DNA from: Billgrantia pellis
GTDB lineage: Bacteria > Pseudomonadota > Gammaproteobacteria > Pseudomonadales > Halomonadaceae
Direction of reading: 5' to 3'
Assembly: GCF_008297955.1 (NCBI RefSeq)
Contig: NZ_VTPY01000003.1
Location: forward strand, 62,001-126,000
Length of the DNA stretch: 64,000 nucleotides
The position numbers and the translations under genes are program-made. The number at the start of each line of letters is the position of its first letter. The stretch's first letter is position 1. The notes below the pieces were generated by a model, which did not search any database, was not told the DNA's origin, and worked only from the letters and a program-made list of their open reading frames with translations. Positions 1-64,000 of this stretch are shown here, piece by piece.

Positions 1-739
1 GGAACAGCGCCAGCTGCTTCTCGCGAAACTCGGGGCTCGACGGTGCTGCATAACCGCCGCTCTCGGAGCCGTCCTGGCTATCCTCGAAGTCGAGGAACAG
101 AAACTCGGCGCCCATGGACTCGATCTGCTCGGCGACTTCAGGGCGCACGTCGAAGGCGCGTACTACTGCACCGAGACTGGTCGCGGTACCGATGGCGGCA
201 AGCCCCGCCACGCCGGCCCCGATCACGAGCACCTTGGCCGGCGGCACCTTGCCGGCAGCGGTTACCTGGCCGGTAAAGAAGCGCCCGAAGTTGTTGCCCG
301 CCTCGATCACCGCCCGGTAGCCGGCAATGTTGGCCATCGAGGAGAGCGCATCCATCTTTTGCGCCCGGGAGATGCGCGGCACCATGTCCATGGCCACCAC
401 GGTGGCGCCCTTGGCCCGGCATTTCTCGAGCAGCGCCTCGTTCTGGGCCGGCCAGAAGAAACTGATCAGCGTATGGCCATCGCGCAGCCGAGCGGCTTCC
501 TCATCGCTAGGCTCGCGCACCTTGATCACGACCTCGGCCTCTTGCCAGAGCGCCTCGGCGCTCTCCACCACCGTGGCGCCGGCCGCGCGATAGGCGTCGT
601 CATCGAAGCCGGCAGCCGTGCCGGCGCCGGTCTCAACCAGGCATTCGTGTCCAAGCTTCTGGATGAACTGCGCACTGTCGGGGGTCAGCGCGACACGCGC
701 CTCTCCTTTGGCGAGCTCCTTGGGTGCACCAATCTTCAC
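1..739 (-). CDS. pntA: NAD(P) transhydrogenase subunit alpha (5' part, cut by window edge)
   Basis: The membrane transhydrogenase couples hydride transfer between NADH and NADP+ to proton movement; the alpha subunit carries the NAD(H)-binding domain. The visible 246 residues begin VKIGAPKELAKGEARVALTP and include the family signature MDALSSMANIAGYRAV, the FGRFFTGQVTAAGKVPPAKV stretch and the dinucleotide-binding glycine motif GAGVAGLAAIG, followed by AFDVRPEVAEQIESMGAEFL. The start is GTG at 739-737, preceded by GGGAG about 8 bases upstream; no in-frame ATG fits the family N-terminus. The gene runs off the left edge, so the C-terminal half and the expected pntB partners cannot be seen. Identification is secure from the motifs; only the length is unknown. 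Confidence 0.95.
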   Translation of the reverse strand, partial: MKIGAPKELAKGEARVALTPDSAQFIQKLGHECLVETGAGTAAGFDDDAYRAAGATVVESAEALWQEAEVVIKVREPSDEEAARLRDGHTLISFFWPAQNEALLEKCRAKGATVVAMDMVPRISRAQKMDALSSMANIAGYRAVIEAGNNFGRFFTGQVTAAGKVPPAKVLVIGAGVAGLAAIGTATSLGAVVRAFDVRPEVAEQIESMGAEFLFLDFEDSQDGSESGGYAAPSSPEFREKQLALF

Positions 740-887
740 GTTGGATCTCCCTTATGGTTATAGAAAGTCGAATCGGGCAAACAGTTATTCATACCTGAGC
801 ATGCCGCAATGCACAACCGCAGCGCGGCCTTTCGGCTACCCTTGAATGTAACACTATGCAGCTGAAATTTCGGAAAAAAACCAAAGG

Positions 888-901
888 TGACGTTAACGTC
901 A
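888..901. promoter_or_regulatory. Perfect 14-bp palindrome upstream of pntA (candidate operator)
   Basis: TGACGTTAACGTCA is a perfect inverted repeat about 150 bp upstream of the pntA start. On the minus strand it is part of TTGACGTTAACGTCA, so a -35-like TTGACG overlaps it. ACGT half-sites around a TTAA centre resemble operators I associate with MerR-family regulators of the LiuR type, but that is a resemblance only. No regulator gene is visible nearby. Confidence 0.45.
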
Positions 902-934
902 AAGGCAGAAAGAGGCGGCGCAAATGGACAAGAG

Positions 935-956
935 CAAGCCGCCCGTAGGCGGCTTG
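935..956. terminator. Hairpin between pntA and htpG
   Basis: CAAGCCGCC (935-943) and GGCGGCTTG (948-956) form a perfect 9-bp stem with a CGTA loop, about 65 bp beyond the htpG stop codon. Neither strand has a strong T-run after it, so it is probably the 3' end structure of the htpG transcript rather than a textbook terminator. Confidence 0.5.
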
Positions 957-1020
957 AGAACGCTGGCAAGCAACTTCCGCGAAGCATGAGCGTCGCTGCT
1001 GCGACGCCCGTCGCGAAGGT

Positions 1021-2925
1021 CTAGGTCGTCAGCAGGGCATTGAGGCGACGCACGTACGCCGCCGGATCATCGAGATGGCCGCCCTCGGCAATGATCGCCT
1101 GATCGAGCAGCACCTGGGCCAAATCGTCGAAGCGCTCGCCTTCGGCCCCTTCGAGCCGTGCCACCAGCGCATGCGCCGGGTTGAGCTCCAGGATCGGCTT
1201 GACCTCGGGCATCTTCTGGCCCGCGGCTTCCATGATACGGCGCATCTGGTAGCCCATCTCGTGCTCGGGCAGCACCACGCAGGCCGGCGAATCGGTCAGG
1301 CGATGGGTCACCTTGACCTCCTGCACCGCCTCGCCCAGTGCCTCCTTGACCCGCTTGACCAGGTCCTCCTTGGCCTTGGCGGTTTCCTCCTGGGCCTTCT
1401 TCTCTTCCTCGCCCTCGATCTCGCCGAGGTCGAGCTCACCCTTGGCCACGTCGACGAAGCGCTTGCCCTCGAATTCGCTGAGGTGGCTCATCAGCCACTC
1501 GTCGATCCGATCATGCAGCAGCAGCACCTCGATGCCCTTCTTGCGGAAGATCTCCAGGTGCGGGCTCGATTTCGCCGCGTTGAAGCCGTCGGCAACGATG
1601 TAGTAGATCTTCTCCTGACCCTCCTTCATGCGCGAGACGTAGTCGGCCAGCGACTGGTCCTGGGTGGCGCTGTCGGTGTGGGTGGAGGAGAAGCGCAGCA
1701 GACCGGCGATCTTCTCGCGATTGGCGAAGTCCTCGGCGGGACCTTCCTTGAGCACACTGCCGAAGGTGTTCCAGAAGGTCTGGTAGGCCTCCTTGTCCTT
1801 GGTCAGTTTCTTGAGCATGTCCAGCGCGCGCTTGGTCAGCGCGCCCTTGATCTTCTCGACCTTCGGGTCCTGCTGCAGCAGCTCGCGAGAGACGTTGAGC
1901 GACAACTCGCGGGTATCGAGCACGCCCTTGATGAAGCGCAGGTAGAGCGGCAGGAACTGCTCGGCGTCGTCCATGATGAAGACGCGCTGAACGTAGAGCT
2001 TGACGCCCCGCGATCCGTCACGCTCATAGAGGTCGAACGGTGCGCGTCCCGGCACGTAGAGCAGACTGGTGTACTCGAGCTTGCCCTCGACCTTGTTGTG
2101 GCTCCAGGTCAGGGGATCGCTGAAGTCGTGGGCCACGTGCTTGTAGAAGGCCTTGTACTCGTCATCGGAAATCTCGCTCTTGGGCCGCACCCACAGCGCC
2201 GTGGCCTCGTTGACGGTCTCCCAGGTTGTGACCTCGCTACCCTCGATCTCGTTGCCCTCGTCGTCCTTGGCCGTCTCGACCTTGGGCATGCGCACCGGCA
2301 CCTCGATATGGTCGGAGTACTTGCGCACCAGGCTCCTCAGGCGGAAGTCGTCGGCGAACTCCTTGGCGTCTTTCTTGAGGTGCAGGACGATCTCGGTACC
2401 GTGCAGGTCACGCTCCAGGTCGGCGACGGTGAACTCGCCCTCGCCCTTCGAACGCCATTCGACGCCTTCGGCCTTGTCCGTGCCCGCCTTGCGCGTGCGC
2501 ACCGTGACCTCGTCGGCGACGATGAAGCTGGAGTAGAAGCCCACCCCGAATTGGCCGATCAGGCGCGCGTCCTTCTGCTGCTCGCCGGAGAGCTGCTTGA
2601 GGAACTCCGCGGTACCGCTGCGCGCGATGGTGCCGAGGTTCTGGATCACCTCGTCGCGGTCCATGCCAATGCCATTGTCGCGCACGGTGACGGTGCCGGC
2701 CTTCTCGTCGTGCTCGATCTCGATGCGCAGTTCGCTGTCGCCTTCGTACAACGCATCGTTGTCGAGTGCCGCATAGCGCAGCTTGTCGCAGGCGTCGGCG
2801 GCATTGGAAATCAGCTCGCGCAGGAAGATCTCCCGGTTGGAGTACAGGGAGTGAATCATCAAGTGCAGCAGTTGCTTCACCTCGGTCTGAAAGCCGAGGG
2901 TTTCCTCGTGAGCGGTCGTGGACAT
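1021..2925 (-). CDS. htpG: Molecular chaperone HtpG (Hsp90)
   Basis: HtpG is the cytosolic ATP-dependent Hsp90 dimer. The 634-residue length is normal for the family. The N-terminal GHKL ATPase is complete: [18 protein letters not shown] (about 35-52) holds the ATP/Mg-binding Glu and Asn, then [12 protein letters not shown] and [19 protein letters not shown]. The middle domain has [17 protein letters not shown], and the C-terminal dimerisation domain ends in [17 protein letters not shown]. The start ATG at 2925 follows ATGAGGTAATCG. A near-perfect heat-shock promoter lies about 70 bp upstream and a stable hairpin sits in the 5' untranslated region, so heat induction by RpoH is likely. The gene is monocistronic, with a hairpin after its stop. 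Confidence 0.98.
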
Positions 2926-2953
2926 GGATCGATTACCTCATGGCTTGAACCCG

Positions 2954-2976
2954 CGGCGGCGCGTGATGCGCCGCCG
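2954..2976 (-). promoter_or_regulatory. GC-rich hairpin in the htpG 5' untranslated region
   Basis: CGGCGGCGC (2954-2962) and GCGCCGCCG (2968-2976) form a perfect 9-bp stem with a 5-base loop. It lies between the predicted heat-shock transcription start and the htpG start codon, some 30 bases before the ATG. It could stabilise the message, or end transcription coming from the thioesterase genes so that only the heat-shock promoter drives htpG. Confidence 0.5.
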
Positions 2977-2994
2977 TTTCAGAACTGTTCAGCG

Positions 2995-3022
2995 ATATGG
3001 GGACCGACTTTGGATTTTCAAG
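2995..3022 (-). promoter_or_regulatory. Sigma-32 (RpoH) heat-shock promoter of htpG
   Basis: On the minus strand the -35 box reads CTTGAA (3022-3017) and the -10 box reads CCCCATAT (3002-2995), separated by 14 bases. This matches the classical E. coli RpoH consensus CTTGAA-N13/15-CCCCATNT exactly. The -35 box overlaps the stop codon of the upstream thioesterase gene. Confidence 0.88.
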
Positions 3023-3488
3023 CGTCGTTCGGCTCCAGCGCCCCCAGCACCAGATGCAGACGGGCCGTGGCCACCGGTTGATCCTCCGACTCCTGCCAGG
3101 CGGTGACCTGGACGTTGGCCAGGCGCCGCCCCTCGCGCAGCAGTCGGCAGCGGGCATGGGTGGGCACCACGCGAGCCGTGCGCAGGTAGTCGATGGAGAA
3201 GTCGACGATACGCGGCAGCCGCGGCTCGCGCGCCGACAGCATCAGGTCGAGAGTGCCGGCGGTTTCCATGAAGGCCGCCACCACGCCGCCATGCAGCGCC
3301 GGCAGCAGGATGTTGCCGACGTTGAACTCACGCGGCTCGAGCTGATAGATCAGCCCCTCGCCTTCTTCGTCGGGGGTGGCGCTGACGCCGATAAGGCGAG
3401 CATAGGGAAGCCGCTCGAGCCAGGCGGCGACATTTCCCTCGGCATGGGTCCGGGCCAGCCAGGCCACGTCGCGGAACCCCTCATGCAT
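3018..3488 (-). CDS. PaaI-type hotdog-fold thioesterase, second of a tandem pair
   Basis: Predicted acyl-CoA thioesterase of 156 residues. The motif LHGGVVAAFMETAGTLDLM (about residues 64-82) is the hotdog signature HGGxxxxxxExA, in which the acidic residue is the usual catalytic candidate. DFSIDYLRTARVVPTHARC then forms the central strands of the fold. The start is taken at the ATG 3488-3486 because it overlaps the upstream stop in ATGCATGA, which indicates translational coupling; a longer frame exists but adds sequence unlike the family. Together with the preceding gene this probably makes a heteromeric or duplicated thioesterase. The substrate is unknown. Confidence 0.82.
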   Translation of the reverse strand: MHEGFRDVAWLARTHAEGNVAAWLERLPYARLIGVSATPDEEGEGLIYQLEPREFNVGNILLPALHGGVVAAFMETAGTLDLMLSAREPRLPRIVDFSIDYLRTARVVPTHARCRLLREGRRLANVQVTAWQESEDQPVATARLHLVLGALEPNDA

Positions 3489-4017
3489 GGTCCGCTTCTC
3501 CGAACAGCGCCTCACCAAAGCCTGGCGGAGTGTTGCGTGCGCCAAGGCGGACGAAGTTGCCGACTCCCCGGGCGATCGCCCGCCCGGGCTCCTGCCACAG
3601 CGTGCCCTCGGTGAAGACCATCGAGGCGGTCACCCGAACGACGCGCGCCTCGGCCCGGATCGCCAGGCCGGCAACGGCCGGCCGATAATGATCGACACGC
3701 AGATCCAGCGTCGGGCACACCTCGGGGGCGGGCAAGCCGCAGAGCACGGCGGAACCGCAGGCGGTATCGAGCAACATTGTCAATACGCCGCCATGAACGA
3801 GCCCGCGGTCGATATCGCCCAGCAGCTCGTCTCGCCACGGCAGACACATGCGCACCCAAGGCGGGCTGACCTCCTCGACCTCGAGCCCGAGATCGCGAGT
3901 GTGCGGGATGACGCTGACGAAACGGCTCAGGCCGACTCGCCAGCTGTCGGGATTTCGACCTGCCACGGCAGACCCGCTCTGCGGCTCCTCACGTTCTCTC
4001 ACCCCACCCTCCAACAA
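3481..4017 (-). CDS. PaaI-type hotdog-fold thioesterase, first of a tandem pair
   Basis: Predicted hotdog-fold thioesterase of 178 residues. The signature VHGGVLTMLLDTACGSAV has Asp in the catalytic acid position, where the neighbouring gene has Glu. LDLRVDHYRPAVAGLAIRAE and the C-terminal strand pattern fit the YdiI/PaaI group. The first 25 or so residues are charged and not conserved-looking, so a start further in is possible. Its stop overlaps the start of the second thioesterase by 8 bases, so the two are co-translated. The shared fold and the low direct similarity suggest an old duplication. Confidence 0.8.
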   Translation of the reverse strand: MLEGGVREREEPQSGSAVAGRNPDSWRVGLSRFVSVIPHTRDLGLEVEEVSPPWVRMCLPWRDELLGDIDRGLVHGGVLTMLLDTACGSAVLCGLPAPEVCPTLDLRVDHYRPAVAGLAIRAEARVVRVTASMVFTEGTLWQEPGRAIARGVGNFVRLGARNTPPGFGEALFGEADHA

Positions 4018-4198
4018 GCGTTTGATCAGCTCTCTAGACTAGTCCGAGCCCAACGGGGAAACAAGCGCCGTCGCGGCTACCGGCCCATGAGAAAAAGGCC
4101 GTTGACATAGCGAGAAAACGCCGCGACGGTCTACTCAAGACGACGCCAATCAGCGAGGATACGGGTGATTCGTCACCGCCTTCCGGAGGCCGTTCAAC

Positions 4199-6151
4199 AT
4201 GCGCCATTTCTTATCTTTTCGCCGCGCGACGAGTTGGCTCGCCGCAGCCGCTCTGAGCGTTTCCGTTACCGCGCATGCCCAGCCCAGCGACAGCGTCATG
4301 CGTACGGCACTCGAAGCCGCGCGCAATCAGCAGTGGCATCGTATCGACGAGGCCGCCATCGGCGGTCACGTACTGGAGGGTTACGTCGAATACCACCGCC
4401 TGCGTAGCCGCCTGCCGCAGGCTGAACCCGGCGAAGTTCTCGACTTCATCGAGCGACACCGGGATTCACCACTGGCGGAATGGATGCGCGGCCAGGCCAT
4501 CGGCCGCTATGGCGAGGCCGGCCGATACGGCAGCCTGATCGAGGTGGCCGACGGCGAACCCAGCGGCACCGAACGCCAATGCCACTATTATACGGCACTG
4601 CTTGTCAGCGATCCGCAAGCGGCGGCAGAGGGCGGTCGTTCGCTATGGAACGTGGGGCGTTCCCAGCCCTCGGCCTGCGATACCCTGTTCGATCGATTGC
4701 GCGAGAATGGCGAGATCGACGAATTCGCCATCTGGCAGCGCAAGATGCTCGCCTGGCAGCGGGGGGAGAACGGCCTCGCCAGCTATCTGGGTCGCTTGCT
4801 CGACAACCGCTGGCAGGAGGGCCGCGAAGCCGTGGATCGGCTGCAGCGCGACTACGCCGCCATCACCCAGGTGCCGACCTGCATCGGCCCCGAGTGCCTC
4901 GGCAGCGGCCCGCTGTTCGCCGCCGCCATGCATGGATTTACCCGCGCCGACACCGAGGCGGCGCTCGAGGCATGGCGCAAGATCGCCCCGCACCTGCCGA
5001 TCGAAGAAGAGCACCGGCACGCCATCGAGGAGGATCTGGCTTTCTACTCGCTGGTGCGCGATATCGGCAACAATCGAGGCTGGGTCGACGAAGCGCTGCC
5101 CCGGATCGCCACACCGCGCGTGCTGGAGTTACGCATTCGTCAGGCACTTGCCAGCCGCGACTGGGCCGACGTGCTGCAGTGGCTCGAACATATGCCCGAG
5201 GAGATACGCAACGAGAGCCGTTGGCAATACTGGGAAGCACGCGCGCACGAGCAACTGGGTCATCAGGAGCAGGCCGAGGTGGCCTATGCCCAGGCGGCAC
5301 AGGAGCGCAACTTCTTCGGCTTCGCCGCCGCCGACCGCATCGATCGCCCCTACTCGCTGAACCTGGAGCGCAACCGGTTCGATGAGGACCTCCGGCGCCA
5401 AGTGGAGACATGGCCAGCCGTGCAGCGCACTGAGGCACTACAGCGCATTGGCGAGGAGGGCCTGGCCAACAGCGAATGGCTGCATGCGGTGGCCAACGGC
5501 TCACCGCGCGAGGTGCGTGCGTTGGCCGACTACGCCGCCCGCCGCGGCTGGCACGCGCGGCTGGTACAGACCACCATTACCGCCCAGCTCTGGGACGCAC
5601 TTGACTGGCGATTCCCCGAGGCCTACCGAGAGCACTTCTTGCACTGGGGGCAGCGCAACGGTGTCGACCCCTTCCTGCTGATGGGCATTGCCCGCCGCGA
5701 GAGTGCCTATAACCCCGAGGCACTGTCACCGGCCGGTGCGCGCGGCCTGATGCAGCTGATGCCGGGTACCGCGACCCTGCTGAGCCGACAGCTCGGCATC
5801 AGCGACCCCGGCCCCTACGGTGTCCTCGATCCCGAGCTCAACATTCGTCTGGGGAGCACCTATATACGCGACATGGTCGACCGCTACCGCGGCAACCGCC
5901 TGGCCGCCGCCGCCGCCTATAACGCCGGCCCCGGACGGGTGGACCGCTGGCTGCGCGACGCACCGGAGGAGTTCGACCTGTTCGTCGAGACCATTCCCTT
6001 CCGCGAGACGCGCGACTACGTGCAGGCGGTGCTCTCCTATCGGGTGATCTTCGAGAGCCTGGCCAACGGCGGCAGTACCGAAGGGGTTGTCATGCTCAGC
6101 GAGGCGGAGACCACCATGCGCTATGACGCTTCGCTACTGGCCCGAAACTGA
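4199..6151 (+). CDS. slt: Soluble lytic murein transglycosylase
   Basis: Periplasmic enzyme that cleaves the MurNAc-GlcNAc bond of peptidoglycan and leaves 1,6-anhydro-muropeptides. A signal peptide of about 27 residues ends at TAHAQ. Residues 30-450 are the alpha-helical superhelix (U and L domains) typical of Slt70. The C-terminal lysozyme-like domain carries MGIARRESAYNPEALSPAGA with the catalytic Glu at 501, then RGLMQLMPGTA and AAAAYNAGPGRVDRWL. The total of 650 residues matches Slt70. It is transcribed alone and converges on the exporter gene, with a strong hairpin between them. Confidence 0.95.
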   Translation: MRHFLSFRRATSWLAAAALSVSVTAHAQPSDSVMRTALEAARNQQWHRIDEAAIGGHVLEGYVEYHRLRSRLPQAEPGEVLDFIERHRDSPLAEWMRGQAIGRYGEAGRYGSLIEVADGEPSGTERQCHYYTALLVSDPQAAAEGGRSLWNVGRSQPSACDTLFDRLRENGEIDEFAIWQRKMLAWQRGENGLASYLGRLLDNRWQEGREAVDRLQRDYAAITQVPTCIGPECLGSGPLFAAAMHGFTRADTEAALEAWRKIAPHLPIEEEHRHAIEEDLAFYSLVRDIGNNRGWVDEALPRIATPRVLELRIRQALASRDWADVLQWLEHMPEEIRNESRWQYWEARAHEQLGHQEQAEVAYAQAAQERNFFGFAAADRIDRPYSLNLERNRFDEDLRRQVETWPAVQRTEALQRIGEEGLANSEWLHAVANGSPREVRALADYAARRGWHARLVQTTITAQLWDALDWRFPEAYREHFLHWGQRNGVDPFLLMGIARRESAYNPEALSPAGARGLMQLMPGTATLLSRQLGISDPGPYGVLDPELNIRLGSTYIRDMVDRYRGNRLAAAAAYNAGPGRVDRWLRDAPEEFDLFVETIPFRETRDYVQAVLSYRVIFESLANGGSTEGVVMLSEAETTMRYDASLLARN

Positions 6152-6176
6152 ATCGGGAAAAACGCGGCTTGCTCCG

Positions 6177-6204
6177 CAGCGGGCCCGATTCGTCGGGCCC
6201 GCTG
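6177..6204. terminator. Bidirectional hairpin between slt and lysE-family gene
   Basis: CAGCGGGCCCGA (6177-6188) pairs perfectly with TCGGGCCCGCTG (6193-6204) around a TTCG tetraloop, giving a 12-bp stem between two convergent genes. No long T-run follows on either side, but stem strength and position support a shared terminator. Confidence 0.75.
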
Positions 6205-6216
6205 CCATCGTGGCGC

Positions 6217-6858
6217 CTAGCTCGGTTGTCGCTCGAGTGCCAGTCTGACACCAAGCGCGATCAGCACCGCTCCGGTTGCGCCATTCAAGGCCCTGGCGAA
6301 CAGCCGGCTGCCGAGCCAACGGCCCGCGCTGCCTACCGTCACGGCAACGGCGACCTGCCACAGATTGGCGATCACGAAGTGCACGCCGGCCAGGAACAGC
6401 GACTTGATCAGTGCCGGATCCCCCGGGGCGATGAATTGGGGCAGGAAAGCCATGTAGAAGATCACGGTCTTCGGGTTGAGGACATTGGACAGCAGCCCTT
6501 CGCGCAGCGGGCGCCATATCGGCATGGGCTGGCGCTCGCCTCCCATGGCGGCCATGAGCCGTCCGGTGCCGCGCCAGGCCGCCGTCAACCCTGACATGCC
6601 GAGCCAGATCAAATAGCCCGCCCCGACCAGCTTGAGGACGCTGAAGGCCCACGCCGACTGCAACAGGATCAGCGAGATTCCCAATGCCGAAACGGTGGCG
6701 TGGACGAACAGGCCACAGCAGATCGCCACGCTGGTGAGCACGCCATCGCGCACGCCGCCACGCGCGGTGTTGCGTATCACCAGCAGGGTATCGACGCCCG
6801 GCGTCATCGACAGTAGCGTGATGGCGATGACAAACGGCCAAAAATGAACGTCCAGCAT
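6217..6858 (-). CDS. LysE/RhtB-family amino-acid exporter
   Basis: Inner-membrane exporter of the LysE/RhtB (ArgO, RhtB, YggA) superfamily with about six membrane segments over 213 residues. The N-terminus has the family motif SMTPGVDTLLVIRNTARGG (about residues 17-35), and AWFSVLK-like and FLPQFIAPGDPALIKSLFLA stretches follow, the latter being the conserved FLPQF region. The start at 6858 is chosen because GGAGGTAAC sits 4 bases upstream. The cargo cannot be predicted; homologues export homoserine, threonine, lysine, arginine or other metabolites. Confidence 0.88.
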   Translation of the reverse strand: MLDVHFWPFVIAITLLSMTPGVDTLLVIRNTARGGVRDGVLTSVAICCGLFVHATVSALGISLILLQSAWAFSVLKLVGAGYLIWLGMSGLTAAWRGTGRLMAAMGGERQPMPIWRPLREGLLSNVLNPKTVIFYMAFLPQFIAPGDPALIKSLFLAGVHFVIANLWQVAVAVTVGSAGRWLGSRLFARALNGATGAVLIALGVRLALERQPS

Positions 6859-7217
6859 GGGGTTACCTCCGCTAGGGGGTCGGTGCGGCGGGCTCGCATG
6901 CTCCGCATACCGCGACAACCCGACCGCTGTCGTGCCGAGATCGGCATGGCACAATCAGAGCAACGGGATTCTCTGGACGCTCCGATATTTTCTATCTACA
7001 GTGGATTGAGCGGACCGCATTGGCTGGAGCAGGTAGCATACAATGCCCCTTCGGCCATCGCGCAAACCGCTGCGTTGGCCTGCAAGTGGAAAGTCGTCCG
7101 TTGTATTTCGCTTTGTCGATACACCCGAAGCGCACTTTTCTTCTCTTGCCCACGCACTTCGGGCCCGGCAATGCCGTGTGCCCAGCACGATCAATCTGTA
7201 AGTAAGGAAAATCGACA
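6859..7217. other. Intergenic region between lysE-family gene and csp (promoters, csp 5' leader)
   Basis: This 359-bp gap separates two divergent genes. It must hold the promoters of both. TACAAT at 7039-7044 is a good -10 match without a clear -35, and would give a csp leader of about 165 bases, the length usual for cold-shock mRNA leaders. I see no coding potential here. Confidence 0.4.
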
Positions 7218-7424
7218 ATGGCAACTGGCACTGTCAAGTGGTTCAACGATACCAAGGGCTACGGCTTCATCTCTCCGGACGACGGCGGTGACGACCTGTT
7301 CGCCCACTTCTCCGAGATTCAGGCTGAAGGCTTCAAGACCCTGCAGGACGGTCAGAAGGTCACCTTCGACGTCACCCAGGGCAAGAAAGGCCTTCAGGCC
7401 TCCAACATCCGGATCGCCAACTGA
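7218..7424 (+). CDS. Cold-shock protein of the CspA family
   Basis: Single OB-fold nucleic-acid-binding protein of 68 residues. The RNP1 motif is [10 protein letters not shown] (13-22) and RNP2 is LFAHFSEI (27-34), with the conserved aromatic residues present. Such proteins melt RNA secondary structure and act as RNA chaperones or antiterminators. AAGGAA lies 9 bases upstream of the ATG. A long untranslated leader and a strong terminator downstream make this a monocistronic transcript. Several csp paralogues are usual per genome, so a precise symbol (cspA, cspD and so on) cannot be given. Confidence 0.97.
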
Positions 7425-7480
7425 GGCATCGCCTCGTTCGATCCGGCCCGGCTTTCTGATCTCCGCCGGGTAGCCAGACG

Positions 7481-7506
7481 AAAGGCCCACCAAGGTGGGC
7501 CTTTTT
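7481..7506 (+). terminator. Rho-independent terminator of the cold-shock gene
   Basis: AAGGCCCACC and GGTGGGCCTT form a strong stem, followed by a run of five T (7502-7506). It also reads as a hairpin on the other strand, with AAA in the matching position, and could serve the convergent lipoprotein gene. Confidence 0.9.
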
Positions 7507-7546
7507 CGTGCCCCGCTCCACTACCAGACCACGACGTCTAACTCCC

Positions 7547-8368
7547 CTAAGACTCGGGATCGGATTCGGCCCGATTTCCGGTTCGGGACTCGCCTTCCGG
7601 CTCAGTGGCGGATTCGGCTTGCGGTTCGGGCTCGATCCTCGGTAGGTCGCCTCCCGGCTCGCTCCGCTCCGCCTCCTCGAACTGCTCGTCGAGCTGACGC
7701 TGCGCCTCCTCGAAGCGACGCTCGGTCTCTTCCAACAGCGCATCGATGTCCGACTGGGTGGTCTCGCCACGACGCTGCGCTTCTTCGTCGATGGCCGAAG
7801 TGCCACGCTCGTCGTCCCCCATGGGCTCGAGGCTTGGCTCGAAATCCGTCGATCCGTCCATCGGCTCCAGCGGTGGGACATCGCGCTCCACCTCCTCGAA
7901 CTGTTCGTCGATGCGTCGTTGAGCCTCTTCGAAGCGTCGCTCGGTCTCTTCGATAATGGCCTCGACGTCGGAGCGAGTCGGTTCGCCGGGCAGCGCGCCA
8001 CCCTCTTCCAATGTCTCGTCGGGTGACTCTCCCAGGGCCTCGGGTTCGATCGCCTCCTCTTCGTTCGACTCCGGTGCCGGGGGAGTTCCTTCCGTTCCCG
8101 CCCCCTCTTCCAGCGCCCGGTCATCATTCTGTGCAGGCGGCGAAGACGAGCCAGCCTCAGCTCCGTTTTCCCGCTCCGCACCCTGTGCAGCCTCCTCGGC
8201 ATCCTCCGCAGGCGGCGGTGTCGAGGGCTCTTCTCCCATCGCGTCGGCCTCGGCAGCGGATTCGGTATCCTCAACCTGGGACGTGGCCTCCTCGTCGCCA
8301 TCTCCGCAACCGGCCAGACCCAGTGCGAGGGCCAGCAGCGCAGCCGTTATATAGGGTGTCTTCGCCAT
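7547..8368 (-). CDS. Acidic, low-complexity lipoprotein with a duplicated helical repeat
   Basis: I do not recognise a family. The 273-residue product has a lipoprotein signal (LALGLAGC, Cys21), after which Asp is at +4 rather than +2, so outer-membrane sorting is plausible. Residues 25-130 are disordered and rich in Glu, Asp, Ala, Pro and Ser. Two near-identical segments follow, beginning SDVEAIIEETERRFEEAQRR and SDIDALLEETERRFEEAQRQ, each about 30 residues and strongly amphipathic helical. They are separated by a proline- and acid-rich linker of about 45 residues. The very low isoelectric point is typical of exported proteins in halophiles. The gene shares the terminator of csp and faces it. 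Confidence 0.75.
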   Translation of the reverse strand: MAKTPYITAALLALALGLAGCGDGDEEATSQVEDTESAAEADAMGEEPSTPPPAEDAEEAAQGAERENGAEAGSSSPPAQNDDRALEEGAGTEGTPPAPESNEEEAIEPEALGESPDETLEEGGALPGEPTRSDVEAIIEETERRFEEAQRRIDEQFEEVERDVPPLEPMDGSTDFEPSLEPMGDDERGTSAIDEEAQRRGETTQSDIDALLEETERRFEEAQRQLDEQFEEAERSEPGGDLPRIEPEPQAESATEPEGESRTGNRAESDPES

Positions 8369-8826
8369 CGGCTATCTCCCATCCATTCGAGGCCAGCAAA
8401 GGGGCCTTATTGCAGCAGAGCCCGGAGGTCGCTGCAAGCCGCCGGGCCTGCAAGCCCTGACTCTTGGACAGCATGGGAGGAGAACGATCCCTCCCACTCC
8501 GTCGTCCATGACGATCGGCAGCGGACACTCGAGCGACCAGGCCGCCGCCCGCAGCGCTTCCGCCTCTCCCGCCGCGATACGGCCATGATGGGTGACGCAG
8601 CATGCAGCGCTCGCCATTTCCTCGGCCACGTTCAGCAGACGGCATTCGTCGGCATCGCGCGTATGCCAGCAGGACCGGCACAACGATCGGTGCCACGCTC
8701 CTGGTTCTCTCCCGTCCCGCCCCACTTACCGGGCTCGTTGCGCGACGTTGGTAGCCTGAATTAGCGCCTGCTCAATATCATGGACCGATGGTATAGTGTG
8801 GCGGCCGCCCGAGCCAGCCGTCCGCA
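8369..8826. other. 458-bp gap with a doubtful Cys-rich reading frame
   Basis: The gap lies between the lipoprotein gene and the DUF1538 operon. On the minus strand an open frame from GTG at 8725 encodes a Cys-rich stretch (SCWHTRDADECRLLNVAEEM, then ACCVTHHG) with codon use like real genes as far as about 8490. A shift of one base at the G-run 8489-8494 would join it to a frame ending at a TAA at 8409-8407. It could be a small broken gene, but no homologue comes to mind and no good ribosome-binding site precedes it. The right end holds the promoter of the next operon. Confidence 0.3.
8769..8797 (+). promoter_or_regulatory. Extended -10 promoter of the DUF1538 operon
   Basis: TATAGT at 8792-8797 is preceded by TG one base upstream, making an extended -10 element. 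A weak -35 (TGCTCA, 8769-8774) lies 17 bases upstream. The predicted transcription start is near 8804. Confidence 0.5.
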
Positions 8827-10374
8827 ATGATGCCTGACGGCTGCCCTTGCCCAAGCGTTCATAGCCTGGAGTCGGTCTTGGTAGCGCAACTCAAGGATTT
8901 TCTGCACGCGCTGGCTCATGCCCTGCGTAACCTGCTGCCGATCGTCGTCGTCGTGGTCGGCTTCCAAGCCCTTCTGCTCCGCGAGTGGCCTGAAGGCGGG
9001 TTCGGTATGGCCATGGGGCTGATGATCGTCGCCATCGGCGTCGCACTGTTCCTGCAAGGGCTCGAGCTGAGCATCTTCCCGGTGGGCAAGCGGCTCGCCA
9101 ACCAATTCACGCGCCGCGGCTCCATGCCCCTCCTTATGCTGTTCGGCTTTGCCATCGGTTTTTCCGCTGTCGTGGCGGAGCCGGCCTTGATTGCCGTAGC
9201 CGAGCAGGCGTCGACTATCAGCGAGGGACGCATCGACGCCCTCACCCTTCGGCTGATCGTGGCCAGCTCGGTCGGGCTGGTGATGGCCCTTGGCGTCTTC
9301 CGAGTCATTCTCGGCCATTCCCTCCATTGGTACGTGATCGCCGGCTACATGATAGTCGTGCTGGTGACCTTCTTTGCCCCCGAGGAAATCGTAGGGCTAG
9401 CCTATGACTCCGGTGGTGTGACGACGAATATCGTAACCGTACCACTCATCGCTGCGCTGGGGATCGGATTGGCCAGTTCGATTCGTGGTCGTAACCCATT
9501 GGTCGATGGCTTCGGTCTGGTGGCGCTGGCCGTGATGGTGCCGATGATCAGCGTGCAGCTTTACGGCGTTCTGGTCTATGCCGATCCTGGCACGATGGCA
9601 AGCGGCACCGAGCTATTGTTCACCGAGGCGGACATGACGCCACCGGCCGGCTGGGTGACGATGATTCTCGACCTGTTCGGCATGTTGCGCGACGTGCTTC
9701 CTATCCTCCTGGTCATCCTGTTCTTCCAGTACGTCATCCTGCGTCGCCCTTTGGCTGACCCGCTCAAAGTCGGAGTGGGCTTCGCGCTGGTGATCGTGGG
9801 ACTCTATGCCTTCGTCATCGGGCTCAAGCTCGGCCTGTTTCCGATCGGACAGAGCATGGCCGAACAACTGATCGGTTTCGACAGCTGGGCGTGGATATAC
9901 CTGTTCGCCTTCTGCATAGGCTTCGCCACGACCATGGCCGAACCGGCTTTGATAGCCATCGGCAATCAGGCCGAGGAAGCCGCGGCAGGCAAGATTCAGG
10001 GCAATATCATTCGTCTCCTGGTCGCGGTAGGCGTGGCAATCGGTATCACCATAGGCGTGCATCGCATCATTACGGGAGATTCCATCCACCACTACATTAT
10101 TGCGGGTTACCTGCTGGTGATTCTGCTGACCGCCCTTGCGCCTCGCTATATCGTAGCGCTGGCCTTTGATCTGGGTGGGGTGACGACGTCGGAGGTAACG
10201 GTTCCGTTGGTGACTGCCCTCGGCATCGGACTGGCCAGCCAGATCGATGGCCGCAACGTATTGATCGACGGTTTCGGCCTGATCGCCTTCGCCTCGATCT
10301 TTCCTATCGTTACCGTCATGGGCTATGCCATTCTGGTGGAAAAACTGGCGCAGCCGGGAGACAAGACAGCATGA
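8827..10374 (+). CDS. DUF1538 integral membrane protein (duplicated permease-like)
   Basis: Member of the DUF1538 family, function unknown. The 515-residue protein has about 12-14 hydrophobic segments and a clear internal duplication. AVVAEPALIAVAEQ near residue 116 is repeated as TTMAEPALIAIGNQ near 370, and GGVTTNIVTVPLIAALGIG near 195 as GGVTTSEVTVPLVTALGIG near 450. Two inverted or tandem halves with conserved Gly-Thr and Glu-Pro motifs inside membrane segments look like a transporter or channel. The start is uncertain: ATG 8827 has no clear ribosome-binding site, and TTG 8878 has GGAG 6 bases upstream. It overlaps the next gene by ATGA, and the PII-like and CBS partners suggest ligand-controlled transport. 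Confidence 0.85.
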   Translation: MMPDGCPCPSVHSLESVLVAQLKDFLHALAHALRNLLPIVVVVVGFQALLLREWPEGGFGMAMGLMIVAIGVALFLQGLELSIFPVGKRLANQFTRRGSMPLLMLFGFAIGFSAVVAEPALIAVAEQASTISEGRIDALTLRLIVASSVGLVMALGVFRVILGHSLHWYVIAGYMIVVLVTFFAPEEIVGLAYDSGGVTTNIVTVPLIAALGIGLASSIRGRNPLVDGFGLVALAVMVPMISVQLYGVLVYADPGTMASGTELLFTEADMTPPAGWVTMILDLFGMLRDVLPILLVILFFQYVILRRPLADPLKVGVGFALVIVGLYAFVIGLKLGLFPIGQSMAEQLIGFDSWAWIYLFAFCIGFATTMAEPALIAIGNQAEEAAAGKIQGNIIRLLVAVGVAIGITIGVHRIITGDSIHHYIIAGYLLVILLTALAPRYIVALAFDLGGVTTSEVTVPLVTALGIGLASQIDGRNVLIDGFGLIAFASIFPIVTVMGYAILVEKLAQPGDKTA

Positions 10375-10721
10375 AGTTTTCGCTATTGGTTGCCATCGTG
10401 CCGGAAGATATCGAACAGCAGTGCATCGATGCCGCCACCGAGGCAGGTGCGGTGGGCATGACACTCATGTCGGGACGCGGCATAGGAGGGGAACGCAAGA
10501 AGACCTTCTTCGGACTGACTTATGAAGGTAGCCAGAGCATCATGCTGATGACGCTGGAAAGAAGCCTGTCGCTCAAGGTGCTAAAGGCGATACGTCAGGT
10601 ACTCAATCCCATGGGAGACGATTCGCGCGGTCTGGTGATGACGCTGCCCGTCGAACACCTCGGCGGCATCGACATGGCGCAGATCAAGCGCTTCGAAGAG
10701 CGGCTCAGGCAAGATGACTGA
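10371..10721 (+). CDS. PII-like signalling protein linked to DUF1538
   Basis: Small protein of 116 residues with the P-II (GlnB-like) ferredoxin-like pattern: a beta-strand start MKFSLLVAIVPEDIEQQCID, a T-loop-like region with GRGIGGERKKTFFGL around residues 39-53, and a B-loop-like segment before GLVMTLPVEHLGG. It lacks the PII uridylylation Tyr context of true GlnB, so it is a divergent PII-like protein. It overlaps the upstream membrane gene by ATGA and is therefore co-translated. PII proteins commonly bind and gate membrane transporters (AmtB, SbtA), which supports a regulatory role on the DUF1538 protein. The ligand is unknown. Confidence 0.82.
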   Translation: MKFSLLVAIVPEDIEQQCIDAATEAGAVGMTLMSGRGIGGERKKTFFGLTYEGSQSIMLMTLERSLSLKVLKAIRQVLNPMGDDSRGLVMTLPVEHLGGIDMAQIKRFEERLRQDD

Positions 10722-10745
10722 GCGGATGAATTGACGGAGAGAACG

Positions 10746-11132
10746 ATGCTGGTCAAGGACATCATGAAACGCGACGTGGTGACGGTGTCACCTTTCGCCA
10801 CGCTGCGCGACGCGCTGAGCCTGATGAAACGCCACAATCTAAAATGCCTGGTGGTTGAACAGCAGGATGCCCATGATGCCTGGGGGCTAATCACTTACAC
10901 CAATATCCTCAAGACCATCGTCGCCGAGAACGGCGACATCGACTTGATCAATGTCTACGACGTCTGTGCCAAACCGGCGATCGGCGTTGGTGAGTCGCTG
11001 GACGTTCGCCATGTCGCGAGCCTGATGACCGACAGTGTGGTGAAACGCGTGCTGGTGCTCAACGACAACCAGCTGCTGGGTCTGGTCACCATGGACGATA
11101 TCGTAGGCACCGTGCTCGACATGATCGAGTGA
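10746..11132 (+). CDS. CBS-pair domain protein
   Basis: The 128-residue protein consists of two CBS motifs: VKDIMKRDVVTVSPFATLRD (about 3-22) and VYDVCAKPAIGVGESLDVRH (about 72-91), each followed by the usual LLG/VTxxDI strand-helix (for example LLGLVTMDDIVG). CBS pairs bind adenosine nucleotides such as AMP or ATP and regulate enzymes and channels. ATG 10746 with GGAGAG upstream is preferred to an in-frame TTG at 10731. It sits between the PII-like gene and a small membrane gene in one operon, so two nucleotide sensors appear to serve one membrane protein. Confidence 0.9.
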   Translation: MLVKDIMKRDVVTVSPFATLRDALSLMKRHNLKCLVVEQQDAHDAWGLITYTNILKTIVAENGDIDLINVYDVCAKPAIGVGESLDVRHVASLMTDSVVKRVLVLNDNQLLGLVTMDDIVGTVLDMIE

Positions 11133-11437
11133 ACCGACCGGACTCGCATATGCAAGACTTCTTTTCCTGGCTGGGTCGCACACTGGGCGAGATCATCCGC
11201 TTCGTGGTCGACCTGCTGCTTGTGTTCTTCCACAGCCTGGGCGCTTCCGTGCGAAACTTCTTCGATGCACTGACAAGCGCGCTGGGCATTCCGCCCACCC
11301 TGATCAGCCTAGGGGTTCTCCTGCTCGGCCTGTGGCTGCTCTATCTGGCGCTGCGCGCGCTGTTGCGCCGCCGCCTGGTCGCCACACTGATCTGGGCAGT
11401 ACTCGGCGTCACAGTATTGAGCTGGCTAATCTATTGA
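11129..11437 (+). CDS. Small two-span membrane protein ending the DUF1538 operon
   Basis: I recognise no family. The 102-residue product (95 if ATG 11150 is used) has an amphipathic N-terminal region, a hydrophobic segment around residues 58-77 (LISLGVLLLGLWLLYLALRA), an Arg cluster, and a second hydrophobic segment at the C-terminus (LIWAVLGVTVLSWLIY). The GTG start at 11129 overlaps the CBS stop as GTGA, the same coupling style as the upstream pair. Context suggests an accessory subunit of the DUF1538 system. A hairpin shared with the convergent pepN follows directly. Confidence 0.65.
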   Translation: MNRPDSHMQDFFSWLGRTLGEIIRFVVDLLLVFFHSLGASVRNFFDALTSALGIPPTLISLGVLLLGLWLLYLALRALLRRRLVATLIWAVLGVTVLSWLIY

Positions 11438-11438
11438 T

Positions 11439-11475
11439 GGGCGGAGGGGAGGCCGCTCGCGTCCTCCCTTCGCCC
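11439..11475. terminator. Bidirectional hairpin between DUF1538 operon and pepN
   Basis: GGGCG and GGGAGG on the left pair with CCTCCC and CGCCC on the right (11439-11475), leaving a small internal mismatch. It lies between the convergent stop codons and probably terminates both transcripts. Confidence 0.65.
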
Positions 11476-11488
11476 AATGGACACGGAC

Positions 11489-14125
11489 TCACTGCGCCAG
11501 GGCTTTCTCGATCACCTCGTACACGTTGGGCGAGAGCTTCTCGGCGCGGATGCGTTCCAGTTCGCCTTTCATCAATTCCTGACGAGGCTCGTCGAAACGC
11601 TGCCAGCGAGTCAGCGGCGTGACCAGACGAGCGGCGATCTCGGGATTGAGCCGGTTGAGTTCAATCACCACGTCGGTCAGCAGCCGATAGCCCTCGCCAT
11701 CGGTGCGGTGGAAATTGATACGGTTCTGGTTGGCAAAAGTGCCGACCAGCGCTCGTACCCGGTTGGGGTTCTTCAGCGAGAAGGCCGGATGTCCCATCAG
11801 GTACCTGACACGCTCCAAGGCATCCGTCTGCGGACGGGTGACCTGAATGGCGAACCACTGATCCATGACCAACGGCTCGTGGGCCCACTTCTCGCCAAAG
11901 GCACGCAGCGCCGGGTCGGCCAGGTCGTCGCGGCTGCTGTGGACCAGCAACGTCAGCGCATGCCGCACGTCGGTCATGTTGTGGTCGGCTTCGAACTGCT
12001 GATGAGCAAGCGCGACCGCCTGCTCGTCCTCGATCGCCATCAGGTAGGAGAGCGCCACGTTCTTCAAACTGCGCTGACCGATCTGCTCGGGCGTCGGCGC
12101 ATAGGGGATGTCGCTGCGATTCTCCTCGTAGAGACGCAGGAAGTCATCGCTCAGCGCCGCGGCCAGCGATTGTTCGACGAAGGTACGCGCGGCGTGGATC
12201 GCCTCGACATCCACCAGCGGTTGTTGCTCGGCGATATAGGCTTCGCTGGGCAGCGTCAGCATCTCGGCCATCACCGCCTTGTCTTTGCTGCCGCGCTCCA
12301 GCAGGGCGCGGAAGGCTTCGACCACGCGCGGATCCATGACCTTCTCGACACCGTTACGATGAGCGGCGATCAGGTCGTCCAGCGCCAGCATGGCCAGCCG
12401 CTGCCCGGCGTCCCAGCGATTGAAGCCATCGGAGTCGTTGGCCAGCAGGAAGGCCAGGTCCTCACGGCCGTAGGGGAAGCGTAGCTGCACAGGGGCCGAG
12501 AAGCCACGCAGCAGCGACGGCACAGGCGCCTCGGGTACGTCGGTGAAAACGAAGGTTTGCTCCGCCTCGCGCAGATGGATGACGCCATCCCTGTCTAACG
12601 GCTTGCCGTCCAGTGTCAGTGCCAGGTCGCGTCCTGATTTGGTTCCCACCAGCCCCATGCGAATGGGAATGTGCAGCGCCAGCTTTTCGGGCTGGTCGGG
12701 TGTGGCGGGGGTACGTTGGCGCAGAGTGAGACGGTACTCGGCATTGGCATAGTCATACTCGCCATGAGCATCGATCTCGGGCGTGCCGGCCTGGGAGTAC
12801 CACAGCATGAACTGTGAAAGGTCCAGCCCCGAGGCCTCGGCCATGCAGTCGACGAAGTCCTCGATGGTCACCGCCTGGCCGTCGAAGCGTTCGAAATAGA
12901 GATCGCTGCCGCGGCGAAAGGCTTCCCAACCCACCAGGTTACATAGCATGCGCACCACTTCGGCACCCTTCTCGTAGATGGTCAGGGTATAGAAGTTGCC
13001 GATTTCGATGTAATGGTCGGGACGCACCGGGTGGGCGGTGGGGCCGGCATCCTCGGCGAACTGGGCGGTACGGAAGAAGGCCACGTCCTCGATGCGCTTC
13101 ACCGGGGCCGAGTTGACGTCGGCGGAGAAACACTGGTCGCGGAACACCGTGAAGCCCTCCTTGAGAGAGAGCTGGAACCAGTCGCGACAGGTAACCCGGT
13201 TACCCGACCAGTTATGGAAATACTCGTGGGCGACGATGCCCTCGACGCGCTGAAAGGTGGCGTCGGTGGCGGTATGCGGATGGGTCAGCACTGCCGCTGT
13301 GTTGAAGATGTTGAGCCCCTTGTTCTCCATGGCCCCCATGTTGAAATCGTCCACCGCCACGATCATGAACAGGTCCAGGTCGTATTCGCGACCGTAGGTC
13401 TGCTCGTCCCACTGCATGGCCCGCTTGAGCGAGGCCATGGCATGGTCGGTCTTGCCCAGGTTTGCCTTCTCTACCCATATCTGCAGGGTGACGTCTCGCC
13501 CGCTCATGGTGGTGAAGCGGTCCTCCACCTTCTGCAGATCGCCGGCCACCAGCGCAAACAGGTAGCTGGGCTTGGGGAACGGATCGTCCCAGGTGACGAA
13601 ATGCCTGCCATCGGGCAATTCGCCCCGTTCCACCGGGTTGCCGTTGGACAGCAGCACGGGCAAGGTCGCCTTGTCTCCCACCACCGTGGTGGAGAAGGTC
13701 GCCATGACATCGGGACGGTCGGGATAATAGGTAATCCGACGGAAGCCCTCGGCTTCGCATTGTGTACAGTACATGCCGTTGGAAAGGTATAACCCTTCCA
13801 GCGCCGTATTTTCCCGCGGCGAGATCTCGACCTCGGTGTCGAGCAGGAAGCGTTCGGGGGGGCGCAGCACGGTCAGGCCGGTATCGCTTAGGGCATATTC
13901 CGCCTCGGCCAACGCCTGGCCGTCGATGGCGATCGACGTCAGTAGCAACTGCTCGCCATCCAGCACGAGCGGCTCGCCGGCTTGCCTCTCGGGGTGGCGT
14001 TCGACGTGCAGGCGCGCCCGGACCCGGGTCGCGCCGGGCTCCAGGTCGAAACGCAATTCAGTGTGACGAACGCGATAGGCGGGCGGCCGATAGTCGTGTC
14101 GATAGGTCGGCTTGGGTTCAGACAT
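11489..14125 (-). CDS. pepN: Aminopeptidase N (M1 metallopeptidase)
   Basis: Cytosolic zinc aminopeptidase that removes N-terminal residues from peptides. The start ATG 14125 (MSEPKPTYRHDYRPP) has AGGAG upstream and gives 878 residues, close to the 870 of E. coli PepN. The exopeptidase signature GAMENKG is followed by the zinc motif HEYFHNW with H300, E301 and H304, and the third ligand E323 in SLKEGFTVFRD. The spacing equals that of E. coli (H297, H301, E320). The C-terminal helical domain is complete. It is transcribed toward the DUF1538 operon and follows a ybaN-type gene in the same direction. Confidence 0.97.
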   Translation of the reverse strand: MSEPKPTYRHDYRPPAYRVRHTELRFDLEPGATRVRARLHVERHPERQAGEPLVLDGEQLLLTSIAIDGQALAEAEYALSDTGLTVLRPPERFLLDTEVEISPRENTALEGLYLSNGMYCTQCEAEGFRRITYYPDRPDVMATFSTTVVGDKATLPVLLSNGNPVERGELPDGRHFVTWDDPFPKPSYLFALVAGDLQKVEDRFTTMSGRDVTLQIWVEKANLGKTDHAMASLKRAMQWDEQTYGREYDLDLFMIVAVDDFNMGAMENKGLNIFNTAAVLTHPHTATDATFQRVEGIVAHEYFHNWSGNRVTCRDWFQLSLKEGFTVFRDQCFSADVNSAPVKRIEDVAFFRTAQFAEDAGPTAHPVRPDHYIEIGNFYTLTIYEKGAEVVRMLCNLVGWEAFRRGSDLYFERFDGQAVTIEDFVDCMAEASGLDLSQFMLWYSQAGTPEIDAHGEYDYANAEYRLTLRQRTPATPDQPEKLALHIPIRMGLVGTKSGRDLALTLDGKPLDRDGVIHLREAEQTFVFTDVPEAPVPSLLRGFSAPVQLRFPYGREDLAFLLANDSDGFNRWDAGQRLAMLALDDLIAAHRNGVEKVMDPRVVEAFRALLERGSKDKAVMAEMLTLPSEAYIAEQQPLVDVEAIHAARTFVEQSLAAALSDDFLRLYEENRSDIPYAPTPEQIGQRSLKNVALSYLMAIEDEQAVALAHQQFEADHNMTDVRHALTLLVHSSRDDLADPALRAFGEKWAHEPLVMDQWFAIQVTRPQTDALERVRYLMGHPAFSLKNPNRVRALVGTFANQNRINFHRTDGEGYRLLTDVVIELNRLNPEIAARLVTPLTRWQRFDEPRQELMKGELERIRAEKLSPNVYEVIEKALAQ

Positions 14126-14195
14126 CGGGATGGCTCCTGTCCATGGTCGAGGACCATTGTACGGGTGCCGCCTGCCGAACCTCAAAGGCACCGGC

Positions 14196-14606
14196 TCAGC
14201 GCCGCAAGAGACGCACCGGTGACACCGCACCCGTGACGCGAGCCGGCTCGGGGCGAGTAGCGATCCACACCCCCAACAGTACCAGACCGATGGACAGGGT
14301 GGCCTTCAACCACAGCAGGCTCAGAGTCAGCAGCAGGGTCAGGATGGAAAAGGCCAGCATCCCTCCGGCCAGCCACTTGGCGTGGCGGGGAATCGCTCGC
14401 TCCTCTTCCCAGGCCACCACGGCGGGACCGAAGCGGGGGTGCTCGCGAATCCACAAGGCAAAACGCGGCGAGCCACGTGACGCTGCCCACACGGCCAGCA
14501 GCATGAAGCAGGTCGTGGGCATCAGCGGCAGGAACATGCCAATGACGCCGAGACCGAAGCTGAACCATGCCAAGGCGATATAAACCGCGCGACCTAGCGA
14601 ATGCAT
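14196..14606 (-). CDS. YbaN/DUF454 family inner-membrane protein
   Basis: Membrane protein of 136 residues in the DUF454 (YbaN) family, function unknown. The family core GMFLPLMPTTCFMLLAVWAA (about 23-42) and the amphipathic FALWIREHPRFGPAVVAWEE segment are present, followed by two further membrane helices (GMLAFSILTLLL and IGLVLLGVWIA). ATG 14606 is chosen over a longer frame because GGGAGAGG lies upstream. It is 70 bp upstream of pepN in the same direction and could share its transcript. Confidence 0.85.
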   Translation of the reverse strand: MHSLGRAVYIALAWFSFGLGVIGMFLPLMPTTCFMLLAVWAASRGSPRFALWIREHPRFGPAVVAWEEERAIPRHAKWLAGGMLAFSILTLLLTLSLLWLKATLSIGLVLLGVWIATRPEPARVTGAVSPVRLLRR

Positions 14607-14726
14607 GCGCCTCTCCCATGGCGAAGATTGCCGTTTCCTACATTGAAGCCCATCCATGCTGCGGGAGCCAATCGCCTGTGGCTATAGCGTCGTTCGGCGA
14701 CGTCTGCCGCGCCGGCTGCCCATCCG

Positions 14727-14760
14727 AAAAACAGCGAGCCCGCCCAAGGGCGAGCTCGCG
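14727..14760 (-). terminator. Terminator of the hsp20 gene
   Basis: On the minus strand a stem of GCGAGC and CGCCC with their complements (14734-14760, one mismatch) is followed by a run of five T (complement of 14727-14731). Confidence 0.8.
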
Positions 14761-14781
14761 GGTACGGCGGCTTTCACCGCG

Positions 14782-15315
14782 TCAATGAATGGGAATTTCC
14801 CGGCGATTCGACGCCGCTTCGGGATTGCGTGGAACTCGAACCGACAGTACACCCTTGGCAAACGAGGCCTTGATATCGTCGGGCCTGGCATCGCTCGGTA
14901 AGTCGAGTACCCGGCGGAAGCTGCCATAGGAGCGCTCGATGCGCTGGAAGCGATCCTCACGGGAGCTGTTCTCCTGTCGTTTCTCGCCTTCGATGACCAG
15001 GCGATGGTCTTCCAGGGAAAGCTTGATGTCCTTTTCTTCCACGCCCGGTACTTCGACGCTGATCAGGTACTCATCGTCGCGCTCGGCGATATCGAGCTGG
15101 GGACGCAGCAGGCTCGGCATATCGCCGAACCGGGTCCCGAGGCTCGGCATGCCGAACTGGCGCATCACACTATCCATCCAGCGATCCAGCTCCTGATGCA
15201 TCCCCAGCAGCGGAGAGACCCCGCCATGCCGGGTTTCCGCCGGCACCGACGGCCGAGGTGCGTCGGCGCCTTCGCTCTTGAACCAGTTCCACGGAGAGAA
15301 TTTCTGCAGTTTCAT
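14782..15315 (-). CDS. Small heat-shock protein Hsp20 / alpha-crystallin family
   Basis: ATP-independent holdase of 177 residues. The alpha-crystallin domain spans about 72-165, with PQLDIAERDDEYLISVEVPG at its start, SLEDHRLVIEGEKRQE in the middle and the signature strand FAKGVLSVRVPR near the end. The C-terminal tail has no IXI motif beyond REIPIH, where I-P-I matches the oligomerisation element. The N-terminus (HQELDRWMDSVMRQFG) resembles class A bacterial Hsp20. A heat-shock-type promoter lies upstream and a terminator downstream. Confidence 0.95.
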   Translation of the reverse strand: MKLQKFSPWNWFKSEGADAPRPSVPAETRHGGVSPLLGMHQELDRWMDSVMRQFGMPSLGTRFGDMPSLLRPQLDIAERDDEYLISVEVPGVEEKDIKLSLEDHRLVIEGEKRQENSSREDRFQRIERSYGSFRRVLDLPSDARPDDIKASFAKGVLSVRVPRNPEAASNRREIPIH

Positions 15316-15396
15316 ACGCCACCTCCCGTTCGATTCCGATTACGTGACGCATAGCGGGTAGTGCTTGTTCGGCACCCCTGCCTTTGCCATCGAACA

Positions 15397-15423
15397 ATTA
15401 GTGGCGCCGGGCCGGATTTCAAG
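15397..15423 (-). promoter_or_regulatory. Probable sigma-32 promoter of hsp20
   Basis: On the minus strand CTTGAA (15423-15418) is a perfect RpoH -35. After 13 bases CCACTAAT (15404-15397) is a partial match to CCCCATNT. Position, about 80 bp upstream of an hsp20 start, supports it; the -10 is imperfect. Confidence 0.55.
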
Positions 15424-15428
15424 GGCAA

Positions 15429-15914
15429 TCAGTCGCGAAAGTTATCGAACTGCAGAGCCAGGTCGGGGCCCTCTTCGCCACGCAAAGTGGCCATCACCTG
15501 CTGCAGGTCGTCACGCTTCTTGCCGGTCACCCGCACCTTGTCCCCCTGGATCTGGGCTTGCACCTTGAGCTTGCTGTCCTTGATACGCTTGACGATATCC
15601 TTGGCCTCCTTCTGCTCCAGCCCCTGCTTGAGCTTGACCTCCTGGCGTGCCCGTACGCCAGAAAGCTCAGGTTCCTGAACCTCCATGCAGCGCGCATCGA
15701 TCCCCCTCGCGATCAGCCGGCTGCGCAATATGTCGAGCATCTGCTTGAGCTGGAAGTCCACCTCGGCCTCGAGCTGAACCGTATCGTCATTGAGTTCGAA
15801 ACCGGCCGTAACGCCCTTGAAATCGAAGCGCCCCTGTATCTCGCGGTTGGCTTGATCAACCGCGTTGCTGGCTTCGTGTTTGTCGTACTCGGAAACGATA
15901 TCGAAGGAAGGCAT
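15429..15914 (-). CDS. yajQ: YajQ family nucleotide-binding protein
   Basis: Protein of 161 residues, the family's usual size. The opening [20 protein letters not shown] and the RFDFKG and [20 protein letters not shown] segments are diagnostic. Two RNP-like domains bind nucleotides; in Xanthomonas a homologue is a c-di-GMP effector that works with a LysR regulator. That the same is true here is only a possibility, though a c-di-GMP-dependent polysaccharide operon lies 3 kb away. The gene has its own start with no close upstream partner. Confidence 0.97.
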
Positions 15915-15975
15915 GGTATTGTCCTGATTGCCGGTGATGTCGGAAGTCTAACAGCCTCGTTCGCCCCCTGCGCAC

Positions 15976-16446
15976 CTACGTCGGAAGCGACGCCGATGCA
16001 TCGAGCGGCTTGACCATTTGCCAACCGGCGCAACCATCCTCGTAGTAGGCCTCAAGCCAACGCTCGAGGCGAAACCCCATGCGACGATAGAGCCCCAGAG
16101 CGATGCGGTTGTCCGCTCGCACCTCGAGACCAAGTGCCTGAGCCCCACGTGCCGCAGCCCGACGCTCCAACGCCTCGAGCAGGCGTCGGCCCAATCCGCT
16201 ACCGCGTGCCTCGGGATGGATACAGAACGAGTAGAGCCGGGCGCGGGCGCTGCCGCGACGAAACAGCAGGGTGCCATAGCCCAGCAGACGGCCGTCATCC
16301 TCTGCCACCCAGCTTACGGCATGCGCCCGGTTGAGCAGATGCCAGAGCTGGCGCCGACTGAAGCGATCGCCACTGAAAGCGACCAGCTCCAGGCGATAGA
16401 GCGCATCCAAGTCCTGAGGACGAGCCTGGCGCAATGTGACGGTCAT
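15976..16446 (-). CDS. GNAT-family N-acetyltransferase paired with RLAN-RimK
   Basis: GCN5-related acetyltransferase of 156 residues. Motif A (RLYSFCIHPEARGSGLGRRL, about 73-92) contains the acetyl-CoA pyrophosphate loop RGSGLG. Motif B (ALGLEVRADNRIALGLYRRM) and the end GFRLERWLEAYYEDG resemble RimI-type protein acetyltransferases. The start ATG 16446 has GGGAG upstream; the longer frame is not supported. It is divergent from the ATP-grasp gene at 16615, and paired palindromes lie between them. I regard the pair as functionally linked, with the substrate unknown. Confidence 0.88.
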   Translation of the reverse strand: MTVTLRQARPQDLDALYRLELVAFSGDRFSRRQLWHLLNRAHAVSWVAEDDGRLLGYGTLLFRRGSARARLYSFCIHPEARGSGLGRRLLEALERRAAARGAQALGLEVRADNRIALGLYRRMGFRLERWLEAYYEDGCAGWQMVKPLDASASLPT

Positions 16447-16509
16447 GCAGAATCTCCCGAGAGGGACCAGCCAAAGGGGTAGCGCCGGCGAGCCTGCCGG
16501 CCGGAACGA

Positions 16510-16543
16510 TGAAATCATTTCACCCGTCGACATGCTTGTCGAC
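16510..16543. promoter_or_regulatory. Two palindromes in the GNAT / RimK divergent promoter region
   Basis: TGAAATCATTTCA (16510-16522) is a perfect palindrome. GTCGAC occurs twice, at 16526-16531 and 16538-16543, with 6 bases between. Both lie in the middle of the 168-bp divergent spacer and are candidate operators for coordinate control. Confidence 0.45.
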
Positions 16544-16614
16544 CACGTGATGCGACGGCATGCTGGCGACATTCGTCGGCGCTAGCGCCGCCCTCGCCAA
16601 AGGATGGACTCTCC

Positions 16615-18117
16615 ATGTGCCCCTTGCGTATCGTTGTCGACCGACAGGAAGACTGGCGGCCCTACTACCCTTCGGAGGATCTGGTCGGCGCCGACGACTT
16701 CCTCGCCCTGGATCGGCGTCACCGCGCCGCCGCCGATCAGGACCGCAGCACGCACGTGATCAATCTCTGCGGTGAGCTCGACTATCTTGGCACCGGCTAT
16801 TACGTCTCGCTGCTCGCGCAGGCACGCGGCCAGCGTGTGCTGCCCTCGGTGGAAACGCTCAACGAGCTGTCGCGCAAGGCCCTGGTCGACCTGCAGCTCG
16901 ATTCGCTGGCGTCACTGCTAGGCGACCTGGCGCGCCAGGGCAGGCTCGTCGGCGACAGCGTGACCCTGCGTGTGCTGTTCGGCGAATGTCGCGAGCCCGA
17001 ACTGGCACGGCTCGCGCGCAAGCTTTTCGAGCGCTTGCCCTGCCCCCTGCTCGAGGCACGCCTGGTACGTCGCCATGACCTGTGGCGACTGGGCCGGGTC
17101 AAACCGCTTACGCTGCGCGACCTGAGCGCAGACGAACAGGACCTCTTCGCCGCGGCACTCAACCGCCACTCGCGCAAGGTATGGCGTACGCCCAAGGCGC
17201 GGCGCCGCTATCGCTTCGATCTGGCCATCCTGGTCGACCCCAAGGAGGCCATGCCGCCCAGCAACCGCAGCGCCCTGAAAGCCTTCATTCGCGCCGGCCG
17301 TAAGCTGGGCATCGATGTTTCCTTGATCACCCGCCGCGACGCGGGCCGGCTTGCCGAGTTCGACGGCCTGTTCATTCGCGAGACCACCGCGCTGGATCAT
17401 CATACCTACCGCATGGCGCGGCTCGCCGAGCACGAAGGGTTGGTGGTGATCGATGCTCCCCGCGACATCCTTCGCTGTACCAACAAGGTGTACCTGCACG
17501 CACTCCTGCGCGCCCGCGGTGTACCGGCGCCCGACGGCGTGCTTCTCAAGCGGCGTGACCGCCGACCGCTGGCTGAACGAGTCGCCGGCCTGAGCTTTCC
17601 TATGGTGCTCAAGATTCCCGATGGTTCCTTCTCTCGCGGCGTGGTCAAGATCGAGTCGTTCGAACAGCTCGAGCGCGAGGCAAGACGCCTGTTCGAGGAT
17701 TCCGCCCTGCTGCTGCTGCAGGAGTGGCTGCCCACCGAATACGATTGGCGCATCGGAGTGCTCGACGGCCAGGTACTCTTCGCCAGCCGCTACTACATGG
17801 CACGGGGGCACTGGCAGATCTACGATCACTCGGGCGCGCGGGTGAAGAGTGGGGGGTTCACCACGCACGATCCGACCGAGGTTCCTCCCGCCGTGATCAA
17901 GGCCGCCCTCAAGGCCACCCGCCTGATCGGAGACGGTCTCTACGGCGTCGATCTCAAGCAGACCGGCGATCGCGTGGTGGTCATCGAGGTCAACGACAAT
18001 CCCAACGTGGATGCCGGTGTCGAGGATACTGTCCTGGGTCGCGCGCTTTACGAGCGCATCATGCGCGTCTTCCTTGCCCGCATGGAGTTACACGTTCGAG
18101 CTCGGGCAAGCGAGTGA
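16615..18117 (+). CDS. RimK-like ATP-grasp ligase with N-terminal RLAN domain
   Basis: Predicted amino-acid or peptide ligase of 500 residues. The N-terminal 190 residues match the RLAN module found fused to RimK-like enzymes (HVINLCGELDYLGTGYYVSL). The C-terminal half is a full ATP-grasp: LKIPDGSFSRGVVKIESFEQ is the glycine-rich ATP loop, LLLQEWLPTEYDWRIGVL the adenine/hinge region, and VVVIEVNDNPNVDAGVED supplies the metal-binding Glu and Asn. E. coli RimK adds glutamates to ribosomal protein S6, but this subfamily is longer and its product is not established. The divergent GNAT gene is a likely partner. AAAGGA lies 10 bases before the ATG. Confidence 0.9.
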   Translation: MCPLRIVVDRQEDWRPYYPSEDLVGADDFLALDRRHRAAADQDRSTHVINLCGELDYLGTGYYVSLLAQARGQRVLPSVETLNELSRKALVDLQLDSLASLLGDLARQGRLVGDSVTLRVLFGECREPELARLARKLFERLPCPLLEARLVRRHDLWRLGRVKPLTLRDLSADEQDLFAAALNRHSRKVWRTPKARRRYRFDLAILVDPKEAMPPSNRSALKAFIRAGRKLGIDVSLITRRDAGRLAEFDGLFIRETTALDHHTYRMARLAEHEGLVVIDAPRDILRCTNKVYLHALLRARGVPAPDGVLLKRRDRRPLAERVAGLSFPMVLKIPDGSFSRGVVKIESFEQLEREARRLFEDSALLLLQEWLPTEYDWRIGVLDGQVLFASRYYMARGHWQIYDHSGARVKSGGFTTHDPTEVPPAVIKAALKATRLIGDGLYGVDLKQTGDRVVVIEVNDNPNVDAGVEDTVLGRALYERIMRVFLARMELHVRARASE

Positions 18118-18471
18118 CACCGCTTTCTCACCCTGCAAAACAAGGAATATCATAGAGTTACAAAGTAAAATCAAGTAATCGTCGCCAAATGGAGACAGTT
18201 CAACCCATTGATTTAAAAGACGACATGCGCTCAAAGCTCATCATGTCTTCATTTAGCGACACATTTTAGCACACTGTTTCGCCATCCTCTTCCTGATCTC
18301 CTGTAAGCCATTGTTTATATGGCAAACCCCTTAGTTGGCGTGGATGTTGCGTACCTGTAAGCACGTCAATGTCATGTATCTGGCCCTGAGCACCATTCGA
18401 CGCCGGTAACACTCCGGCGCGATGGCGCCGTTTGGATGGATGGGCCCAACCATCAAGGAGCGACGACGATC
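18118..18471 (+). promoter_or_regulatory. AT-rich control region of the exopolysaccharide operon
   Basis: This 354-bp gap is clearly more AT-rich than its surroundings, especially 18140-18330. It holds a sigma-54-like promoter at 18336-18350 and, in the presumed leader, a hairpin CGCCGG/CCGGCG (18401-18419) followed by a GC-rich palindrome around 18417-18430. I see no coding sequence. The size suggests binding sites for several regulators. Confidence 0.55.
18336..18350 (+). promoter_or_regulatory. Candidate sigma-54 promoter of the exopolysaccharide operon
   Basis: TGGCGTGGATGTTGC keeps the essential GG and GC dinucleotides at 10-base spacing and matches TGGC-N7-TTGC. It lies 122 bp before the ugd start. 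A sigma-54 promoter also controls algD in Pseudomonas, so the arrangement is reasonable, but no test beyond the match was possible. Confidence 0.5.
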
Positions 18472-19818
18472 ATGAGGATTACCATCTTCGGTTCTGGCTA
18501 TGTGGGTTTGGTAACCGGTGCCTGTCTGGCCGACGTCGGCCATGAAGTCTTGTGTGTCGATGTAGACGAACGAAAGGTGGCCCGCCTCAACGCCGGCGAG
18601 GTGCCCATCTACGAACCCGGCCTCGAGAATTTGATCAGCAAGAACATGGCCGCGGGACGTATCCGCTTCACCACCGATGCCGCCGAGGCAGTGAAATACG
18701 GCCTGCTCCAGTTCATTGCCGTGGGCACGCCCTCCGACGAGGATGGAAGCGCGGACCTCAAGTACGTACTGAAAGTGGCCGAAACCATCGGCGCACACAT
18801 GAACGATTACAAGATCATCGTCGACAAGTCGACCGTGCCGGTAGGTACCGCCAGCAAGGTCGAACGGACCGTAGCCGCCGAGCTGGAAAAGCGGGGTCTG
18901 GATCTCGAGTTCGACGTCTGCTCCAACCCCGAATTCCTCAAGGAGGGGGCGGCGATCGAAGACTTCTCACGCGGCTCGCGCATCATCGTCGGCACCGATT
19001 CGGAGCGTGTAAAGAAAGCGATGCTGGAGTGCTACGGGCCGTATAACCGCCAGCGCGACAAGATGATGTTCATGGGCGTGCGCAGCGCCGAGCTGACCAA
19101 GTATGCGGCCAATGCCATGCTGGCGACCAAGATCAGCTTCATCAACGAGATCGCCAATCTGGCCGAGCGCCTTGGCGCCGACGTTGAGGAAGTCCGTCAC
19201 GGTATCGGCTCCGACCCGCGTATCGGCTACAGCTTCATCTATCCCGGCTGTGGCTATGGCGGCTCCTGCTTCCCCAAGGACGTCAAGGCACTGGCGCACA
19301 CTGCCGAGGAGATCGGTCATCCCGCCGAGATGATCAAGGCGGTGGAGCGGGTCAACGCACGACAGAAGAACAAACTGTTCGAGAAGCTCTGCCAAGCCTT
19401 CGACGGCCAGCTTGCCGGCAAGACCATCGCCTTGTGGGGCCTGGCTTTCAAACCCAATACCGACGACATGCGCGAAGCGCCCAGCCGTGCCCTGATGGAA
19501 GCCCTGTGGGAGGCAGGCGCCCGGGTCCAGGCGTTCGACCCCGAGGCTACCGAAGAGTGTCGTCGTCTCTATGGCGAGCGTGACGATCTGGTACTGGCCG
19601 ACCGGCGTGACGACGCCCTGGAAGGCGCACATGCGCTGGTCATCTGCACCGAATGGAAGGCCTTCCGCACCATCGACTTTCCGCAGCTCCGCGAGACGCT
19701 TGCGGAACCGGTGGTCGTCGATGGGCGCAATCTCTACTCACCCGATACCGTCAAGGCTGCTGGACTCGCCTACTACGGCATCGGCCGAGGCGACTCCGTG
19801 CGGCCCGTGCTGGCCTGA
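18472..19818 (+). CDS. ugd: UDP-glucose 6-dehydrogenase, first gene of the exopolysaccharide operon
   Basis: Oxidises UDP-glucose to UDP-glucuronate with two NAD+. The 448 residues start [20 protein letters not shown] (Rossmann loop GSGYVG). [25 protein letters not shown] and [15 protein letters not shown] follow, and the catalytic cysteine is C266 in [18 protein letters not shown]. This [11 protein letters not shown] form belongs to UDP-glucose dehydrogenases; AlgD-type GDP-mannose dehydrogenases read differently here, which is why I do not call it algD. The ATG at 18472 has AAGGAG 14 bases upstream; an upstream in-frame ATG (18436) is less likely. Nine bases separate it from the synthase gene, so its product presumably feeds that polymerase. 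Confidence 0.93.
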
Positions 19819-19827
19819 GGTGTCGAC

Positions 19828-21756
19828 ATGACCCCCACTCCCCGAAACCATTCGACTGCCAGTCGGATCACGGAGCTGGTCACGTTCCTGTTCGGCATGG
19901 CGCTGTTGGTGGTGATCCTCAGCGAGTTGCCCGCGGAGGTGTTCTCGCCCGAGTCGGAGAGCTTCATCTTCGTCATCGGCGGGATCGCCATCTGGCGCTA
20001 CTCCTGGTGGGCCATTCAGGCGGTGCGTTCGGTCTGGTACAACCGGGTCGTCTTCCCCAGGCTGCGGGCCGAAGCGGATGCCGTCGGTGAGCTGGAGCGG
20101 CCACCGGAGCTGTTCGTGCTGTGCACGTCATTCCGCATCGAGGCGCAGGTGAATTTCCAGGTCTACGATGCGCTGATTCGCGAAGCCCGCGATTACGGCG
20201 TGCCGACGACGATCTTCGCCTCGGTATCGGACCGCACCGATGTCGACGTCATCACCCACGTGATGGACGACCATGACTGGCCGTCCAACGTGGAGGTGCG
20301 CTACATGTTTCAGAAGGGGGACGGCAAGCGCTCGGCCATGGCCGAAGTGCTGCGGGCGATCTCCCGGCGCCTGCCGGCGCCGGGATCGCTGCTGATCTCG
20401 ATGGACGGCGATATTCGTCTCGAGCCGGGTACGCTCTCGCGCTCGCTCTCCTTCTTCATGTCGCAGGATGACCTGGGCGCACTGACCACCAACAACCAGG
20501 CCGTCGTCACCGGTAACGACGCCACCCGCGAGTGGTACGACCTGCGCTATGCCCAGCGCCACCTGATGATGAGTTCAATGTCGCTGTCCCGGCGACTGCT
20601 GGTACTGACCGGACGCTATAGCGTGTTCCGCGCCGACCTGGCGACCCAGCCGGACTTCATCGAACTGATCGAGAGCGATCACGTGCATCACTGGCGGTTC
20701 GGCAACTTCAAGTTCCTCTCCGGTGATGACAAGTCCTCCTGGTTCTGGCTGCTGAAGAATGGCTGGCGCATGATCTACCTGCCGGATGTCTTCGTGACGG
20801 GCTTCGAAGAGTTGCCCGACCGACGCCGCTTCTTCGCCTCGACCACCGATCTGATGCGGCGCTGGTACGGCAACATGCTGCGTACCAGCAACCGCGCGAT
20901 CGCCTTGGGACCGCGCCCGATGGGCATCTTCACCTGGTGGAGCCTGGTCGACCAGCGTCTCTCCATGTGGACGACCCTCGTGGGCCCAACGGTGGTAACG
21001 CTGGTCACGCTGTTCGTGAGGCCCTCGTTCTTTTTCGCCTATGTGCTGTGGATCCTGTTCACCCGCGGCATTGCCACCTTGATTCTGGCCTGGCAGCGCG
21101 GACGCTACAGCCTGCTGTGGATTCCGCTGATCTATTACAACCAGGTCTGGGGCGCGATTCTCAAGACGTATGTCAGCTTCCGCTTCAATCGGCAGAAGTG
21201 GTCACGCCAGGGCATCTCGGCGGGTGAGCCCGATGATCCGGTGGCGGCACGCCGTCAGCGTCGCATGGGGCACGTGCTGCATGGCTTCGTCTACGGCGTG
21301 ATGCTGTTCGTGCTGCTGCTCGGTACAGGCGTGCTGCAGCCGCCGGACCGCGCCTCGCTGCATATCGCTCTGGATCAAGGCTGGGAGCGCAATCACGAGC
21401 CCGAGCGACTGGACCGGTGGCTCGCGGCCCTGCTCGTCGATAACCACGGCGAGACCGTCCACTTGCCCACGGGATATTTCCAGCTCGATGGCTCGCTTCT
21501 CGACGTCATCGAGCAAGGCTCCCTCTCCGACACCCGGCGTATCCGCGGAACGGCCGAAGCCACCACCCTCGCGGTCTCCCCCGCCGTGGCGGAGAGACTA
21601 CGGGGGCCGGACGGCGCCCCCTTGCGGGGCGACGTCCAGTGCACCGAGCAGGACAATTGCCGAATGACCTTCAACGAACACGACCTGACTCTCGTCAACG
21701 TACGACTCAGGGTCGAACCTGCCGTCACCACAGACGTGGCGACAGCGGGACCCTGA
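19828..21756 (+). CDS. Alg8-like processive GT2 polysaccharide synthase with extra C-terminal domain
   Basis: Inner-membrane family 2 glycosyltransferase of the Alg8 type, 642 residues. Two N-terminal membrane segments (about 12-32 and 45-62) precede the cytosolic GT domain, which has SVSDRTDVDV, the nucleotide-sugar DxD as D193-G194-D195 in LLISMDGDIRLEPGTL, ESDHVHHWRFGN, and an RRW (344-346) at the Q/RxxRW position. Three or four membrane segments follow, the last about 482-507. Pseudomonas Alg8 ends near 494; here about 135 more residues continue after the last helix, with a strand pattern (VHLPTGYFQLDGSLLDVIEQ) like the opening of a beta-helix. Monomer inferred from ugd: glucuronate. Confidence 0.87.
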   Translation: MTPTPRNHSTASRITELVTFLFGMALLVVILSELPAEVFSPESESFIFVIGGIAIWRYSWWAIQAVRSVWYNRVVFPRLRAEADAVGELERPPELFVLCTSFRIEAQVNFQVYDALIREARDYGVPTTIFASVSDRTDVDVITHVMDDHDWPSNVEVRYMFQKGDGKRSAMAEVLRAISRRLPAPGSLLISMDGDIRLEPGTLSRSLSFFMSQDDLGALTTNNQAVVTGNDATREWYDLRYAQRHLMMSSMSLSRRLLVLTGRYSVFRADLATQPDFIELIESDHVHHWRFGNFKFLSGDDKSSWFWLLKNGWRMIYLPDVFVTGFEELPDRRRFFASTTDLMRRWYGNMLRTSNRAIALGPRPMGIFTWWSLVDQRLSMWTTLVGPTVVTLVTLFVRPSFFFAYVLWILFTRGIATLILAWQRGRYSLLWIPLIYYNQVWGAILKTYVSFRFNRQKWSRQGISAGEPDDPVAARRQRRMGHVLHGFVYGVMLFVLLLGTGVLQPPDRASLHIALDQGWERNHEPERLDRWLAALLVDNHGETVHLPTGYFQLDGSLLDVIEQGSLSDTRRIRGTAEATTLAVSPAVAERLRGPDGAPLRGDVQCTEQDNCRMTFNEHDLTLVNVRLRVEPAVTTDVATAGP

Positions 21757-21775
21757 CGCAAGGAGCGACCTACGG

Positions 21776-23338
21776 ATGGCTGATCATTTTTCCAACGATG
21801 ACCCCAAGCGGCACGAGCCAACGCTCGGAGGGAACCGGGCAAGGGGCCCCGAACCAGGGTACGCCGAGTCCGGCAGCCCCAATCACGATGCCACTCGCCT
21901 GAGCAGAGGCGATCGGCTACAGCATGAACGGCGCGACGAGCGGGGCTATATCCGCGTTACGCTGCCGTTTCGTGTCGCACCCGACGATGATGAGACGACA
22001 CTCGCCGGTCACGATGTCTCGCTCGGCGGTTTCTCGGCTCACAGCGAGCGCCGCTACGAACCCGGCGACCGGATCTCAGCCTCCCTGCTGATGATGGCGG
22101 GCGCCACCGAGTTGATCGTGCCGCTGCGCGCCGAGTGCCTGCGTTCGTCCGCTTCAACGGCGGGTCGGGGATACGACATCAGCTTCGAGATCGTGGAGAT
22201 CGAGCCTCAGCACCGCGAACTGCTGCGCCAGATCATACGCAGCGCGCTGAGCGGCCGTTCGCCCAACATTGAAGGTTTGATGGCGGGGGAAGATCCGCAG
22301 ACACCGCGCAAGCGAAAAGCGACCAAGCCGCAGCCACCCACACGGCCGCCGAGGCCGATGGGGCGTTACATCCTGCTCTTCGTCGCCATCGGCGTATTGG
22401 TCCTGGTAGGGGCAGCCACGGCCTACCGCAACTTCATGCTGATCGAACCCAGTTTCGCCGCCGTTACGGCGCCGCGCATCGACATCCGTGCCCCTGGCCC
22501 GGGCTTGCTGGGTGAGCACGAGCTGACCGCCGGCGACCGGGTCGAGCGCGACCAGTTCCTGACCAAGGTCGTCAACAGCGACCTGGAGTCGGACCTCATC
22601 CTGGCCGAGGCGGCACTGGACTACAACGAGCGGTTGATCGATAACCTGCGTGAGAATATCGAGGGCGGCGCGCAGCGGGTCAGTCTGGCCAACTCGGCGC
22701 AACCGGCCAGCGGCGACACCATGACCTTCGAGTCGGTGTCGCCCGAAATCGCCCAGGCCCGAATCGACCAGTTCGAGACGGTGCGGGATTACGAGAGTTC
22801 GCGCATCGCCGCCCTCGAGGCACGCATGGCGAGCAACGATATCTACAGCCCTTGCGATTGTCTGGTGGCCTGGGCCTTGAGCAGCGCCGACGGGGTCTAC
22901 ATCAACGAGAGCGAGCGGATCATGACCCTGATCCGCACCGATGAGGACGACGTGCTGGTCGAGGCGCTGGTACACATGAGCGATATCAGCCGCATCGAGC
23001 CCAATCAGCAGGCCTACGTGACCCTGGCCAACGCCTCCCAGCCGATCCGCGCCCGGGTCCGCAACGTCGCCCTCGACGTCGAACGACAGCCCCGCGCCGG
23101 TTTCCCGAGCTGGGTGCGCCAGCAGCAGAACGTCGCCAGCGTCCTGCTCGTGCCCGAGGAACCGCTGCCTGCCGAGAGCGTCGGTCAGCCCGTGGACGTG
23201 CGCTTCACCGAGGCTCCCCTGCTCGGCGCCGCCTCGGAGCGTATCTGGCAGGGGGTGCGCACCGTGATTCAATTCGGCGACGACATCTATCGCGCCGCGA
23301 TTCAGGAGGATGATGATGAAAATGTCGACGATGGCTAA
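21776..23338 (+). CDS. Alg44-like PilZ / membrane-fusion protein (c-di-GMP-dependent co-polymerase)
   Basis: The 520-residue protein has the Alg44 layout. An N-terminal cytosolic PilZ domain carries an intact c-di-GMP site: RGYIR (R56 and R60 of RxxxR) and DVSLGG (D80, S82, G85 of DxSxxG). One membrane helix (about 197-217) is followed by a periplasmic HlyD-like part with a lipoyl-type half (APGPGLLGEHELTAGDRVER), a coiled-coil stretch around 270-350 and a second barrel half. In Pseudomonas, c-di-GMP binding to Alg44 switches on Alg8. The gene starts 19 bases after the synthase stop. Its stop lies inside the next gene's N-terminal codons, so translation is coupled. Confidence 0.9.
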   Translation: MADHFSNDDPKRHEPTLGGNRARGPEPGYAESGSPNHDATRLSRGDRLQHERRDERGYIRVTLPFRVAPDDDETTLAGHDVSLGGFSAHSERRYEPGDRISASLLMMAGATELIVPLRAECLRSSASTAGRGYDISFEIVEIEPQHRELLRQIIRSALSGRSPNIEGLMAGEDPQTPRKRKATKPQPPTRPPRPMGRYILLFVAIGVLVLVGAATAYRNFMLIEPSFAAVTAPRIDIRAPGPGLLGEHELTAGDRVERDQFLTKVVNSDLESDLILAEAALDYNERLIDNLRENIEGGAQRVSLANSAQPASGDTMTFESVSPEIAQARIDQFETVRDYESSRIAALEARMASNDIYSPCDCLVAWALSSADGVYINESERIMTLIRTDEDDVLVEALVHMSDISRIEPNQQAYVTLANASQPIRARVRNVALDVERQPRAGFPSWVRQQQNVASVLLVPEEPLPAESVGQPVDVRFTEAPLLGAASERIWQGVRTVIQFGDDIYRAAIQEDDDENVDDG

Positions 23339-24191
23339 GGCGATCCATGCAGCGCTGCTGAGCGGGGTCGGACTGGCGGCTCTGTCGATGACGGCGTCGG
23401 CCGACGAGGCCGAGGATGCGATCGTTGCCATTCCCCAGGTGGAGGCCTGCTCGCAGCGCTATACACTGGCCGAATCCCCTCGTCCACAGCACGCCGCGAA
23501 TGGTCATGAAGCGGTCCGCGAGGGGTTCCACACCAAGCGCCACTGGGGCACGAAAGAGAACGTGGATCGCCTGGCTGCCGCGCATACCGGAATCGACGAG
23601 CCCGGGCTACGGGTACACTATCCCGCCGGCACCTCCTCGCCCGGCGAAGAACCTCGCGGCGGAGCAGGCTTCTATAGCGATCCCCCCTCTCTGAGGGGGG
23701 CCGAGCGCGCCTGTCTGAGCTACATGGTGCGCTTCCCGACGAATTTCGACTTCGTCAAGGGTGGCAAACTACCGGGCCTGTATGGCGGCGAAGCCCCCTC
23801 CGGCGGGGAAGACGTCAGCGGCGAGAATGGCTTCTCCATGCGACTGATGTGGCGCGAGGAGGGGGAAGGCGAACTCTACCCCTATGTGGTCGGTTTCGAA
23901 GGAGAGTCGGTGGGCCGCGGCTTCTGGCGCTTCCCCCTCGGTCAGTGGGTGACCGTCGAGCAAGAAATCATACTCAACGACCCCGGCCAGGAGAATGGCA
24001 TCGCCCGGCTATGGATCGACGGGCGACCGGTGCTGGAACAGCAGAACATCGTCTACCGCACCTCGCCCACGGTCACCATCGACGGTCTGATGTTCTCCAC
24101 CTTCTTCGGCGGGACGGGCGAAGGCTGGCGCACGCCGCGAGATCAGTACGTGGATTTCGCCGCCTTCCGCTTCTACGTCCCTAGCATTTGA
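23316..24191 (+). CDS. Secreted polysaccharide lyase, PL14/PL20-like
   Basis: Predicted periplasmic or secreted lyase of 291 residues. The signal peptide ends near TASA/DEAED. The body is a beta-jelly-roll with segments I associate with polysaccharide lyase family 14 and relatives: FDFVKGGKLPGLYGGEAP (about 145-162), GFSMRLMWREEGEGELYPY, GQWVTVEQEIILNDPG, LWIDGRPVL and DGLMFSTFFGGTGEGW followed by TPRDQYVDFAAFRFY. PL14 includes alginate lyases and a chlorovirus enzyme that cuts glucuronate chains; PL20 contains glucuronan lyase. The start ATG 23316 is 6 bases after AGGAGG, one of three adjacent ATGs. Assignment to PL14 as against PL7 or PL20 rests on motifs only. Confidence 0.72.
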   Translation: MKMSTMAKAIHAALLSGVGLAALSMTASADEAEDAIVAIPQVEACSQRYTLAESPRPQHAANGHEAVREGFHTKRHWGTKENVDRLAAAHTGIDEPGLRVHYPAGTSSPGEEPRGGAGFYSDPPSLRGAERACLSYMVRFPTNFDFVKGGKLPGLYGGEAPSGGEDVSGENGFSMRLMWREEGEGELYPYVVGFEGESVGRGFWRFPLGQWVTVEQEIILNDPGQENGIARLWIDGRPVLEQQNIVYRTSPTVTIDGLMFSTFFGGTGEGWRTPRDQYVDFAAFRFYVPSI

Positions 24192-24226
24192 CGATTCTCT
24201 CGAGCGCCGACGGAGTGACGCCGATC

Positions 24227-25474
24227 ATGCCCTTCGCCCTTATCAAAGGACGCTTTACCCATCGCCTGGCAGGCCTCCTGGTGCTGACACTCATCGCGCC
24301 GTGGAGCAGCGCCGACAGCACGGAGCTGCTTACCCGTGACGAGCGGTTGGCGCTGGATCTGTCCGAGTACCGGGTCACCGATCCGGATGCCAGCTATTTC
24401 GATGTCGAGGCGCGCATGGAGCTGCTGCACGAAACCGACAACGCCATACTTCTTCAGGAGATCGACGAGCGCGCGCTGGGTCTGAGCTGTCAGCAATTAC
24501 TCAATCAGGAGCCACTCACCACGCGTGGCGCCATCCCTGGCTACTACCCCAACCCCGAGGAGTGGGAACTCGCCAGCGAACCGCTGTTCGCTTTCGAGGA
24601 CAGCGTCTCGGCGCTTGCTGGCGCCTTCGTTGCCAGCGGCGATTCCTTTTATGGCGAGTGCTTGGTGCGCTACCTGCATCGCTGGGCCGAGGCCAAGGCG
24701 CTGACCACGTTCGTGTTCGACTCGAACGACCCTCAAGCCTGGTTCGCCTCGGAGTCGATGCTGTTTGCCGCAGCCATGGCGTACTCCATCGTGCGTCCCT
24801 ATATCGATGGCATGGAGGAGGAGCGCAAGGCGATCGAGCAGTGGATGCATGGACTCGCCCTACAGCATTCGGCGTTCCCGGGCCAGCCCGAAGAGAGCTG
24901 CTGCAACAACCATTTCTATCGCCGTGCGCTATACGCCAGCATGATCGGCGTGCTCGTCGAGGACGACGAGCTATTTCGCTTCGGGGTCAGCGCGATCTAT
25001 TCCGCCCTGCATGACATGACCGAAGCGGGCGCCCTGCCGCTGGAAGTAGGTCGTGGCCGTCGTGCCACGCATTACCAGAACTATGCGCTCAACTACCTGA
25101 TCACCAACATGCAGATCATCCATCGCCAGGGTTACGACATCTTCGATCTGGCGTACCGGGGCAACACGATCCACGACGGCGTGAATTTTCTCTTCGAGAT
25201 TCTCGACGACCCGGCCGCTCTTGGCGATTACGCCCCGCTCGAACAGTACACGGGCTTTCTCAAGGATCCGCAGTACTTCACCTGGATGGACATCTACCTC
25301 TCACATTTCGATCACCCGCGTGTCAGCGATTTCGTGCGCCGGGTTCGCCCTCTCTACAACCGCAGCGCGGGAGGGTTCATCACGCTGTACTTCATGGATC
25401 CCGAGGCTCAGGAGCACGTCTTCCTGGATGAGGAGCGTCGCCGTAGTGACGCCTTCCGCGGCCTGGGCGAGTGA
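24227..25474 (+). CDS. AlgL-like (polysaccharide lyase family 5) periplasmic protein
   Basis: The 415-residue protein has a signal peptide (about 1-28, ending APWSSAD) and an alpha/alpha-toroid like AlgL. The catalytic NNH is N227-N228-H229 in CCNNHFYRRALY, and the Arg and Tyr fall at R276 and Y283 in RGRRATHYQNYAL. The spacing of 47 and 7 residues equals H202, R249 and Y256 of Pseudomonas AlgL, so the enzyme should be active. A C-terminal tail (YNRSAGGFITLYFMDPEAQ) is not part of the AlgL I know and recurs in the small ORF at 28255. In alginate producers AlgL clears polymer that strays into the periplasm. ATG 24227 is preferred, with GGAGTGAC upstream. Confidence 0.85.
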   Translation: MPFALIKGRFTHRLAGLLVLTLIAPWSSADSTELLTRDERLALDLSEYRVTDPDASYFDVEARMELLHETDNAILLQEIDERALGLSCQQLLNQEPLTTRGAIPGYYPNPEEWELASEPLFAFEDSVSALAGAFVASGDSFYGECLVRYLHRWAEAKALTTFVFDSNDPQAWFASESMLFAAAMAYSIVRPYIDGMEEERKAIEQWMHGLALQHSAFPGQPEESCCNNHFYRRALYASMIGVLVEDDELFRFGVSAIYSALHDMTEAGALPLEVGRGRRATHYQNYALNYLITNMQIIHRQGYDIFDLAYRGNTIHDGVNFLFEILDDPAALGDYAPLEQYTGFLKDPQYFTWMDIYLSHFDHPRVSDFVRRVRPLYNRSAGGFITLYFMDPEAQEHVFLDEERRRSDAFRGLGE

Positions 25475-25524
25475 GGAACGACCCCGTTACGACACGGCTC
25501 GACACTTATGCTAGAGGGGAACAC

Positions 25525-28164
25525 ATGGAACGGACAACGAATTGGACTCGACCCACCCCAACGCTGTGGCCGGCCGCAGCGTTGCTTCTGGCTGCCTGGC
25601 TCACCGGCTGCGCCGCGACCGGTGGGCCCTCCTCTGGCAACCACGCGCCTCCCGTCCCACCGGAATACGAGGCGTGGTTCGGTGGCGTGGTCGAGGCCCG
25701 CATCGACGGGAATGATTGGGACGCCATCAATTACAGCCGTTCGCTGCTCGAGCAAGGCCGCCACGAGGAAGCCATCGAGCGCCTCGAGGCGCTCATGACG
25801 CGCAATATCCCGCCAGCGTTCTACGAGATGGGCAAGCTTTACGAGCGCGGCGAAGTGGTCGAAGAGGATCCCGCCAGGGCCGCGCAGTATTATGGAAAAG
25901 CGCTGGAGCGCCCCTCTTCCGTTCGTGGCAACGTTTCACTGAACCTCGCCCGGCTCTATCAGGAAGGCCGCGGGGTCGAGCGCAACGACGTACTGGCCTA
26001 CCACCTGCTGAGGCAGGCGGTCGACGCCAATCTCAACCGAGATGCCGAAGTCCGCCTTGGCATGCTGCTGGCCGAAGGCGGTGAAGGGGTGAAAGTCGAC
26101 CCCGAATACGCTCAGCGCCTCCTCGAGCACGCCGCGACGCAAGGCAACGCGAAAGCGCTGCAGGCGCTGGCCGAGGCCCATTCCGCCGGCGGCTGGCTGG
26201 AAGAGAAGCCGGCCGAGGCCATGGATTACGCCCAGCGCTACGCCGAGGTACTCACGACACAGGCCAACCAGGGCGATACCGGCGCCATGCTCCAGTTGGC
26301 CTCTCTCTACTCCGAGGACGGTCTGCTCGGCGACCAGCCCGAACAGCGCATCAACTGGCTGCGCAAGGCCGCCGAAGCCGGCGATCTCGATGCCTTGGCC
26401 AGGGCCGGTCGGGACATGTTTGCGACCGGGGAGTCTCGCCAGGGCATGGCGCTTCTGGAAGAGGCTGCCAGCCAAGGCCATGTCGACGCCATGGCCTACT
26501 ACGGCGAAGCGCTGCTCAACCCTCCCGGAGGCCGGCCGGAGCCGGTGCGAGCCGAGCGGTGGTTGCGGGAAGCCATGGACAGGGGCTCGCTCGATGCCCA
26601 GGTCATCCTGGGGCGGGCGCTGGTGGAAGGCCAAGGCGGGCTCAACGACCTCCCTCGTGGCATGAACCTGCTGGAACAGGCCGCCGAACAGGACCATCCG
26701 TTAGCCCTGGCCCAGCTCGGTTCCCTCTATCTCGACGATGAACGCGTCGCCGGTCAGCCCTACATCGCCGTCGACTATCTCGAGCGCGGCCATGAGCTCG
26801 GCCACCCCTGGGCCACTCAACAGCTCGGTGCGGCTTATCTCGAAGGTCGCGGGGTCGCGCCGGAACCCAGCCGCGGCGAGGAACTGCTACGCGAAGCCGC
26901 CGCACGCGGCCAATCGGGCGCCATGCGCCTGCTGGGGGAAGCCTACCTCAAGGGAGAAACCTTGGAATTCCATCCCAGCCGCGGCGAGGAACTCCTGCAT
27001 CAAGCGGCCGAGGCCGGCGATACGACGGCCATGACCCTGCTTGGCAAGGCCTATCTTGAAGGACCGCTCGACGATCCTTCACTGGGCGTCAACCTATTGA
27101 CGCAGGCGGCCCAGCAAGGGGATGCCTATGCCATGGTCGTTCTGGGTCGCGCCTATCGCAACGGGGATGGCGTCGAACGCGACCTGGACGAGGCCACCCG
27201 TTGGTTGACCCGTGCTCAGGAGGCCGGTCACGAGTCGGCCGACGACGCCCTCACCTACGTCCAGCGCGATCTGGGAGCCCAGGGCGACATCGAGGCCCTG
27301 GTAGCCGCCGCCGAAGACGGGCATCCCGGCGCCATGGCCGATCTCGGTCGTGCTATTCTCGAAGGGCAAGGCGTCGAGCGTGATCCGTCCCGAGGTGAAC
27401 GCTGGTTGGAGCGCGCCCATCAGGCAGGCCATGCCGGTGCCGCCGCCAGTCTGGGCAGGATGTACATGGACCGGGGCAGCCACCAACGCGGGATCGAGTA
27501 CCTGGAAGCCGCCGTGGCCAGAGGGCACGCCGGTGCCAGGGCCGACCTGGGCGAGGCCTATCTGACCGGCAATCACGTCGAGCGTGACATGGAACGTGGC
27601 CTGGAGCTGGTCACCGCCGCCGCCGAGGCGGGATCGCCGCATGCCGCCTTTACGCTGGCCGAGCTCTATCAGCAGGGAGATGATGTCGAGCAGGACGCCG
27701 AACAGGCAGAACGCTGGTACCAACAGGCTATCAACGGCGGCGCTCGCTACGCCAAGGCCGGCCTGGGCAGGGCGCTGCTCCGCGGTGCAGGTGCCATTGA
27801 TCAGGACGTCGACCGGGGCCTGGAGTTGTTGCAGGAAGCGGCCAACCAGGGAGATCCCGGCGCCCAGGCGACCCTGGGGCGTGAATACCTGCGTGGCGAG
27901 GTGCTCGAGCGGGATCCGGAAAAGGGAGCCGACTACCTCTACGAGTCCGCCAGCCAGGGGCACGCCAGCGCCCGCCTCGCCCTGGCCGAAGCCTATCTGT
28001 CCGCCCGTGGTCTGGAGCGCGCCAACCAGGAGCAGGCTCTGCTATGGCTGGACGAGGTCTTCGAGAGCGAAGGCCAGCTTGCCATCGAGACCCTGCGCCA
28101 GTTGCTCACCGATGAAGCGGCAGTGGCCGCGGCGGGCGAGGTCGAAGTGGCCGAGGACGAATGA
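25525..28164 (+). CDS. Very long Sel1-repeat lipoprotein, AlgK-like
   Basis: Outer-membrane lipoprotein of 879 residues: signal with lipobox LTGC (Cys29), then roughly twenty Sel1/TPR-like repeats of 34-38 residues from about 60 to the end. Typical repeat pieces are LGRAYRNGDGVERDLDEATR, LAELYQQGDDVEQDAEQAER and LGEAYLTGNHVERDMERGLE. AlgK of Pseudomonas is a similar but shorter (about 475 residues) lipoprotein that organises the alginate export porin AlgE and its partners. The same scaffold role is likely here, though no porin gene is present in the window. ATG 25525 is preceded by GAGGGGA. A strong terminator follows the stop. Confidence 0.85.
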   Translation: MERTTNWTRPTPTLWPAAALLLAAWLTGCAATGGPSSGNHAPPVPPEYEAWFGGVVEARIDGNDWDAINYSRSLLEQGRHEEAIERLEALMTRNIPPAFYEMGKLYERGEVVEEDPARAAQYYGKALERPSSVRGNVSLNLARLYQEGRGVERNDVLAYHLLRQAVDANLNRDAEVRLGMLLAEGGEGVKVDPEYAQRLLEHAATQGNAKALQALAEAHSAGGWLEEKPAEAMDYAQRYAEVLTTQANQGDTGAMLQLASLYSEDGLLGDQPEQRINWLRKAAEAGDLDALARAGRDMFATGESRQGMALLEEAASQGHVDAMAYYGEALLNPPGGRPEPVRAERWLREAMDRGSLDAQVILGRALVEGQGGLNDLPRGMNLLEQAAEQDHPLALAQLGSLYLDDERVAGQPYIAVDYLERGHELGHPWATQQLGAAYLEGRGVAPEPSRGEELLREAAARGQSGAMRLLGEAYLKGETLEFHPSRGEELLHQAAEAGDTTAMTLLGKAYLEGPLDDPSLGVNLLTQAAQQGDAYAMVVLGRAYRNGDGVERDLDEATRWLTRAQEAGHESADDALTYVQRDLGAQGDIEALVAAAEDGHPGAMADLGRAILEGQGVERDPSRGERWLERAHQAGHAGAAASLGRMYMDRGSHQRGIEYLEAAVARGHAGARADLGEAYLTGNHVERDMERGLELVTAAAEAGSPHAAFTLAELYQQGDDVEQDAEQAERWYQQAINGGARYAKAGLGRALLRGAGAIDQDVDRGLELLQEAANQGDPGAQATLGREYLRGEVLERDPEKGADYLYESASQGHASARLALAEAYLSARGLERANQEQALLWLDEVFESEGQLAIETLRQLLTDEAAVAAAGEVEVAEDE

Positions 28165-28169
28165 GGCAC

Positions 28170-28203
28170 CGATCGGGTCCGCCCTTGCGGGCCCGATCGT
28201 TTC
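28170..28203 (+). terminator. Rho-independent terminator of the exopolysaccharide operon
   Basis: A 13-bp stem with one G-U pair (28170-28182 with 28187-28199), a CCTT loop and TTTTC after it lies 6 bases beyond the stop of the AlgK-like gene. Confidence 0.88.
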
Positions 28204-28254
28204 TCACGCAAGCGGCAGGAAGCGAAGATGATATGAGTTTCGCACGCACGGTTG

Positions 28255-28425
28255 ATGCTCGCCGTTGGCGTGGCGCTGACATGCCTGATCGGCATGTCCA
28301 TTTACAACCGCGATACCGGTGGCTACGCCACGCTCTATTTCATGGATCCCGAGGCACAGACGCCTATCAGGCTGGATGAAGAGGAGCGCAAGACGCGTGC
28401 CTTCGAAGGGCTTTCCGCCAACTGA
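28255..28425 (+). CDS. 56-residue membrane-anchored ORF repeating the AlgL-like C-terminal tail
   Basis: The frame encodes a short hydrophobic N-terminus (MLAVGVALTCLIGMSIY) and then YNRDTGGYATLYFMDPEAQ, LDEEERKTRAFEGL and a stop. This aligns with the last 40 residues of the AlgL-like protein (YNRSAGGFITLYFMDPEAQ ... LDEERRRSDAFRGL). The ATG 28255 has no clear ribosome-binding site. An upstream ATG at 28234 (MSFART) in the neighbouring frame follows AGGAAGCG; removing one G near 28251 would fuse it to this ORF and give a normal signal or anchor sequence. It may therefore be a real small protein with a sequencing or natural frameshift, or the remnant of a duplicated gene. It lies beyond the operon terminator. 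Confidence 0.6.
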   Translation: MLAVGVALTCLIGMSIYNRDTGGYATLYFMDPEAQTPIRLDEEERKTRAFEGLSAN

Positions 28426-28445
28426 GTGACATCGACAAACATGGG

Positions 28446-28470
28446 CGAGGCCGGCACCAGGCCGGCCTCG
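28446..28470. terminator. Bidirectional hairpin between the small ORF and purA
   Basis: CGAGGCCGGC (28446-28455) and GCCGGCCTCG (28461-28470) form a perfect 10-bp stem with a 5-base loop between convergent genes. T-runs are absent on both sides. Confidence 0.6.
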
Positions 28471-28512
28471 TGGGGCATGTCTCGGCCCCGTCAGGGCGAA
28501 TGCGCCGCGTCC

Positions 28513-29826
<1,314 letters not shown>

Positions 29827-29934
29827 TCAGCGCCGCGTACGTGCGCGTCGATGATCCGGCCCGCGGGCCGCGCTCGGAACCGGCGCGCGTCGCCGGTGTC
29901 GTCCTGTTGTGGCATCCGTCGCTAGAACAGATGC

Positions 29935-31110
29935 CTAAAGTGCCACCGTCTGCCAGCGGCCATCATCATGCACCAGCCGACGGCTGCAGCGGTGTGCCTC
30001 GGGCGGCGTCGACTGGCCGGGCAGTGCCCGTACCACCCGGTGCCCACCCGCACGCAGTGCGGCGATCGCCTCGGCCACGCCCTCCCCTTCGGCAGGCGCC
30101 CAGATGCCGTCGCACGCCGGCTCGCTCTGCACCAAGGTGGCCAGCTGCTTCAGATCCATCGAGAAGCCCGTGGCCGGCCGTGCCCGACCGAAGGCATGAC
30201 CGGTATCGTCGTAGCGCCCCCCCTTGGCCAGGGCCTGACCGTAGCCCGGCACGAAGGCGGCAAACATCATCCCGGTGTGATACTGGTAGCCGCGCAGTTC
30301 GGCCAGATCGAAATAAAGATCAACCTCGGGATGCTCACGCTGCACGCCGCGATGCAGCGCCCTCAGCTGCACTAGGGCCTCCTCGACCGCCGGCGGTGCG
30401 CCGTCGAAAGCGCGGCGAGCCGTCTCCAGCACGTCGGCATCGCCGTGCAACCGACCCAGCGCCATGAACATCTCCGCCAGGGCCGGATCCGCAACGCTCG
30501 CCTCCACCTGGGCCGCCAGCGCCCCGGGCGACTTCAGTTCCAACGCCTCGAACAGCGCGCGCTCCTGATCGGGATCCAGCTCGGCCGCCTGTACCAGGCT
30601 ACGGTAGATACCGATGTGGCCCAACGCCAGGTGCACCTCGTCGGCACCGGCGACCTTGAGGCTCATCAGCGCCAGTTGCAGGATTTCGAGATCGGCTTCC
30701 AGCCCGGCATGGCCGAACAGCTCGACCCCGACCTGCACCGGACTGCGTCCCCCCTGGTGCGGGTCGGCCTTGGCACGCAGCACGTTGGTGCAATAGCACA
30801 ATCTGGCCGGCCCCTGATGGCGCATCGAATGCGCATCCATGCGCGCCACCTGCGGGGTCACGTCGGCGCTGACCCCCATGAGGCGACCGGTGAGCTGGTC
30901 GGTGAGCTTGAAGGTCTGCAGCTCCAGGTCGGTGCCGGTTCCGGTCAGCAGCGAGTCGAGAAACTCCACCGGCGGCGGCATCACCTGGTCGTATCCCCAG
31001 CAGTAGTAGAGATCGAGCAGCGCCCGGCGCAGCTCTTCCATACGGCTCGCCTGGGGCGGCAGCACCTCGTCCATGCCGTCGGGCAATAGCCAGCGGTCAG
31101 CAATGGTCAT
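29935..31110 (-). CDS. hisZ: ATP phosphoribosyltransferase regulatory subunit
   Basis: HisZ is a catalytically dead histidyl-tRNA synthetase paralogue that joins the short form of HisG to start histidine synthesis. It has 391 residues from ATG 31110 (MTIADRWLLPDGMDEVLPPQ), preceded by AGGA. The synthetase-like core includes TFKLTDQLTGRLMGVSADVT and YYCWGYDQVMPPPVEF, but the HisRS anticodon-binding domain and histidine motifs are missing, as expected for HisZ. Placement just before purA and after hflC is typical of gammaproteobacteria. A short HisG should be encoded elsewhere. Confidence 0.95.
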   Translation of the reverse strand: MTIADRWLLPDGMDEVLPPQASRMEELRRALLDLYYCWGYDQVMPPPVEFLDSLLTGTGTDLELQTFKLTDQLTGRLMGVSADVTPQVARMDAHSMRHQGPARLCYCTNVLRAKADPHQGGRSPVQVGVELFGHAGLEADLEILQLALMSLKVAGADEVHLALGHIGIYRSLVQAAELDPDQERALFEALELKSPGALAAQVEASVADPALAEMFMALGRLHGDADVLETARRAFDGAPPAVEEALVQLRALHRGVQREHPEVDLYFDLAELRGYQYHTGMMFAAFVPGYGQALAKGGRYDDTGHAFGRARPATGFSMDLKQLATLVQSEPACDGIWAPAEGEGVAEAIAALRAGGHRVVRALPGQSTPPEAHRCSRRLVHDDGRWQTVAL

Positions 31111-31170
31111 GTTGTCAATCCTGCAAGACGAAGGGGCGGGACGAAAAGATACGAAGGCAAAAAAGGCCCA

Positions 31171-31195
31171 CAAAAAAACCGGGCCACGCCCGGTT
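31171..31195 (-). terminator. Terminator after hflC
   Basis: On the minus strand AACCGGGC and GCCCGGTT pair around a 3-base loop and run into seven T (complement of 31172-31178). It ends the mutL-to-hflC transcript before hisZ. Confidence 0.9.
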
Positions 31196-31277
31196 GACGG
31201 ATTCTACCACGTTTGATGGCCGGTTGAACCCTGCGAGGGCACGGCGGCCAGCCCAGGGGCCGGCCGCCGCAGCGATC

Positions 31278-32174
31278 TCACTCCTCGCCGGAAGTGTCGT
31301 CGAGTGGCGTCGGCCCCTTGAGATAACGGAAGAAGTCGCTCGAGGGGTCCAGCACCAGCATGTCGCGCTCGCCGTCGAAGCTGGCACGATAAGCGTTCAG
31401 GCTGCGCCAGAAGGTAAAGAATTCCGGATTCTGGCCATAGGCCTCGGAAAAGATCGCCGCTGCCTCGGCATCCCCTTCACCGCGCAGGGTCTCGGCACGC
31501 TCGTTGGCCTGGGCCAGCAGCACCTGACGCCGGCGATCGGCGTTGGCGCGAATCCGCTCGGCCTCTTCCTGACCCTGGGCACGCCACTCGCGGGCTTCCC
31601 GTTCACGTTCCGAGCGCATGCGGTCATACACGGCAGTCGACACGTCGTCGGGCAGGTCGATGCGCTTGACGCGGATGTCGAGGATCGACACGCCCAACTC
31701 GTCGCGCATCAGCGCGTCGAGCTCCTGCGTGGGCCGGATCATCAAGTCGTCGCGACGTTCGGCGATGATCTGCTGCAGATCCAGGCGGCCGAATTCGTTA
31801 CGCAAGCTCTCATCGACCCGCGGCTGTATCAGGCGGATCGCCATCGTCTCGTCACCCGAGGTTGCCTCGTAGTAACGCGTGGGATTGACCACCTGCCATT
31901 TGACGAAGGAGTCGACGATCACCGCTTTCTGCTCGAGCGTCAGGTAACGGCTGGTATCAGTATCCAGCGTCAGCACCCGGGTGTCGAACTTGCGCACGGT
32001 CTGGGTGATCGGCACCTTGAAATGCAGCCCCGGTTGGATATTCTCTTCGATGACCTCACCGAAGCGCAGTTTTACCGCCCGCTCGGTCTCGTCGACCACG
32101 TAGAGACTGTTGCTCGCGAGCCAGGCCACCGCTGCCAGGCCGCCCACGATGATCAAGGAACGATTGTTCACCAT
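31278..32174 (-). CDS. hflC: Membrane protease modulator HflC
   Basis: SPFH (stomatin/prohibitin) family protein that with HflK forms a large cage around the FtsH protease. It has 298 residues: a single N-terminal anchor (LIIVGGLAAVAWLASNSLYV, about 6-25), then the SPFH domain with YVVDETERAVKLRFGEV and the family stretch RKFDTRVLTLD, and a long charged helix (SEREREAREWRAQGQEEAER). It begins 2 bases after the hflK stop and is clearly co-transcribed with it. Confidence 0.97.
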   Translation of the reverse strand: MVNNRSLIIVGGLAAVAWLASNSLYVVDETERAVKLRFGEVIEENIQPGLHFKVPITQTVRKFDTRVLTLDTDTSRYLTLEQKAVIVDSFVKWQVVNPTRYYEATSGDETMAIRLIQPRVDESLRNEFGRLDLQQIIAERRDDLMIRPTQELDALMRDELGVSILDIRVKRIDLPDDVSTAVYDRMRSEREREAREWRAQGQEEAERIRANADRRRQVLLAQANERAETLRGEGDAEAAAIFSEAYGQNPEFFTFWRSLNAYRASFDGERDMLVLDPSSDFFRYLKGPTPLDDTSGEE

Positions 32175-32176
32175 TT

Positions 32177-33403
32177 TTAGCGGCCCTCCCTGCGAATACC
32201 ACCGTTATTGCTGCCTTGCGACGTCGACGAGGAACGCAGGCGCTCGAGCACGCGCGGATCGAGTTCGCCGCTCTCGCCGTCGGCATCGCTGCCGCTTTCT
32301 CCCCCGCCGCGATTCCCACCGCCGGGTCGCTGGTCGAGAGGCAGGTACATCAAAGGGGCGTCATCGCTGACGTCGAGCAACACTTTCGGCGTGCGGGCGA
32401 AGACATCGGCCATGGCATCGATGTAGAGGCGTTCACGCATGATCTCCGGTGCATTGCGGTACTGAGAGAGCAATGCATTGAAGCGGTTGACCTGACCCTG
32501 GGCCTCGGCCACCACGGATTCGCGATACCCCTGCCCCTGCTCGACCAGACGCTGCGCCTGGCCCTGGGCGGCCGGGATGATGGCGTTGGCGTAGGCCATC
32601 CCCTCGTTGATGGTGCGCTGACGATCCTCGCGCGCCCGAATCACGTCGTCGAAGGCATCGATGACCGGCGCCGGCGCCGATGTCGATTCGATGTTGATGG
32701 TTTGCAGGCGAATCCCGGTACCGTAACTATCCAGGTAGGTCTGCAGACGACTCGCCACGGAGTTGCCGAGGATCTCGCGTCCCGAGGTCAGAATGTCGAT
32801 CATGTCGGTGCCGCCGACCACGTGGCGAAGCGCACTGTCCAGCGCGTTCTCGATGGAGAGCTGCGGATTGCGCACGTTGAGCACGAAATCGCGCGGGCTG
32901 TTCACCTGGTACTGGGCCGAAATCTCGACTTCGACGATATTCTCGTCGCGAGTCAGCATCGACTGGGTCTGGGTCAGAGAACGCACACGCGTCACGTTGA
33001 CCATGCGCACGTCGTCGATCAGCGGAGGATTCCAATGCAGCCCCGGATTGACGACTTCCTGGAACTTGCCGAAACGCAGCACCACACCACGCTCCGACTG
33101 GTCGACCAGATAGAAGCCCAAGGCCGCCCAGATACACAGGGCAACAATGAGCAGCAGCCCGGGCAGAGCGAAGGTATTGCGCGGGCGACCGCCCCCCTTG
33201 CCGCCGCGACCGCCGCCGCCCTTGCCGCCGCGACCGCCAAGCATGCTGTTGAGCTTGTCCTGAAACTTCTTCAGCGCCTCGTCAAGATCGGGAGGTCCCT
33301 GGTTGCCGCCACGGTTCCCACCACCGCCGCCATTGCCGCCGCGTCGCCCCCCGCCACTCCAAGGGTCATGCTGGTTACCGCCACCCGGCTCATTCCAAGC
33401 CAT
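32177..33403 (-). CDS. hflK: Membrane protease modulator HflK
   Basis: Partner of HflC, 408 residues. The N-terminal cytosolic part is unusually rich in Gly, Asn and Arg (about 1-75, runs such as GGGRRGGNGGGGGNRGG), a known HflK trait. The anchor follows (LPGLLLIVALCIWAALGFYL), then the SPFH domain (VVLRFGKFQEVVNPGLHWNP, SMLTRDENIVEVEISAQYQV) and a coiled coil. The C-terminus is another disordered acidic and Arg-rich tail. An intergenic terminator-like hairpin separates it from hflX. Confidence 0.97.
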   Translation of the reverse strand: MAWNEPGGGNQHDPWSGGGRRGGNGGGGGNRGGNQGPPDLDEALKKFQDKLNSMLGGRGGKGGGGRGGKGGGRPRNTFALPGLLLIVALCIWAALGFYLVDQSERGVVLRFGKFQEVVNPGLHWNPPLIDDVRMVNVTRVRSLTQTQSMLTRDENIVEVEISAQYQVNSPRDFVLNVRNPQLSIENALDSALRHVVGGTDMIDILTSGREILGNSVASRLQTYLDSYGTGIRLQTINIESTSAPAPVIDAFDDVIRAREDRQRTINEGMAYANAIIPAAQGQAQRLVEQGQGYRESVVAEAQGQVNRFNALLSQYRNAPEIMRERLYIDAMADVFARTPKVLLDVSDDAPLMYLPLDQRPGGGNRGGGESGSDADGESGELDPRVLERLRSSSTSQGSNNGGIRREGR

Positions 33404-33511
33404 ACGTCGTCTCCACTATGCGTTGCCCCCTCGCCGACGTCGCCGCGGCCAGAGAGTCGGTTGCCATCCTGTCTTTGGCGCCGAAGGCGCCCGATACCGT
33501 TATCGTGCGAG

Positions 33512-33532
33512 GAAAATCCGACGCCCCGTCGG
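33512..33532 (-). terminator. Terminator-like hairpin between hflX and hflK
   Basis: On the minus strand CCGACG and CGTCGG pair around GGG and are followed by ATTTT. It lies 18 bases past the hflX stop, inside what is usually one operon, so it may lower rather than stop expression of hflKC. Confidence 0.65.
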
Positions 33533-33549
33533 TCCTTCGATTCGAGGCG

Positions 33550-34866
33550 TCAAGCGTCCCACTCCGGTCGCTCATGCAGTTGCGGCGGCAGATAATCCTC
33601 CGCCCGTTCGCCCAGCCGAGCCATCAGCTGCAGGAAATCGCGCCGGGGAAGCCGAACATCGAGCCTGACCCGTCCCCCTTCCTCATAGTGCTCGCCGCGT
33701 ACCGCCCCCAGTTCGTGCAGGCCCGCGCGCAGGCGCCCCTGATCCGGCGTCAACGCCATGGCGAAATCGATCACGTCATCGGCCAGGCATTCAGACAAGG
33801 CCTGCTCGAGCAGGTCGAGTCCACGCCCCTCCCGGGCCGACAACCAGACCGCCTGGGGACGACCGTGGCCATCGCGCTCGATGCGCGGCGCACTGTCGAA
33901 TAGATCGATCTTGTTCATGACCTTGAGCATCGGCACGCCCAGCGCGCCGATTTCGTCGAGCACTTCCTCGACCTGGGCCACGTTGAGTTCGCGATCGGGA
34001 TCGGCAGCATCGATCACATGGACCAGCAGCGACGCTTCGGCCGCTTCCTGCAGCGTGGCCTGGAAGGCCTCGACCAGCTTGTGCGGCAGATGGCGAATGA
34101 AGCCGACGGTATCGGCCAGCACCACCGGGCCGACGTCGCCGACCTCCAGTCGCCTCAAGGTGGGGTCGAGGGTAGCGAACAACTGATCGGCCGCATAGAC
34201 CTTCGCTTCGGTCAAGGCATTGAACAGCGTTGACTTGCCGGCATTGGTATAGCCGACGAGCGAGACGCTGGGAATCTCCGCCCGAGCCCTCGCGCGACGG
34301 TTCTGGCTGCGCTGGCTGCGCACTTTGTCGAGCCGCTTGTGGATCGCCTTGATGCGCGCGCGCAGCAGGCGGCGATCGGTCTCGAGCTGGGTCTCGCCAG
34401 GACCGCGCAGGCCGATCCCCCCTTTCTGGCGCTCAAGGTGGGTCCAGCCCCGCACCAGGCGGGTCGACATGTACTCGAGCTGCGCCAGTTCGACCTGCAG
34501 CTTACCCTCGTGGGTGCGTGCACGCTGGGCGAAGATATCGAGGATCAGTCCGGTGCGGTCCAGGACGCGACACTTGAGCTCACGCTCCAGGTTGCGCTCC
34601 TGGGAAGGGCTCAAGCTGTGGTTGAAAATGGCCAGTTCAGCGCCGTGCACTTCCAGCGCCTCGCGTAGCTCCTCCACTTTGCCACTGCCGATGAAGGTGC
34701 GCGAATCGGGCCGATGCCGGCTGCCGCTGAGCAGCATGGCCGGCTCGGCGCCGGCGGAGCGGACCAGTTCCATAAACTCGCCCGGATCCTCGCGCTCTCG
34801 CTCGTCCTGAAAGTCGACATGAACCAGTACTGCCGTTTCGCCGGCATCGGGTCGTTCAAAAAACAA
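33550..34866 (-). CDS. hflX: GTPase HflX
   Basis: Ribosome-associated GTPase that splits stalled or heat-damaged 70S ribosomes. It has 438 residues, with the N-terminal HflX domain (LSPSQERNLERELKCRVLDR, then IFAQRARTHEGKLQVELAQL and GPGETQLETDRRLLR). The G domain has GYTNAGKSTLFNALT (G1), DTVGFIRHLPH (G3) and NKIDLF (G4). The start is TTG at 34866 (leader FFERPDAGETAVLVHV), the only start fitting the family N-terminus, and it lies in a T-rich run. Nine bases separate it from hfq. Confidence 0.96.
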   Translation of the reverse strand: MFFERPDAGETAVLVHVDFQDEREREDPGEFMELVRSAGAEPAMLLSGSRHRPDSRTFIGSGKVEELREALEVHGAELAIFNHSLSPSQERNLERELKCRVLDRTGLILDIFAQRARTHEGKLQVELAQLEYMSTRLVRGWTHLERQKGGIGLRGPGETQLETDRRLLRARIKAIHKRLDKVRSQRSQNRRARARAEIPSVSLVGYTNAGKSTLFNALTEAKVYAADQLFATLDPTLRRLEVGDVGPVVLADTVGFIRHLPHKLVEAFQATLQEAAEASLLVHVIDAADPDRELNVAQVEEVLDEIGALGVPMLKVMNKIDLFDSAPRIERDGHGRPQAVWLSAREGRGLDLLEQALSECLADDVIDFAMALTPDQGRLRAGLHELGAVRGEHYEEGGRVRLDVRLPRRDFLQLMARLGERAEDYLPPQLHERPEWDA

Positions 34867-34875
34867 TCAATGACC

Positions 34876-35127
34876 TCATGCGTTGGTGTCCGGCTGAGCC
34901 GCGGGATCCTGCGGCGGCAGACGCACGTTACGCGAAGGCACCACCGTGGAAATCGCGTGCTTGTAGACCATCTGGCTCACGGTGTTGCGCAACAGAATGA
35001 CGAACTGATCGAACGACTCGATCTGACCCTGCAGCTTGATGCCGTTGACCAGGAAAATCGAAACCGGAATGCGCTCCTTGCGCAGAATGTTCAGGTACGG
35101 GTCTTGAAGGGACTGCCCTTTGGACAT
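34876..35127 (-). CDS. hfq: RNA chaperone Hfq
   Basis: Hexameric Sm-like protein that pairs small RNAs with messages. It has 83 residues from ATG 35127, preceded by GGGAGAGG. The Sm1 motif [20 protein letters not shown] includes the proximal-face Gln8-equivalent context; Sm2 is present as [13 protein letters not shown]. The C-terminal tail is short ([14 protein letters not shown]), as in pseudomonads and unlike the long tail of E. coli Hfq. The order miaA-hfq-hflX matches the classic amiB-mutL-miaA-hfq-hflX-hflK-hflC superoperon. Confidence 0.98.
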
Positions 35128-35250
35128 GTTACCTCTCCCTAAATCGTTCTCATGAGGGGTGGAAGTTGTGTTCTTGGGTTGTCTGCCATACGGCACGACA
35201 CCATGCCGGTCCGGCCTGGTCACCCGGCCACTCGAAGCCATCATATTACG

Positions 35251-36189
35251 CTAAGAGCCCGTTTCACGCACGAATTTCAGGATATTCGACAGCGCGTCGG
35301 AAGCCTGACTATCGACCCAGTGCAACGCCGGCCAACGACGCAGCCAAGTCAACTGACGCTTGGCCAGTTGTCGGGTCGCCACGACAGTGCGATGACGCAG
35401 CCTTTCGATATCACCGTCGCCGTCGAGAAATTCCCATACCTGCCGATAGCCTACGCTCTTCATCGATGGCAGACCGGGATGCAGATCGCCGCGGGCTCTC
35501 AGCGCTGCGACCTCATCGATCAGACCGCTTTCCAGCATGATCTCGAAGCGCTTGGCGATCCGCGTATGCAGAACACCACGATCGACGGGGGCGAGTCCTA
35601 TCGACAGCACTTTCCACGGGAAGTTTTCAGGATGTTGCCTACGCCACAGTTCGGTAAGCGTCTCGCCGCTGGCGCGATACACTTCGAGCGCACGCATCAA
35701 CCGCTGCGGGTCGTTGGGATGGATCCGCTCGGCGGATGCGGGGTCGACCCTGGCCAGCTCGGCGTGCAGCGCCGCCAGGCCGCCCTGCTCGGCCTGCCGC
35801 GCCAATGCTTCACGGATCACCGGATCGGCGGCCGGCAGATTGGCCACGCCCTCGAGCAGGCGCTTGGCATACATCATGGTACCGCCCACCAGCAGTGGGA
35901 TACGGCCCGCTGCGGTGATTTGCCGCATCTCGCGCCGAGCATCCTCGCGAAAGTCGGCTGCCGAATAAGGTTCGGCCGGGTCACGTATGTCGATCAGTCG
36001 ATGAGGCGCACGGACCCGCTCCTCAGGTGACGGCTTGGCGCTACCGATATCCATCCCGCGGTAGACCATGGCCGAGTCCATGCTGATCAGATCACAATCG
36101 AGCCGCTCGTGCAGGGCGATGGCCAGGTCGGTCTTGCCGGCGGCGGTGGGCCCCATCAGCAGGATGGCGAGTGGGCGTTCGTCAGACAT
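35251..36189 (-). CDS. miaA: tRNA dimethylallyltransferase
   Basis: Adds the dimethylallyl group to A37 of tRNAs that read codons starting with U. The 312 residues have the P-loop [20 protein letters not shown] (about 11-30), the substrate motif [17 protein letters not shown] and [14 protein letters not shown], and the C-terminal [17 protein letters not shown] 36189 is 15 bases past the mutL stop. Family length and motifs are complete. Confidence 0.98.
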
Positions 36190-36204
36190 CGATGAAGGCG
36201 TTCC

Positions 36205-38126
<1,922 letters not shown>

Positions 38127-38130
<4 letters not shown>

Positions 38131-39611
38131 GAGCGGGGAATCCGTAATACCTGACCGACACGGATCACGTCACCGTTAAGCTCATTGGCCTGCTTGAGCT
38201 GGCCCACCGGCACGCCGTGCCGCGCGGCGATCTGGGACAGCGTGTCGCCGGGCTGGATTCGGTACTCGTTACCCGAGGGCGAACGTTGGTTGTCGCGCTG
38301 CCAGGCGAGCAGGCTCGCCGGCGGGGGGTTGCTGCGAAAATGCGAACGCAGTCCGGCGAAGATGGATTCGGCCAACCGCTGCTGGTGGCCCGAGTCGCGC
38401 AGACGGCGTTCTTCGTCGGGATTGGAAATGAAGCCGGTCTCGATCAGCAACGAGGGAATATCGGGTGACTTCAACACCATGAAGCCGGCCTGCTCGACAC
38501 GCGACTTGTGCAGGCGGTTGACGCGCCCCAACTGGTCGAGCACCTGGCCACCGATGGCCAGCGAGTCATTGAGTGTCGCCGTCATGGTCAAGTCGAGCAG
38601 CACGCCACGCAGCACCTCGTCCTTGTCATTGAGTGACAGATTGCCGTCCACCCCGCCGATCAGGTCGGCCTGGTTCTCGCTGGCAGCCAGCCACTGGGCG
38701 GTTTCGGAGGTGGCACCGCGCTGGGACAGCGCATAGACGGAACTGCCGTTGGGTCTGGGGCTGTTGAAGGCATCGGCGTGGATGGAGACGAAGAAGTCGG
38801 CCTTCTGCTCGCGGGCGATGCGGGTGCGCTGACGCAGCCCGACATAATAGTCACCATCGCGGATCATCACGGCGCGAAAACCTTCGGTATCGTCGACCAG
38901 TCGCTGCAGGCGCCGGGCGATCTCCATCACCACGTCCTTCTCACGGATGCCGCTGGGACCGATGGCACCCGGATCCTCGCCGCCGTGCCCGGCATCGATG
39001 GCGATGATGATGTCTCGTCGTGGATGGGGTGCTGCCGGCTGGCTCACCACCGCCGCATCGATATCCGCGCTCGGCGCTTCGTCCGCCTCGTTGCGGTGAC
39101 GATTGGCGGCGATCTCCTGCTCACGGATCATGGCCTCGATGGGGTCGATGGGGTTCTGTACCGCACTCTCACCTGGGTATTCCATATCGACCACCAGGCG
39201 ATGGCCGTACTGCTCGTTGGGCGGTAGCGTGAAGTGTCGCGGCTCCACTTCGCGCGAGAGTTCCAGCACCACTCGCAGGCCACCGCCGTCACGTACTCCG
39301 CTGCGCACCGCCGTGATGGCGCTACCCTCCAGGTCCAGGCTCGCCAAGTCGGTATCGAGCCCGCTCCGGTCGAGATCGATCACCAGCCGCCGCGGATTGT
39401 CGAGCGTGAAGATATTGGCCTCGGCATGGTCGGAGAGGTCGAATACCAGCCGCGCATGGTCCGGGGCCGCCCACAACCGGATATTGTCGACCTGAGCCGC
39501 CCGCGCCGATGCATCGGGCAACAAGGCCAGGCACAGTATCGCCAGCAGGCCGATGCCGGCCGCCCCCCGCCAATCGAAGAGGCGTGCGAACGAGGATCGA
39601 ATATGGCTCAC
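38127..39611 (-). CDS. amiB: N-acetylmuramoyl-L-alanine amidase with AMIN and LysM domains
   Basis: Periplasmic zinc amidase that splits septal peptidoglycan. The 494 residues start at GTG 39611, which overlaps the tsaE stop (GTGA); the longer frame upstream is not amidase-like. A signal peptide ends near DASARA. The AMIN domain spans about 40-140, the amidase_3 domain about 200-430 with zinc ligands in [21 protein letters not shown] and the catalytic Glu in [14 protein letters not shown]. One LysM repeat ends the protein ([20 protein letters not shown]). E. coli AmiB lacks LysM; this form is the pseudomonad type. Confidence 0.95.
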
Positions 39612-40108
39612 GGCGTTTCGCGTTCCCGGTCTATGATCATGTCGGCAAGGGCAGCCTCCTTTTCCAGAGCGGCCACGACGCCTCGGCCATGGTCCGAGAA
39701 GGCCTCGAGCGCGGCCAGACGCCCGCTCCCGTTCAGACGCAGGGTAACCACCAGGTCCGGAGACGGAAGCCAGCCGACACCGCGGCTTGGCCACTCGACG
39801 AGGCACAGGGCATCGTCGACGAACAGGTCGCGTCCCCCGATGAACTCCAGTTCCTCGGGGTCGCCCAGGCGATAAAGGTCGAAGTGATGGATACGCCTTC
39901 CTGCAAGCTCGTAGGGCTCGACCAAGGTATAAGTGGGGCTCTTTACCGCACCCTCGTGCCCGTAGGCGCGCAGGACGCCGCGGGCCAGCGTGGTCTTGCC
40001 CGCTCCCAACTCCCCTTCGAGATAGACACGACCCCGCCCTGCCAAGGCATCGCCGAGGCGCTGCCCGAAGACGACCTGGCGCTCTTCGTCATCGAGTCGC
40101 ACGCGCAT
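39608..40108 (-). CDS. tsaE: tRNA threonylcarbamoyladenosine biosynthesis ATPase TsaE
   Basis: ATPase partner of TsaB and TsaD in making t6A37. From ATG 40108 the product has 166 residues, with the Walker A motif YLEGELGAGKTTLARGVLRA (about 28-47), SPTYTLVEPYELAGRRIHHF and the Walker B-like LCLVEWPSRG. The first 20 bases overlap the end of nnr, as in many proteobacteria where nnr-tsaE-amiB-mutL is conserved. The longer open frame is rejected because it lies inside nnr. Confidence 0.97.
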   Translation of the reverse strand: MRVRLDDEERQVVFGQRLGDALAGRGRVYLEGELGAGKTTLARGVLRAYGHEGAVKSPTYTLVEPYELAGRRIHHFDLYRLGDPEELEFIGGRDLFVDDALCLVEWPSRGVGWLPSPDLVVTLRLNGSGRLAALEAFSDHGRGVVAALEKEAALADMIIDRERETP

Positions 40109-41654
40109 CGCTGCCCCCCTGAAGCGAGTAAAAGCCCGGACCGAGCCCGGGGTTGACGAGAACTCGCGCATAGGATGCCAGATCAGCGGCCAGCAAACCA
40201 CGTTCGCCCCCGTCGCGCGCCGCCAGATCCCCAGCGAGAGCGTGCACCGTCACTCCCAGGCGTGCCGCTGTTTCCAAGGGCATCCCCTGCGCCAACAGCG
40301 CACCGAGAATGCCTGAGAGTACGTCACCCATGCCCCCGGAGGCCATGCCGGGGTTGCCGTAAGGGCAGGCGGCCATTCCCTCCGGCCCCGCGACTAGGCT
40401 GCCAGCTCCCTTCAGCACCACGACGCCACCGCGACGCTGCTGCAGTTCACGCGCGGCAGCCGGGCGGTCGGCCTCGATTTTCGCAACGCTGCACCCTAGC
40501 AGCCGCGCAGCCTCACCCGGATGCGGCGTGAGAATCCAGTCGTCCCGCCGCAGGCCGTCGAAGCGTGACGCCAGCAGGTTGAGGCCATCGGCATCGATCA
40601 CCAGCGGCTTCGACTCGCCCAATGCCGCCTGCAGCATGCCCTGTCCCCAGGCGCCCTGACCGAGGCCCGGCCCGACCACCAGCACGTCGGCTCTGGCCGG
40701 CAACTCACCCAGCTCGGCAGCGCCACGCAGCCCATGCACCATCACCTCGGGGCGATAGGTCAGGCAGGCCGAGACATGCTCGGGGGCTGTGGCCAGGCTG
40801 ATCCTGCCCGCCCCAAGCCGAGCGGCGGCCTCGCTGGCCAGCAGCGCCGCCCCACCGAATCCCGGCGCCCCGCCCAGGATCAGCGCATGGCCCATGCCCC
40901 CCTTGTGCGCGTCCCGCTCGCGGGGCGGTAGCCATGCCGCAATCAGCTCACGGTCGAGCAGGTAGGCGATCGGTATCAGATCGGCATGGGCCTGCGCCTC
41001 GACGCCAAGGGCACGAAAATGCACCTCCCCCGCCAACGCCGGGGCACGCCCGGTGTGCAGCCCGATCTTGTCACCGATGAAGGTTACCGTCCGGGTGGCG
41101 CGCACGGCCACGCCGAGTTCGGCTCCCGTATCCGCGGCCAGTCCCGAGGGGATGTCGATGGCAAGCACCGGCAGCCCGCAGGCATTGATCGCTTCGATCG
41201 CGTCGCGAAATTCGCCCGTCACCTCGCCAGTGATGCCCGTGCCGAGTAGCGCATCGACGACCACTTCGCCGGAAAAAGCCAGCCCCGGTCGCCACGGCTC
41301 GAGGCCGACGCCGGCCGCGCTGGCCATCTCGGCGGCGCGCGCAGCGTCCCCCTTCAGCGCCTCGGGGGGCTTGAGCGCGATACGCTGAACGTCGATCCCC
41401 GCGACCGCCGCAAGCGCCGCAAGCACGTGGCCGTCGCCACCGTTGTTGCCACCGCCACACAGCACGGACAGCCGCTTCACGCCTGGCCAGCGGGCCTTTA
41501 GGCTCTGCCACGCCGCCGTGGCTGCACGTTGCATCAAGGCGAACCCCTCGACGCCGCCGGCGATGGTGCGCCGATCCAGCTCGCGCACTTGTGCGGCCTG
41601 GTAGAGCGGGCGAAGCGCCACGTTCGCCGACGGATGGGAACGTTTGCTGGACAT
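40089..41654 (-). CDS. nnr: Bifunctional NAD(P)HX epimerase / ADP-dependent NAD(P)HX dehydratase
   Basis: Repairs hydrated NADH and NADPH. From ATG 41654 (GGGGAG upstream) it has 521 residues. The N-terminal YjeF_N epimerase domain (about 1-215) has VLCGGGNNGGDGHVLAALAA and the catalytic Asp in VDALLGTGITGEV and IDIPSGLAADTG. The C-terminal CARKD dehydratase domain has LILGGAPGFGGAALLA, WILTPHPGEAARLLG, VVVLKGAGSLVAGPEG and NPGMASGGMGDVLSGI, where GMGD holds the ADP-site Asp. It overlaps tsaE and is divergent from queG. Confidence 0.97.
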   Translation of the reverse strand: MSSKRSHPSANVALRPLYQAAQVRELDRRTIAGGVEGFALMQRAATAAWQSLKARWPGVKRLSVLCGGGNNGGDGHVLAALAAVAGIDVQRIALKPPEALKGDAARAAEMASAAGVGLEPWRPGLAFSGEVVVDALLGTGITGEVTGEFRDAIEAINACGLPVLAIDIPSGLAADTGAELGVAVRATRTVTFIGDKIGLHTGRAPALAGEVHFRALGVEAQAHADLIPIAYLLDRELIAAWLPPRERDAHKGGMGHALILGGAPGFGGAALLASEAAARLGAGRISLATAPEHVSACLTYRPEVMVHGLRGAAELGELPARADVLVVGPGLGQGAWGQGMLQAALGESKPLVIDADGLNLLASRFDGLRRDDWILTPHPGEAARLLGCSVAKIEADRPAAARELQQRRGGVVVLKGAGSLVAGPEGMAACPYGNPGMASGGMGDVLSGILGALLAQGMPLETAARLGVTVHALAGDLAARDGGERGLLAADLASYARVLVNPGLGPGFYSLQGGSDARATR

Positions 41655-41755
41655 CCGGTGTCTCCCCTGCCTGCGTTGCTTTATCATGGGAGTGTAAGCG
41701 TCGTGACGCTGGCGCCAATCCCCCCGCTACGTATTTGCCCGGTTTTTTCTCGATC

Positions 41756-42859
41756 ATGCCCTCATCCACGCCCCTGGACGACACTGCTCTGGCCGAGCTG
41801 GCCATGACCATCAAGACCTGGGGCCGCGAGCTGGGCTTCCAGCAGGTGGGCATCGCCGATGTCGACCTGGCCGAGGACGCGCTGCATCTGCAGCGCTGGC
41901 TCGATGCCGGCCGTCACGGCGAGATGGCCTTCATGGCCAAGCACGGTACCAAGCGCACTCGCCCGGAGGAGCTGGTACCCGGCACCCTGCGCGTGATCAG
42001 CGTGCGCCTGGACTACCTGCCTGCCGAAGTCGAGAGCGCCAAGGTACTTGGCCAGCCGCAGACGGCCTACGTCTCGCGCTACGCCGTGGGTCGCGACTAC
42101 CACAAGCTGATGCGCAAGCGCCTGGCCACCCTGGCCAAGTGGATCGAGGAACGCATCGGCCCCTTCGGCTATCGCGCCTTCGTCGACTCGGCGCCGGTCA
42201 TGGAACGGGCGCTGGCGCGCAAGGCCGGACTCGGCTGGGTGGGCAAGAATGCCATGCTGCTCAATCCGCGCGCCGGCTCACTGTTCTTCCTGGGCGAACT
42301 CTACGTCGACCTGCCGCTGCCCGTCGATCCGCCGTTCGACGCCGAGCACTGCGGCAGTTGCAGTGCCTGCCGCACCGCCTGCCCCACCGGCGCCATCGTC
42401 GAGGACAAGGTGGTCGACGCCCGCGCCTGCATCTCGTACCTGACCATCGAGCTGTTCGGCAGCATACCCGAGCGCTTTCGCGAGGCCATGGGCAACCGCG
42501 TGTTCGGCTGCGACGACTGCCAGCTGGTCTGCCCCTTCACCCGCTTCACCCGCACCACGACGGAGGACGACTTCGCCCCGCGCCACGACCTGGATCGGGC
42601 CAGCCTGGTGTCGCTGTTCGCCTGGGGCGAGGCGGAGTTTCTCGACAAGACCGCCGGCAGCCCGATCCGCCGCATCGGCTACGAGCGCTGGCTGCGCAAC
42701 CTGGCGGTGGGGCTGGGCAACGCGCCCTGGAGCGAGAGCGTGGAGGCGGCCCTGCGCGCCCGCCTCGCCTACCCCTCCGACTTGGTGCGCGAGCACGTGC
42801 GCTGGGCGCTCGAGCGGCAGCGGGAAAAGCGCGGCAGTCTGATTGCCAGCCAAGCCTAG
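41756..42859 (+). CDS. queG: Epoxyqueuosine reductase
   Basis: Cobalamin-dependent enzyme that makes queuosine from epoxyqueuosine in tRNA. The 367 residues begin MPSSTPLDDTALAELAMTIK. SRYAVGRDYHKLMRKRL and DSAPVMERALARKAGLGWVG (with the catalytic Asp) identify the family. Two 4Fe-4S clusters are encoded by CGSCSACRTACPTGAI (about 201-216) and FGCDDCQLVCPFTRF. The C-terminal HEAT-like part is short. It is divergent from nnr with a 101-bp spacer, and converges on orn. Confidence 0.97.
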   Translation: MPSSTPLDDTALAELAMTIKTWGRELGFQQVGIADVDLAEDALHLQRWLDAGRHGEMAFMAKHGTKRTRPEELVPGTLRVISVRLDYLPAEVESAKVLGQPQTAYVSRYAVGRDYHKLMRKRLATLAKWIEERIGPFGYRAFVDSAPVMERALARKAGLGWVGKNAMLLNPRAGSLFFLGELYVDLPLPVDPPFDAEHCGSCSACRTACPTGAIVEDKVVDARACISYLTIELFGSIPERFREAMGNRVFGCDDCQLVCPFTRFTRTTTEDDFAPRHDLDRASLVSLFAWGEAEFLDKTAGSPIRRIGYERWLRNLAVGLGNAPWSESVEAALRARLAYPSDLVREHVRWALERQREKRGSLIASQA

Positions 42860-42923
42860 CGCCACACGAAAGGCTACCTTTGCTTAAGGCACCAACGCGA
42901 GCGGCGCTGGGGACAGGGCGAAA

Positions 42924-43002
42924 CGGAGGCCTTTTGCCATGGATGGCAAAAGTAGCGCCCAGGGTTGGGTTCACAGCGCCTCCGCGAAGTCCTGGCGCCA
43001 GG
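42924..43002. repeat. Folded intergenic element between queG and orn
   Basis: CGGAGGC (42924-42930) can pair with the GCCTCCG at 42978-42984. Inside lies a hairpin of CTTTTGCCAT (42931-42940) and ATGGCAAAAG (42943-42952), and outside it the palindrome CCTGGCGCCAGG (42991-43002). The layered fold and the position between convergent genes look like an intergenic repeat element or terminator complex. Only one copy is in the window, so I cannot confirm that it is repetitive. Confidence 0.45.
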
Positions 43003-43030
43003 ATAGCCACGACACCGAGCTTCGAACCTC

Positions 43031-43615
43031 TCACTCCTCCTCGTCGCGCTCGCTGCCGGCCAGCCGCAAAAAGGTATTGCGGTAGTGCGCCAGCTCGGCC
43101 AGCGACTCGCGGATATCATCCAGCGCCTGGTGGGTATTGCGCTTGCTGAAGCCGGCCAGCGCGCCCGGATTCCAGCGCTTGGCCAGCTCCTTGACGGTGG
43201 AGACGTCCAGGTTGCGATAGTGGAAGAAAGCCAACAGCTCGCGCATCTCGCGTTCGAGGAAGCGCCGGTCCTGGTGCACGCTGTTGCCGCACATGGGCGA
43301 GGTGCCGGGCACCACGTATTGCTGCAGAAATTCGAGGGTTTGCCGCTCGGCCTCGGCGGTGTCGATACGACTCTGCTTGACTCGCTCGACCAGGCCCGAT
43401 TCGCCGTGGGTCTTCTGGTTCCATTCATCCATGGCCGCGAGCAGGCTGTCGGGCTGGTGCACGGCGATCACCGGCCCTTCGGCGACGAGGTTGAGGTCAT
43501 TGTCGGTGATCAGGGTGGCCACCTCGATGATACGCTCGCGCTCGGGCTCGAGTCCGGTCATCTCGAGGTCGATCCACACCAGCAGATCTTCGCGCGGCGC
43601 AGGAGTGTTGGGCAT
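43031..43615 (-). CDS. orn: Oligoribonuclease
   Basis: DEDDh 3'-5' exonuclease for 2-5 nt RNA, including pGpG from c-di-GMP breakdown. It has 194 residues from ATG 43615. The four acidic residues and His are in [20 protein letters not shown] (Asp and Glu), [12 protein letters not shown] (Asp) and [13 protein letters not shown] (His, Asp). As Orn finishes c-di-GMP turnover it bears on the PilZ-controlled polysaccharide operon in the same window. It is divergent from rsgA with an 86-bp spacer, a common arrangement. Confidence 0.98.
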
Positions 43616-43701
43616 GGTCAGGCTCCAGGTTGAAGGGCGCGGCAGGACAGGCCGAGCCACGCTGGGTACAATGCCAGCATTGTAACGATCTTCGGGCGCC
43701 C

Positions 43702-44748
43702 ATGAGCAAACGCAAGCTAAGTCGCCAGCAACGCTGGCGGGTCGAGAAGATACAGGCCGAGCGCGAGCGTCGTGCCGAACAGCGCGACGCCCAGGAATCG
43801 CAGAAGCTCGCCGCGGGCGAATACGGCCCCGAGCGGCCCGGTCGGGTCATCGCCCATTTCGGCCGTACCCTGGATGTCCAGGGCGAAGCTGGCGATACCG
43901 TGCGCTGCCACCTGCGCGCCAATCTCGAAGGCCTGGTGACCGGCGACCGGGTCGTGTGGCGTGCCGCCTTCGACGCCGAGGGCCGTGTCGTCGAAGGCGT
44001 CGTGGTGGCACGCCGTGAACGTCAGAACGTCCTTGAGCGGCCCGATGCACGGGGGCAACTCAAGCCGGTGGCGGCCAATATCGACCAGATCCTGGTCGTC
44101 TTCGCCGTGGAGCCGGCGCCTCATCCCAACCTGATCGACCGCTATCTGGTCGCTGCCGAAGCCACCGGTATCGCTCCGGCCCTGGTACTCAACAAGATCG
44201 ATTTGCTGCCGGATAGCGGCGGTGAACTACGCGAGCTGCTGGCCCGTTACGAGGCGCTCGGCTATCCGGTGGTCGCCACGACGACGTCCGGCGAGACGGG
44301 GCTCGATGCGCTACTGGCACGCCTGGAAGGCCGTACATCGGTCTTCGTCGGCCAGAGCGGCGTGGGCAAGTCGTCGTTAATCGACCGACTGCTACCCGAT
44401 GAGGCGCTACGTATTGGCGCACTGTCTAAGGATTCACGCAAGGGCACCCATACCACCACCACAGCTCGCCTCTATCGCTTGCCGGCAGCCGCCAACGCCG
44501 AGCTGATCGACTCCCCCGGCATTCGCGAGTTCGGCCTGATTCACCTGGACGAGCAGCAGGTGGCCGAGGGTTTCATCGAATTTCGCGACCTTCTCGGACA
44601 TTGCCGTTTCCGCGATTGTCGCCATCGCCAGGAACCGGGTTGCGCCCTGCTGGAAGCCGTTGAGCAGGGCGATATTCATCCCGAGCGTTTTGCCAGCTAC
44701 CGCCATATCGTCGATAGTCTCAACGAGACCCGATCCGGCCCGCCATAG
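43702..44748 (+). CDS. rsgA: Small ribosomal subunit biogenesis GTPase RsgA
   Basis: Late 30S-maturation GTPase of 348 residues with the circularly permuted G-domain order typical of RsgA: G4 (NKIDLLP, about 164-170), then G1 ([16 protein letters not shown]), then G3 ([10 protein letters not shown]). An N-terminal OB fold ([20 protein letters not shown]) and the C-terminal zinc knuckle ([14 protein letters not shown]) are complete. ATG 43702 is used; the in-frame ATG at 43630 lies inside the orn promoter side and is unlikely. Confidence 0.97.
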
Positions 44749-44775
44749 CGACATTGAGCCTAGAGGAGGAGCGTC

Positions 44776-45606
44776 ATGAGTTCCGAAGAGAATCTGCTAC
44801 CGCTGATCGTCGAGCCCGAACAGCTCGCCGAGCACCTCGATGCACCGCAGTTGCTGATCGTCGATGTGCCGCTCAAGGCCGAAAGCTATCAGGATGGACA
44901 CGTGCCAGGCGCGGTCTTTCTCGATTATTGTCGCCTGCTGCGAGGCGAGGGCGAGGTCCCCAACGAGGCACCGAGCCCCGAAGCGCTGTCACGGCTCTTT
45001 TCGTCGCTTGGCCTGACCCGCGACACCCACGTGGTGGCCTACGACGACGAGGGCGGCGGCTGGGCCGGTCGCCTGCTGTGGACCCTGGAGCTGATCGGTC
45101 ACTCCCGCTACTCCTACCTCAACGGCGGCATCCACGCCTGGCGCCAGGCCGGTCAACCCCTTTCGCAGGAGCCGGTCGAGCCCAGGCCCAGCAACTACGA
45201 GGCCGAGATCCTCCATCCCGAGGTCGCCATCGATCGGGCCGAACTGCAGGAGCGCCTCGGCGAGAAGGGCTTCGCCATCTGGGACGCCCGCTCGCCGGGG
45301 GAGTACCGCGGCGAAAAGGGCGAGAACAAGCGGCTCGGCCATATTCCCGGCGCGGTGAACATGGAGTGGACCGACGCCATGGACAAGCAGCGCGCGCTGC
45401 GCATACGCGATTACGCCGAACTCATTACTGAACTCGAGGCGCTGGGTCTCACCCCCGATATGGAAGTGGTCACTCACTGCCAGAGCCACCATCGCAGCGG
45501 CTTTACCTGGCTGGTGGGCAAGGCACTGGGCTTCGAGAAGATCCGCGGCTATGCCGGCTCCTGGAAGGAATGGGGCAACCGCGACGATACGCCGATAGAG
45601 AAGTGA
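44776..45606 (+). CDS. Two-domain rhodanese-like sulfurtransferase
   Basis: The 276-residue protein has two rhodanese domains: an inactive N-terminal one (LLIVDVPLKAESYQDGHVPG) and an active C-terminal one (FAIWDARSPGEYRGEKGENK). The catalytic cysteine is C235 in THCQSHHRSGFTWLVGKALG. Typical SseA or thiosulfate sulfurtransferase loops read CGSGVTA, so this His- and Arg-bearing loop suggests a different sulfur acceptor or donor. GAGGAGGAG precedes the ATG. It lies 27 bases after rsgA and 165 bases before psd, as in pseudomonads where rsgA, a sulfurtransferase gene and psd are neighbours. Confidence 0.9.
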   Translation: MSSEENLLPLIVEPEQLAEHLDAPQLLIVDVPLKAESYQDGHVPGAVFLDYCRLLRGEGEVPNEAPSPEALSRLFSSLGLTRDTHVVAYDDEGGGWAGRLLWTLELIGHSRYSYLNGGIHAWRQAGQPLSQEPVEPRPSNYEAEILHPEVAIDRAELQERLGEKGFAIWDARSPGEYRGEKGENKRLGHIPGAVNMEWTDAMDKQRALRIRDYAELITELEALGLTPDMEVVTHCQSHHRSGFTWLVGKALGFEKIRGYAGSWKEWGNRDDTPIEK

Positions 45607-45771
45607 GTTATAAGCTGGGAGCTGGAACCAGCCCGTTACCATCCGCCACCGAGTCAGGGTTTCCTTCATGCTTCCGGCGGCGAAGCGGCGCTCTTCCAGC
45701 GTCAAGCTCGAGAACGTTTCGCTCCCCCCTACCACCATCACCCAAAGACCTTCTGAAGAGACTTCCCGTCC

Positions 45772-46629
45772 GTGCCGCTATCCAAGCTATTTTCTCTGCT
45801 CCAATACCCCATACCCCACCACTTGCTCTCAAGGCTGGTGGGCTTTTTCGCCGAATGCCGTGTCGCCTGGCTCAAGAATGCGCTGATCCGCGCCTTCATC
45901 AAGGCCTTCAAGGTCGACATGCGCGAGGCCGCCGAGCCCGACCCCACGGCCTACGCTACCTTCAATGACTTCTTCACCCGAGCACTGAAGCCCGATGCCC
46001 GCCCCCTCGGCGAGGGCCTGCTCTCCCCTGCCGACGGCAACCTTTCCCAGTTCGGCCCCATCGAGGCGGACCGTCTGCTGCAGGCCAAGGGACATCGCTT
46101 CTCGGTGGTCGACCTGCTGGGCGGCGATGTCGAGGCCGCACGGCGATACAGCGGCGGCAGCTACGCCAACGTCTATCTCTCGCCCAAGGATTACCATCGC
46201 GTGCACATGCCGCTGGCCGGCACCCTGACCGAGATGGTCTACGTGCCGGGGCGGCTGTTCTCGGTCAACTCGGCCACCACCGACCACGTGCCCAACCTGT
46301 TCGCTCGCAACGAGCGCCTGGTGTGCCACTTCGATACCGAATACGGTCCCATGGCGGTGGTGCTGGTCGGGGCGATGATCGTCGCCGCCATCGAGACGGT
46401 GTGGGCCGGACAGACCACACCGCTCTCCGGCCAGGTGCAGCGAGTCCGCTTCGACCAGCCGATTCGCCTGGAGCGCGGCGAGGAGATGGGCCGTTTCAAG
46501 CTTGGCTCCACGGTGGTGCTGGCCTTCGCCGGCAAGGTCGATTTCGATACCAGCCTGACGCCCAAGACCAAGGTCAGCATGGGCCAGTCGTTGGGTGGAT
46601 TTCCCGATCCCGGCCCCGAGTTCGTCTAG
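45772..46629 (+). CDS. psd: Phosphatidylserine decarboxylase proenzyme
   Basis: Makes phosphatidylethanolamine at the inner membrane. The 285-residue proenzyme has the self-cleavage site LGST: cleavage before Ser246 yields the beta chain and the pyruvoyl-capped alpha chain. The conserved [28 protein letters not shown] and [13 protein letters not shown] segments (catalytic Asp and His) are intact. The start is GTG 45772; no upstream ATG is in frame. Confidence 0.97.
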
Positions 46630-46641
46630 GAGAAGTCCGTA

Positions 46642-47616
46642 TTAGCAATTGGGCGTGGCGAAAGCCATCGTCTCCGCCACGCTCGCTCTCCCTAAAGCAA
46701 GCTGAAGCAGCCGGTCGATGCCCAGCGCCACCCCGCTGCCTGCCGGCATGCCGTGCTCCAGCGCGGCGAGCAGGCGCCGGTCGACCTCTACCTCGGGCAA
46801 GCCCAGTTGCCGCCGGGCGGCGTTGTCCTCGGCGAAGCGTGCACGCTGCTCGTCGGCATCGATGAGTTCGTCGTAGCCGTTGGCGAGTTCCAGCCCGGCG
46901 AGATAGACCTCGAAACGCGAAGCGACCCACTCGCCATCCTCCGGGTCGCGATGGCGCCGCGCCAGGGCCACCTGGCTCGCCGGGTAGTCCACCACCACAT
47001 CCACTCCCTCATGCCCCAGCTCGGGCTCGATGACCAGGCTCATCAGCAGGTCGAGGCAGCCGTCGCGCCCGGCATCGCGCATATCGAGCCCGCCGCGCTC
47101 GCCGGCCAGTTGCCGTAATGCATCAAGTTCGATGCTGAAGGGGTCGAACCCCAGCCCCTCGCGGAACAGTTCGCGGTAGCGCCGGCGGCGCAGCGGGCCC
47201 GGATCGCGTCCCAGTACGGTTCGGATCAGCGCCACGGTCTCCTCGATCAGTTCGTCGAGGGAGAAGCCCGGGCGATACCACTCCAGCATGGTGAACTCGA
47301 TGTTGTGGCGCCTGCCCACCTCGCCGTCGCGAAAGCTGCGGGCGAGCTGGAAGATCGGCCCGCTGCCGGCGGCCAGCAGGCGCTTCATGTGGAACTCGGG
47401 GGAGGTCTGCAGCCACAGCCGCTCGCGCCCCGCCGGCGTGGTCGCCTCCAGCGACAGCGAGGCCAGCTGCACGTCGGTGCTGCCACCATGACCCAGCACC
47501 GGCGTCTCCACCTCCAACACGCCGCGCGCGGCGAAGAACGCCCGCACCTCGTCCAGCAGCCGCGCCCGCTCGCGCAGCGTCTCGATACTCGCCGTGGGCC
47601 GCCAGTCAATTGCCAT
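46642..47616 (-). CDS. epmA: Elongation factor P--(R)-beta-lysine ligase EpmA
   Basis: LysRS-like enzyme that attaches (R)-beta-lysine to EF-P Lys34. It has 324 residues, i.e. only the class II core without an anticodon domain. Motif 1 is FFAARGVLEVETPVL, motif 2 the FQLARSFRDGEVGRRHNIEF region with TMLEWYRPGF, and motif 3 GVALGIDRLLQLALG. The substrate efp lies just upstream in the same direction and epmB is divergent beyond it, so the whole modification route except EpmC is here. Confidence 0.97.
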   Translation of the reverse strand: MAIDWRPTASIETLRERARLLDEVRAFFAARGVLEVETPVLGHGGSTDVQLASLSLEATTPAGRERLWLQTSPEFHMKRLLAAGSGPIFQLARSFRDGEVGRRHNIEFTMLEWYRPGFSLDELIEETVALIRTVLGRDPGPLRRRRYRELFREGLGFDPFSIELDALRQLAGERGGLDMRDAGRDGCLDLLMSLVIEPELGHEGVDVVVDYPASQVALARRHRDPEDGEWVASRFEVYLAGLELANGYDELIDADEQRARFAEDNAARRQLGLPEVEVDRRLLAALEHGMPAGSGVALGIDRLLQLALGRASVAETMAFATPNC

Positions 47617-47795
47617 GACACAGTCTCCAGAACGATGAAGGCCACGCCGAATCAGCGTGGCCTACGTTGAACCGCGGCTTGCCGGCGACCGCTAACCGTA
47701 CCGACCGTCCTAGCGCCCTCTCCGCGCGATACTCAGGGCTAGGCCCGTTCCCGACGGGCCCTTCGCACTTTCCACATCCTTGTGGGTCGCTAGGC

Positions 47796-47883
47796 GAATC
47801 CCGAGTAAGGCAGCGGAGTTTAGCAGCGCTAAATGAGCAAGCCGACTCGGGATTCAACGACGTATGAGCGAGCGCAGGAAGGG
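47796..47883 (-). repeat. Two-stem repeat element, copy A (downstream of efp)
   Basis: An outer 11-bp stem GAATCCCGAGT (47796-47806) with ACTCGGGATTC (47845-47855) encloses an inner stem TTTAGC/GCTAAA (47819-47833). The conserved core GCGGAGTTTA ... TAAATGAGCA and the flank GAGCGCAGgAAGG (47869-47882) are shared with copy B at 60230. On the minus strand the element begins about 8 bases past the efp stop. Outer-stem and inner-loop sequences differ from copy B while pairing is kept. Confidence 0.75.
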
Positions 47884-47890
47884 CCGCACC

Positions 47891-48457
47891 TCAAGCGCGG
47901 GAGACATATTCGCCGGAGCGCGTATCGACTTTCAGCACTTCCCCCTGGTTGATGAACAGCGGCACCCGCACCACGGCGCCGGAAGAGAGCGTGGCCGGCT
48001 TGGAACCGCCCTGGGCGGTGTCGCCCTTGAGGCCCGGGTCGGTCTCGACCACTTCCAGCTCGATGAAGTTGGGTGGCGTCACGCTGATGGCGTTGTCGTT
48101 CCACAGGGTCACGGTGTAGACCACCTGCTCCTTGAGCCACTTGATGGTATCGCCCAGCGCCTTCTTCTCCACCGCGTACTGCTCGAAGGAGCCGTCGGTC
48201 TTCATGAAGTGCCACATGTCGCCGTCGGTGTAGAGGTACTCCATCTCGAGGTCTACCACGTCGGCGCCCTCCAGGGATTCGCCCGACTTGAAGGTACGCT
48301 CCCACACGCGACCGGTGATCAGGTTGCGCAGCTTCACTCGGTTGAATGCCTGGCCCTTGCCCGGCTTGACGAATTCGTTCTCGACGATCGCGCAGGGATC
48401 ACCGTCCAGCATCACCTTCAGACCGCCCTTGAATTCGTTGGTAGAATAACTAGCCAT
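47891..48457 (-). CDS. efp: Translation elongation factor P
   Basis: EF-P relieves ribosome stalling at proline runs. The 188-residue length equals E. coli EF-P. The modification site is K34 in [20 protein letters not shown], matching beta-lysylation by EpmA/EpmB. KOW and two OB domains are complete. ATG 48457 is within a much longer open frame whose N-terminal part is only the antisense of epmB. It is followed by repeat element A and epmA, and is divergent from epmB with a 102-bp spacer. Confidence 0.98.
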
Positions 48458-48559
48458 GTTGCCTCTCGAATGATCGGGCGCGCCGCAGCAGGCTCCGGCG
48501 CGCAAGAAACCGAATCGACGAGGAGTCGAGCCCTCGCCCCTTTGTGACTGGTGTGCCGC

Positions 48560-49606
48560 ATGATAACCCGAAGCTCCGCCCTTTTGCAGAGACCGGAATC
48601 GCCAAGCGCTGACGTGACGCCTTTGTCGCTGCCGAGCGCCTGGCAGACCCAGCTGTCGCAGGCGATCCGCGACCCGCGTGAGCTGTGCCGACGCCTTGGC
48701 CTGGATGATTCGTGGCTGCCCGGCGCCGAGGCGGGTCATGCCCTGTTCGAGGTGCGGGTGCCCGAGGCCTTCCTGGCCCGCATGCACGACGGCGATCCGC
48801 ATGATCCGCTGCTGCGCCAGGTGCTGCCGTTGTCGGCCGAGGGGGAGAGCGTCCCCGGGTACGTCACCGACCCCTTGGCCGAGGCCGAGCATACGCCGGG
48901 GCCGGGACTGATCCACAAGTACGCCGGCCGCGTGCTGTTGATTGCGAGCCCCGCCTGCGCAGTGAACTGCCGTTACTGCTTCCGTCGCCACTTCCCCTAT
49001 GGTGACAACAGCCCCTCGCGGGCCCAGTGGGAGCGCTCCCTCGACACGCTGAGGCAGGACACCTCGATCCACGAGGCGATCCTCTCCGGTGGCGACCCGC
49101 TGGCCGCCAGCGACCGCCAGCTCGCCTGGCTCGTCGAGCGCCTCGAGGCGATACCCCATCTCAAGCGCCTGCGCCTGCATACCCGTTTGCCGGTGGTGAT
49201 CCCCGACCGGGTCGACGACGCCCTGCTCGGCTGGCTTGGTGCCACGCGGTTGCAGAAGGTGATGGTATTGCACATCAACCACACTCAGGAGATCGACCAA
49301 GCGGTGGTCAAGGCCTGTGAACGGCTAAAGGGTGCAGGGGTGACGCTGCTCAACCAAAGCGTGCTGCTGCGCGGCATCAACGATTCGGTGGAGGCGTTGG
49401 CTCAACTCTCCGAGCGGCTGTTCGAGTCCGGCGTGCTGCCCTACTACCTGCATGTGCTCGACCCGGTGGCGGGCGCGGCTCACTACGACGTACCCGACGA
49501 AGAGGCCCGCGAACTGGTCGCGGGTCTCAGAGAGGTGCTGCCGGGCTTCTTGCTGCCGCGCCTGGTGCGGGAGATCCCGGGCGAAGCGAGCAAGACGCCG
49601 CTATAG
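48560..49606 (+). CDS. epmB: EF-P (R)-beta-lysine 2,3-aminomutase EpmB
   Basis: Radical SAM enzyme that turns L-lysine to (R)-beta-lysine for EF-P. The 348 residues have the 4Fe-4S motif [18 protein letters not shown] (CxxxCxxC), [17 protein letters not shown], and the PLP-lysine region [16 protein letters not shown]. The C-terminus ends [15 protein letters not shown], as in YjeK. ATG 48560 is used; an upstream GTG at 48551 is possible. Divergent from efp. Confidence 0.97.
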
Positions 49607-49652
49607 CCATATGTCGCGCTCGCTCCATGTGGCCGCTCGTTTCAAGCGTACG

Positions 49653-50777
49653 TCAGCGCGCCACCGCCGTGTCATGCGCGCGCCTGGCCAGCCGACGGCC
49701 GGCCAAGCCGAGGCACGCCCGCACCAGCGGCATCAGCAGCCACAGCAGCGGGGCGAGCAACCAGCGATGGACAAGACGGACGAAGACAAGCACCGGCAAC
49801 AACACGATCAGCCATAGAAGGAACTGGCCCAACCAGGTAGGCCAGCCGAGCCACTCCGCGAGCGTGGCACCGAGCGCACTGATCAAGCTAGGGTGGCGAA
49901 CCAGCACATAAGCAGTGCCAGCCACCGCAGCCACCTTGGCCATGCGCGGCAGCGCGGCGAAGCCTCCGCCGCCGGCGACCACGCCCTGCCGCATTCCTGA
50001 CCGAGCACCTTGAGCCTCGAGACTGCCCACTCGCGCACCACGCGTCGCCCGCCCGGCCTTAAGCACTTTGACGGTACTGGCCATCACCAGCAGATCGAGA
50101 CCCGCCCAGCCCAGGTCGCTTGCGTCAATTGTTTCACCGCGGCGCCACTGGCCCTCGAGGTCGCGTAGACCCCGAGTGAAGAAATCCCCCACTCCCGCCA
50201 CCAGGCGCTCGCCCTGCAGCCACTCCACGCGCCCCTCGTTACTGACCACGAACTGGTTGAGCAGCCCGTACCCATGCGTCTCCAGCAGCGCAATGCCCAT
50301 CTGGCCGCGTCGATAAGGCGTCAATTCCACTATTTCAGGTTCTGCGTCCGCCTCATCGTCCCACCAACCACTGGCTTGCCGGTAACGTTCGCCAAGCCAG
50401 TGCCGTGCTCGCAGAGTGGCAACATCATGATCGCGGAAGTAGCTCACTGGCAGTACCGCATCCGCCCCGTAGCGCACCAGTACCTTCTGGAACGCCGGAG
50501 ACAAGCCATAATCGAGCAACGTGCTCCGCGCGATGTCGCCGTGGCGTATCATCGACAGGGAAGCGCTCATCCACAGCGCCTGATCCGAGGCGAAGCCGAG
50601 AAACAGCGCACTGATCTCTGGCGGCTCCTCGCGCAGCATCGGTGCCAGCTCGGGCAGCGTGCGTTGTGCCTCCAAGCGCACTAGCCTGGCCTCGTATGGC
50701 TCGTGAGACGCCGCTGCGGATACGACGCCGGCAACCAGCACGGCGACCAGCACCATTGCCCTCCAAGGCCGCATCAT
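49653..50777 (-). CDS. Membrane protein of unknown function
   Basis: No family is recognised. The 374-residue product has a signal peptide or N-terminal anchor (about 5-24, ending SAAASHE), a hydrophilic exported region of about 220 residues (with YRRGQMGIALLETHGYGLLN), a Gly-rich stretch around 255-270, and two or three C-terminal hydrophobic helices (WLGQFLLWLIVLLPVLVFVR, then LLAPLLWLLMPLVRACLG). It ends in a basic tail. GGAGGAGGGG precedes the ATG. It lies 27 bases before leuA in the same-strand order leuA then this gene would not hold: it is upstream-distal, transcribed after leuA on the minus strand, so a shared transcript is possible. Confidence 0.7.
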   Translation of the reverse strand: MMRPWRAMVLVAVLVAGVVSAAASHEPYEARLVRLEAQRTLPELAPMLREEPPEISALFLGFASDQALWMSASLSMIRHGDIARSTLLDYGLSPAFQKVLVRYGADAVLPVSYFRDHDVATLRARHWLGERYRQASGWWDDEADAEPEIVELTPYRRGQMGIALLETHGYGLLNQFVVSNEGRVEWLQGERLVAGVGDFFTRGLRDLEGQWRRGETIDASDLGWAGLDLLVMASTVKVLKAGRATRGARVGSLEAQGARSGMRQGVVAGGGGFAALPRMAKVAAVAGTAYVLVRHPSLISALGATLAEWLGWPTWLGQFLLWLIVLLPVLVFVRLVHRWLLAPLLWLLMPLVRACLGLAGRRLARRAHDTAVAR

Positions 50778-50804
50778 CGCCCCTCCTCCCCACCACCAGC
50801 GTGC

Positions 50805-52511
50805 TTATCCCAAACTTTCGGCAGTTACATTGGCCGCCACCGGCTGGGTGGAGACGTGGCGGTTGATGGCGCTCATCACCGCCTTCATCGAGGCGCTGGT
50901 AATGCTCTCGTCGGTACCCACGCCGAATACCGCCTTGCCATCGATACGTACCTCCACGTAGGCGATCGCCTCGGCATCGGCGCCCTGGCCGCGGGAGTGC
51001 TCGTGATAATCGATGATTTCCACGTCGTGGCCGGCCGATGCCAGGGCCTTGATGAAGGCCGCCAGAGGTCCGTTGCCTTCACCGTGTATCGTGCGTCGTT
51101 CGCCACGCTCCTCGATCGCGGCCTCCAGGCTCACCTTGGGGCTGTCGGGGTCGGAGGAGAGACGATGATTGATCATGGCATAGGGTGAGGTGCGCGTCAG
51201 GTACTCGTCGGCGAAGGCCTGGTAAATCATTTGCGAGGTGATCTCCTTGCCGGTACGGTCGGCCACCTCCTGCACCACCTGGCTGAACTCGATCGAGAGC
51301 CGGCGCGGCAGCTCGATGCCGTGCTCCTGTTCGAGCAGATAGGAGACCCCGCCCTTGCCCGACTGGCTGTTGACACGAATCACCGCCTCGTAGCTACGCC
51401 CCACGTCCAGCGGATCGATGGGCAGGTAAGGAACTTCCCACATGGCGTCCGGATGGGCGCGACGCTCGGCCATGCCCTTCTTGATCGCATCCTGGTGGGA
51501 GCCGGAAAAGGCGGTGAAGACCAGATCGCCGACGTAGGGATGACGCGGGTGTACCGGCAGCTGGTTACAGTACTCCACCTCACGCATGATCGGCGTGATG
51601 TTGGAGAAGTCGAGCCCCGGATGCACGCCCTGGGTGTAGAGATTCATGGCGAGGGTGACGATGTCGACGTTGCCGGTACGCTCGCCGTTACCGAACAGAG
51701 TGCCCTCGACACGGTCGGCGCCGGCCATCACGGTGAGCTCGGCTGCCGCCACGCCAGTGCCGCGGTCGTTGTGGGGATGCACGCTGACGATCAGACGATC
51801 GCGATGCTTCACGTTGCGACAGAACCACTCGACCTGGTCGGCGTAGTTGTTGGGCGTGGCCGCCTCCACCGTAGCCGGCAGGTTGACGATCATCGGTTTC
51901 TCGGTCGTGGCGCCGTAGGCTTCCATCACCGCCTCGACCACCTCCTTGGCGAAGTCCATCTCGGTGGTGGTGAAGAGTTCCGGCGAGTACTGGAAGGTCC
52001 AGTGGGTTTCCGGCGCCGCCTCCATCAGCTCGCGAATCTGGGCAGTGGCGTCCACGGCGATGCCGATGCACTCCTCCTTGCTGACATTGAACACCACGCG
52101 GCGAAACACCGGATCAGTGGCGTTGTAGACGTGAACGATGGCGTTCTTCACGCCTTTCAGCGCTTCGAAGGTGCGCTCGATCAGGTGCGGTCGCGCCTGG
52201 GTCAGCACCTGGATGGTAACGTCGTCCGGCACCTTGTTCTGCTCGATCAGCGCGCGCACGAAGTCGAAGTCGGTCTGCGACGCCGAGGGAAAGCCGACCT
52301 CGATCTCCTTGAAACCGATCTTCACCAGCAGATCGAAGAAGCGCTGCTTGCGCTCCTGGTCCATGGGGTCGATCAGCGCCTGGTTGCCGTCGCGCAGGTC
52401 GACACTGCACCACTGCGGCGGCGACTCGATGCGGCGATTCGGCCACTGGCGGTCGGGCAGATCGACGGCAACGAAGGGGCGGTACTTGGCGGCGGGGTTG
52501 TCGAGCATCAT
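50805..52511 (-). CDS. leuA: 2-isopropylmalate synthase
   Basis: First step of leucine synthesis: acetyl-CoA plus 2-oxoisovalerate. The 568 residues belong to the longer LeuA class. The metal- and substrate-binding segments [20 protein letters not shown] and [20 protein letters not shown] are complete, followed by the linker and C-terminal leucine-sensing domain ([20 protein letters not shown], ending TAESLG). ATG 52511 or the adjacent 52508 fit the family start [12 protein letters not shown]. It is controlled by an attenuator and leader peptide immediately upstream. Confidence 0.97.
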
Positions 52512-52570
52512 GGGGGCGGTCTCCCTGGTCTGGTGGCTCTGGTTCGGACAGGTGGCGTTCAGAAACGACG

Positions 52571-52602
52571 ACGCCCCGGCTGCATGAAGCATACCGGGGC
52601 GT
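52571..52602 (-). terminator. leuA attenuator (terminator hairpin)
   Basis: ACGCCCCGG (52571-52579) pairs with CCGGGGCGT (52594-52602), with three more pairs TGC/GCA in the loop. On the minus strand it is followed by CGTCGTTTCTG, a modest T stretch. It lies about 60 bases before leuA and 150 bases after the leader-peptide stop, as expected of a leucine attenuator. Confidence 0.8.
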
Positions 52603-52744
52603 TCTGGTACATCGTGAGATGAACCACTCGATCGGCTATGGTCGGGCAGGCACGGCAATCACGATGGGCGGTAATAGGGAAGGAAGACATTTCGGCACCT
52701 CAACAACTGACCTGGACGAAAAACGCGACACACGAAGGTATCGA

Positions 52745-52764
52745 CCGGCACGCTCAAAGGCCGG
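52745..52764 (-). promoter_or_regulatory. Pause-type hairpin over the leader peptide stop
   Basis: CCGGC (52745-52749) and GCCGG (52760-52764) pair around a 10-base loop that includes the stop codon of the leader peptide. This position matches the pause hairpin that synchronises ribosome and polymerase in attenuation. Confidence 0.5.
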
Positions 52765-52810
52765 CTAGTAGTCGTAGGTCTAGGTCGAAGTGACGAAACG
52801 ATGTCTTCAT
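52754..52810 (-). CDS. leuL: leu operon leader peptide
   Basis: An 18-codon frame reads MKTSFRHFDLDLRLLAGL then TGA. Five of the 18 residues are leucine, and four of them use CTA (DLDLRLL), a codon scarce in this GC-rich genome; the fifth is CTT. The E. coli leu leader likewise relies on consecutive CTA codons. When charged Leu-tRNA is low the ribosome would stall on this run and prevent the downstream terminator. The promoter lies directly upstream, and an in-frame GTG two codons earlier is an alternative start. Confidence 0.85.
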   Translation of the reverse strand: MKTSFRHFDLDLRLLAGL

Positions 52811-52817
52811 GGTCACA

Positions 52818-52846
52818 AGAAAATCAGCTTGGGGCGTCCCTGTCAA
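52818..52846 (-). promoter_or_regulatory. Promoter of leuL-leuA
   Basis: The minus strand has a perfect -35 TTGACA (52846-52841), 17 bases, then TTTTCT (52823-52818), a weak -10. The predicted start of transcription falls at or within a few bases of the leader ATG at 52810, so the leader message may have little or no 5' untranslated region. Confidence 0.65.
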
Positions 52847-52861
52847 GCAAACGACCGCACG

Positions 52862-53194
52862 CTACTCCGACTCGGCGCGACGCCACCACTCCAGCAGAGC
52901 CATGGGAACCGCCTCCTCGATCGCGCGTAGCTGCCATATTTCGCGACCGCTGTCATCCTCTACGCTCAGTTGCAACCGCCGCCAGTCGGCCCCCTCAGGC
53001 TCCGCGTCGCCGCGGCAGCTCTCGACGGTAAGCTCCAGCAACCGCTGCAGCTCGGCGCGCTGCGCTTCGCTGAAACGGGAGCAGTCGAGACGACGCGGAC
53101 GCGCCAATCCCGGAAAATGCGCCAGACCGCCTTCACGCTTGAGCCGCAGCACGCTGGCCGAGGTCAGCCTGGGAGGATGCGACACGCCGCTCAT
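52862..53194 (-). CDS. Emfourin-like inhibitor of the adjacent M4 protease
   Basis: Small protein of 110 residues that fits the emfourin pattern: VLRLKREGGLAHFPGLARPR, then LDCSRFSEAQRAELQRLLEL and RLQLSVEDDSGREIWQLRAI. Emfourin in Serratia binds and inhibits protealysin and is encoded next to it. Here ATG 53194 overlaps the protease stop as ATGA, so protease and inhibitor are co-translated. There is no signal peptide, consistent with an intracellular inhibitor. Identification rests on this pattern and the context. Confidence 0.8.
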   Translation of the reverse strand: MSGVSHPPRLTSASVLRLKREGGLAHFPGLARPRRLDCSRFSEAQRAELQRLLELTVESCRGDAEPEGADWRRLQLSVEDDSGREIWQLRAIEEAVPMALLEWWRRAESE

Positions 53195-54228
53195 GGAAGA
53201 ACCCCTACCCCTCGCCACGCCTCGCGTACCGCCTCGGCCTGCCGGCTCGACGATCCGAAGCGCCGCACGGCGTTATCAAGGGTCAGCTCGGCGAAAGGAA
53301 CGAATTCACAATCACTGGCCAGTCGAGAGTCGATCAGGGTGTCGTACCAGATCGGCCCTACGCTCTCCCAGGCATACCCGCCCAGCGCCACGGCGGCAAG
53401 CTGATAGGCGCGGTTGGGAATCCCCGAATTGATATGGACACCGCCATGGTCGTCCTGCGTCTCGACGAAATCGTCCATATGACCCGGCTGCGGATCACGA
53501 CCAAGCAGTGGATCGTCGTAAGCATTGCCAGGCTCTGCCATGGAGCGCAGCGCACGTCCTTTGACGCGATCGGTAAAAAGTCCTGCACCGATCAACCAGT
53601 CGGCCTCCGCCGCGCGTTGACGGTCGCGGTACTGCTTGGCCAGGCTGCCGAACACATCCGCCAGCGACTCGTTCAACGCACCGGACTGGTGGGAGTAGAC
53701 AAGCGCTCCTTCGTACGCGATCACCCCATGGGAGAGCTCATGGGCAATGACGTCCACGGCGATGGTGAAGCGGTTGAACAGCTCGCCGTCGCCGTCGCCG
53801 AAGACCATCTGTCGACCGTCCCAGAAAGCGTTCTCATAGTTCTCGCCATAATGCACCGTGGCCACTAGCGCCATGCCACGATCATCGAGAGAGTGGCGTT
53901 GGAACACTTCCCAGAAGAGGCGATAGGTATCGCCCAGTCCATGGTAAGCCTCGTCGACAGCCGGATCGCCGCTATCCGCACTGCCCTCGGCCCGAACCAG
54001 TTCGCCCGGCAAGGTGCGCAACTGCTGCGCATCGTGCACGTAGCGAGCCGGCCGGCCGCGCACGGTACTGCCCGGCGGTAGCGTCGACACTGCGGCACGT
54101 GCCCGAAAGTGGGTGTCTTCATACAGCGTCCGACGCGCGCTTTCGCGCAGCCGAGGCGAGGCGGAGCCGGCGATGCGTTCGAGCAGGTAGGGGGGCAGAA
54201 AAGTCTGGGGGCCGGCAACGCAGGTCAT
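53191..54228 (-). CDS. Protealysin-like M4 metalloprotease
   Basis: Thermolysin-family zinc protease of 345 residues. A short propeptide of the protealysin type carries the LPPYLLERIA motif (about 11-20) in place of the long FTP propeptide and signal of secreted enzymes. Catalytic motifs are VIAHELSHGVIAYEG (HExxH), GALNESLADVFG (third ligand Glu) and DDHGGVHINSGIPNRAYQLA (transition-state His). No classical signal peptide is present, as in Serratia protealysin. ATG 54228 has GGGAG upstream. It is paired by ATGA overlap with the emfourin-like gene. Confidence 0.93.
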   Translation of the reverse strand: MTCVAGPQTFLPPYLLERIAGSASPRLRESARRTLYEDTHFRARAAVSTLPPGSTVRGRPARYVHDAQQLRTLPGELVRAEGSADSGDPAVDEAYHGLGDTYRLFWEVFQRHSLDDRGMALVATVHYGENYENAFWDGRQMVFGDGDGELFNRFTIAVDVIAHELSHGVIAYEGALVYSHQSGALNESLADVFGSLAKQYRDRQRAAEADWLIGAGLFTDRVKGRALRSMAEPGNAYDDPLLGRDPQPGHMDDFVETQDDHGGVHINSGIPNRAYQLAAVALGGYAWESVGPIWYDTLIDSRLASDCEFVPFAELTLDNAVRRFGSSSRQAEAVREAWRGVGVLP

Positions 54229-54311
54229 CTTCGTCTCCCTTCGATTCAACGGACCCGCCCGTCGAGTCCGGCTGTTATTCCGTCAGGCTCGTCTCGCAGC
54301 GGAAGGTTCCC

Positions 54312-55145
54312 TCAATCGCCCCGTCTCTCCAGCAGCGCCTCCATGCGGGTCAACTGGTCGCGCAGCTGGCGCACGTCCTGACGCAGGCCATGCAATTCGG
54401 CGGCCTCTCCCTCCCCGCTATCCAGCTGCGCCTGGATGCTCTCCTTCTGCATCACGTCGAGTACGATGCCGATCATCATATTGAGAAAGATAAACGCATT
54501 GAGAAAGATGAAAGTGAGGAAGTAGATCCAGGCGTAGGGGTAGTGTTCCATGGTCGGATAGAGCACGGCGGTGGCCCAGCTCTCGAAGGTGGCGACCTGA
54601 AACAGCGTCAACATGGCCAGCGAGATGTTGCCCCACAGCTTCTCGTCGACGTTAGCGAACAGGAAACTGCCGATGGCGCCGTAGATATAGAAGATGATGA
54701 ACATCAGCAGTGCCACGTAGCCCATCCGAGGGATCGACTTGAATAACGCCGCGATCAGCATGCGCAGCTCGGGAATCATCGATACCAGGCGCAGCACGCG
54801 GAAGATGCGCAGCAGCCGTGCCAGCAGCACCATCTCCGAGTCGTCCAGGGGAATCAGGCTGGCGGTGACGATGAGAAAGTCGAAGACGTTCCAGCCGCGC
54901 TTGAAGAAATCGCGCAGGCGTTGCTCCGCCGCCATCCGGATCAGTATCTCTATCAGAAAGAAGATAGTCACCGCCGTGTCGAGCAGTAACAGCCACTCCT
55001 GGAAAGGGCTGATCTCCTCCTCGTAGGTCTTGGCGCCGATCAGCAGGGCCGAGACGATGATGATAGCAATCACCGTCAGCTCGAAGCCCTTGTGTGCACG
55101 CAGCCGCTCAAAGCGGTCGCGCCAAGTCTCAAAAGTCGCACTCAT
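54312..55145 (-). CDS. Bacterial voltage-gated sodium channel (NaChBac/BacNav family)
   Basis: Six-helix single-domain channel of 277 residues. S4 has gating arginines in LARLLRIFRVLRLVSMIPEL. The pore and filter LTLFQVATFESWATAVLYPT contain the selectivity Glu at 188 (TFESW here, TLESW in NaChBac and NavAb). S6 reads IFLNAFIFLNMMIGIVLDVM. A C-terminal coiled coil (LHGLRQDVRQLRDQLTRMEA) assembles the tetramer. ATG 55145 is used because it gives the family length. Such channels occur in marine and alkaliphilic bacteria and support Na+-dependent motility, pH balance or chemotaxis. Confidence 0.93.
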   Translation of the reverse strand: MSATFETWRDRFERLRAHKGFELTVIAIIIVSALLIGAKTYEEEISPFQEWLLLLDTAVTIFFLIEILIRMAAEQRLRDFFKRGWNVFDFLIVTASLIPLDDSEMVLLARLLRIFRVLRLVSMIPELRMLIAALFKSIPRMGYVALLMFIIFYIYGAIGSFLFANVDEKLWGNISLAMLTLFQVATFESWATAVLYPTMEHYPYAWIYFLTFIFLNAFIFLNMMIGIVLDVMQKESIQAQLDSGEGEAAELHGLRQDVRQLRDQLTRMEALLERRGD

Positions 55146-55385
55146 GGGTACTCTCGAAAGCACTCTATACAATAAGACGAACCCGCCGGGGTCCTGAGCC
55201 TCATAGACGCCTGGGCGGCGTGATAGTAGCACGCGTGCGAAACGAGGGGGCATACCCAGTGAGGACAGACGCCTCACCTGACGTTACGGCAGCGAAACCT
55301 TTATTAACGCTCCCCACCTTGTCCTGTCTGTCGGGTGCTGCCTAACTTTCAAGTCATCACTCGCCACAGGAAAAGGAGTCCTGCC

Positions 55386-56240
55386 ATGAGCGAACGGAAG
55401 CAGCCGCCTCAGGAACAAGCCCACCAGCCCGGCGCCGAGTACAAGATGGACCCCAAGCCGGAGTATATTCGCTCCAGCTACCGAGGTGTCGACAAGCTGA
55501 AGGACAAGGTGGCGATCATTACCGGCGGCGACAGCGGCATCGGCCGCGCGGTCGCGGTGCATTACGCTCGGGAGGGGGCCGACTGCACTATCGTCCACCT
55601 GGAGGAGGATACCGATGCCCGTGAAACGCAATCCCTGGTCGAGGCTGAGGGTCGGCGTTGCCTGATTCTCAAGGGAGACGTGGGCGATCCGTCGTTCTGC
55701 GACGAGATCGTCGACAAGACCTTGGCGGAGTTCGGCAAGCTCAACATCGTGGTGCATAATTCGGCCGAACAGCATGCCTGGGACGACATCACCGACATCC
55801 CCCCGGACCAGTTGCAGCGCACCTTCCAGACCAATGTCTTCAGTCACTTCTACCTGACCAAAGCGGCCCTGCCCCACATGAGTGAAGGCGACACCTTCAT
55901 TTGCACGTCATCGATCAACGCCTTCAAGGGCAACCCTTCGCTGATTGACTATACCGCCACTAAAGGGGCGATCCAGGGACTGGTGCGGTCACTGGCCAAA
56001 CCGCTGGCCGAAAAGGGAATACGAATCAATGCCGTGGCACCGGGGCCGGTGTGGACACCACTGATCCCGGCGAGCTTTCCCGCCGAGAAGGTGGAATCCT
56101 TCGGCGGTCAGGTGCCGATGGACCGTGCCGGCCAACCCTCCGAAATGGGCCCGGCCTACGTCTACCTGGCCTGCGAGGAGTCTTCCTACATGAGCGGCCA
56201 GACATTGCACCTGAATGGCGGCGTAGTGCTTAACACCTGA
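55386..56240 (+). CDS. Stress-type SDR-family oxidoreductase
   Basis: Short-chain dehydrogenase of 284 residues with the N-terminal extension (PPQEQAHQPGAEYKMDPKPE) seen in YhdG/YghA-like general stress proteins. The cofactor loop is ITGGDSGIGRAVAVHYAREG, and the catalytic Ser, Tyr and Lys are in TSSINAFKGNPSLIDYTATK. The substrate is unknown; homologues are called glucose 1-dehydrogenase-like or UDP/stress proteins. AAAAGGAG lies upstream of the ATG. It is divergent from the sodium channel gene. Confidence 0.9.
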   Translation: MSERKQPPQEQAHQPGAEYKMDPKPEYIRSSYRGVDKLKDKVAIITGGDSGIGRAVAVHYAREGADCTIVHLEEDTDARETQSLVEAEGRRCLILKGDVGDPSFCDEIVDKTLAEFGKLNIVVHNSAEQHAWDDITDIPPDQLQRTFQTNVFSHFYLTKAALPHMSEGDTFICTSSINAFKGNPSLIDYTATKGAIQGLVRSLAKPLAEKGIRINAVAPGPVWTPLIPASFPAEKVESFGGQVPMDRAGQPSEMGPAYVYLACEESSYMSGQTLHLNGGVVLNT

Positions 56241-56258
56241 TGGCGCCAACGGCGACGC

Positions 56259-56290
56259 GCCGCTCGCTACACGCCCGTGAAGCGAGCGGC
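56259..56290. terminator. Hairpin between the SDR gene and TIGR02647 gene
   Basis: GCCGCTCGCT (56259-56268) and AGCGAGCGGC (56281-56290) pair perfectly around a 12-base loop between convergent genes. It may serve both. Confidence 0.6.
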
Positions 56291-56319
56291 GGCGGTCTGC
56301 GCTGGAGAGCGATAACGGC

Positions 56320-56577
56320 TCAGGTGGTCAACGGCACCGGGGCGAGCAGCCCCAGCAATTCCTGGGCATGGTGGGCAGCCTCGCGCCCCAGCGCGGTCAT
56401 GTAGCCGCCGTCCGCCTGGGTCACGAGTCCCTTGGCATGCAGGCGCGCCGTGGCGGCGATCGCCCCCGGCGAGGCGTTGGAGTGCACCTTGATGCCCTCC
56501 TGATTGGTATCGAGGTTGAACAGGCAGAGCACGTTCAGCTCTTCGAGCAAGTCAGCGGTAAATTGCGCTTGGGACAT
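56320..56577 (-). CDS. TIGR02647 family small protein
   Basis: An 85-residue protein matching the conserved family TIGR02647, function unknown. Characteristic are TADLLEELNVLCLFNLDTNQ, EGIKVHSNAS, IAATARLHAKGLVTQADGGY and LGREAAHHAQELL. The winged-helix-like pattern suggests nucleic-acid binding. A strong ribosome-binding site (GGAGGTCGCC) precedes the ATG. It lies 51 bases after the serB stop, in the direction of serB. Confidence 0.88.
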   Translation of the reverse strand: MSQAQFTADLLEELNVLCLFNLDTNQEGIKVHSNASPGAIAATARLHAKGLVTQADGGYMTALGREAAHHAQELLGLLAPVPLTT

Positions 56578-56628
56578 GGCGACCTCCGATACGATGGCGT
56601 CCTTCGAAGGTAAGCCAGTTCACCTTTC

Positions 56629-57849
56629 TCAACCAGCGCGACCTTCGTCTTCGAGGTCGCCTTCGCGATAGCCCATGAGGTAAAGCACCGCATCGATGCC
56701 CAGCGTCGAGATCGATTGCCGTGCCTGGCTGCGTACCAGCGGTTTGGCACGAAAGGCGATACCCAGCCCGGCGGTAGCAAGCATCTTGAGATCGTTGGCC
56801 CCGTCGCCCACGGCGATGGTCTGCTCCATGGCCAGCCCTTCCCGTGCGGCGATCTCGCGCAGCAGATCGGCCTTGCGGCCGGCATCGAGAATCGGCTCGT
56901 GTACCTCGCCGGTCACCTTGCCGTTCTCGATCACCAGCTCATTGGCGTGGATCTCGTCGAAACCGAGCTTCTCTTGCAGGTGGCGGGCGAAATAGGTGAA
57001 TCCTCCGGAAAGGATGACGGTACGATAACCCAGTCGCTTGAGATGCTTCATCAAGCGTTCGAGGCCATCCATCAGTGGCAGCTCATCGGCGATCGCGACG
57101 AGCACGGATTCGTCAAGGCCTTTGAGTTTTGCCATGCGTTCGCGAAAGCTCTGCTGGAAATCGAGTTCGCCGCGCATGGCCCGCTCGGTGACGGCCGCCA
57201 CCTCCTCGTAGACCCCGTGCCGCCGCGCTAGCTCGTCGATCACTTCGGCCTGGATCAAGGTCGAATCCATGTCGAAGCAGACCAGACGACGATGGCGGCG
57301 CCAGATCGAATCCTCCTGAATCGCGATATCGACACCATGCATGGCACCCAGGGCCAAGGCCTTCTCGCGCAGACGGTCAAGGTCGATATCGTCACCGCGC
57401 AACCAGCATTCCACGCAGGAACCGAAAGGGGGCGCCCCGCCGTCCAGCGGCTCGCGCCCCGACAAGCGGTGGATCAGTTCCACGGTCAGGCCATGCTCGG
57501 CAGTAAGCGCTCCCACCTCGGCCAGAATACCGGCCGGCAGGTGTGGTGCCAGCAGAGTCAGGATCAGCCGCGGCTGGCTGGCCTGCGCGCTCCAGCGCTG
57601 GTAGTCCTCGGCGCCGACCTGGATGGCCTGCACGTCGAGCCCCAGACTGCCGCCGGCCTCGGCCAGCGCGCCTTCCAGGTCGCTGTCGCGGTCGAGCCCG
57701 ACCAGGGCCTCGAGCGACACCATGCCGAAGGTCACGCTCTGGTTGATATCGAGCAGCCGTGCGCCGCTACGCGCCATGGCCTGACCCAGGCCGGCCAGTT
57801 GGCCGGGACGTGCCGCGCCGGTGGCGCGAATCAGCAGTCGACGTGTCAT
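56629..57849 (-). CDS. serB: Phosphoserine phosphatase
   Basis: Last step of serine synthesis. The 406 residues include two N-terminal ACT-like regions (about 1-180) and the HAD domain with the catalytic [20 protein letters not shown] (Asp nucleophile), the cap segment [36 protein letters not shown] and [20 protein letters not shown]. The start overlaps the parC stop as ATGA, so a topoisomerase gene and a serine-synthesis gene are translationally coupled. Confidence 0.97.
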
Positions 57850-60098
57850 TCCCCACTCTCCAGCCGATCGACCTTTTGCAGGCCGCGGGGCAGCTTGCTG
57901 CCTCGGCGGCCGCGTTCACCGCGATAATAATCCAGATCGGCATCCTTGAGGGTAAGGTGACGCTTGCCGGCATGAATAACCAACGATGCTCCGGCAGGCA
58001 GCACGACGAAATCGCGCATCAGCTCCTCGCGCCGGGCCGCCCGGGTACCGGGAATATCGATCATCTTGTTACCCTTGCCCTTGGCCATCTCCGGCAGTTG
58101 TTCCAGCGGGAAGACCAGCAGACGCCCTTCGTTGGAAACGGCTGCCACCCATGGATCTTCGCCCTCCGGCACCCGGGCCGGTGCCATCACCCGGCAGCCC
58201 TTGGGTACCGAAAGGACCGCCTTGCCCGACTTGTTCTTGCCGATCAGCTCCTCGAGACGCGCAACGAAACCATACCCGCCGTCACTGGCGAGCAGATAGC
58301 GCGAATCCGGCGGCGCCAGCATCAGCCCCGCCATATGAGCGCCGGCCACCACATTGGCCCGCCCGGTGACCGGCTCGCCCTGGCTACGTGCGCTGGGCAG
58401 GTTATGGGCGGTCAGCGTATAGGCGCGTCCGGTATCGTCGAGCAACACCAGCGGCTGATTGGTCTTGCCTCGGGCAGCCAGTGCGAAACGATCGCCGGAC
58501 TTGTAGGAGAGCCCTTCCGGGTCGATGTCATGCCCCTTGGCGGCGCGGATCCAGCCCTTCTCGGAGAGCACCACGGTGATGGGGTCGGCGCCGACCAGCT
58601 CGACCTCGGAGAGCGCCTTGGCCTCCTTGCGCTCGACGATCGGCGAACGACGCTCGTCGCCGTGCTCGCGGGCCGCCTCGCGCAGTTCCTCTTCGATCAG
58701 GTCGGTGAGCTTGGCCTCGCTGCCGAGCAGTTCCTTGAGGCGCTTGCGCTCGGCCTCGAGCGCGTCCTGCTCCCCGCGGATTTTCATCTCCTCGAGCTTG
58801 GCCAGGTGACGCAGGCGTAGCTCCAGAATCGCCTCGGCCTGGCGATCGGAGAGGCCGAAGGCCGCCATCAGCGCGCTCTTGGGCTCGTCCTCCTCGCGAA
58901 TGATGCGGATCACCTCGTCGATGTTGAGGTAGGCGACGAGCAGGCCTTCGAGGATATGCAGGCGATCCTCGACCTTTCCCAGACGATGCTCCAGGCGCCG
59001 GCGCACGGTCTTGCGGCGGAAGGTGAGCCATTCGCCCAACAGGTCCGGCAGCGGCATCACCCGCGGACGACCGTCGAGACCGATCAGGTTGAGGTTGACG
59101 CGGATGTTCTTCTCGAGGTCGGTGGTGGCAAATAGATGCGCCATCATCGCCTCGATGTCGACGCGATTGGAACGCGGCTCGATCACCAACCGGGTCGGCT
59201 CTTCGTGGGTCGACTCGTCGCGCAAATCGTCCACCATCGGCAGCTTCTTGGCCTGCATCTGGGCAGCGATCTGCTCCAGCACCTTGGCCCCGCTGACCTG
59301 ATAGGGCAGCGCGGTGACCACCACCTTGCCCTCCTCCATGGTGTAGCGGGCACGCAGCTTCACCGAGCCGCGGCCGCTCTCGTAGAGTTTTCGCAGGTCG
59401 TCACGAGAGGTAATAATCTCCGCCGCGGTGGGGAAGTCCGGTGCCGGCAGATGTTCGACCAGATCGGCGGTGGTGGCCTCGGGATGGCGCAGCAGGTGGC
59501 AGGTGGCCTCGACCACTTCGTGCACGTTGTGCGGCGGAATGTCGGTGGCCATGCCCACGGCGATGCCGGTGCCGCCGTTGAGCAGCACGTGAGGCAGGCG
59601 CGCCGGCAGCACCACCGGCTCGTTCATGGTGCCGTCGAAGTTGGGTGTCCAGTCGACGGTGCCCTGGCCCAGCTCGGCGAGCAGCACCTCGGCGAACTTG
59701 GAGAGCCTCGCCTCGGTATAGCGCATCGCCGCGAACGACTTGGGATCGTCGGGGCTGCCCCAGTTGCCTTGGCCGTCGACCAGCGGATAGCGATAGCTGA
59801 ACGGCTGGGCCATCAGCACCATCGCCTCATAGCAGGCGCTATCACCGTGGGGGTGGAACTTGCCCAGCACGTCGCCGACGGTGCGCGCCGATTTCTTGTA
59901 CTTGGCGCTGGCGTTCAGCGCCAGTTCGCGCATGGCGTAGACGATACGCCGCTGCACCGGCTTCATGCCGTCGCCGATGTGGGGCAGCGCCCGGTCGAGG
60001 ATGACGTACATCGAGTAGTCGAGGTACGCCTTCTCGGTGTATTCGCGCAGCGAGAGGCGCTCGACGTCGCCCTCCGCCACCTGGATATCCATGGTCAT
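57846..60098 (-). CDS. parC: DNA topoisomerase IV subunit A
   Basis: Breakage-reunion subunit of topoisomerase IV, 750 residues. The quinolone-resistance region reads [20 protein letters not shown] with wild-type Ser and Glu in GDSACYE. The catalytic Tyr is in [20 protein letters not shown]. The C-terminal beta-pinwheel is present (GTTVRV-like repeats such as [12 protein letters not shown] and [11 protein letters not shown]). An N-terminal MTMDIQ allows ATG 60098 or 60092. It lies downstream of parE, with repeat element B between. Confidence 0.98.
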
Positions 60099-60229
60099 AC
60101 GATATGCCCTTGGTCAGGGTTCAATGTCTCTCGTTCCCGCCGCGGCTATCCCGGCGGCAGACGCCGATAAGCCCTACTCCGTCTTCCCCGTACACTGCGG
60201 AGCCGCTTCGAGCGAAGGCCAGGGTAGGC

Positions 60230-60318
60230 AGCCGCTGCGCGACAAAGCGGAGTTTACATCTTGTAAATGAGCATTTGGCGCGCAGCGGCTAACACCGCCT
60301 GGCCGAGCGCAGAAAGGC
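60230..60318 (-). repeat. Two-stem repeat element, copy B (downstream of parE)
   Basis: An outer 12-bp stem AGCCGCTGCGCG (60230-60241) with CGCGCAGCGGCT (60279-60290) encloses the inner stem TTTACA/TGTAAA (60253-60267). It shares the core GCGGAGTTTA ... TAAATGAGCA and the flank GAGCGCAG-AAAGG with copy A. It lies about 9 bases beyond the parE stop, in the same orientation relative to the gene as copy A to efp. Confidence 0.75.
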
Positions 60319-60326
60319 TCATTCAT

Positions 60327-62207
60327 TCAGACTTCGATATCCGCCAGGTTGCCGTAATCTTCGAGCCAGCTCTTGCGGTCCGACGCGCGCTTCTTGGCCA
60401 GCAGCATGTCCATCATCTCCATGGTACCGTCGCCAACCTCCCGGGTGAGCTGCACCAGGCGGCGGGTCTCCGGCGCCATGGTGGTCTCGCGCAGCTGCAG
60501 TGGGCTCATCTCGCCGAGGCCCTTGAAGCGCTGCACATTGGGCGTGCCGCGCTTGCCCTCGAGGCGGCGCAGGATCGCCGCCTTCTCGCTCTCGTCCAGG
60601 GCGTAGTGCACCTCCTTGCCGAGGTCGATGCGGTAGAGCGGCGGCATGGCGACGTAGACGTGGCCGGCGTCCACCAGGGTCGGGAAGTGGCGTACGAACA
60701 GCGCGCACAGCAGCGTGGCGATGTGCAAGCCGTCGGAGTCGGCATCGGCGAGGATGCAGATCTTGTGGTAGCGCAGCTTGGAGAGGTCGTCGCTGCCCGG
60801 GTCCATGCCCACTGCCACGGCGATGTCGTGGACCTCCTGGGAACCGTAGATGTCGTGGCTGTCGACCTCCCAAGTGTTGAGGATCTTGCCGCGCAGCGGC
60901 AGGATCGCCTGGGTCTCGCGGTTGCGCGCCTGCTTGGCGCTGCCACCGGCGGAGTCGCCCTCCACCAGGAACAGCTCGCTCTGGGCCGGATCCTGGCCGG
61001 AGCAGTCGGCCAGCTTACCGGGCAGTGCGGGGCCGGCGGTGACCTTCTTGCGCGCCACTTTCTTGGCACTCTTCTGACGCCGCTGGGCAGCGCTGATCAC
61101 CAGATCGGCCAGCGCTTCGGCCTGGTCGACGTGATGATTGAGCCACAGCGAGAAGGCGTCCTTCACCACGCTAGAGACGAAGGCCGCCACGGTGCGCGAG
61201 GAGAGACGCTCCTTGGTCTGGCCGGCGAATTGCGGGTCGAGCATCTTCACCGAGAGCACGTAGGCGACACGCTCCCACAGGTCTTCAGGGGTCAGCTTGA
61301 CGCCCCGCGGCAACAGACTGCGGTATTCGCAGAATTCGCGCAGCGCCTCGAGCAGGCCCGAGCGCAAGCCGTTGACGTGGGTACCGCCCTGGGGGGTAGG
61401 AATCAGGTTGACATAACTCTCCATCACCGTTTCGCCGCCTTCGGGAAGCCACTGCACCGCCCAATCCACGGCCTGCTCGTCATCGGCGAAATGCCCCACC
61501 AACGGTGAGGCGGGCAGCACCTCGAAACCGTCGGTGGCCTGGGCCAGGTAGTCGCGCAGGCCGTCCTCGTACTGCCAGACGCTTTCGGCACCGTCGGCTT
61601 CCACCAGAGTGACTTTGAGTCCCGGGCAGAGCACCGCCTTGGCCCGCAGCAAGTGCTTGAGCCGGCCCATGGCCAGCCTGGGGCTGTCGAAGTAGGACTC
61701 ATCGGGCCAGAAGCGCACCAAGGTGCCGGTGGTACGCTTGGCCACGCTGCCGGTCACGGCGAGCTCGGATACCTTGTCGCCGTGTTCGAAGGCCATCGCG
61801 TGGCGGGCACCGTCGCGCGACACCTCGACCTCGAGGCGCCGCGACAGGGCGTTGACCACCGATACCCCGACGCCATGCAGACCACCGGAAAAGCGGTAGC
61901 TGGACTGAGAAAACTTGCCCCCGGCATGAAGCCGGGTGAGGATCAGCTCGATGCCGGAAACCCCGTGCTCGGGATGAATATCGATCGGCATGCCGCGACC
62001 GTCGTCGGCGACCTCGATGCCGCCGTCCGAAAGCAGGCGCACGGTGACCTCTCGTGCATGGCCCGCCAGCGCTTCGTCGACGCTGTTGTCGATGACTTCC
62101 TGGGCCAGGTGATTGGGGCGGGTAGTGTCGGTATACATGCCGGGGCGCTTGCGCACCGGGTCAAGGCCGGAGAGGACTTCGATCGAGCTGGCGCTGTATT
62201 GTGTCAT
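60327..62207 (-). CDS. parE: DNA topoisomerase IV subunit B
   Basis: ATPase subunit of topoisomerase IV, 626 residues. GHKL motifs are EVIDNSVDEALAGHAREVTV, DDGRGMPIDIHPEHGVSGIE and YRFSGGLHGVGVSVVNALSR. The TOPRIM domain holds the acidic metal site in LVEGDSAGGSAKQARNRETQ and LADADSDGLHIATLL. The C-terminus MLLAKKRASDRKSWLEDYGN is as in ParE. The upstream yqiA and downstream parC are the usual neighbours. Confidence 0.98.
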   Translation of the reverse strand: MTQYSASSIEVLSGLDPVRKRPGMYTDTTRPNHLAQEVIDNSVDEALAGHAREVTVRLLSDGGIEVADDGRGMPIDIHPEHGVSGIELILTRLHAGGKFSQSSYRFSGGLHGVGVSVVNALSRRLEVEVSRDGARHAMAFEHGDKVSELAVTGSVAKRTTGTLVRFWPDESYFDSPRLAMGRLKHLLRAKAVLCPGLKVTLVEADGAESVWQYEDGLRDYLAQATDGFEVLPASPLVGHFADDEQAVDWAVQWLPEGGETVMESYVNLIPTPQGGTHVNGLRSGLLEALREFCEYRSLLPRGVKLTPEDLWERVAYVLSVKMLDPQFAGQTKERLSSRTVAAFVSSVVKDAFSLWLNHHVDQAEALADLVISAAQRRQKSAKKVARKKVTAGPALPGKLADCSGQDPAQSELFLVEGDSAGGSAKQARNRETQAILPLRGKILNTWEVDSHDIYGSQEVHDIAVAVGMDPGSDDLSKLRYHKICILADADSDGLHIATLLCALFVRHFPTLVDAGHVYVAMPPLYRIDLGKEVHYALDESEKAAILRRLEGKRGTPNVQRFKGLGEMSPLQLRETTMAPETRRLVQLTREVGDGTMEMMDMLLAKKRASDRKSWLEDYGNLADIEV

Positions 62208-62307
62208 GCGTGTTCCGTAACCGTTACAGATTCAGTGGCGCTTCCCGCGATTCGCTTGCCTCTTCCCTGCGGTCATTCCCCAGTCCTGCTTCCGCCAGGC
62301 TGGGCAG

Positions 62308-62928
62308 TCACTGCACCGATGGCCCCGCCATCAGACGATGCCCACCATGGGCGAAGACCGCAGACAAATAGCTCGCCAGCGGGCTGAAGACATGATCGCC
62401 ACCCGGATGAATGACGGTCCTGGCGCCACGATAGAGCGCGAAAGCGTCGGCCGGGTCCAGGGTTTCATCGGCGGAGCCCAGCAGCAGCAGATAGCGCTCG
62501 GGAACCACGACCTGCGGCGTCAGGGCATCCAGCTCCTCGCGGTGAGCCGTCTCGACGGTGAAGCGTTCGCCGGTGTGCTCGTTGACGAATGCCTCGCCGA
62601 TCCACTCGGAGACCAGCCGCACCGGCCGCACCGCCGGGTTGATCAAGGCCGCCGGAAGGTCGTGGCGCTCGGCCAGGCAAGTCGCCAGGAAGCCGCCCAT
62701 TGAACTGCCGACCAGCAAGGGACGGGGGCCCAGCTTCGCCAGCAGCGATTCCGCCAGCCGCAGGGCCGCCAGCGGCCGGTGTGGCAGTTGGGGCGTCTCG
62801 CAGGGCAGTGCCAGCGTCTTGCAGGCATCACGCATCAACGCCGACTTGGGCGAACCGTAGCCGCTATTGAAACCATGCAGGTAGAGTACCCCGCTGGTTT
62901 GCCGCGCTGACAGTGGCGCGGTCAGCAT
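62308..62928 (-). CDS. yqiA: YqiA-type alpha/beta-hydrolase esterase
   Basis: Cytosolic esterase of 206 residues with the conserved start LYLHGFNSGYGSPKSALM, the nucleophile elbow VGSSMGGFLATCLAE, ALINPAVRPVRLVSEWIG and the catalytic His in VIHPGGDHVFSPLASYL. E. coli YqiA acts on palmitoyl-CoA and p-nitrophenyl esters in vitro; the cellular role is unclear. The gene lies 100 bases before parE in the same direction, as in E. coli. Confidence 0.93.
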   Translation of the reverse strand: MLTAPLSARQTSGVLYLHGFNSGYGSPKSALMRDACKTLALPCETPQLPHRPLAALRLAESLLAKLGPRPLLVGSSMGGFLATCLAERHDLPAALINPAVRPVRLVSEWIGEAFVNEHTGERFTVETAHREELDALTPQVVVPERYLLLLGSADETLDPADAFALYRGARTVIHPGGDHVFSPLASYLSAVFAHGGHRLMAGPSVQ

Positions 62929-62967
62929 ACCCAGGTCACTGTATACATTACCAGCGCTTCTCTTGCA

Positions 62968-64000
62968 TCAACGATCGCTCTCTTTTTCCATTCTCCATAC
63001 CGCCTCGATCAATGCCCGGGTGGAGGCATCCATGGCCTCGTGGCCACGATGTTCGGCCAGGATGCGCTCGGTTTCGCCGGCGATCTGCTTGCCCAGTTCC
63101 ACGCCCCACTGATCGAAGGAGTTGATGCCCCAGATGGTGGCCTGGACGAACACCTTATGTTCGTAGAGCGCGATCAGCGCCCCCAGTGTCGCAGGCGTCA
63201 GGCGGTCGAGCAGCAGCGTAGTGGTGGGCTGGTTGCCCCGGTAGCGCTTGTGGCCCGGCCGCTCACCAGGCTCGTCGATGGCATCGTCACCGAGCATCAG
63301 CAGGCGCGACTGAGCGAAGCAGTTGGCCAGGGTCAGCCGATGCTGGGCCTTGAGATGATCCCGGGTCGCCGCGTCTTCTACGTCGTCGTAGCGCCTCAGC
63401 GGAGCGATGAAGTCGCACACGACCGGCTGCGTTCCTTGATGCAGGAGCTGGTAGAAGGCGTGCTGGGCGTTGGGGCCGAGCTGCCCCCACAGCACCGGAC
63501 AAGTCGAATAGCTCACCTGATGCCCATCGTGGGTCGCCGACTTGCCGTTGGATTCCATCTCGAGCTGCTCGAGGTAGGCGGCGAAGTACTCCAGGCGCCC
63601 ATCGTAAGGCAGGATCGAGTGGGCGCGAATGTCGAGGAAATTGACATTCCAGATGCCTGCCAGCGCCAGCAATACCGGCAGGTTGTCACCCAGTGCCGCC
63701 TGCTCGAAGTGGCGATCCATGGCGTGGGCGCCGGCCAGCAGGTCGCGGAAGTGCGCCATGCCGATGACCAGCGCGATGGGCAGGCCAATCCCGCCCCACA
63801 ACGAATAGCGACCGCCAACCCACTCCCAGAACAACAGCTGGTTGGATTCGGCGATGCCCCATTCGCTCATCTTGTCGGGCTTGGCGGACACGCCGATGAA
63901 GTGCTGTCGCATCACCATCTCTTCGTCGACGCCTTGGATGCCGTCCTCCACCAGCCGCGCCAACAGCCAGTCCCGAGCGGTACGGGCGTTCGACAACGTA
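62968..64000 (-). CDS. pgi: Glucose-6-phosphate isomerase (C-terminal part, cut by window edge)
   Basis: Converts glucose-6-phosphate and fructose-6-phosphate. The last 343 or so codons are visible. Signatures are [31 protein letters not shown], and [20 protein letters not shown] with the catalytic Lys. The catalytic His is in the [14 protein letters not shown] segment. The active-site base is a Glu in WGEPGTNGQHAFYQ of the E. coli enzyme; here the segment reads [20 protein letters not shown], with Gln. The frame continues past the right edge (TTG at 63996 is internal, not a start). Confidence 0.95.

Follow-up and report, generated by a model that had tools for sequence, protein, structure and literature searches.

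An alginate-type synthase operon with a UDP-glucose dehydrogenase in Billgrantia pellis: a candidate glucuronan system

Which polymer is made when an alginate-type synthase lies beside a gene for UDP-glucose dehydrogenase? The question is raised by six plus-strand genes at 18472–28164 of a stretch of DNA (the window, 64,000 nucleotides) from the halophilic bacterium Billgrantia pellis, encoding in order Ugd, an Alg8-like synthase, an Alg44-like protein, a PL14 lyase, a PL5 lyase and a Sel1 lipoprotein (Table 1). We propose that they encode a synthase-dependent exopolysaccharide system of alginate architecture, with UDP-glucuronic acid (UDP-GlcA) as donor and most likely (1-4) glucuronan as product, a candidate reading to which we give a probability of roughly 0.6. 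The genes are tightly packed, with spacings of 9 and 19 nt followed by overlaps. The ugd frame has an alternative start at 18436, 18472 being the likelier, and the PL14 frame overlaps alg44, its true start possibly lying at 23331. The initial annotation had given the locus as 18336..28164; its end is the same, but its start precedes the start codon of ugd by 100–136 nt. The hairpin behind the last gene was not flagged by a terminator consensus scan, which demands more T. Beyond it lies a remnant of a second PL14–PL5 pair, and such second pairs are present behind algK in loci L135, L136, L143 and L155.

Table 1. Features of the operon and its downstream flank (positions in the window)
Feature	Position	Strand	Evidence
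ugd, UDP-glucose 6-dehydrogenase (precursor UDP-GlcA)	18472..19818	+	Pfam, PDB match, motif, tree
alg8-like processive GT2 synthase, 642 aa	19828..21756	+	PF13641, homologs, catalytic residues, AF2, hhalign
alg44-like PilZ (c-di-GMP type) + HlyD periplasmic protein	21776..23338	+	PF07238, PF13437, RxxxR/DxSxxG
PL14 lyase, signal-like N-terminal segment	23310..24191	+	PF21294, 211 bits; K153, S176, R178, Y190, Y192
PL5 (AlgL-family) lyase, signal-like segment	24188..25474	+	PF05426, 125 bits; N241, H242, R289, Y296; PDB
AlgK-like Sel1-repeat lipoprotein, 897 aa, lipobox LTGC	25471..28164	+	PF08238; AlgK model
Terminator-like hairpin, 13-bp, then TTTCTC; operon end	28170..28199	+	sequence; fold -26.6 kcal/mol, z -4.38
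Remnant of second PL14–PL5 pair (PL14 start, PL5 end)	28228..28425	+	tblastn

All genes of the previously claimed alginate machine core (synthase, PilZ/HlyD protein, Sel1 lipoprotein and PL5 lyase) were found, the term AlgK-like being valid for architecture and position only. The lipoprotein has Sel1 repeats (Pfam) and a lipobox visible in its sequence; it is about twice as long as the AlgK of the Pseudomonas-type locus L071 (458 aa) and scores 101 bits against an AlgK model with a cut-off of 700. In the synthase, D138, D193/D195, D300/D301/K302 and R345/W346, the Asp, Lys and Arg-Trp residues that studies of Alg8 and other GT2 synthases of this kind mark as catalytic, are conserved in 97–98 of 98 family rows. 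Its AF2 model has a pLDDT of 84, and it carries a C-terminal extension (approximately residues 510–642) that is in part related to the first section of a beta-helix domain (hhalign). The Alg44-like partner contains PilZ and HlyD_3 domains (Pfam). Its RxxxR motif is kept (R52 in 96 and R56 in 104 of 105 rows), as is DxSxxG (D80 in 100, S82 and G85 in 102 of 105), in an alignment where some genomes are counted twice. With the PilZ motifs intact, the synthase may well be controlled by c-di-GMP.

The precursor enzyme is a UDP-glucose 6-dehydrogenase, as had been claimed from its signature. It has the domains PF03721, PF00984 and PF03720 and the motif [11 protein letters not shown], and its closest solved structure is the UDP-glucose dehydrogenase 2y0e, at 563 bits, against 215 bits for the GDP-mannose dehydrogenase (GMD) 1mfz. 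The genome encodes three PF03721 proteins above cut-off, two Ugd and one of WecC/WbpA type, with no GMD (AlgD) among them; nor was a GMD found among the PF03721 proteins of genomes G313 and G407, searched on both strands. The second ugd, 66% identical to that of the operon, lies at a separate place, apparently in a surface-glycan cluster, and could serve surface glycans.

The same six-gene order recurs in 68 of the 72 Halomonadaceae loci examined and is thus not due to chance. A ugd is present in 69 of the 72 and a GMD in none; in those 69 the dehydrogenase adjoining the synthase matches UGD (lowest score 523 bits) better than AlgD (highest 235). Two of the three loci lacking ugd are cut by a contig end. 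The link between ugd and synthase is not absolute: two synthase loci from Halomonadaceae, L166 and L077, have no ugd nearby. The operon-borne ugd and its retention suggest that the supply of UDP-GlcA is tied to this synthase.

A synthase tree places the 11 GMD-linked synthases on one side of a single branch (94/92; 95% of bootstrap trees) and the ugd-linked ones on the other; the operon synthase is 35–41% identical to the former (tblastn). At six columns of the synthase alignment, the 15 rows of the GMD side are set apart from the 73 ugd-linked ones, a separation that may reflect ancestry alone. The reading GTGKRD versus GDGKRS does not mark the donor type cleanly, for the ugd-linked L173 reads GTGKRD and L174 GTGKRP. 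Three ugd-side synthases with no dehydrogenase nearby (L063, L064 and L178) also read GTGKRD, like most GMD-side synthases. In the alphaproteobacterial loci L101, L173 and L174, ugd belongs to a different clade and lies behind alg44. The L101 synthase nests within the Halomonadaceae, and the dehydrogenase has therefore apparently been replaced there by a different enzyme of like type. In L061 a galU is present (338 bits, cut-off 327), and the search of its genome found a single PF03721 protein, of ugd type. UDP-GlcA is thus a well-supported candidate for the donor.

The genes that usually modify and export alginate were reported as missing from the window, together with GMD; this was confirmed and, for GMD, AlgE, AlgX, AlgG and MBOAT, extended to the whole genome, AlgJ and AlgF being searched at the loci. 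In the B. pellis genome no match was obtained with the outer-membrane porin model for AlgE (Alginate_exp, PF13372), which finds the AlgE of L071 at 319 bits, with ALGX, which finds the AlgX of that locus, with MBOAT, positive in 3 of 14 control genomes, or with AlgG, for which all three Pseudomonas-type genomes were positive in the same search. Queries for AlgE, G, X, I, J and F matched in none of the 72 Halomonadaceae loci. The same queries in the 11 GMD loci found AlgE in 5, AlgG in 6, AlgX in 8, AlgI in 7, AlgJ in 8 and AlgF in 4, so that loci without AlgE, AlgX or AlgG nearby also occur among those with GMD. A small barrel-like protein with a weak Autotransporter match below cut-off was seen in L061 only. 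The possibilities that algD, algG or algE lies elsewhere in the genome, or that ugd serves only LPS, gained no support, a second ugd being available for surface glycans.

The genome's single PL5 and single PL14 matches both lie inside the operon. The five PL14 cleft residues of Table 1, presumably catalytic, are kept in 96–101 of 102 rows; in PL5, N241 and H242 are kept in 103 and R289 and Y296 in 102 of 104. The second lyase had been described as PL14/PL20, of which the PL14 part stands, whereas PL20 gained no support from the Pfam scan, which gave PL14 only, or from the solved relatives. Nor is there support for passing from these families to action on glucuronate chains, specificity being unreadable from sequence and the nearest solved structures being alginate lyases: A1-III for PL5 (138 bits) and the Aplysia enzyme 5gmt for PL14, whose five solved relatives are by name alginate lyases or vAL-1. 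PL14 crystals with GlcA were dropped as proof of glucuronan specificity because, according to the accessible part of PMC9614988, GlcA in vAL-1 crystals is a stand-in for mannuronate or guluronate. The PL5 enzyme Smlt1473 of Stenotrophomonas maltophilia cuts hyaluronan, polyGlcA and polyManA (PMC8511899, accessible part). It shares the N-H-R-Y active site and an RGxRA stretch with the operon PL5, but is a secreted broad enzyme scoring only 95 bits against it. PL14 occurs in none of the 11 GMD loci, 5 of which have a match to the operon PL5, at no more than 73 bits; the PL5s of six non-Halomonadaceae relatives on the ugd side score at least 260 bits.

Other products have to be weighed against glucuronan. 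UDP-GlcA may be one of two donors, giving a GlcA heteropolymer with Glc or GlcNAc that is hyaluronan-like or resembles the pneumococcal type 3 capsule, itself such a heteropolymer. The best 13 Foldseek matches of the synthase model, all hyaluronan synthases, agree with this; as evidence for UDP this nearness was set aside, no Alg8 structure being among the 50 matches listed, and by sequence the synthase matched no solved structure at E<=0.001. Its closest relatives by sequence are instead Alg8 homologs, and the characterised Alg8 member makes a homopolymer; both lyases come from families known for polyuronates, and a gene for a second sugar is missing from the conserved operon. In hyaluronan systems, too, a membrane synthase goes together with ugd and galU (PMC4443731, accessible part), so ugd does not decide for a homopolymer, and Smlt1473 is an example of a PL5 that cuts hyaluronan. 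A heteropolymer is on balance unlikely. The earlier proposal of a c-di-GMP-controlled polymer of a UDP-derived uronate is borne out in an apparently ugd-fed alginate-type synthase apart from the GMD branch and an intact PilZ motif, but not as regards a homopolymer.

UDP-GlcA might also be epimerised before use by an enzyme from another cluster, yielding galacturonan or a galacturonate-containing polymer. The second ugd is preceded, two genes upstream, by an ORF (L181, 6383–7390) whose first residues, read by eye, resemble a sugar epimerase, but the conserved six-gene order includes no epimerase gene and the lyases of the operon belong to PL5 and PL14 rather than to pectate-lyase families, which makes this route improbable. 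That the operon is an ordinary alginate (mannuronan) system minus algD and modification genes, with GDP-ManA from another enzyme and ugd a bystander, would suit the database names Alg8 or mannuronan synthase borne by some homologs, the alginate lyase nearest to PL5, and a survey in which loci that have lost transport and modification genes count as atypical alginate (PMC7112194, accessible part). Retention of ugd in nearly all loci, the different ugd of the alphaproteobacteria and the failure to find GMD in the three genomes searched make it more improbable still. Two lyases in one operon could even indicate that the system mainly breaks down or recycles uronans from outside, with the synthase there incidentally; L173, however, has synthase, PilZ partner and ugd with no recognisable PL5 or PL14, and the operon's lyases are the only matches to their families in the genome, leaving this reading barely credible.

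In the proposed glucuronan system, Ugd would make UDP-GlcA in the cytoplasm, and the Alg8-like GT2 enzyme would polymerise it and thread the chain through the inner membrane once c-di-GMP is bound by the PilZ domain of its Alg44-like partner. The Sel1 lipoprotein may guide the chain in the periplasm, while PL5, as AlgL does, and PL14 are putatively assigned to clearing or trimming mislocalised or finished chains. The product would most likely be a linear (1-4) polyglucuronate without AlgI-type acetylation.

Such a system would share with Pseudomonas and Azotobacter alginate its GT2 catalytic residues, PilZ/HlyD partner, Sel1 lipoprotein and PL5 lyase, but has a UDP-glucose dehydrogenase in place of GMD, an additional PL14 and a separate synthase branch, and lacks epimerase, acetylation genes, AlgX and AlgE. 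Hyaluronan operons (hasA, hasB, hasC) likewise have a ugd-fed membrane synthase, with galU as in L061, and the closest solved fold among the matches listed; this operon adds a PilZ partner, a Sel1 lipoprotein and two lyases with signal-like N-termini. The atypical alginate operons of Bundalovic-Torma et al. 2020 (PMC7112194) are also alg8-type loci that have lost transport or modification genes; the main text, as far as accessible, has no mention of Halomonas, glucuron, UDP-glucose or algD. The proposed product is that of Sinorhizobium meliloti M5N1CS and Peteryoungia rosettiformans, for which the accessible part of PMC10180729 names no synthase gene. Nor is one named in the accessible parts of the open-licence literature searched, though producers and lyases are known; it seems that no bacterial gene for a glucuronan synthase has been identified so far.

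A wider proposal, for which we hold the odds to be about even, is that a second Alg8-family branch, in Halomonadaceae and several alphaproteobacteria, polymerises UDP-glucuronate. It would be a further synthase-dependent exopolysaccharide system in addition to the five now recognised, and would supply the first genetic glucuronan synthase candidates, some with a chain-modifying beta-helix domain fused to the synthase, of which the operon synthase keeps a stump, and with export independent of an AlgE-type porin. The conserved, compact operon in Halomonas relatives would make the glucuronan synthase question directly testable, and could supply genes for making a useful polyuronate. If the proposal is true, automatic names such as 'alginate biosynthesis protein Alg8' and 'mannuronan synthase' would be corrected, and a single synthase architecture would have been adapted to GDP-mannuronate in one case and to UDP-glucuronate in the other, the residues worth examining being few.

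The six operon genes form a tightly packed plus-strand unit, with gaps of 9 and 19 nt at the first two junctions and overlaps at the others. The initial annotation had described an alginate-type core fed by ugd. The host genome comprises 4.35 Mb (99.99% complete), and the window lies on its contig C3. Directly 3' of the operon's final stop codon is a 13-bp hairpin with a TTTCTC tail (-26.6 kcal/mol, z -4.38; equal stability in 0/200 shuffles). The hairpin had no match in the consensus scan, whose own matches were close to shuffled expectation (7 terminators versus a mean of 5.1, and 1 promoter versus a mean of 1.7). Further 3' lies a relic of a second PL14–PL5 pair (69% identity across 39 aa for the end of PL5 and 65% across 23 aa for the start of PL14), and four related loci (L135, L136, L143 and L155) carry a second such pair behind algK. 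The RimK-like gene upstream of ugd adjoins the operon in some relatives only (e.g. L125 and L135), and a tie between its product and the polymer is not evident.

Coordinates of the operon genes, neighbouring features and related loci
Sequence	Feature	Position	Strand
Window	RimK-like ATP-grasp protein with RLAN domain	16615-18117	
Window	ugd	18472-19818	+
Window	alg8-like synthase	19828-21756	+
Window	alg44-like	21776-23338	+
Window	PL14 lyase	23310-24191	+
Window	PL5 lyase	24188-25474	+
Window	Sel1 lipoprotein	25471-28164	+
Window	Relic of second PL14–PL5 pair	28228-28425	
L061	galU, alg8, alg44, PL5, RTX/beta-helix protein, small barrel-like protein, in a row	7869-17000	
L173	Synthase–beta-helix fusion	958-3705	

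The precursor enzyme had been proposed to be a UDP-glucose 6-dehydrogenase, and its motif, solved relatives and phylogeny all agree. The motif ([13 protein letters not shown]) has the UDP-glucose dehydrogenase form, as against PG(F/Y)A(F/Y)GGSCLPK in GDP-mannose dehydrogenase (GMD)-type enzymes. Among solved structures UDP-glucose dehydrogenases (UGDs) score highest, at 563 bits versus 215 for GDP-mannose dehydrogenase. A tree of 28 dehydrogenases places 11 GMDs apart from 16 UGDs (support 99/99 and 97/91), with a tool warning that some long branches meet. No GMD was found in a search of the host genome for PF03721-family dehydrogenases; two members besides the operon ugd exceeded the cut-off, a WecC/WbpA-type enzyme and a second ugd on contig C1. 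The latter is 66% identical to the operon ugd and its neighbours, judged by eye, resemble an epimerase gene and pseudaminic-acid-type genes.

At E<=1e-40, the Alg8 family was matched in 24 of 398 genomes sampled from the phylum and in 52 of 151 from the family, both counts including the window's own genome. The nearest named homologs of the window synthase are Billgrantia/Halomonas proteins, 80-83% identical. Loci were compared among the best 80 of 377 relatives from a contig scan: 72 Halomonadaceae by title, with at least three genomes represented twice, and eight alphaproteobacterial. Within these best 80, tblastn detected ugd in 69/72 Halomonadaceae loci and the complete order ugd-alg8-alg44-PL14-PL5-algK in 68/72. 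Three of the remaining four (L116, L140 and L169) are truncated by contig ends; L166 (H. saccharevitans) is not, and has 9.9 kb of upstream sequence without ugd. A second, partly overlapping set of 27 loci showed the full order in 26; the other, L077, has no nearby ugd, and its genome encodes ugd elsewhere (three PF03721 proteins, 0 GMD). As to whether ugd always replaces algD, it is present in 69 of these 72 loci, and L166 and L077 are departures from the rule.

Both dehydrogenase types occurred together in no locus examined. In a tree of 37 synthases, a single branch (support 94/92; recovered in 95% of bootstrap trees) sets all 11 GMD-linked sequences apart from the rest, 18 ugd-linked sequences and eight without a nearby dehydrogenase. 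The ugd gene is first in Halomonadaceae, but lies behind alg44, and belongs to another ugd clade, in L101 (Caenispirillum), L174 (Thalassobaculum) and L173 (an alphaproteobacterial MAG). The L101 synthase is nested in Halomonadaceae (95/96) while its ugd falls outside, which suggests operon transfer with the dehydrogenase swapped for another of the same type; horizontal transfer of the Halomonadaceae-like operon of this alphaproteobacterium is likely. A third arrangement is seen in L061 (genome G313), where galU precedes alg8 (TIGR01099, 338 bits against a cut-off of 327, but another GalU model scores it under its cut-off, 275 versus 548 bits). The sole PF03721 protein found in G313 is a ugd-type enzyme, ~20 kb from this locus. 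Together the three arrangements indicate a supply of UDP-glucuronate. The L061 gene row may represent a variant of the system that has an exit of its own and modifies the polymer with an extracellular enzyme. The genome carrying L070 (G190), Pseudomonas-type and of the same order as the window's genome, carries alg8 at two loci, of which the second also encodes its own GMD and what resembles, by eye, a mannose-1-phosphate guanylyltransferase.

Six alignment columns divide 15 GMD-side from 73 ugd-linked synthase rows (161 R/F, 223 E/N, 241 F/Y, 257 V/L, 259 T/V and 325 T/G), having been chosen for differing between these groups. They are consistent in 15/15 GMD-side rows (14/15 at column 325) and 71-73/73 ugd-linked rows; all three alphaproteobacterial members conform at columns 161, 257 and 259. 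Among loci without a nearby dehydrogenase, L159, L172 and L166 carry 6/6 ugd-side residues, L061 and L177 5/6, L178 2/6 and L063 1/6. Because common ancestry could account for all six, these columns are leads rather than proof. Among solved structures, hyaluronan synthases are the best match to the modelled window synthase (pLDDT 84).

At 642 aa, the window synthase exceeds the Pseudomonas-type L071 Alg8 (493 aa) in length. A 55-column stretch of its C-terminal extension is related to the beginning of a domain of 370 aa that L173 and seven database proteins of 825-890 aa (P0122-P0128) carry fused to the synthase (hhalign probability 79.8, E 1.4e-5, score 42.6, versus 18.0 with the reversed control and <=15.6 across 30 shuffles). 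This domain is modelled as a right-handed beta-helix (pLDDT 88.9) resembling phage tailspikes and polysaccharide lyases/epimerases (K1 capsule lyase, chondroitinase B, AlgE4), at low TM-scores (<=0.54 of query among the 50 matches listed). With its invariant NKGxxGxGYxR, RHxxxQWxS and NFHGG stretches, it is a candidate for a chain-modifying enzyme built into the synthase. The extension is missing from some Halomonadaceae synthases (e.g. P0061, 522 aa) and is therefore dispensable.

Both operon lyases retain their catalytic residues and signal-like N-termini, and are the sole matches to their families in the host genome. PL14 occurs in 0/11 GMD loci. Six non-Halomonadaceae ugd-side relatives having PL5 score 260-471 bits against the window PL5, versus <=73 bits for GMD-locus PL5s, with only 5/11 loci matching; lyase type thus tracks synthase type. 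The nearest solved PL14 is 5gmt. Among solved PL5 enzymes, alginate lyase A1-III comes closest (138 bits), followed by Smlt1473 (95 bits), which shows pH-dependent cleavage of polyglucuronate, hyaluronan and alginate (PMC8511899). The cellouronate degrader Brevundimonas SH203 has one PF05426 protein, perhaps involved according to its authors (PMC5477187).

Queries with AlgE, AlgG, AlgX, AlgI, AlgJ and AlgF matched 0/72 Halomonadaceae loci. The 11 GMD loci were themselves matched in part (AlgE 5, AlgG 6, AlgX 8, AlgI 7, AlgJ 8, AlgF 4), so such losses are not special to the ugd side. In the host genome PF13372 and PF16822 (models validated on L071) and MBOAT had no match, and AlgG was not found by a search positive in 3/3 Pseudomonas-type genomes. 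With AlgG and AlgI-type genes missing (AlgJ and AlgF were looked for at loci only), neither AlgG epimerisation nor AlgI-type acetylation is expected. In these searches the reported lack of GMD, AlgG, AlgE and AlgI/X genes extends to the whole genome, and that of AlgJ/AlgF to the 72 loci; algD, algG and algE elsewhere in the genome, as a separate part of the pathway, had been named beforehand as refuting a glucuronate polymer, and none was found.

In the literature covered, mostly open-licence papers and no bioRxiv preprints, glucuronan synthesis was not found ascribed to an Alg8-type operon. The H. smyrnensis AAD6 genome paper, in the sections seen, names just 'Alg8' and 'alginate lyase' (PMC4523562); the AAD6 contig (L179) contains the complete six-gene operon. 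A survey of 1733 genomes includes a category of 'atypical alginate operons', and its main text contains none of Halomonas, glucuron, UDP-glucose or algD as a term (PMC7112194). The description of the wild glucuronan producer P. rosettiformans names no synthase gene (PMC10180729). The operon resembles the alginate system in how its machine works, but falls outside that system when judged by its precursor and by the genes for porin, epimerase and acetylation. Its donor would be UDP-glucuronate (85-90% likely), and the polymer made is moderately likely to be a glucuronate homopolymer.
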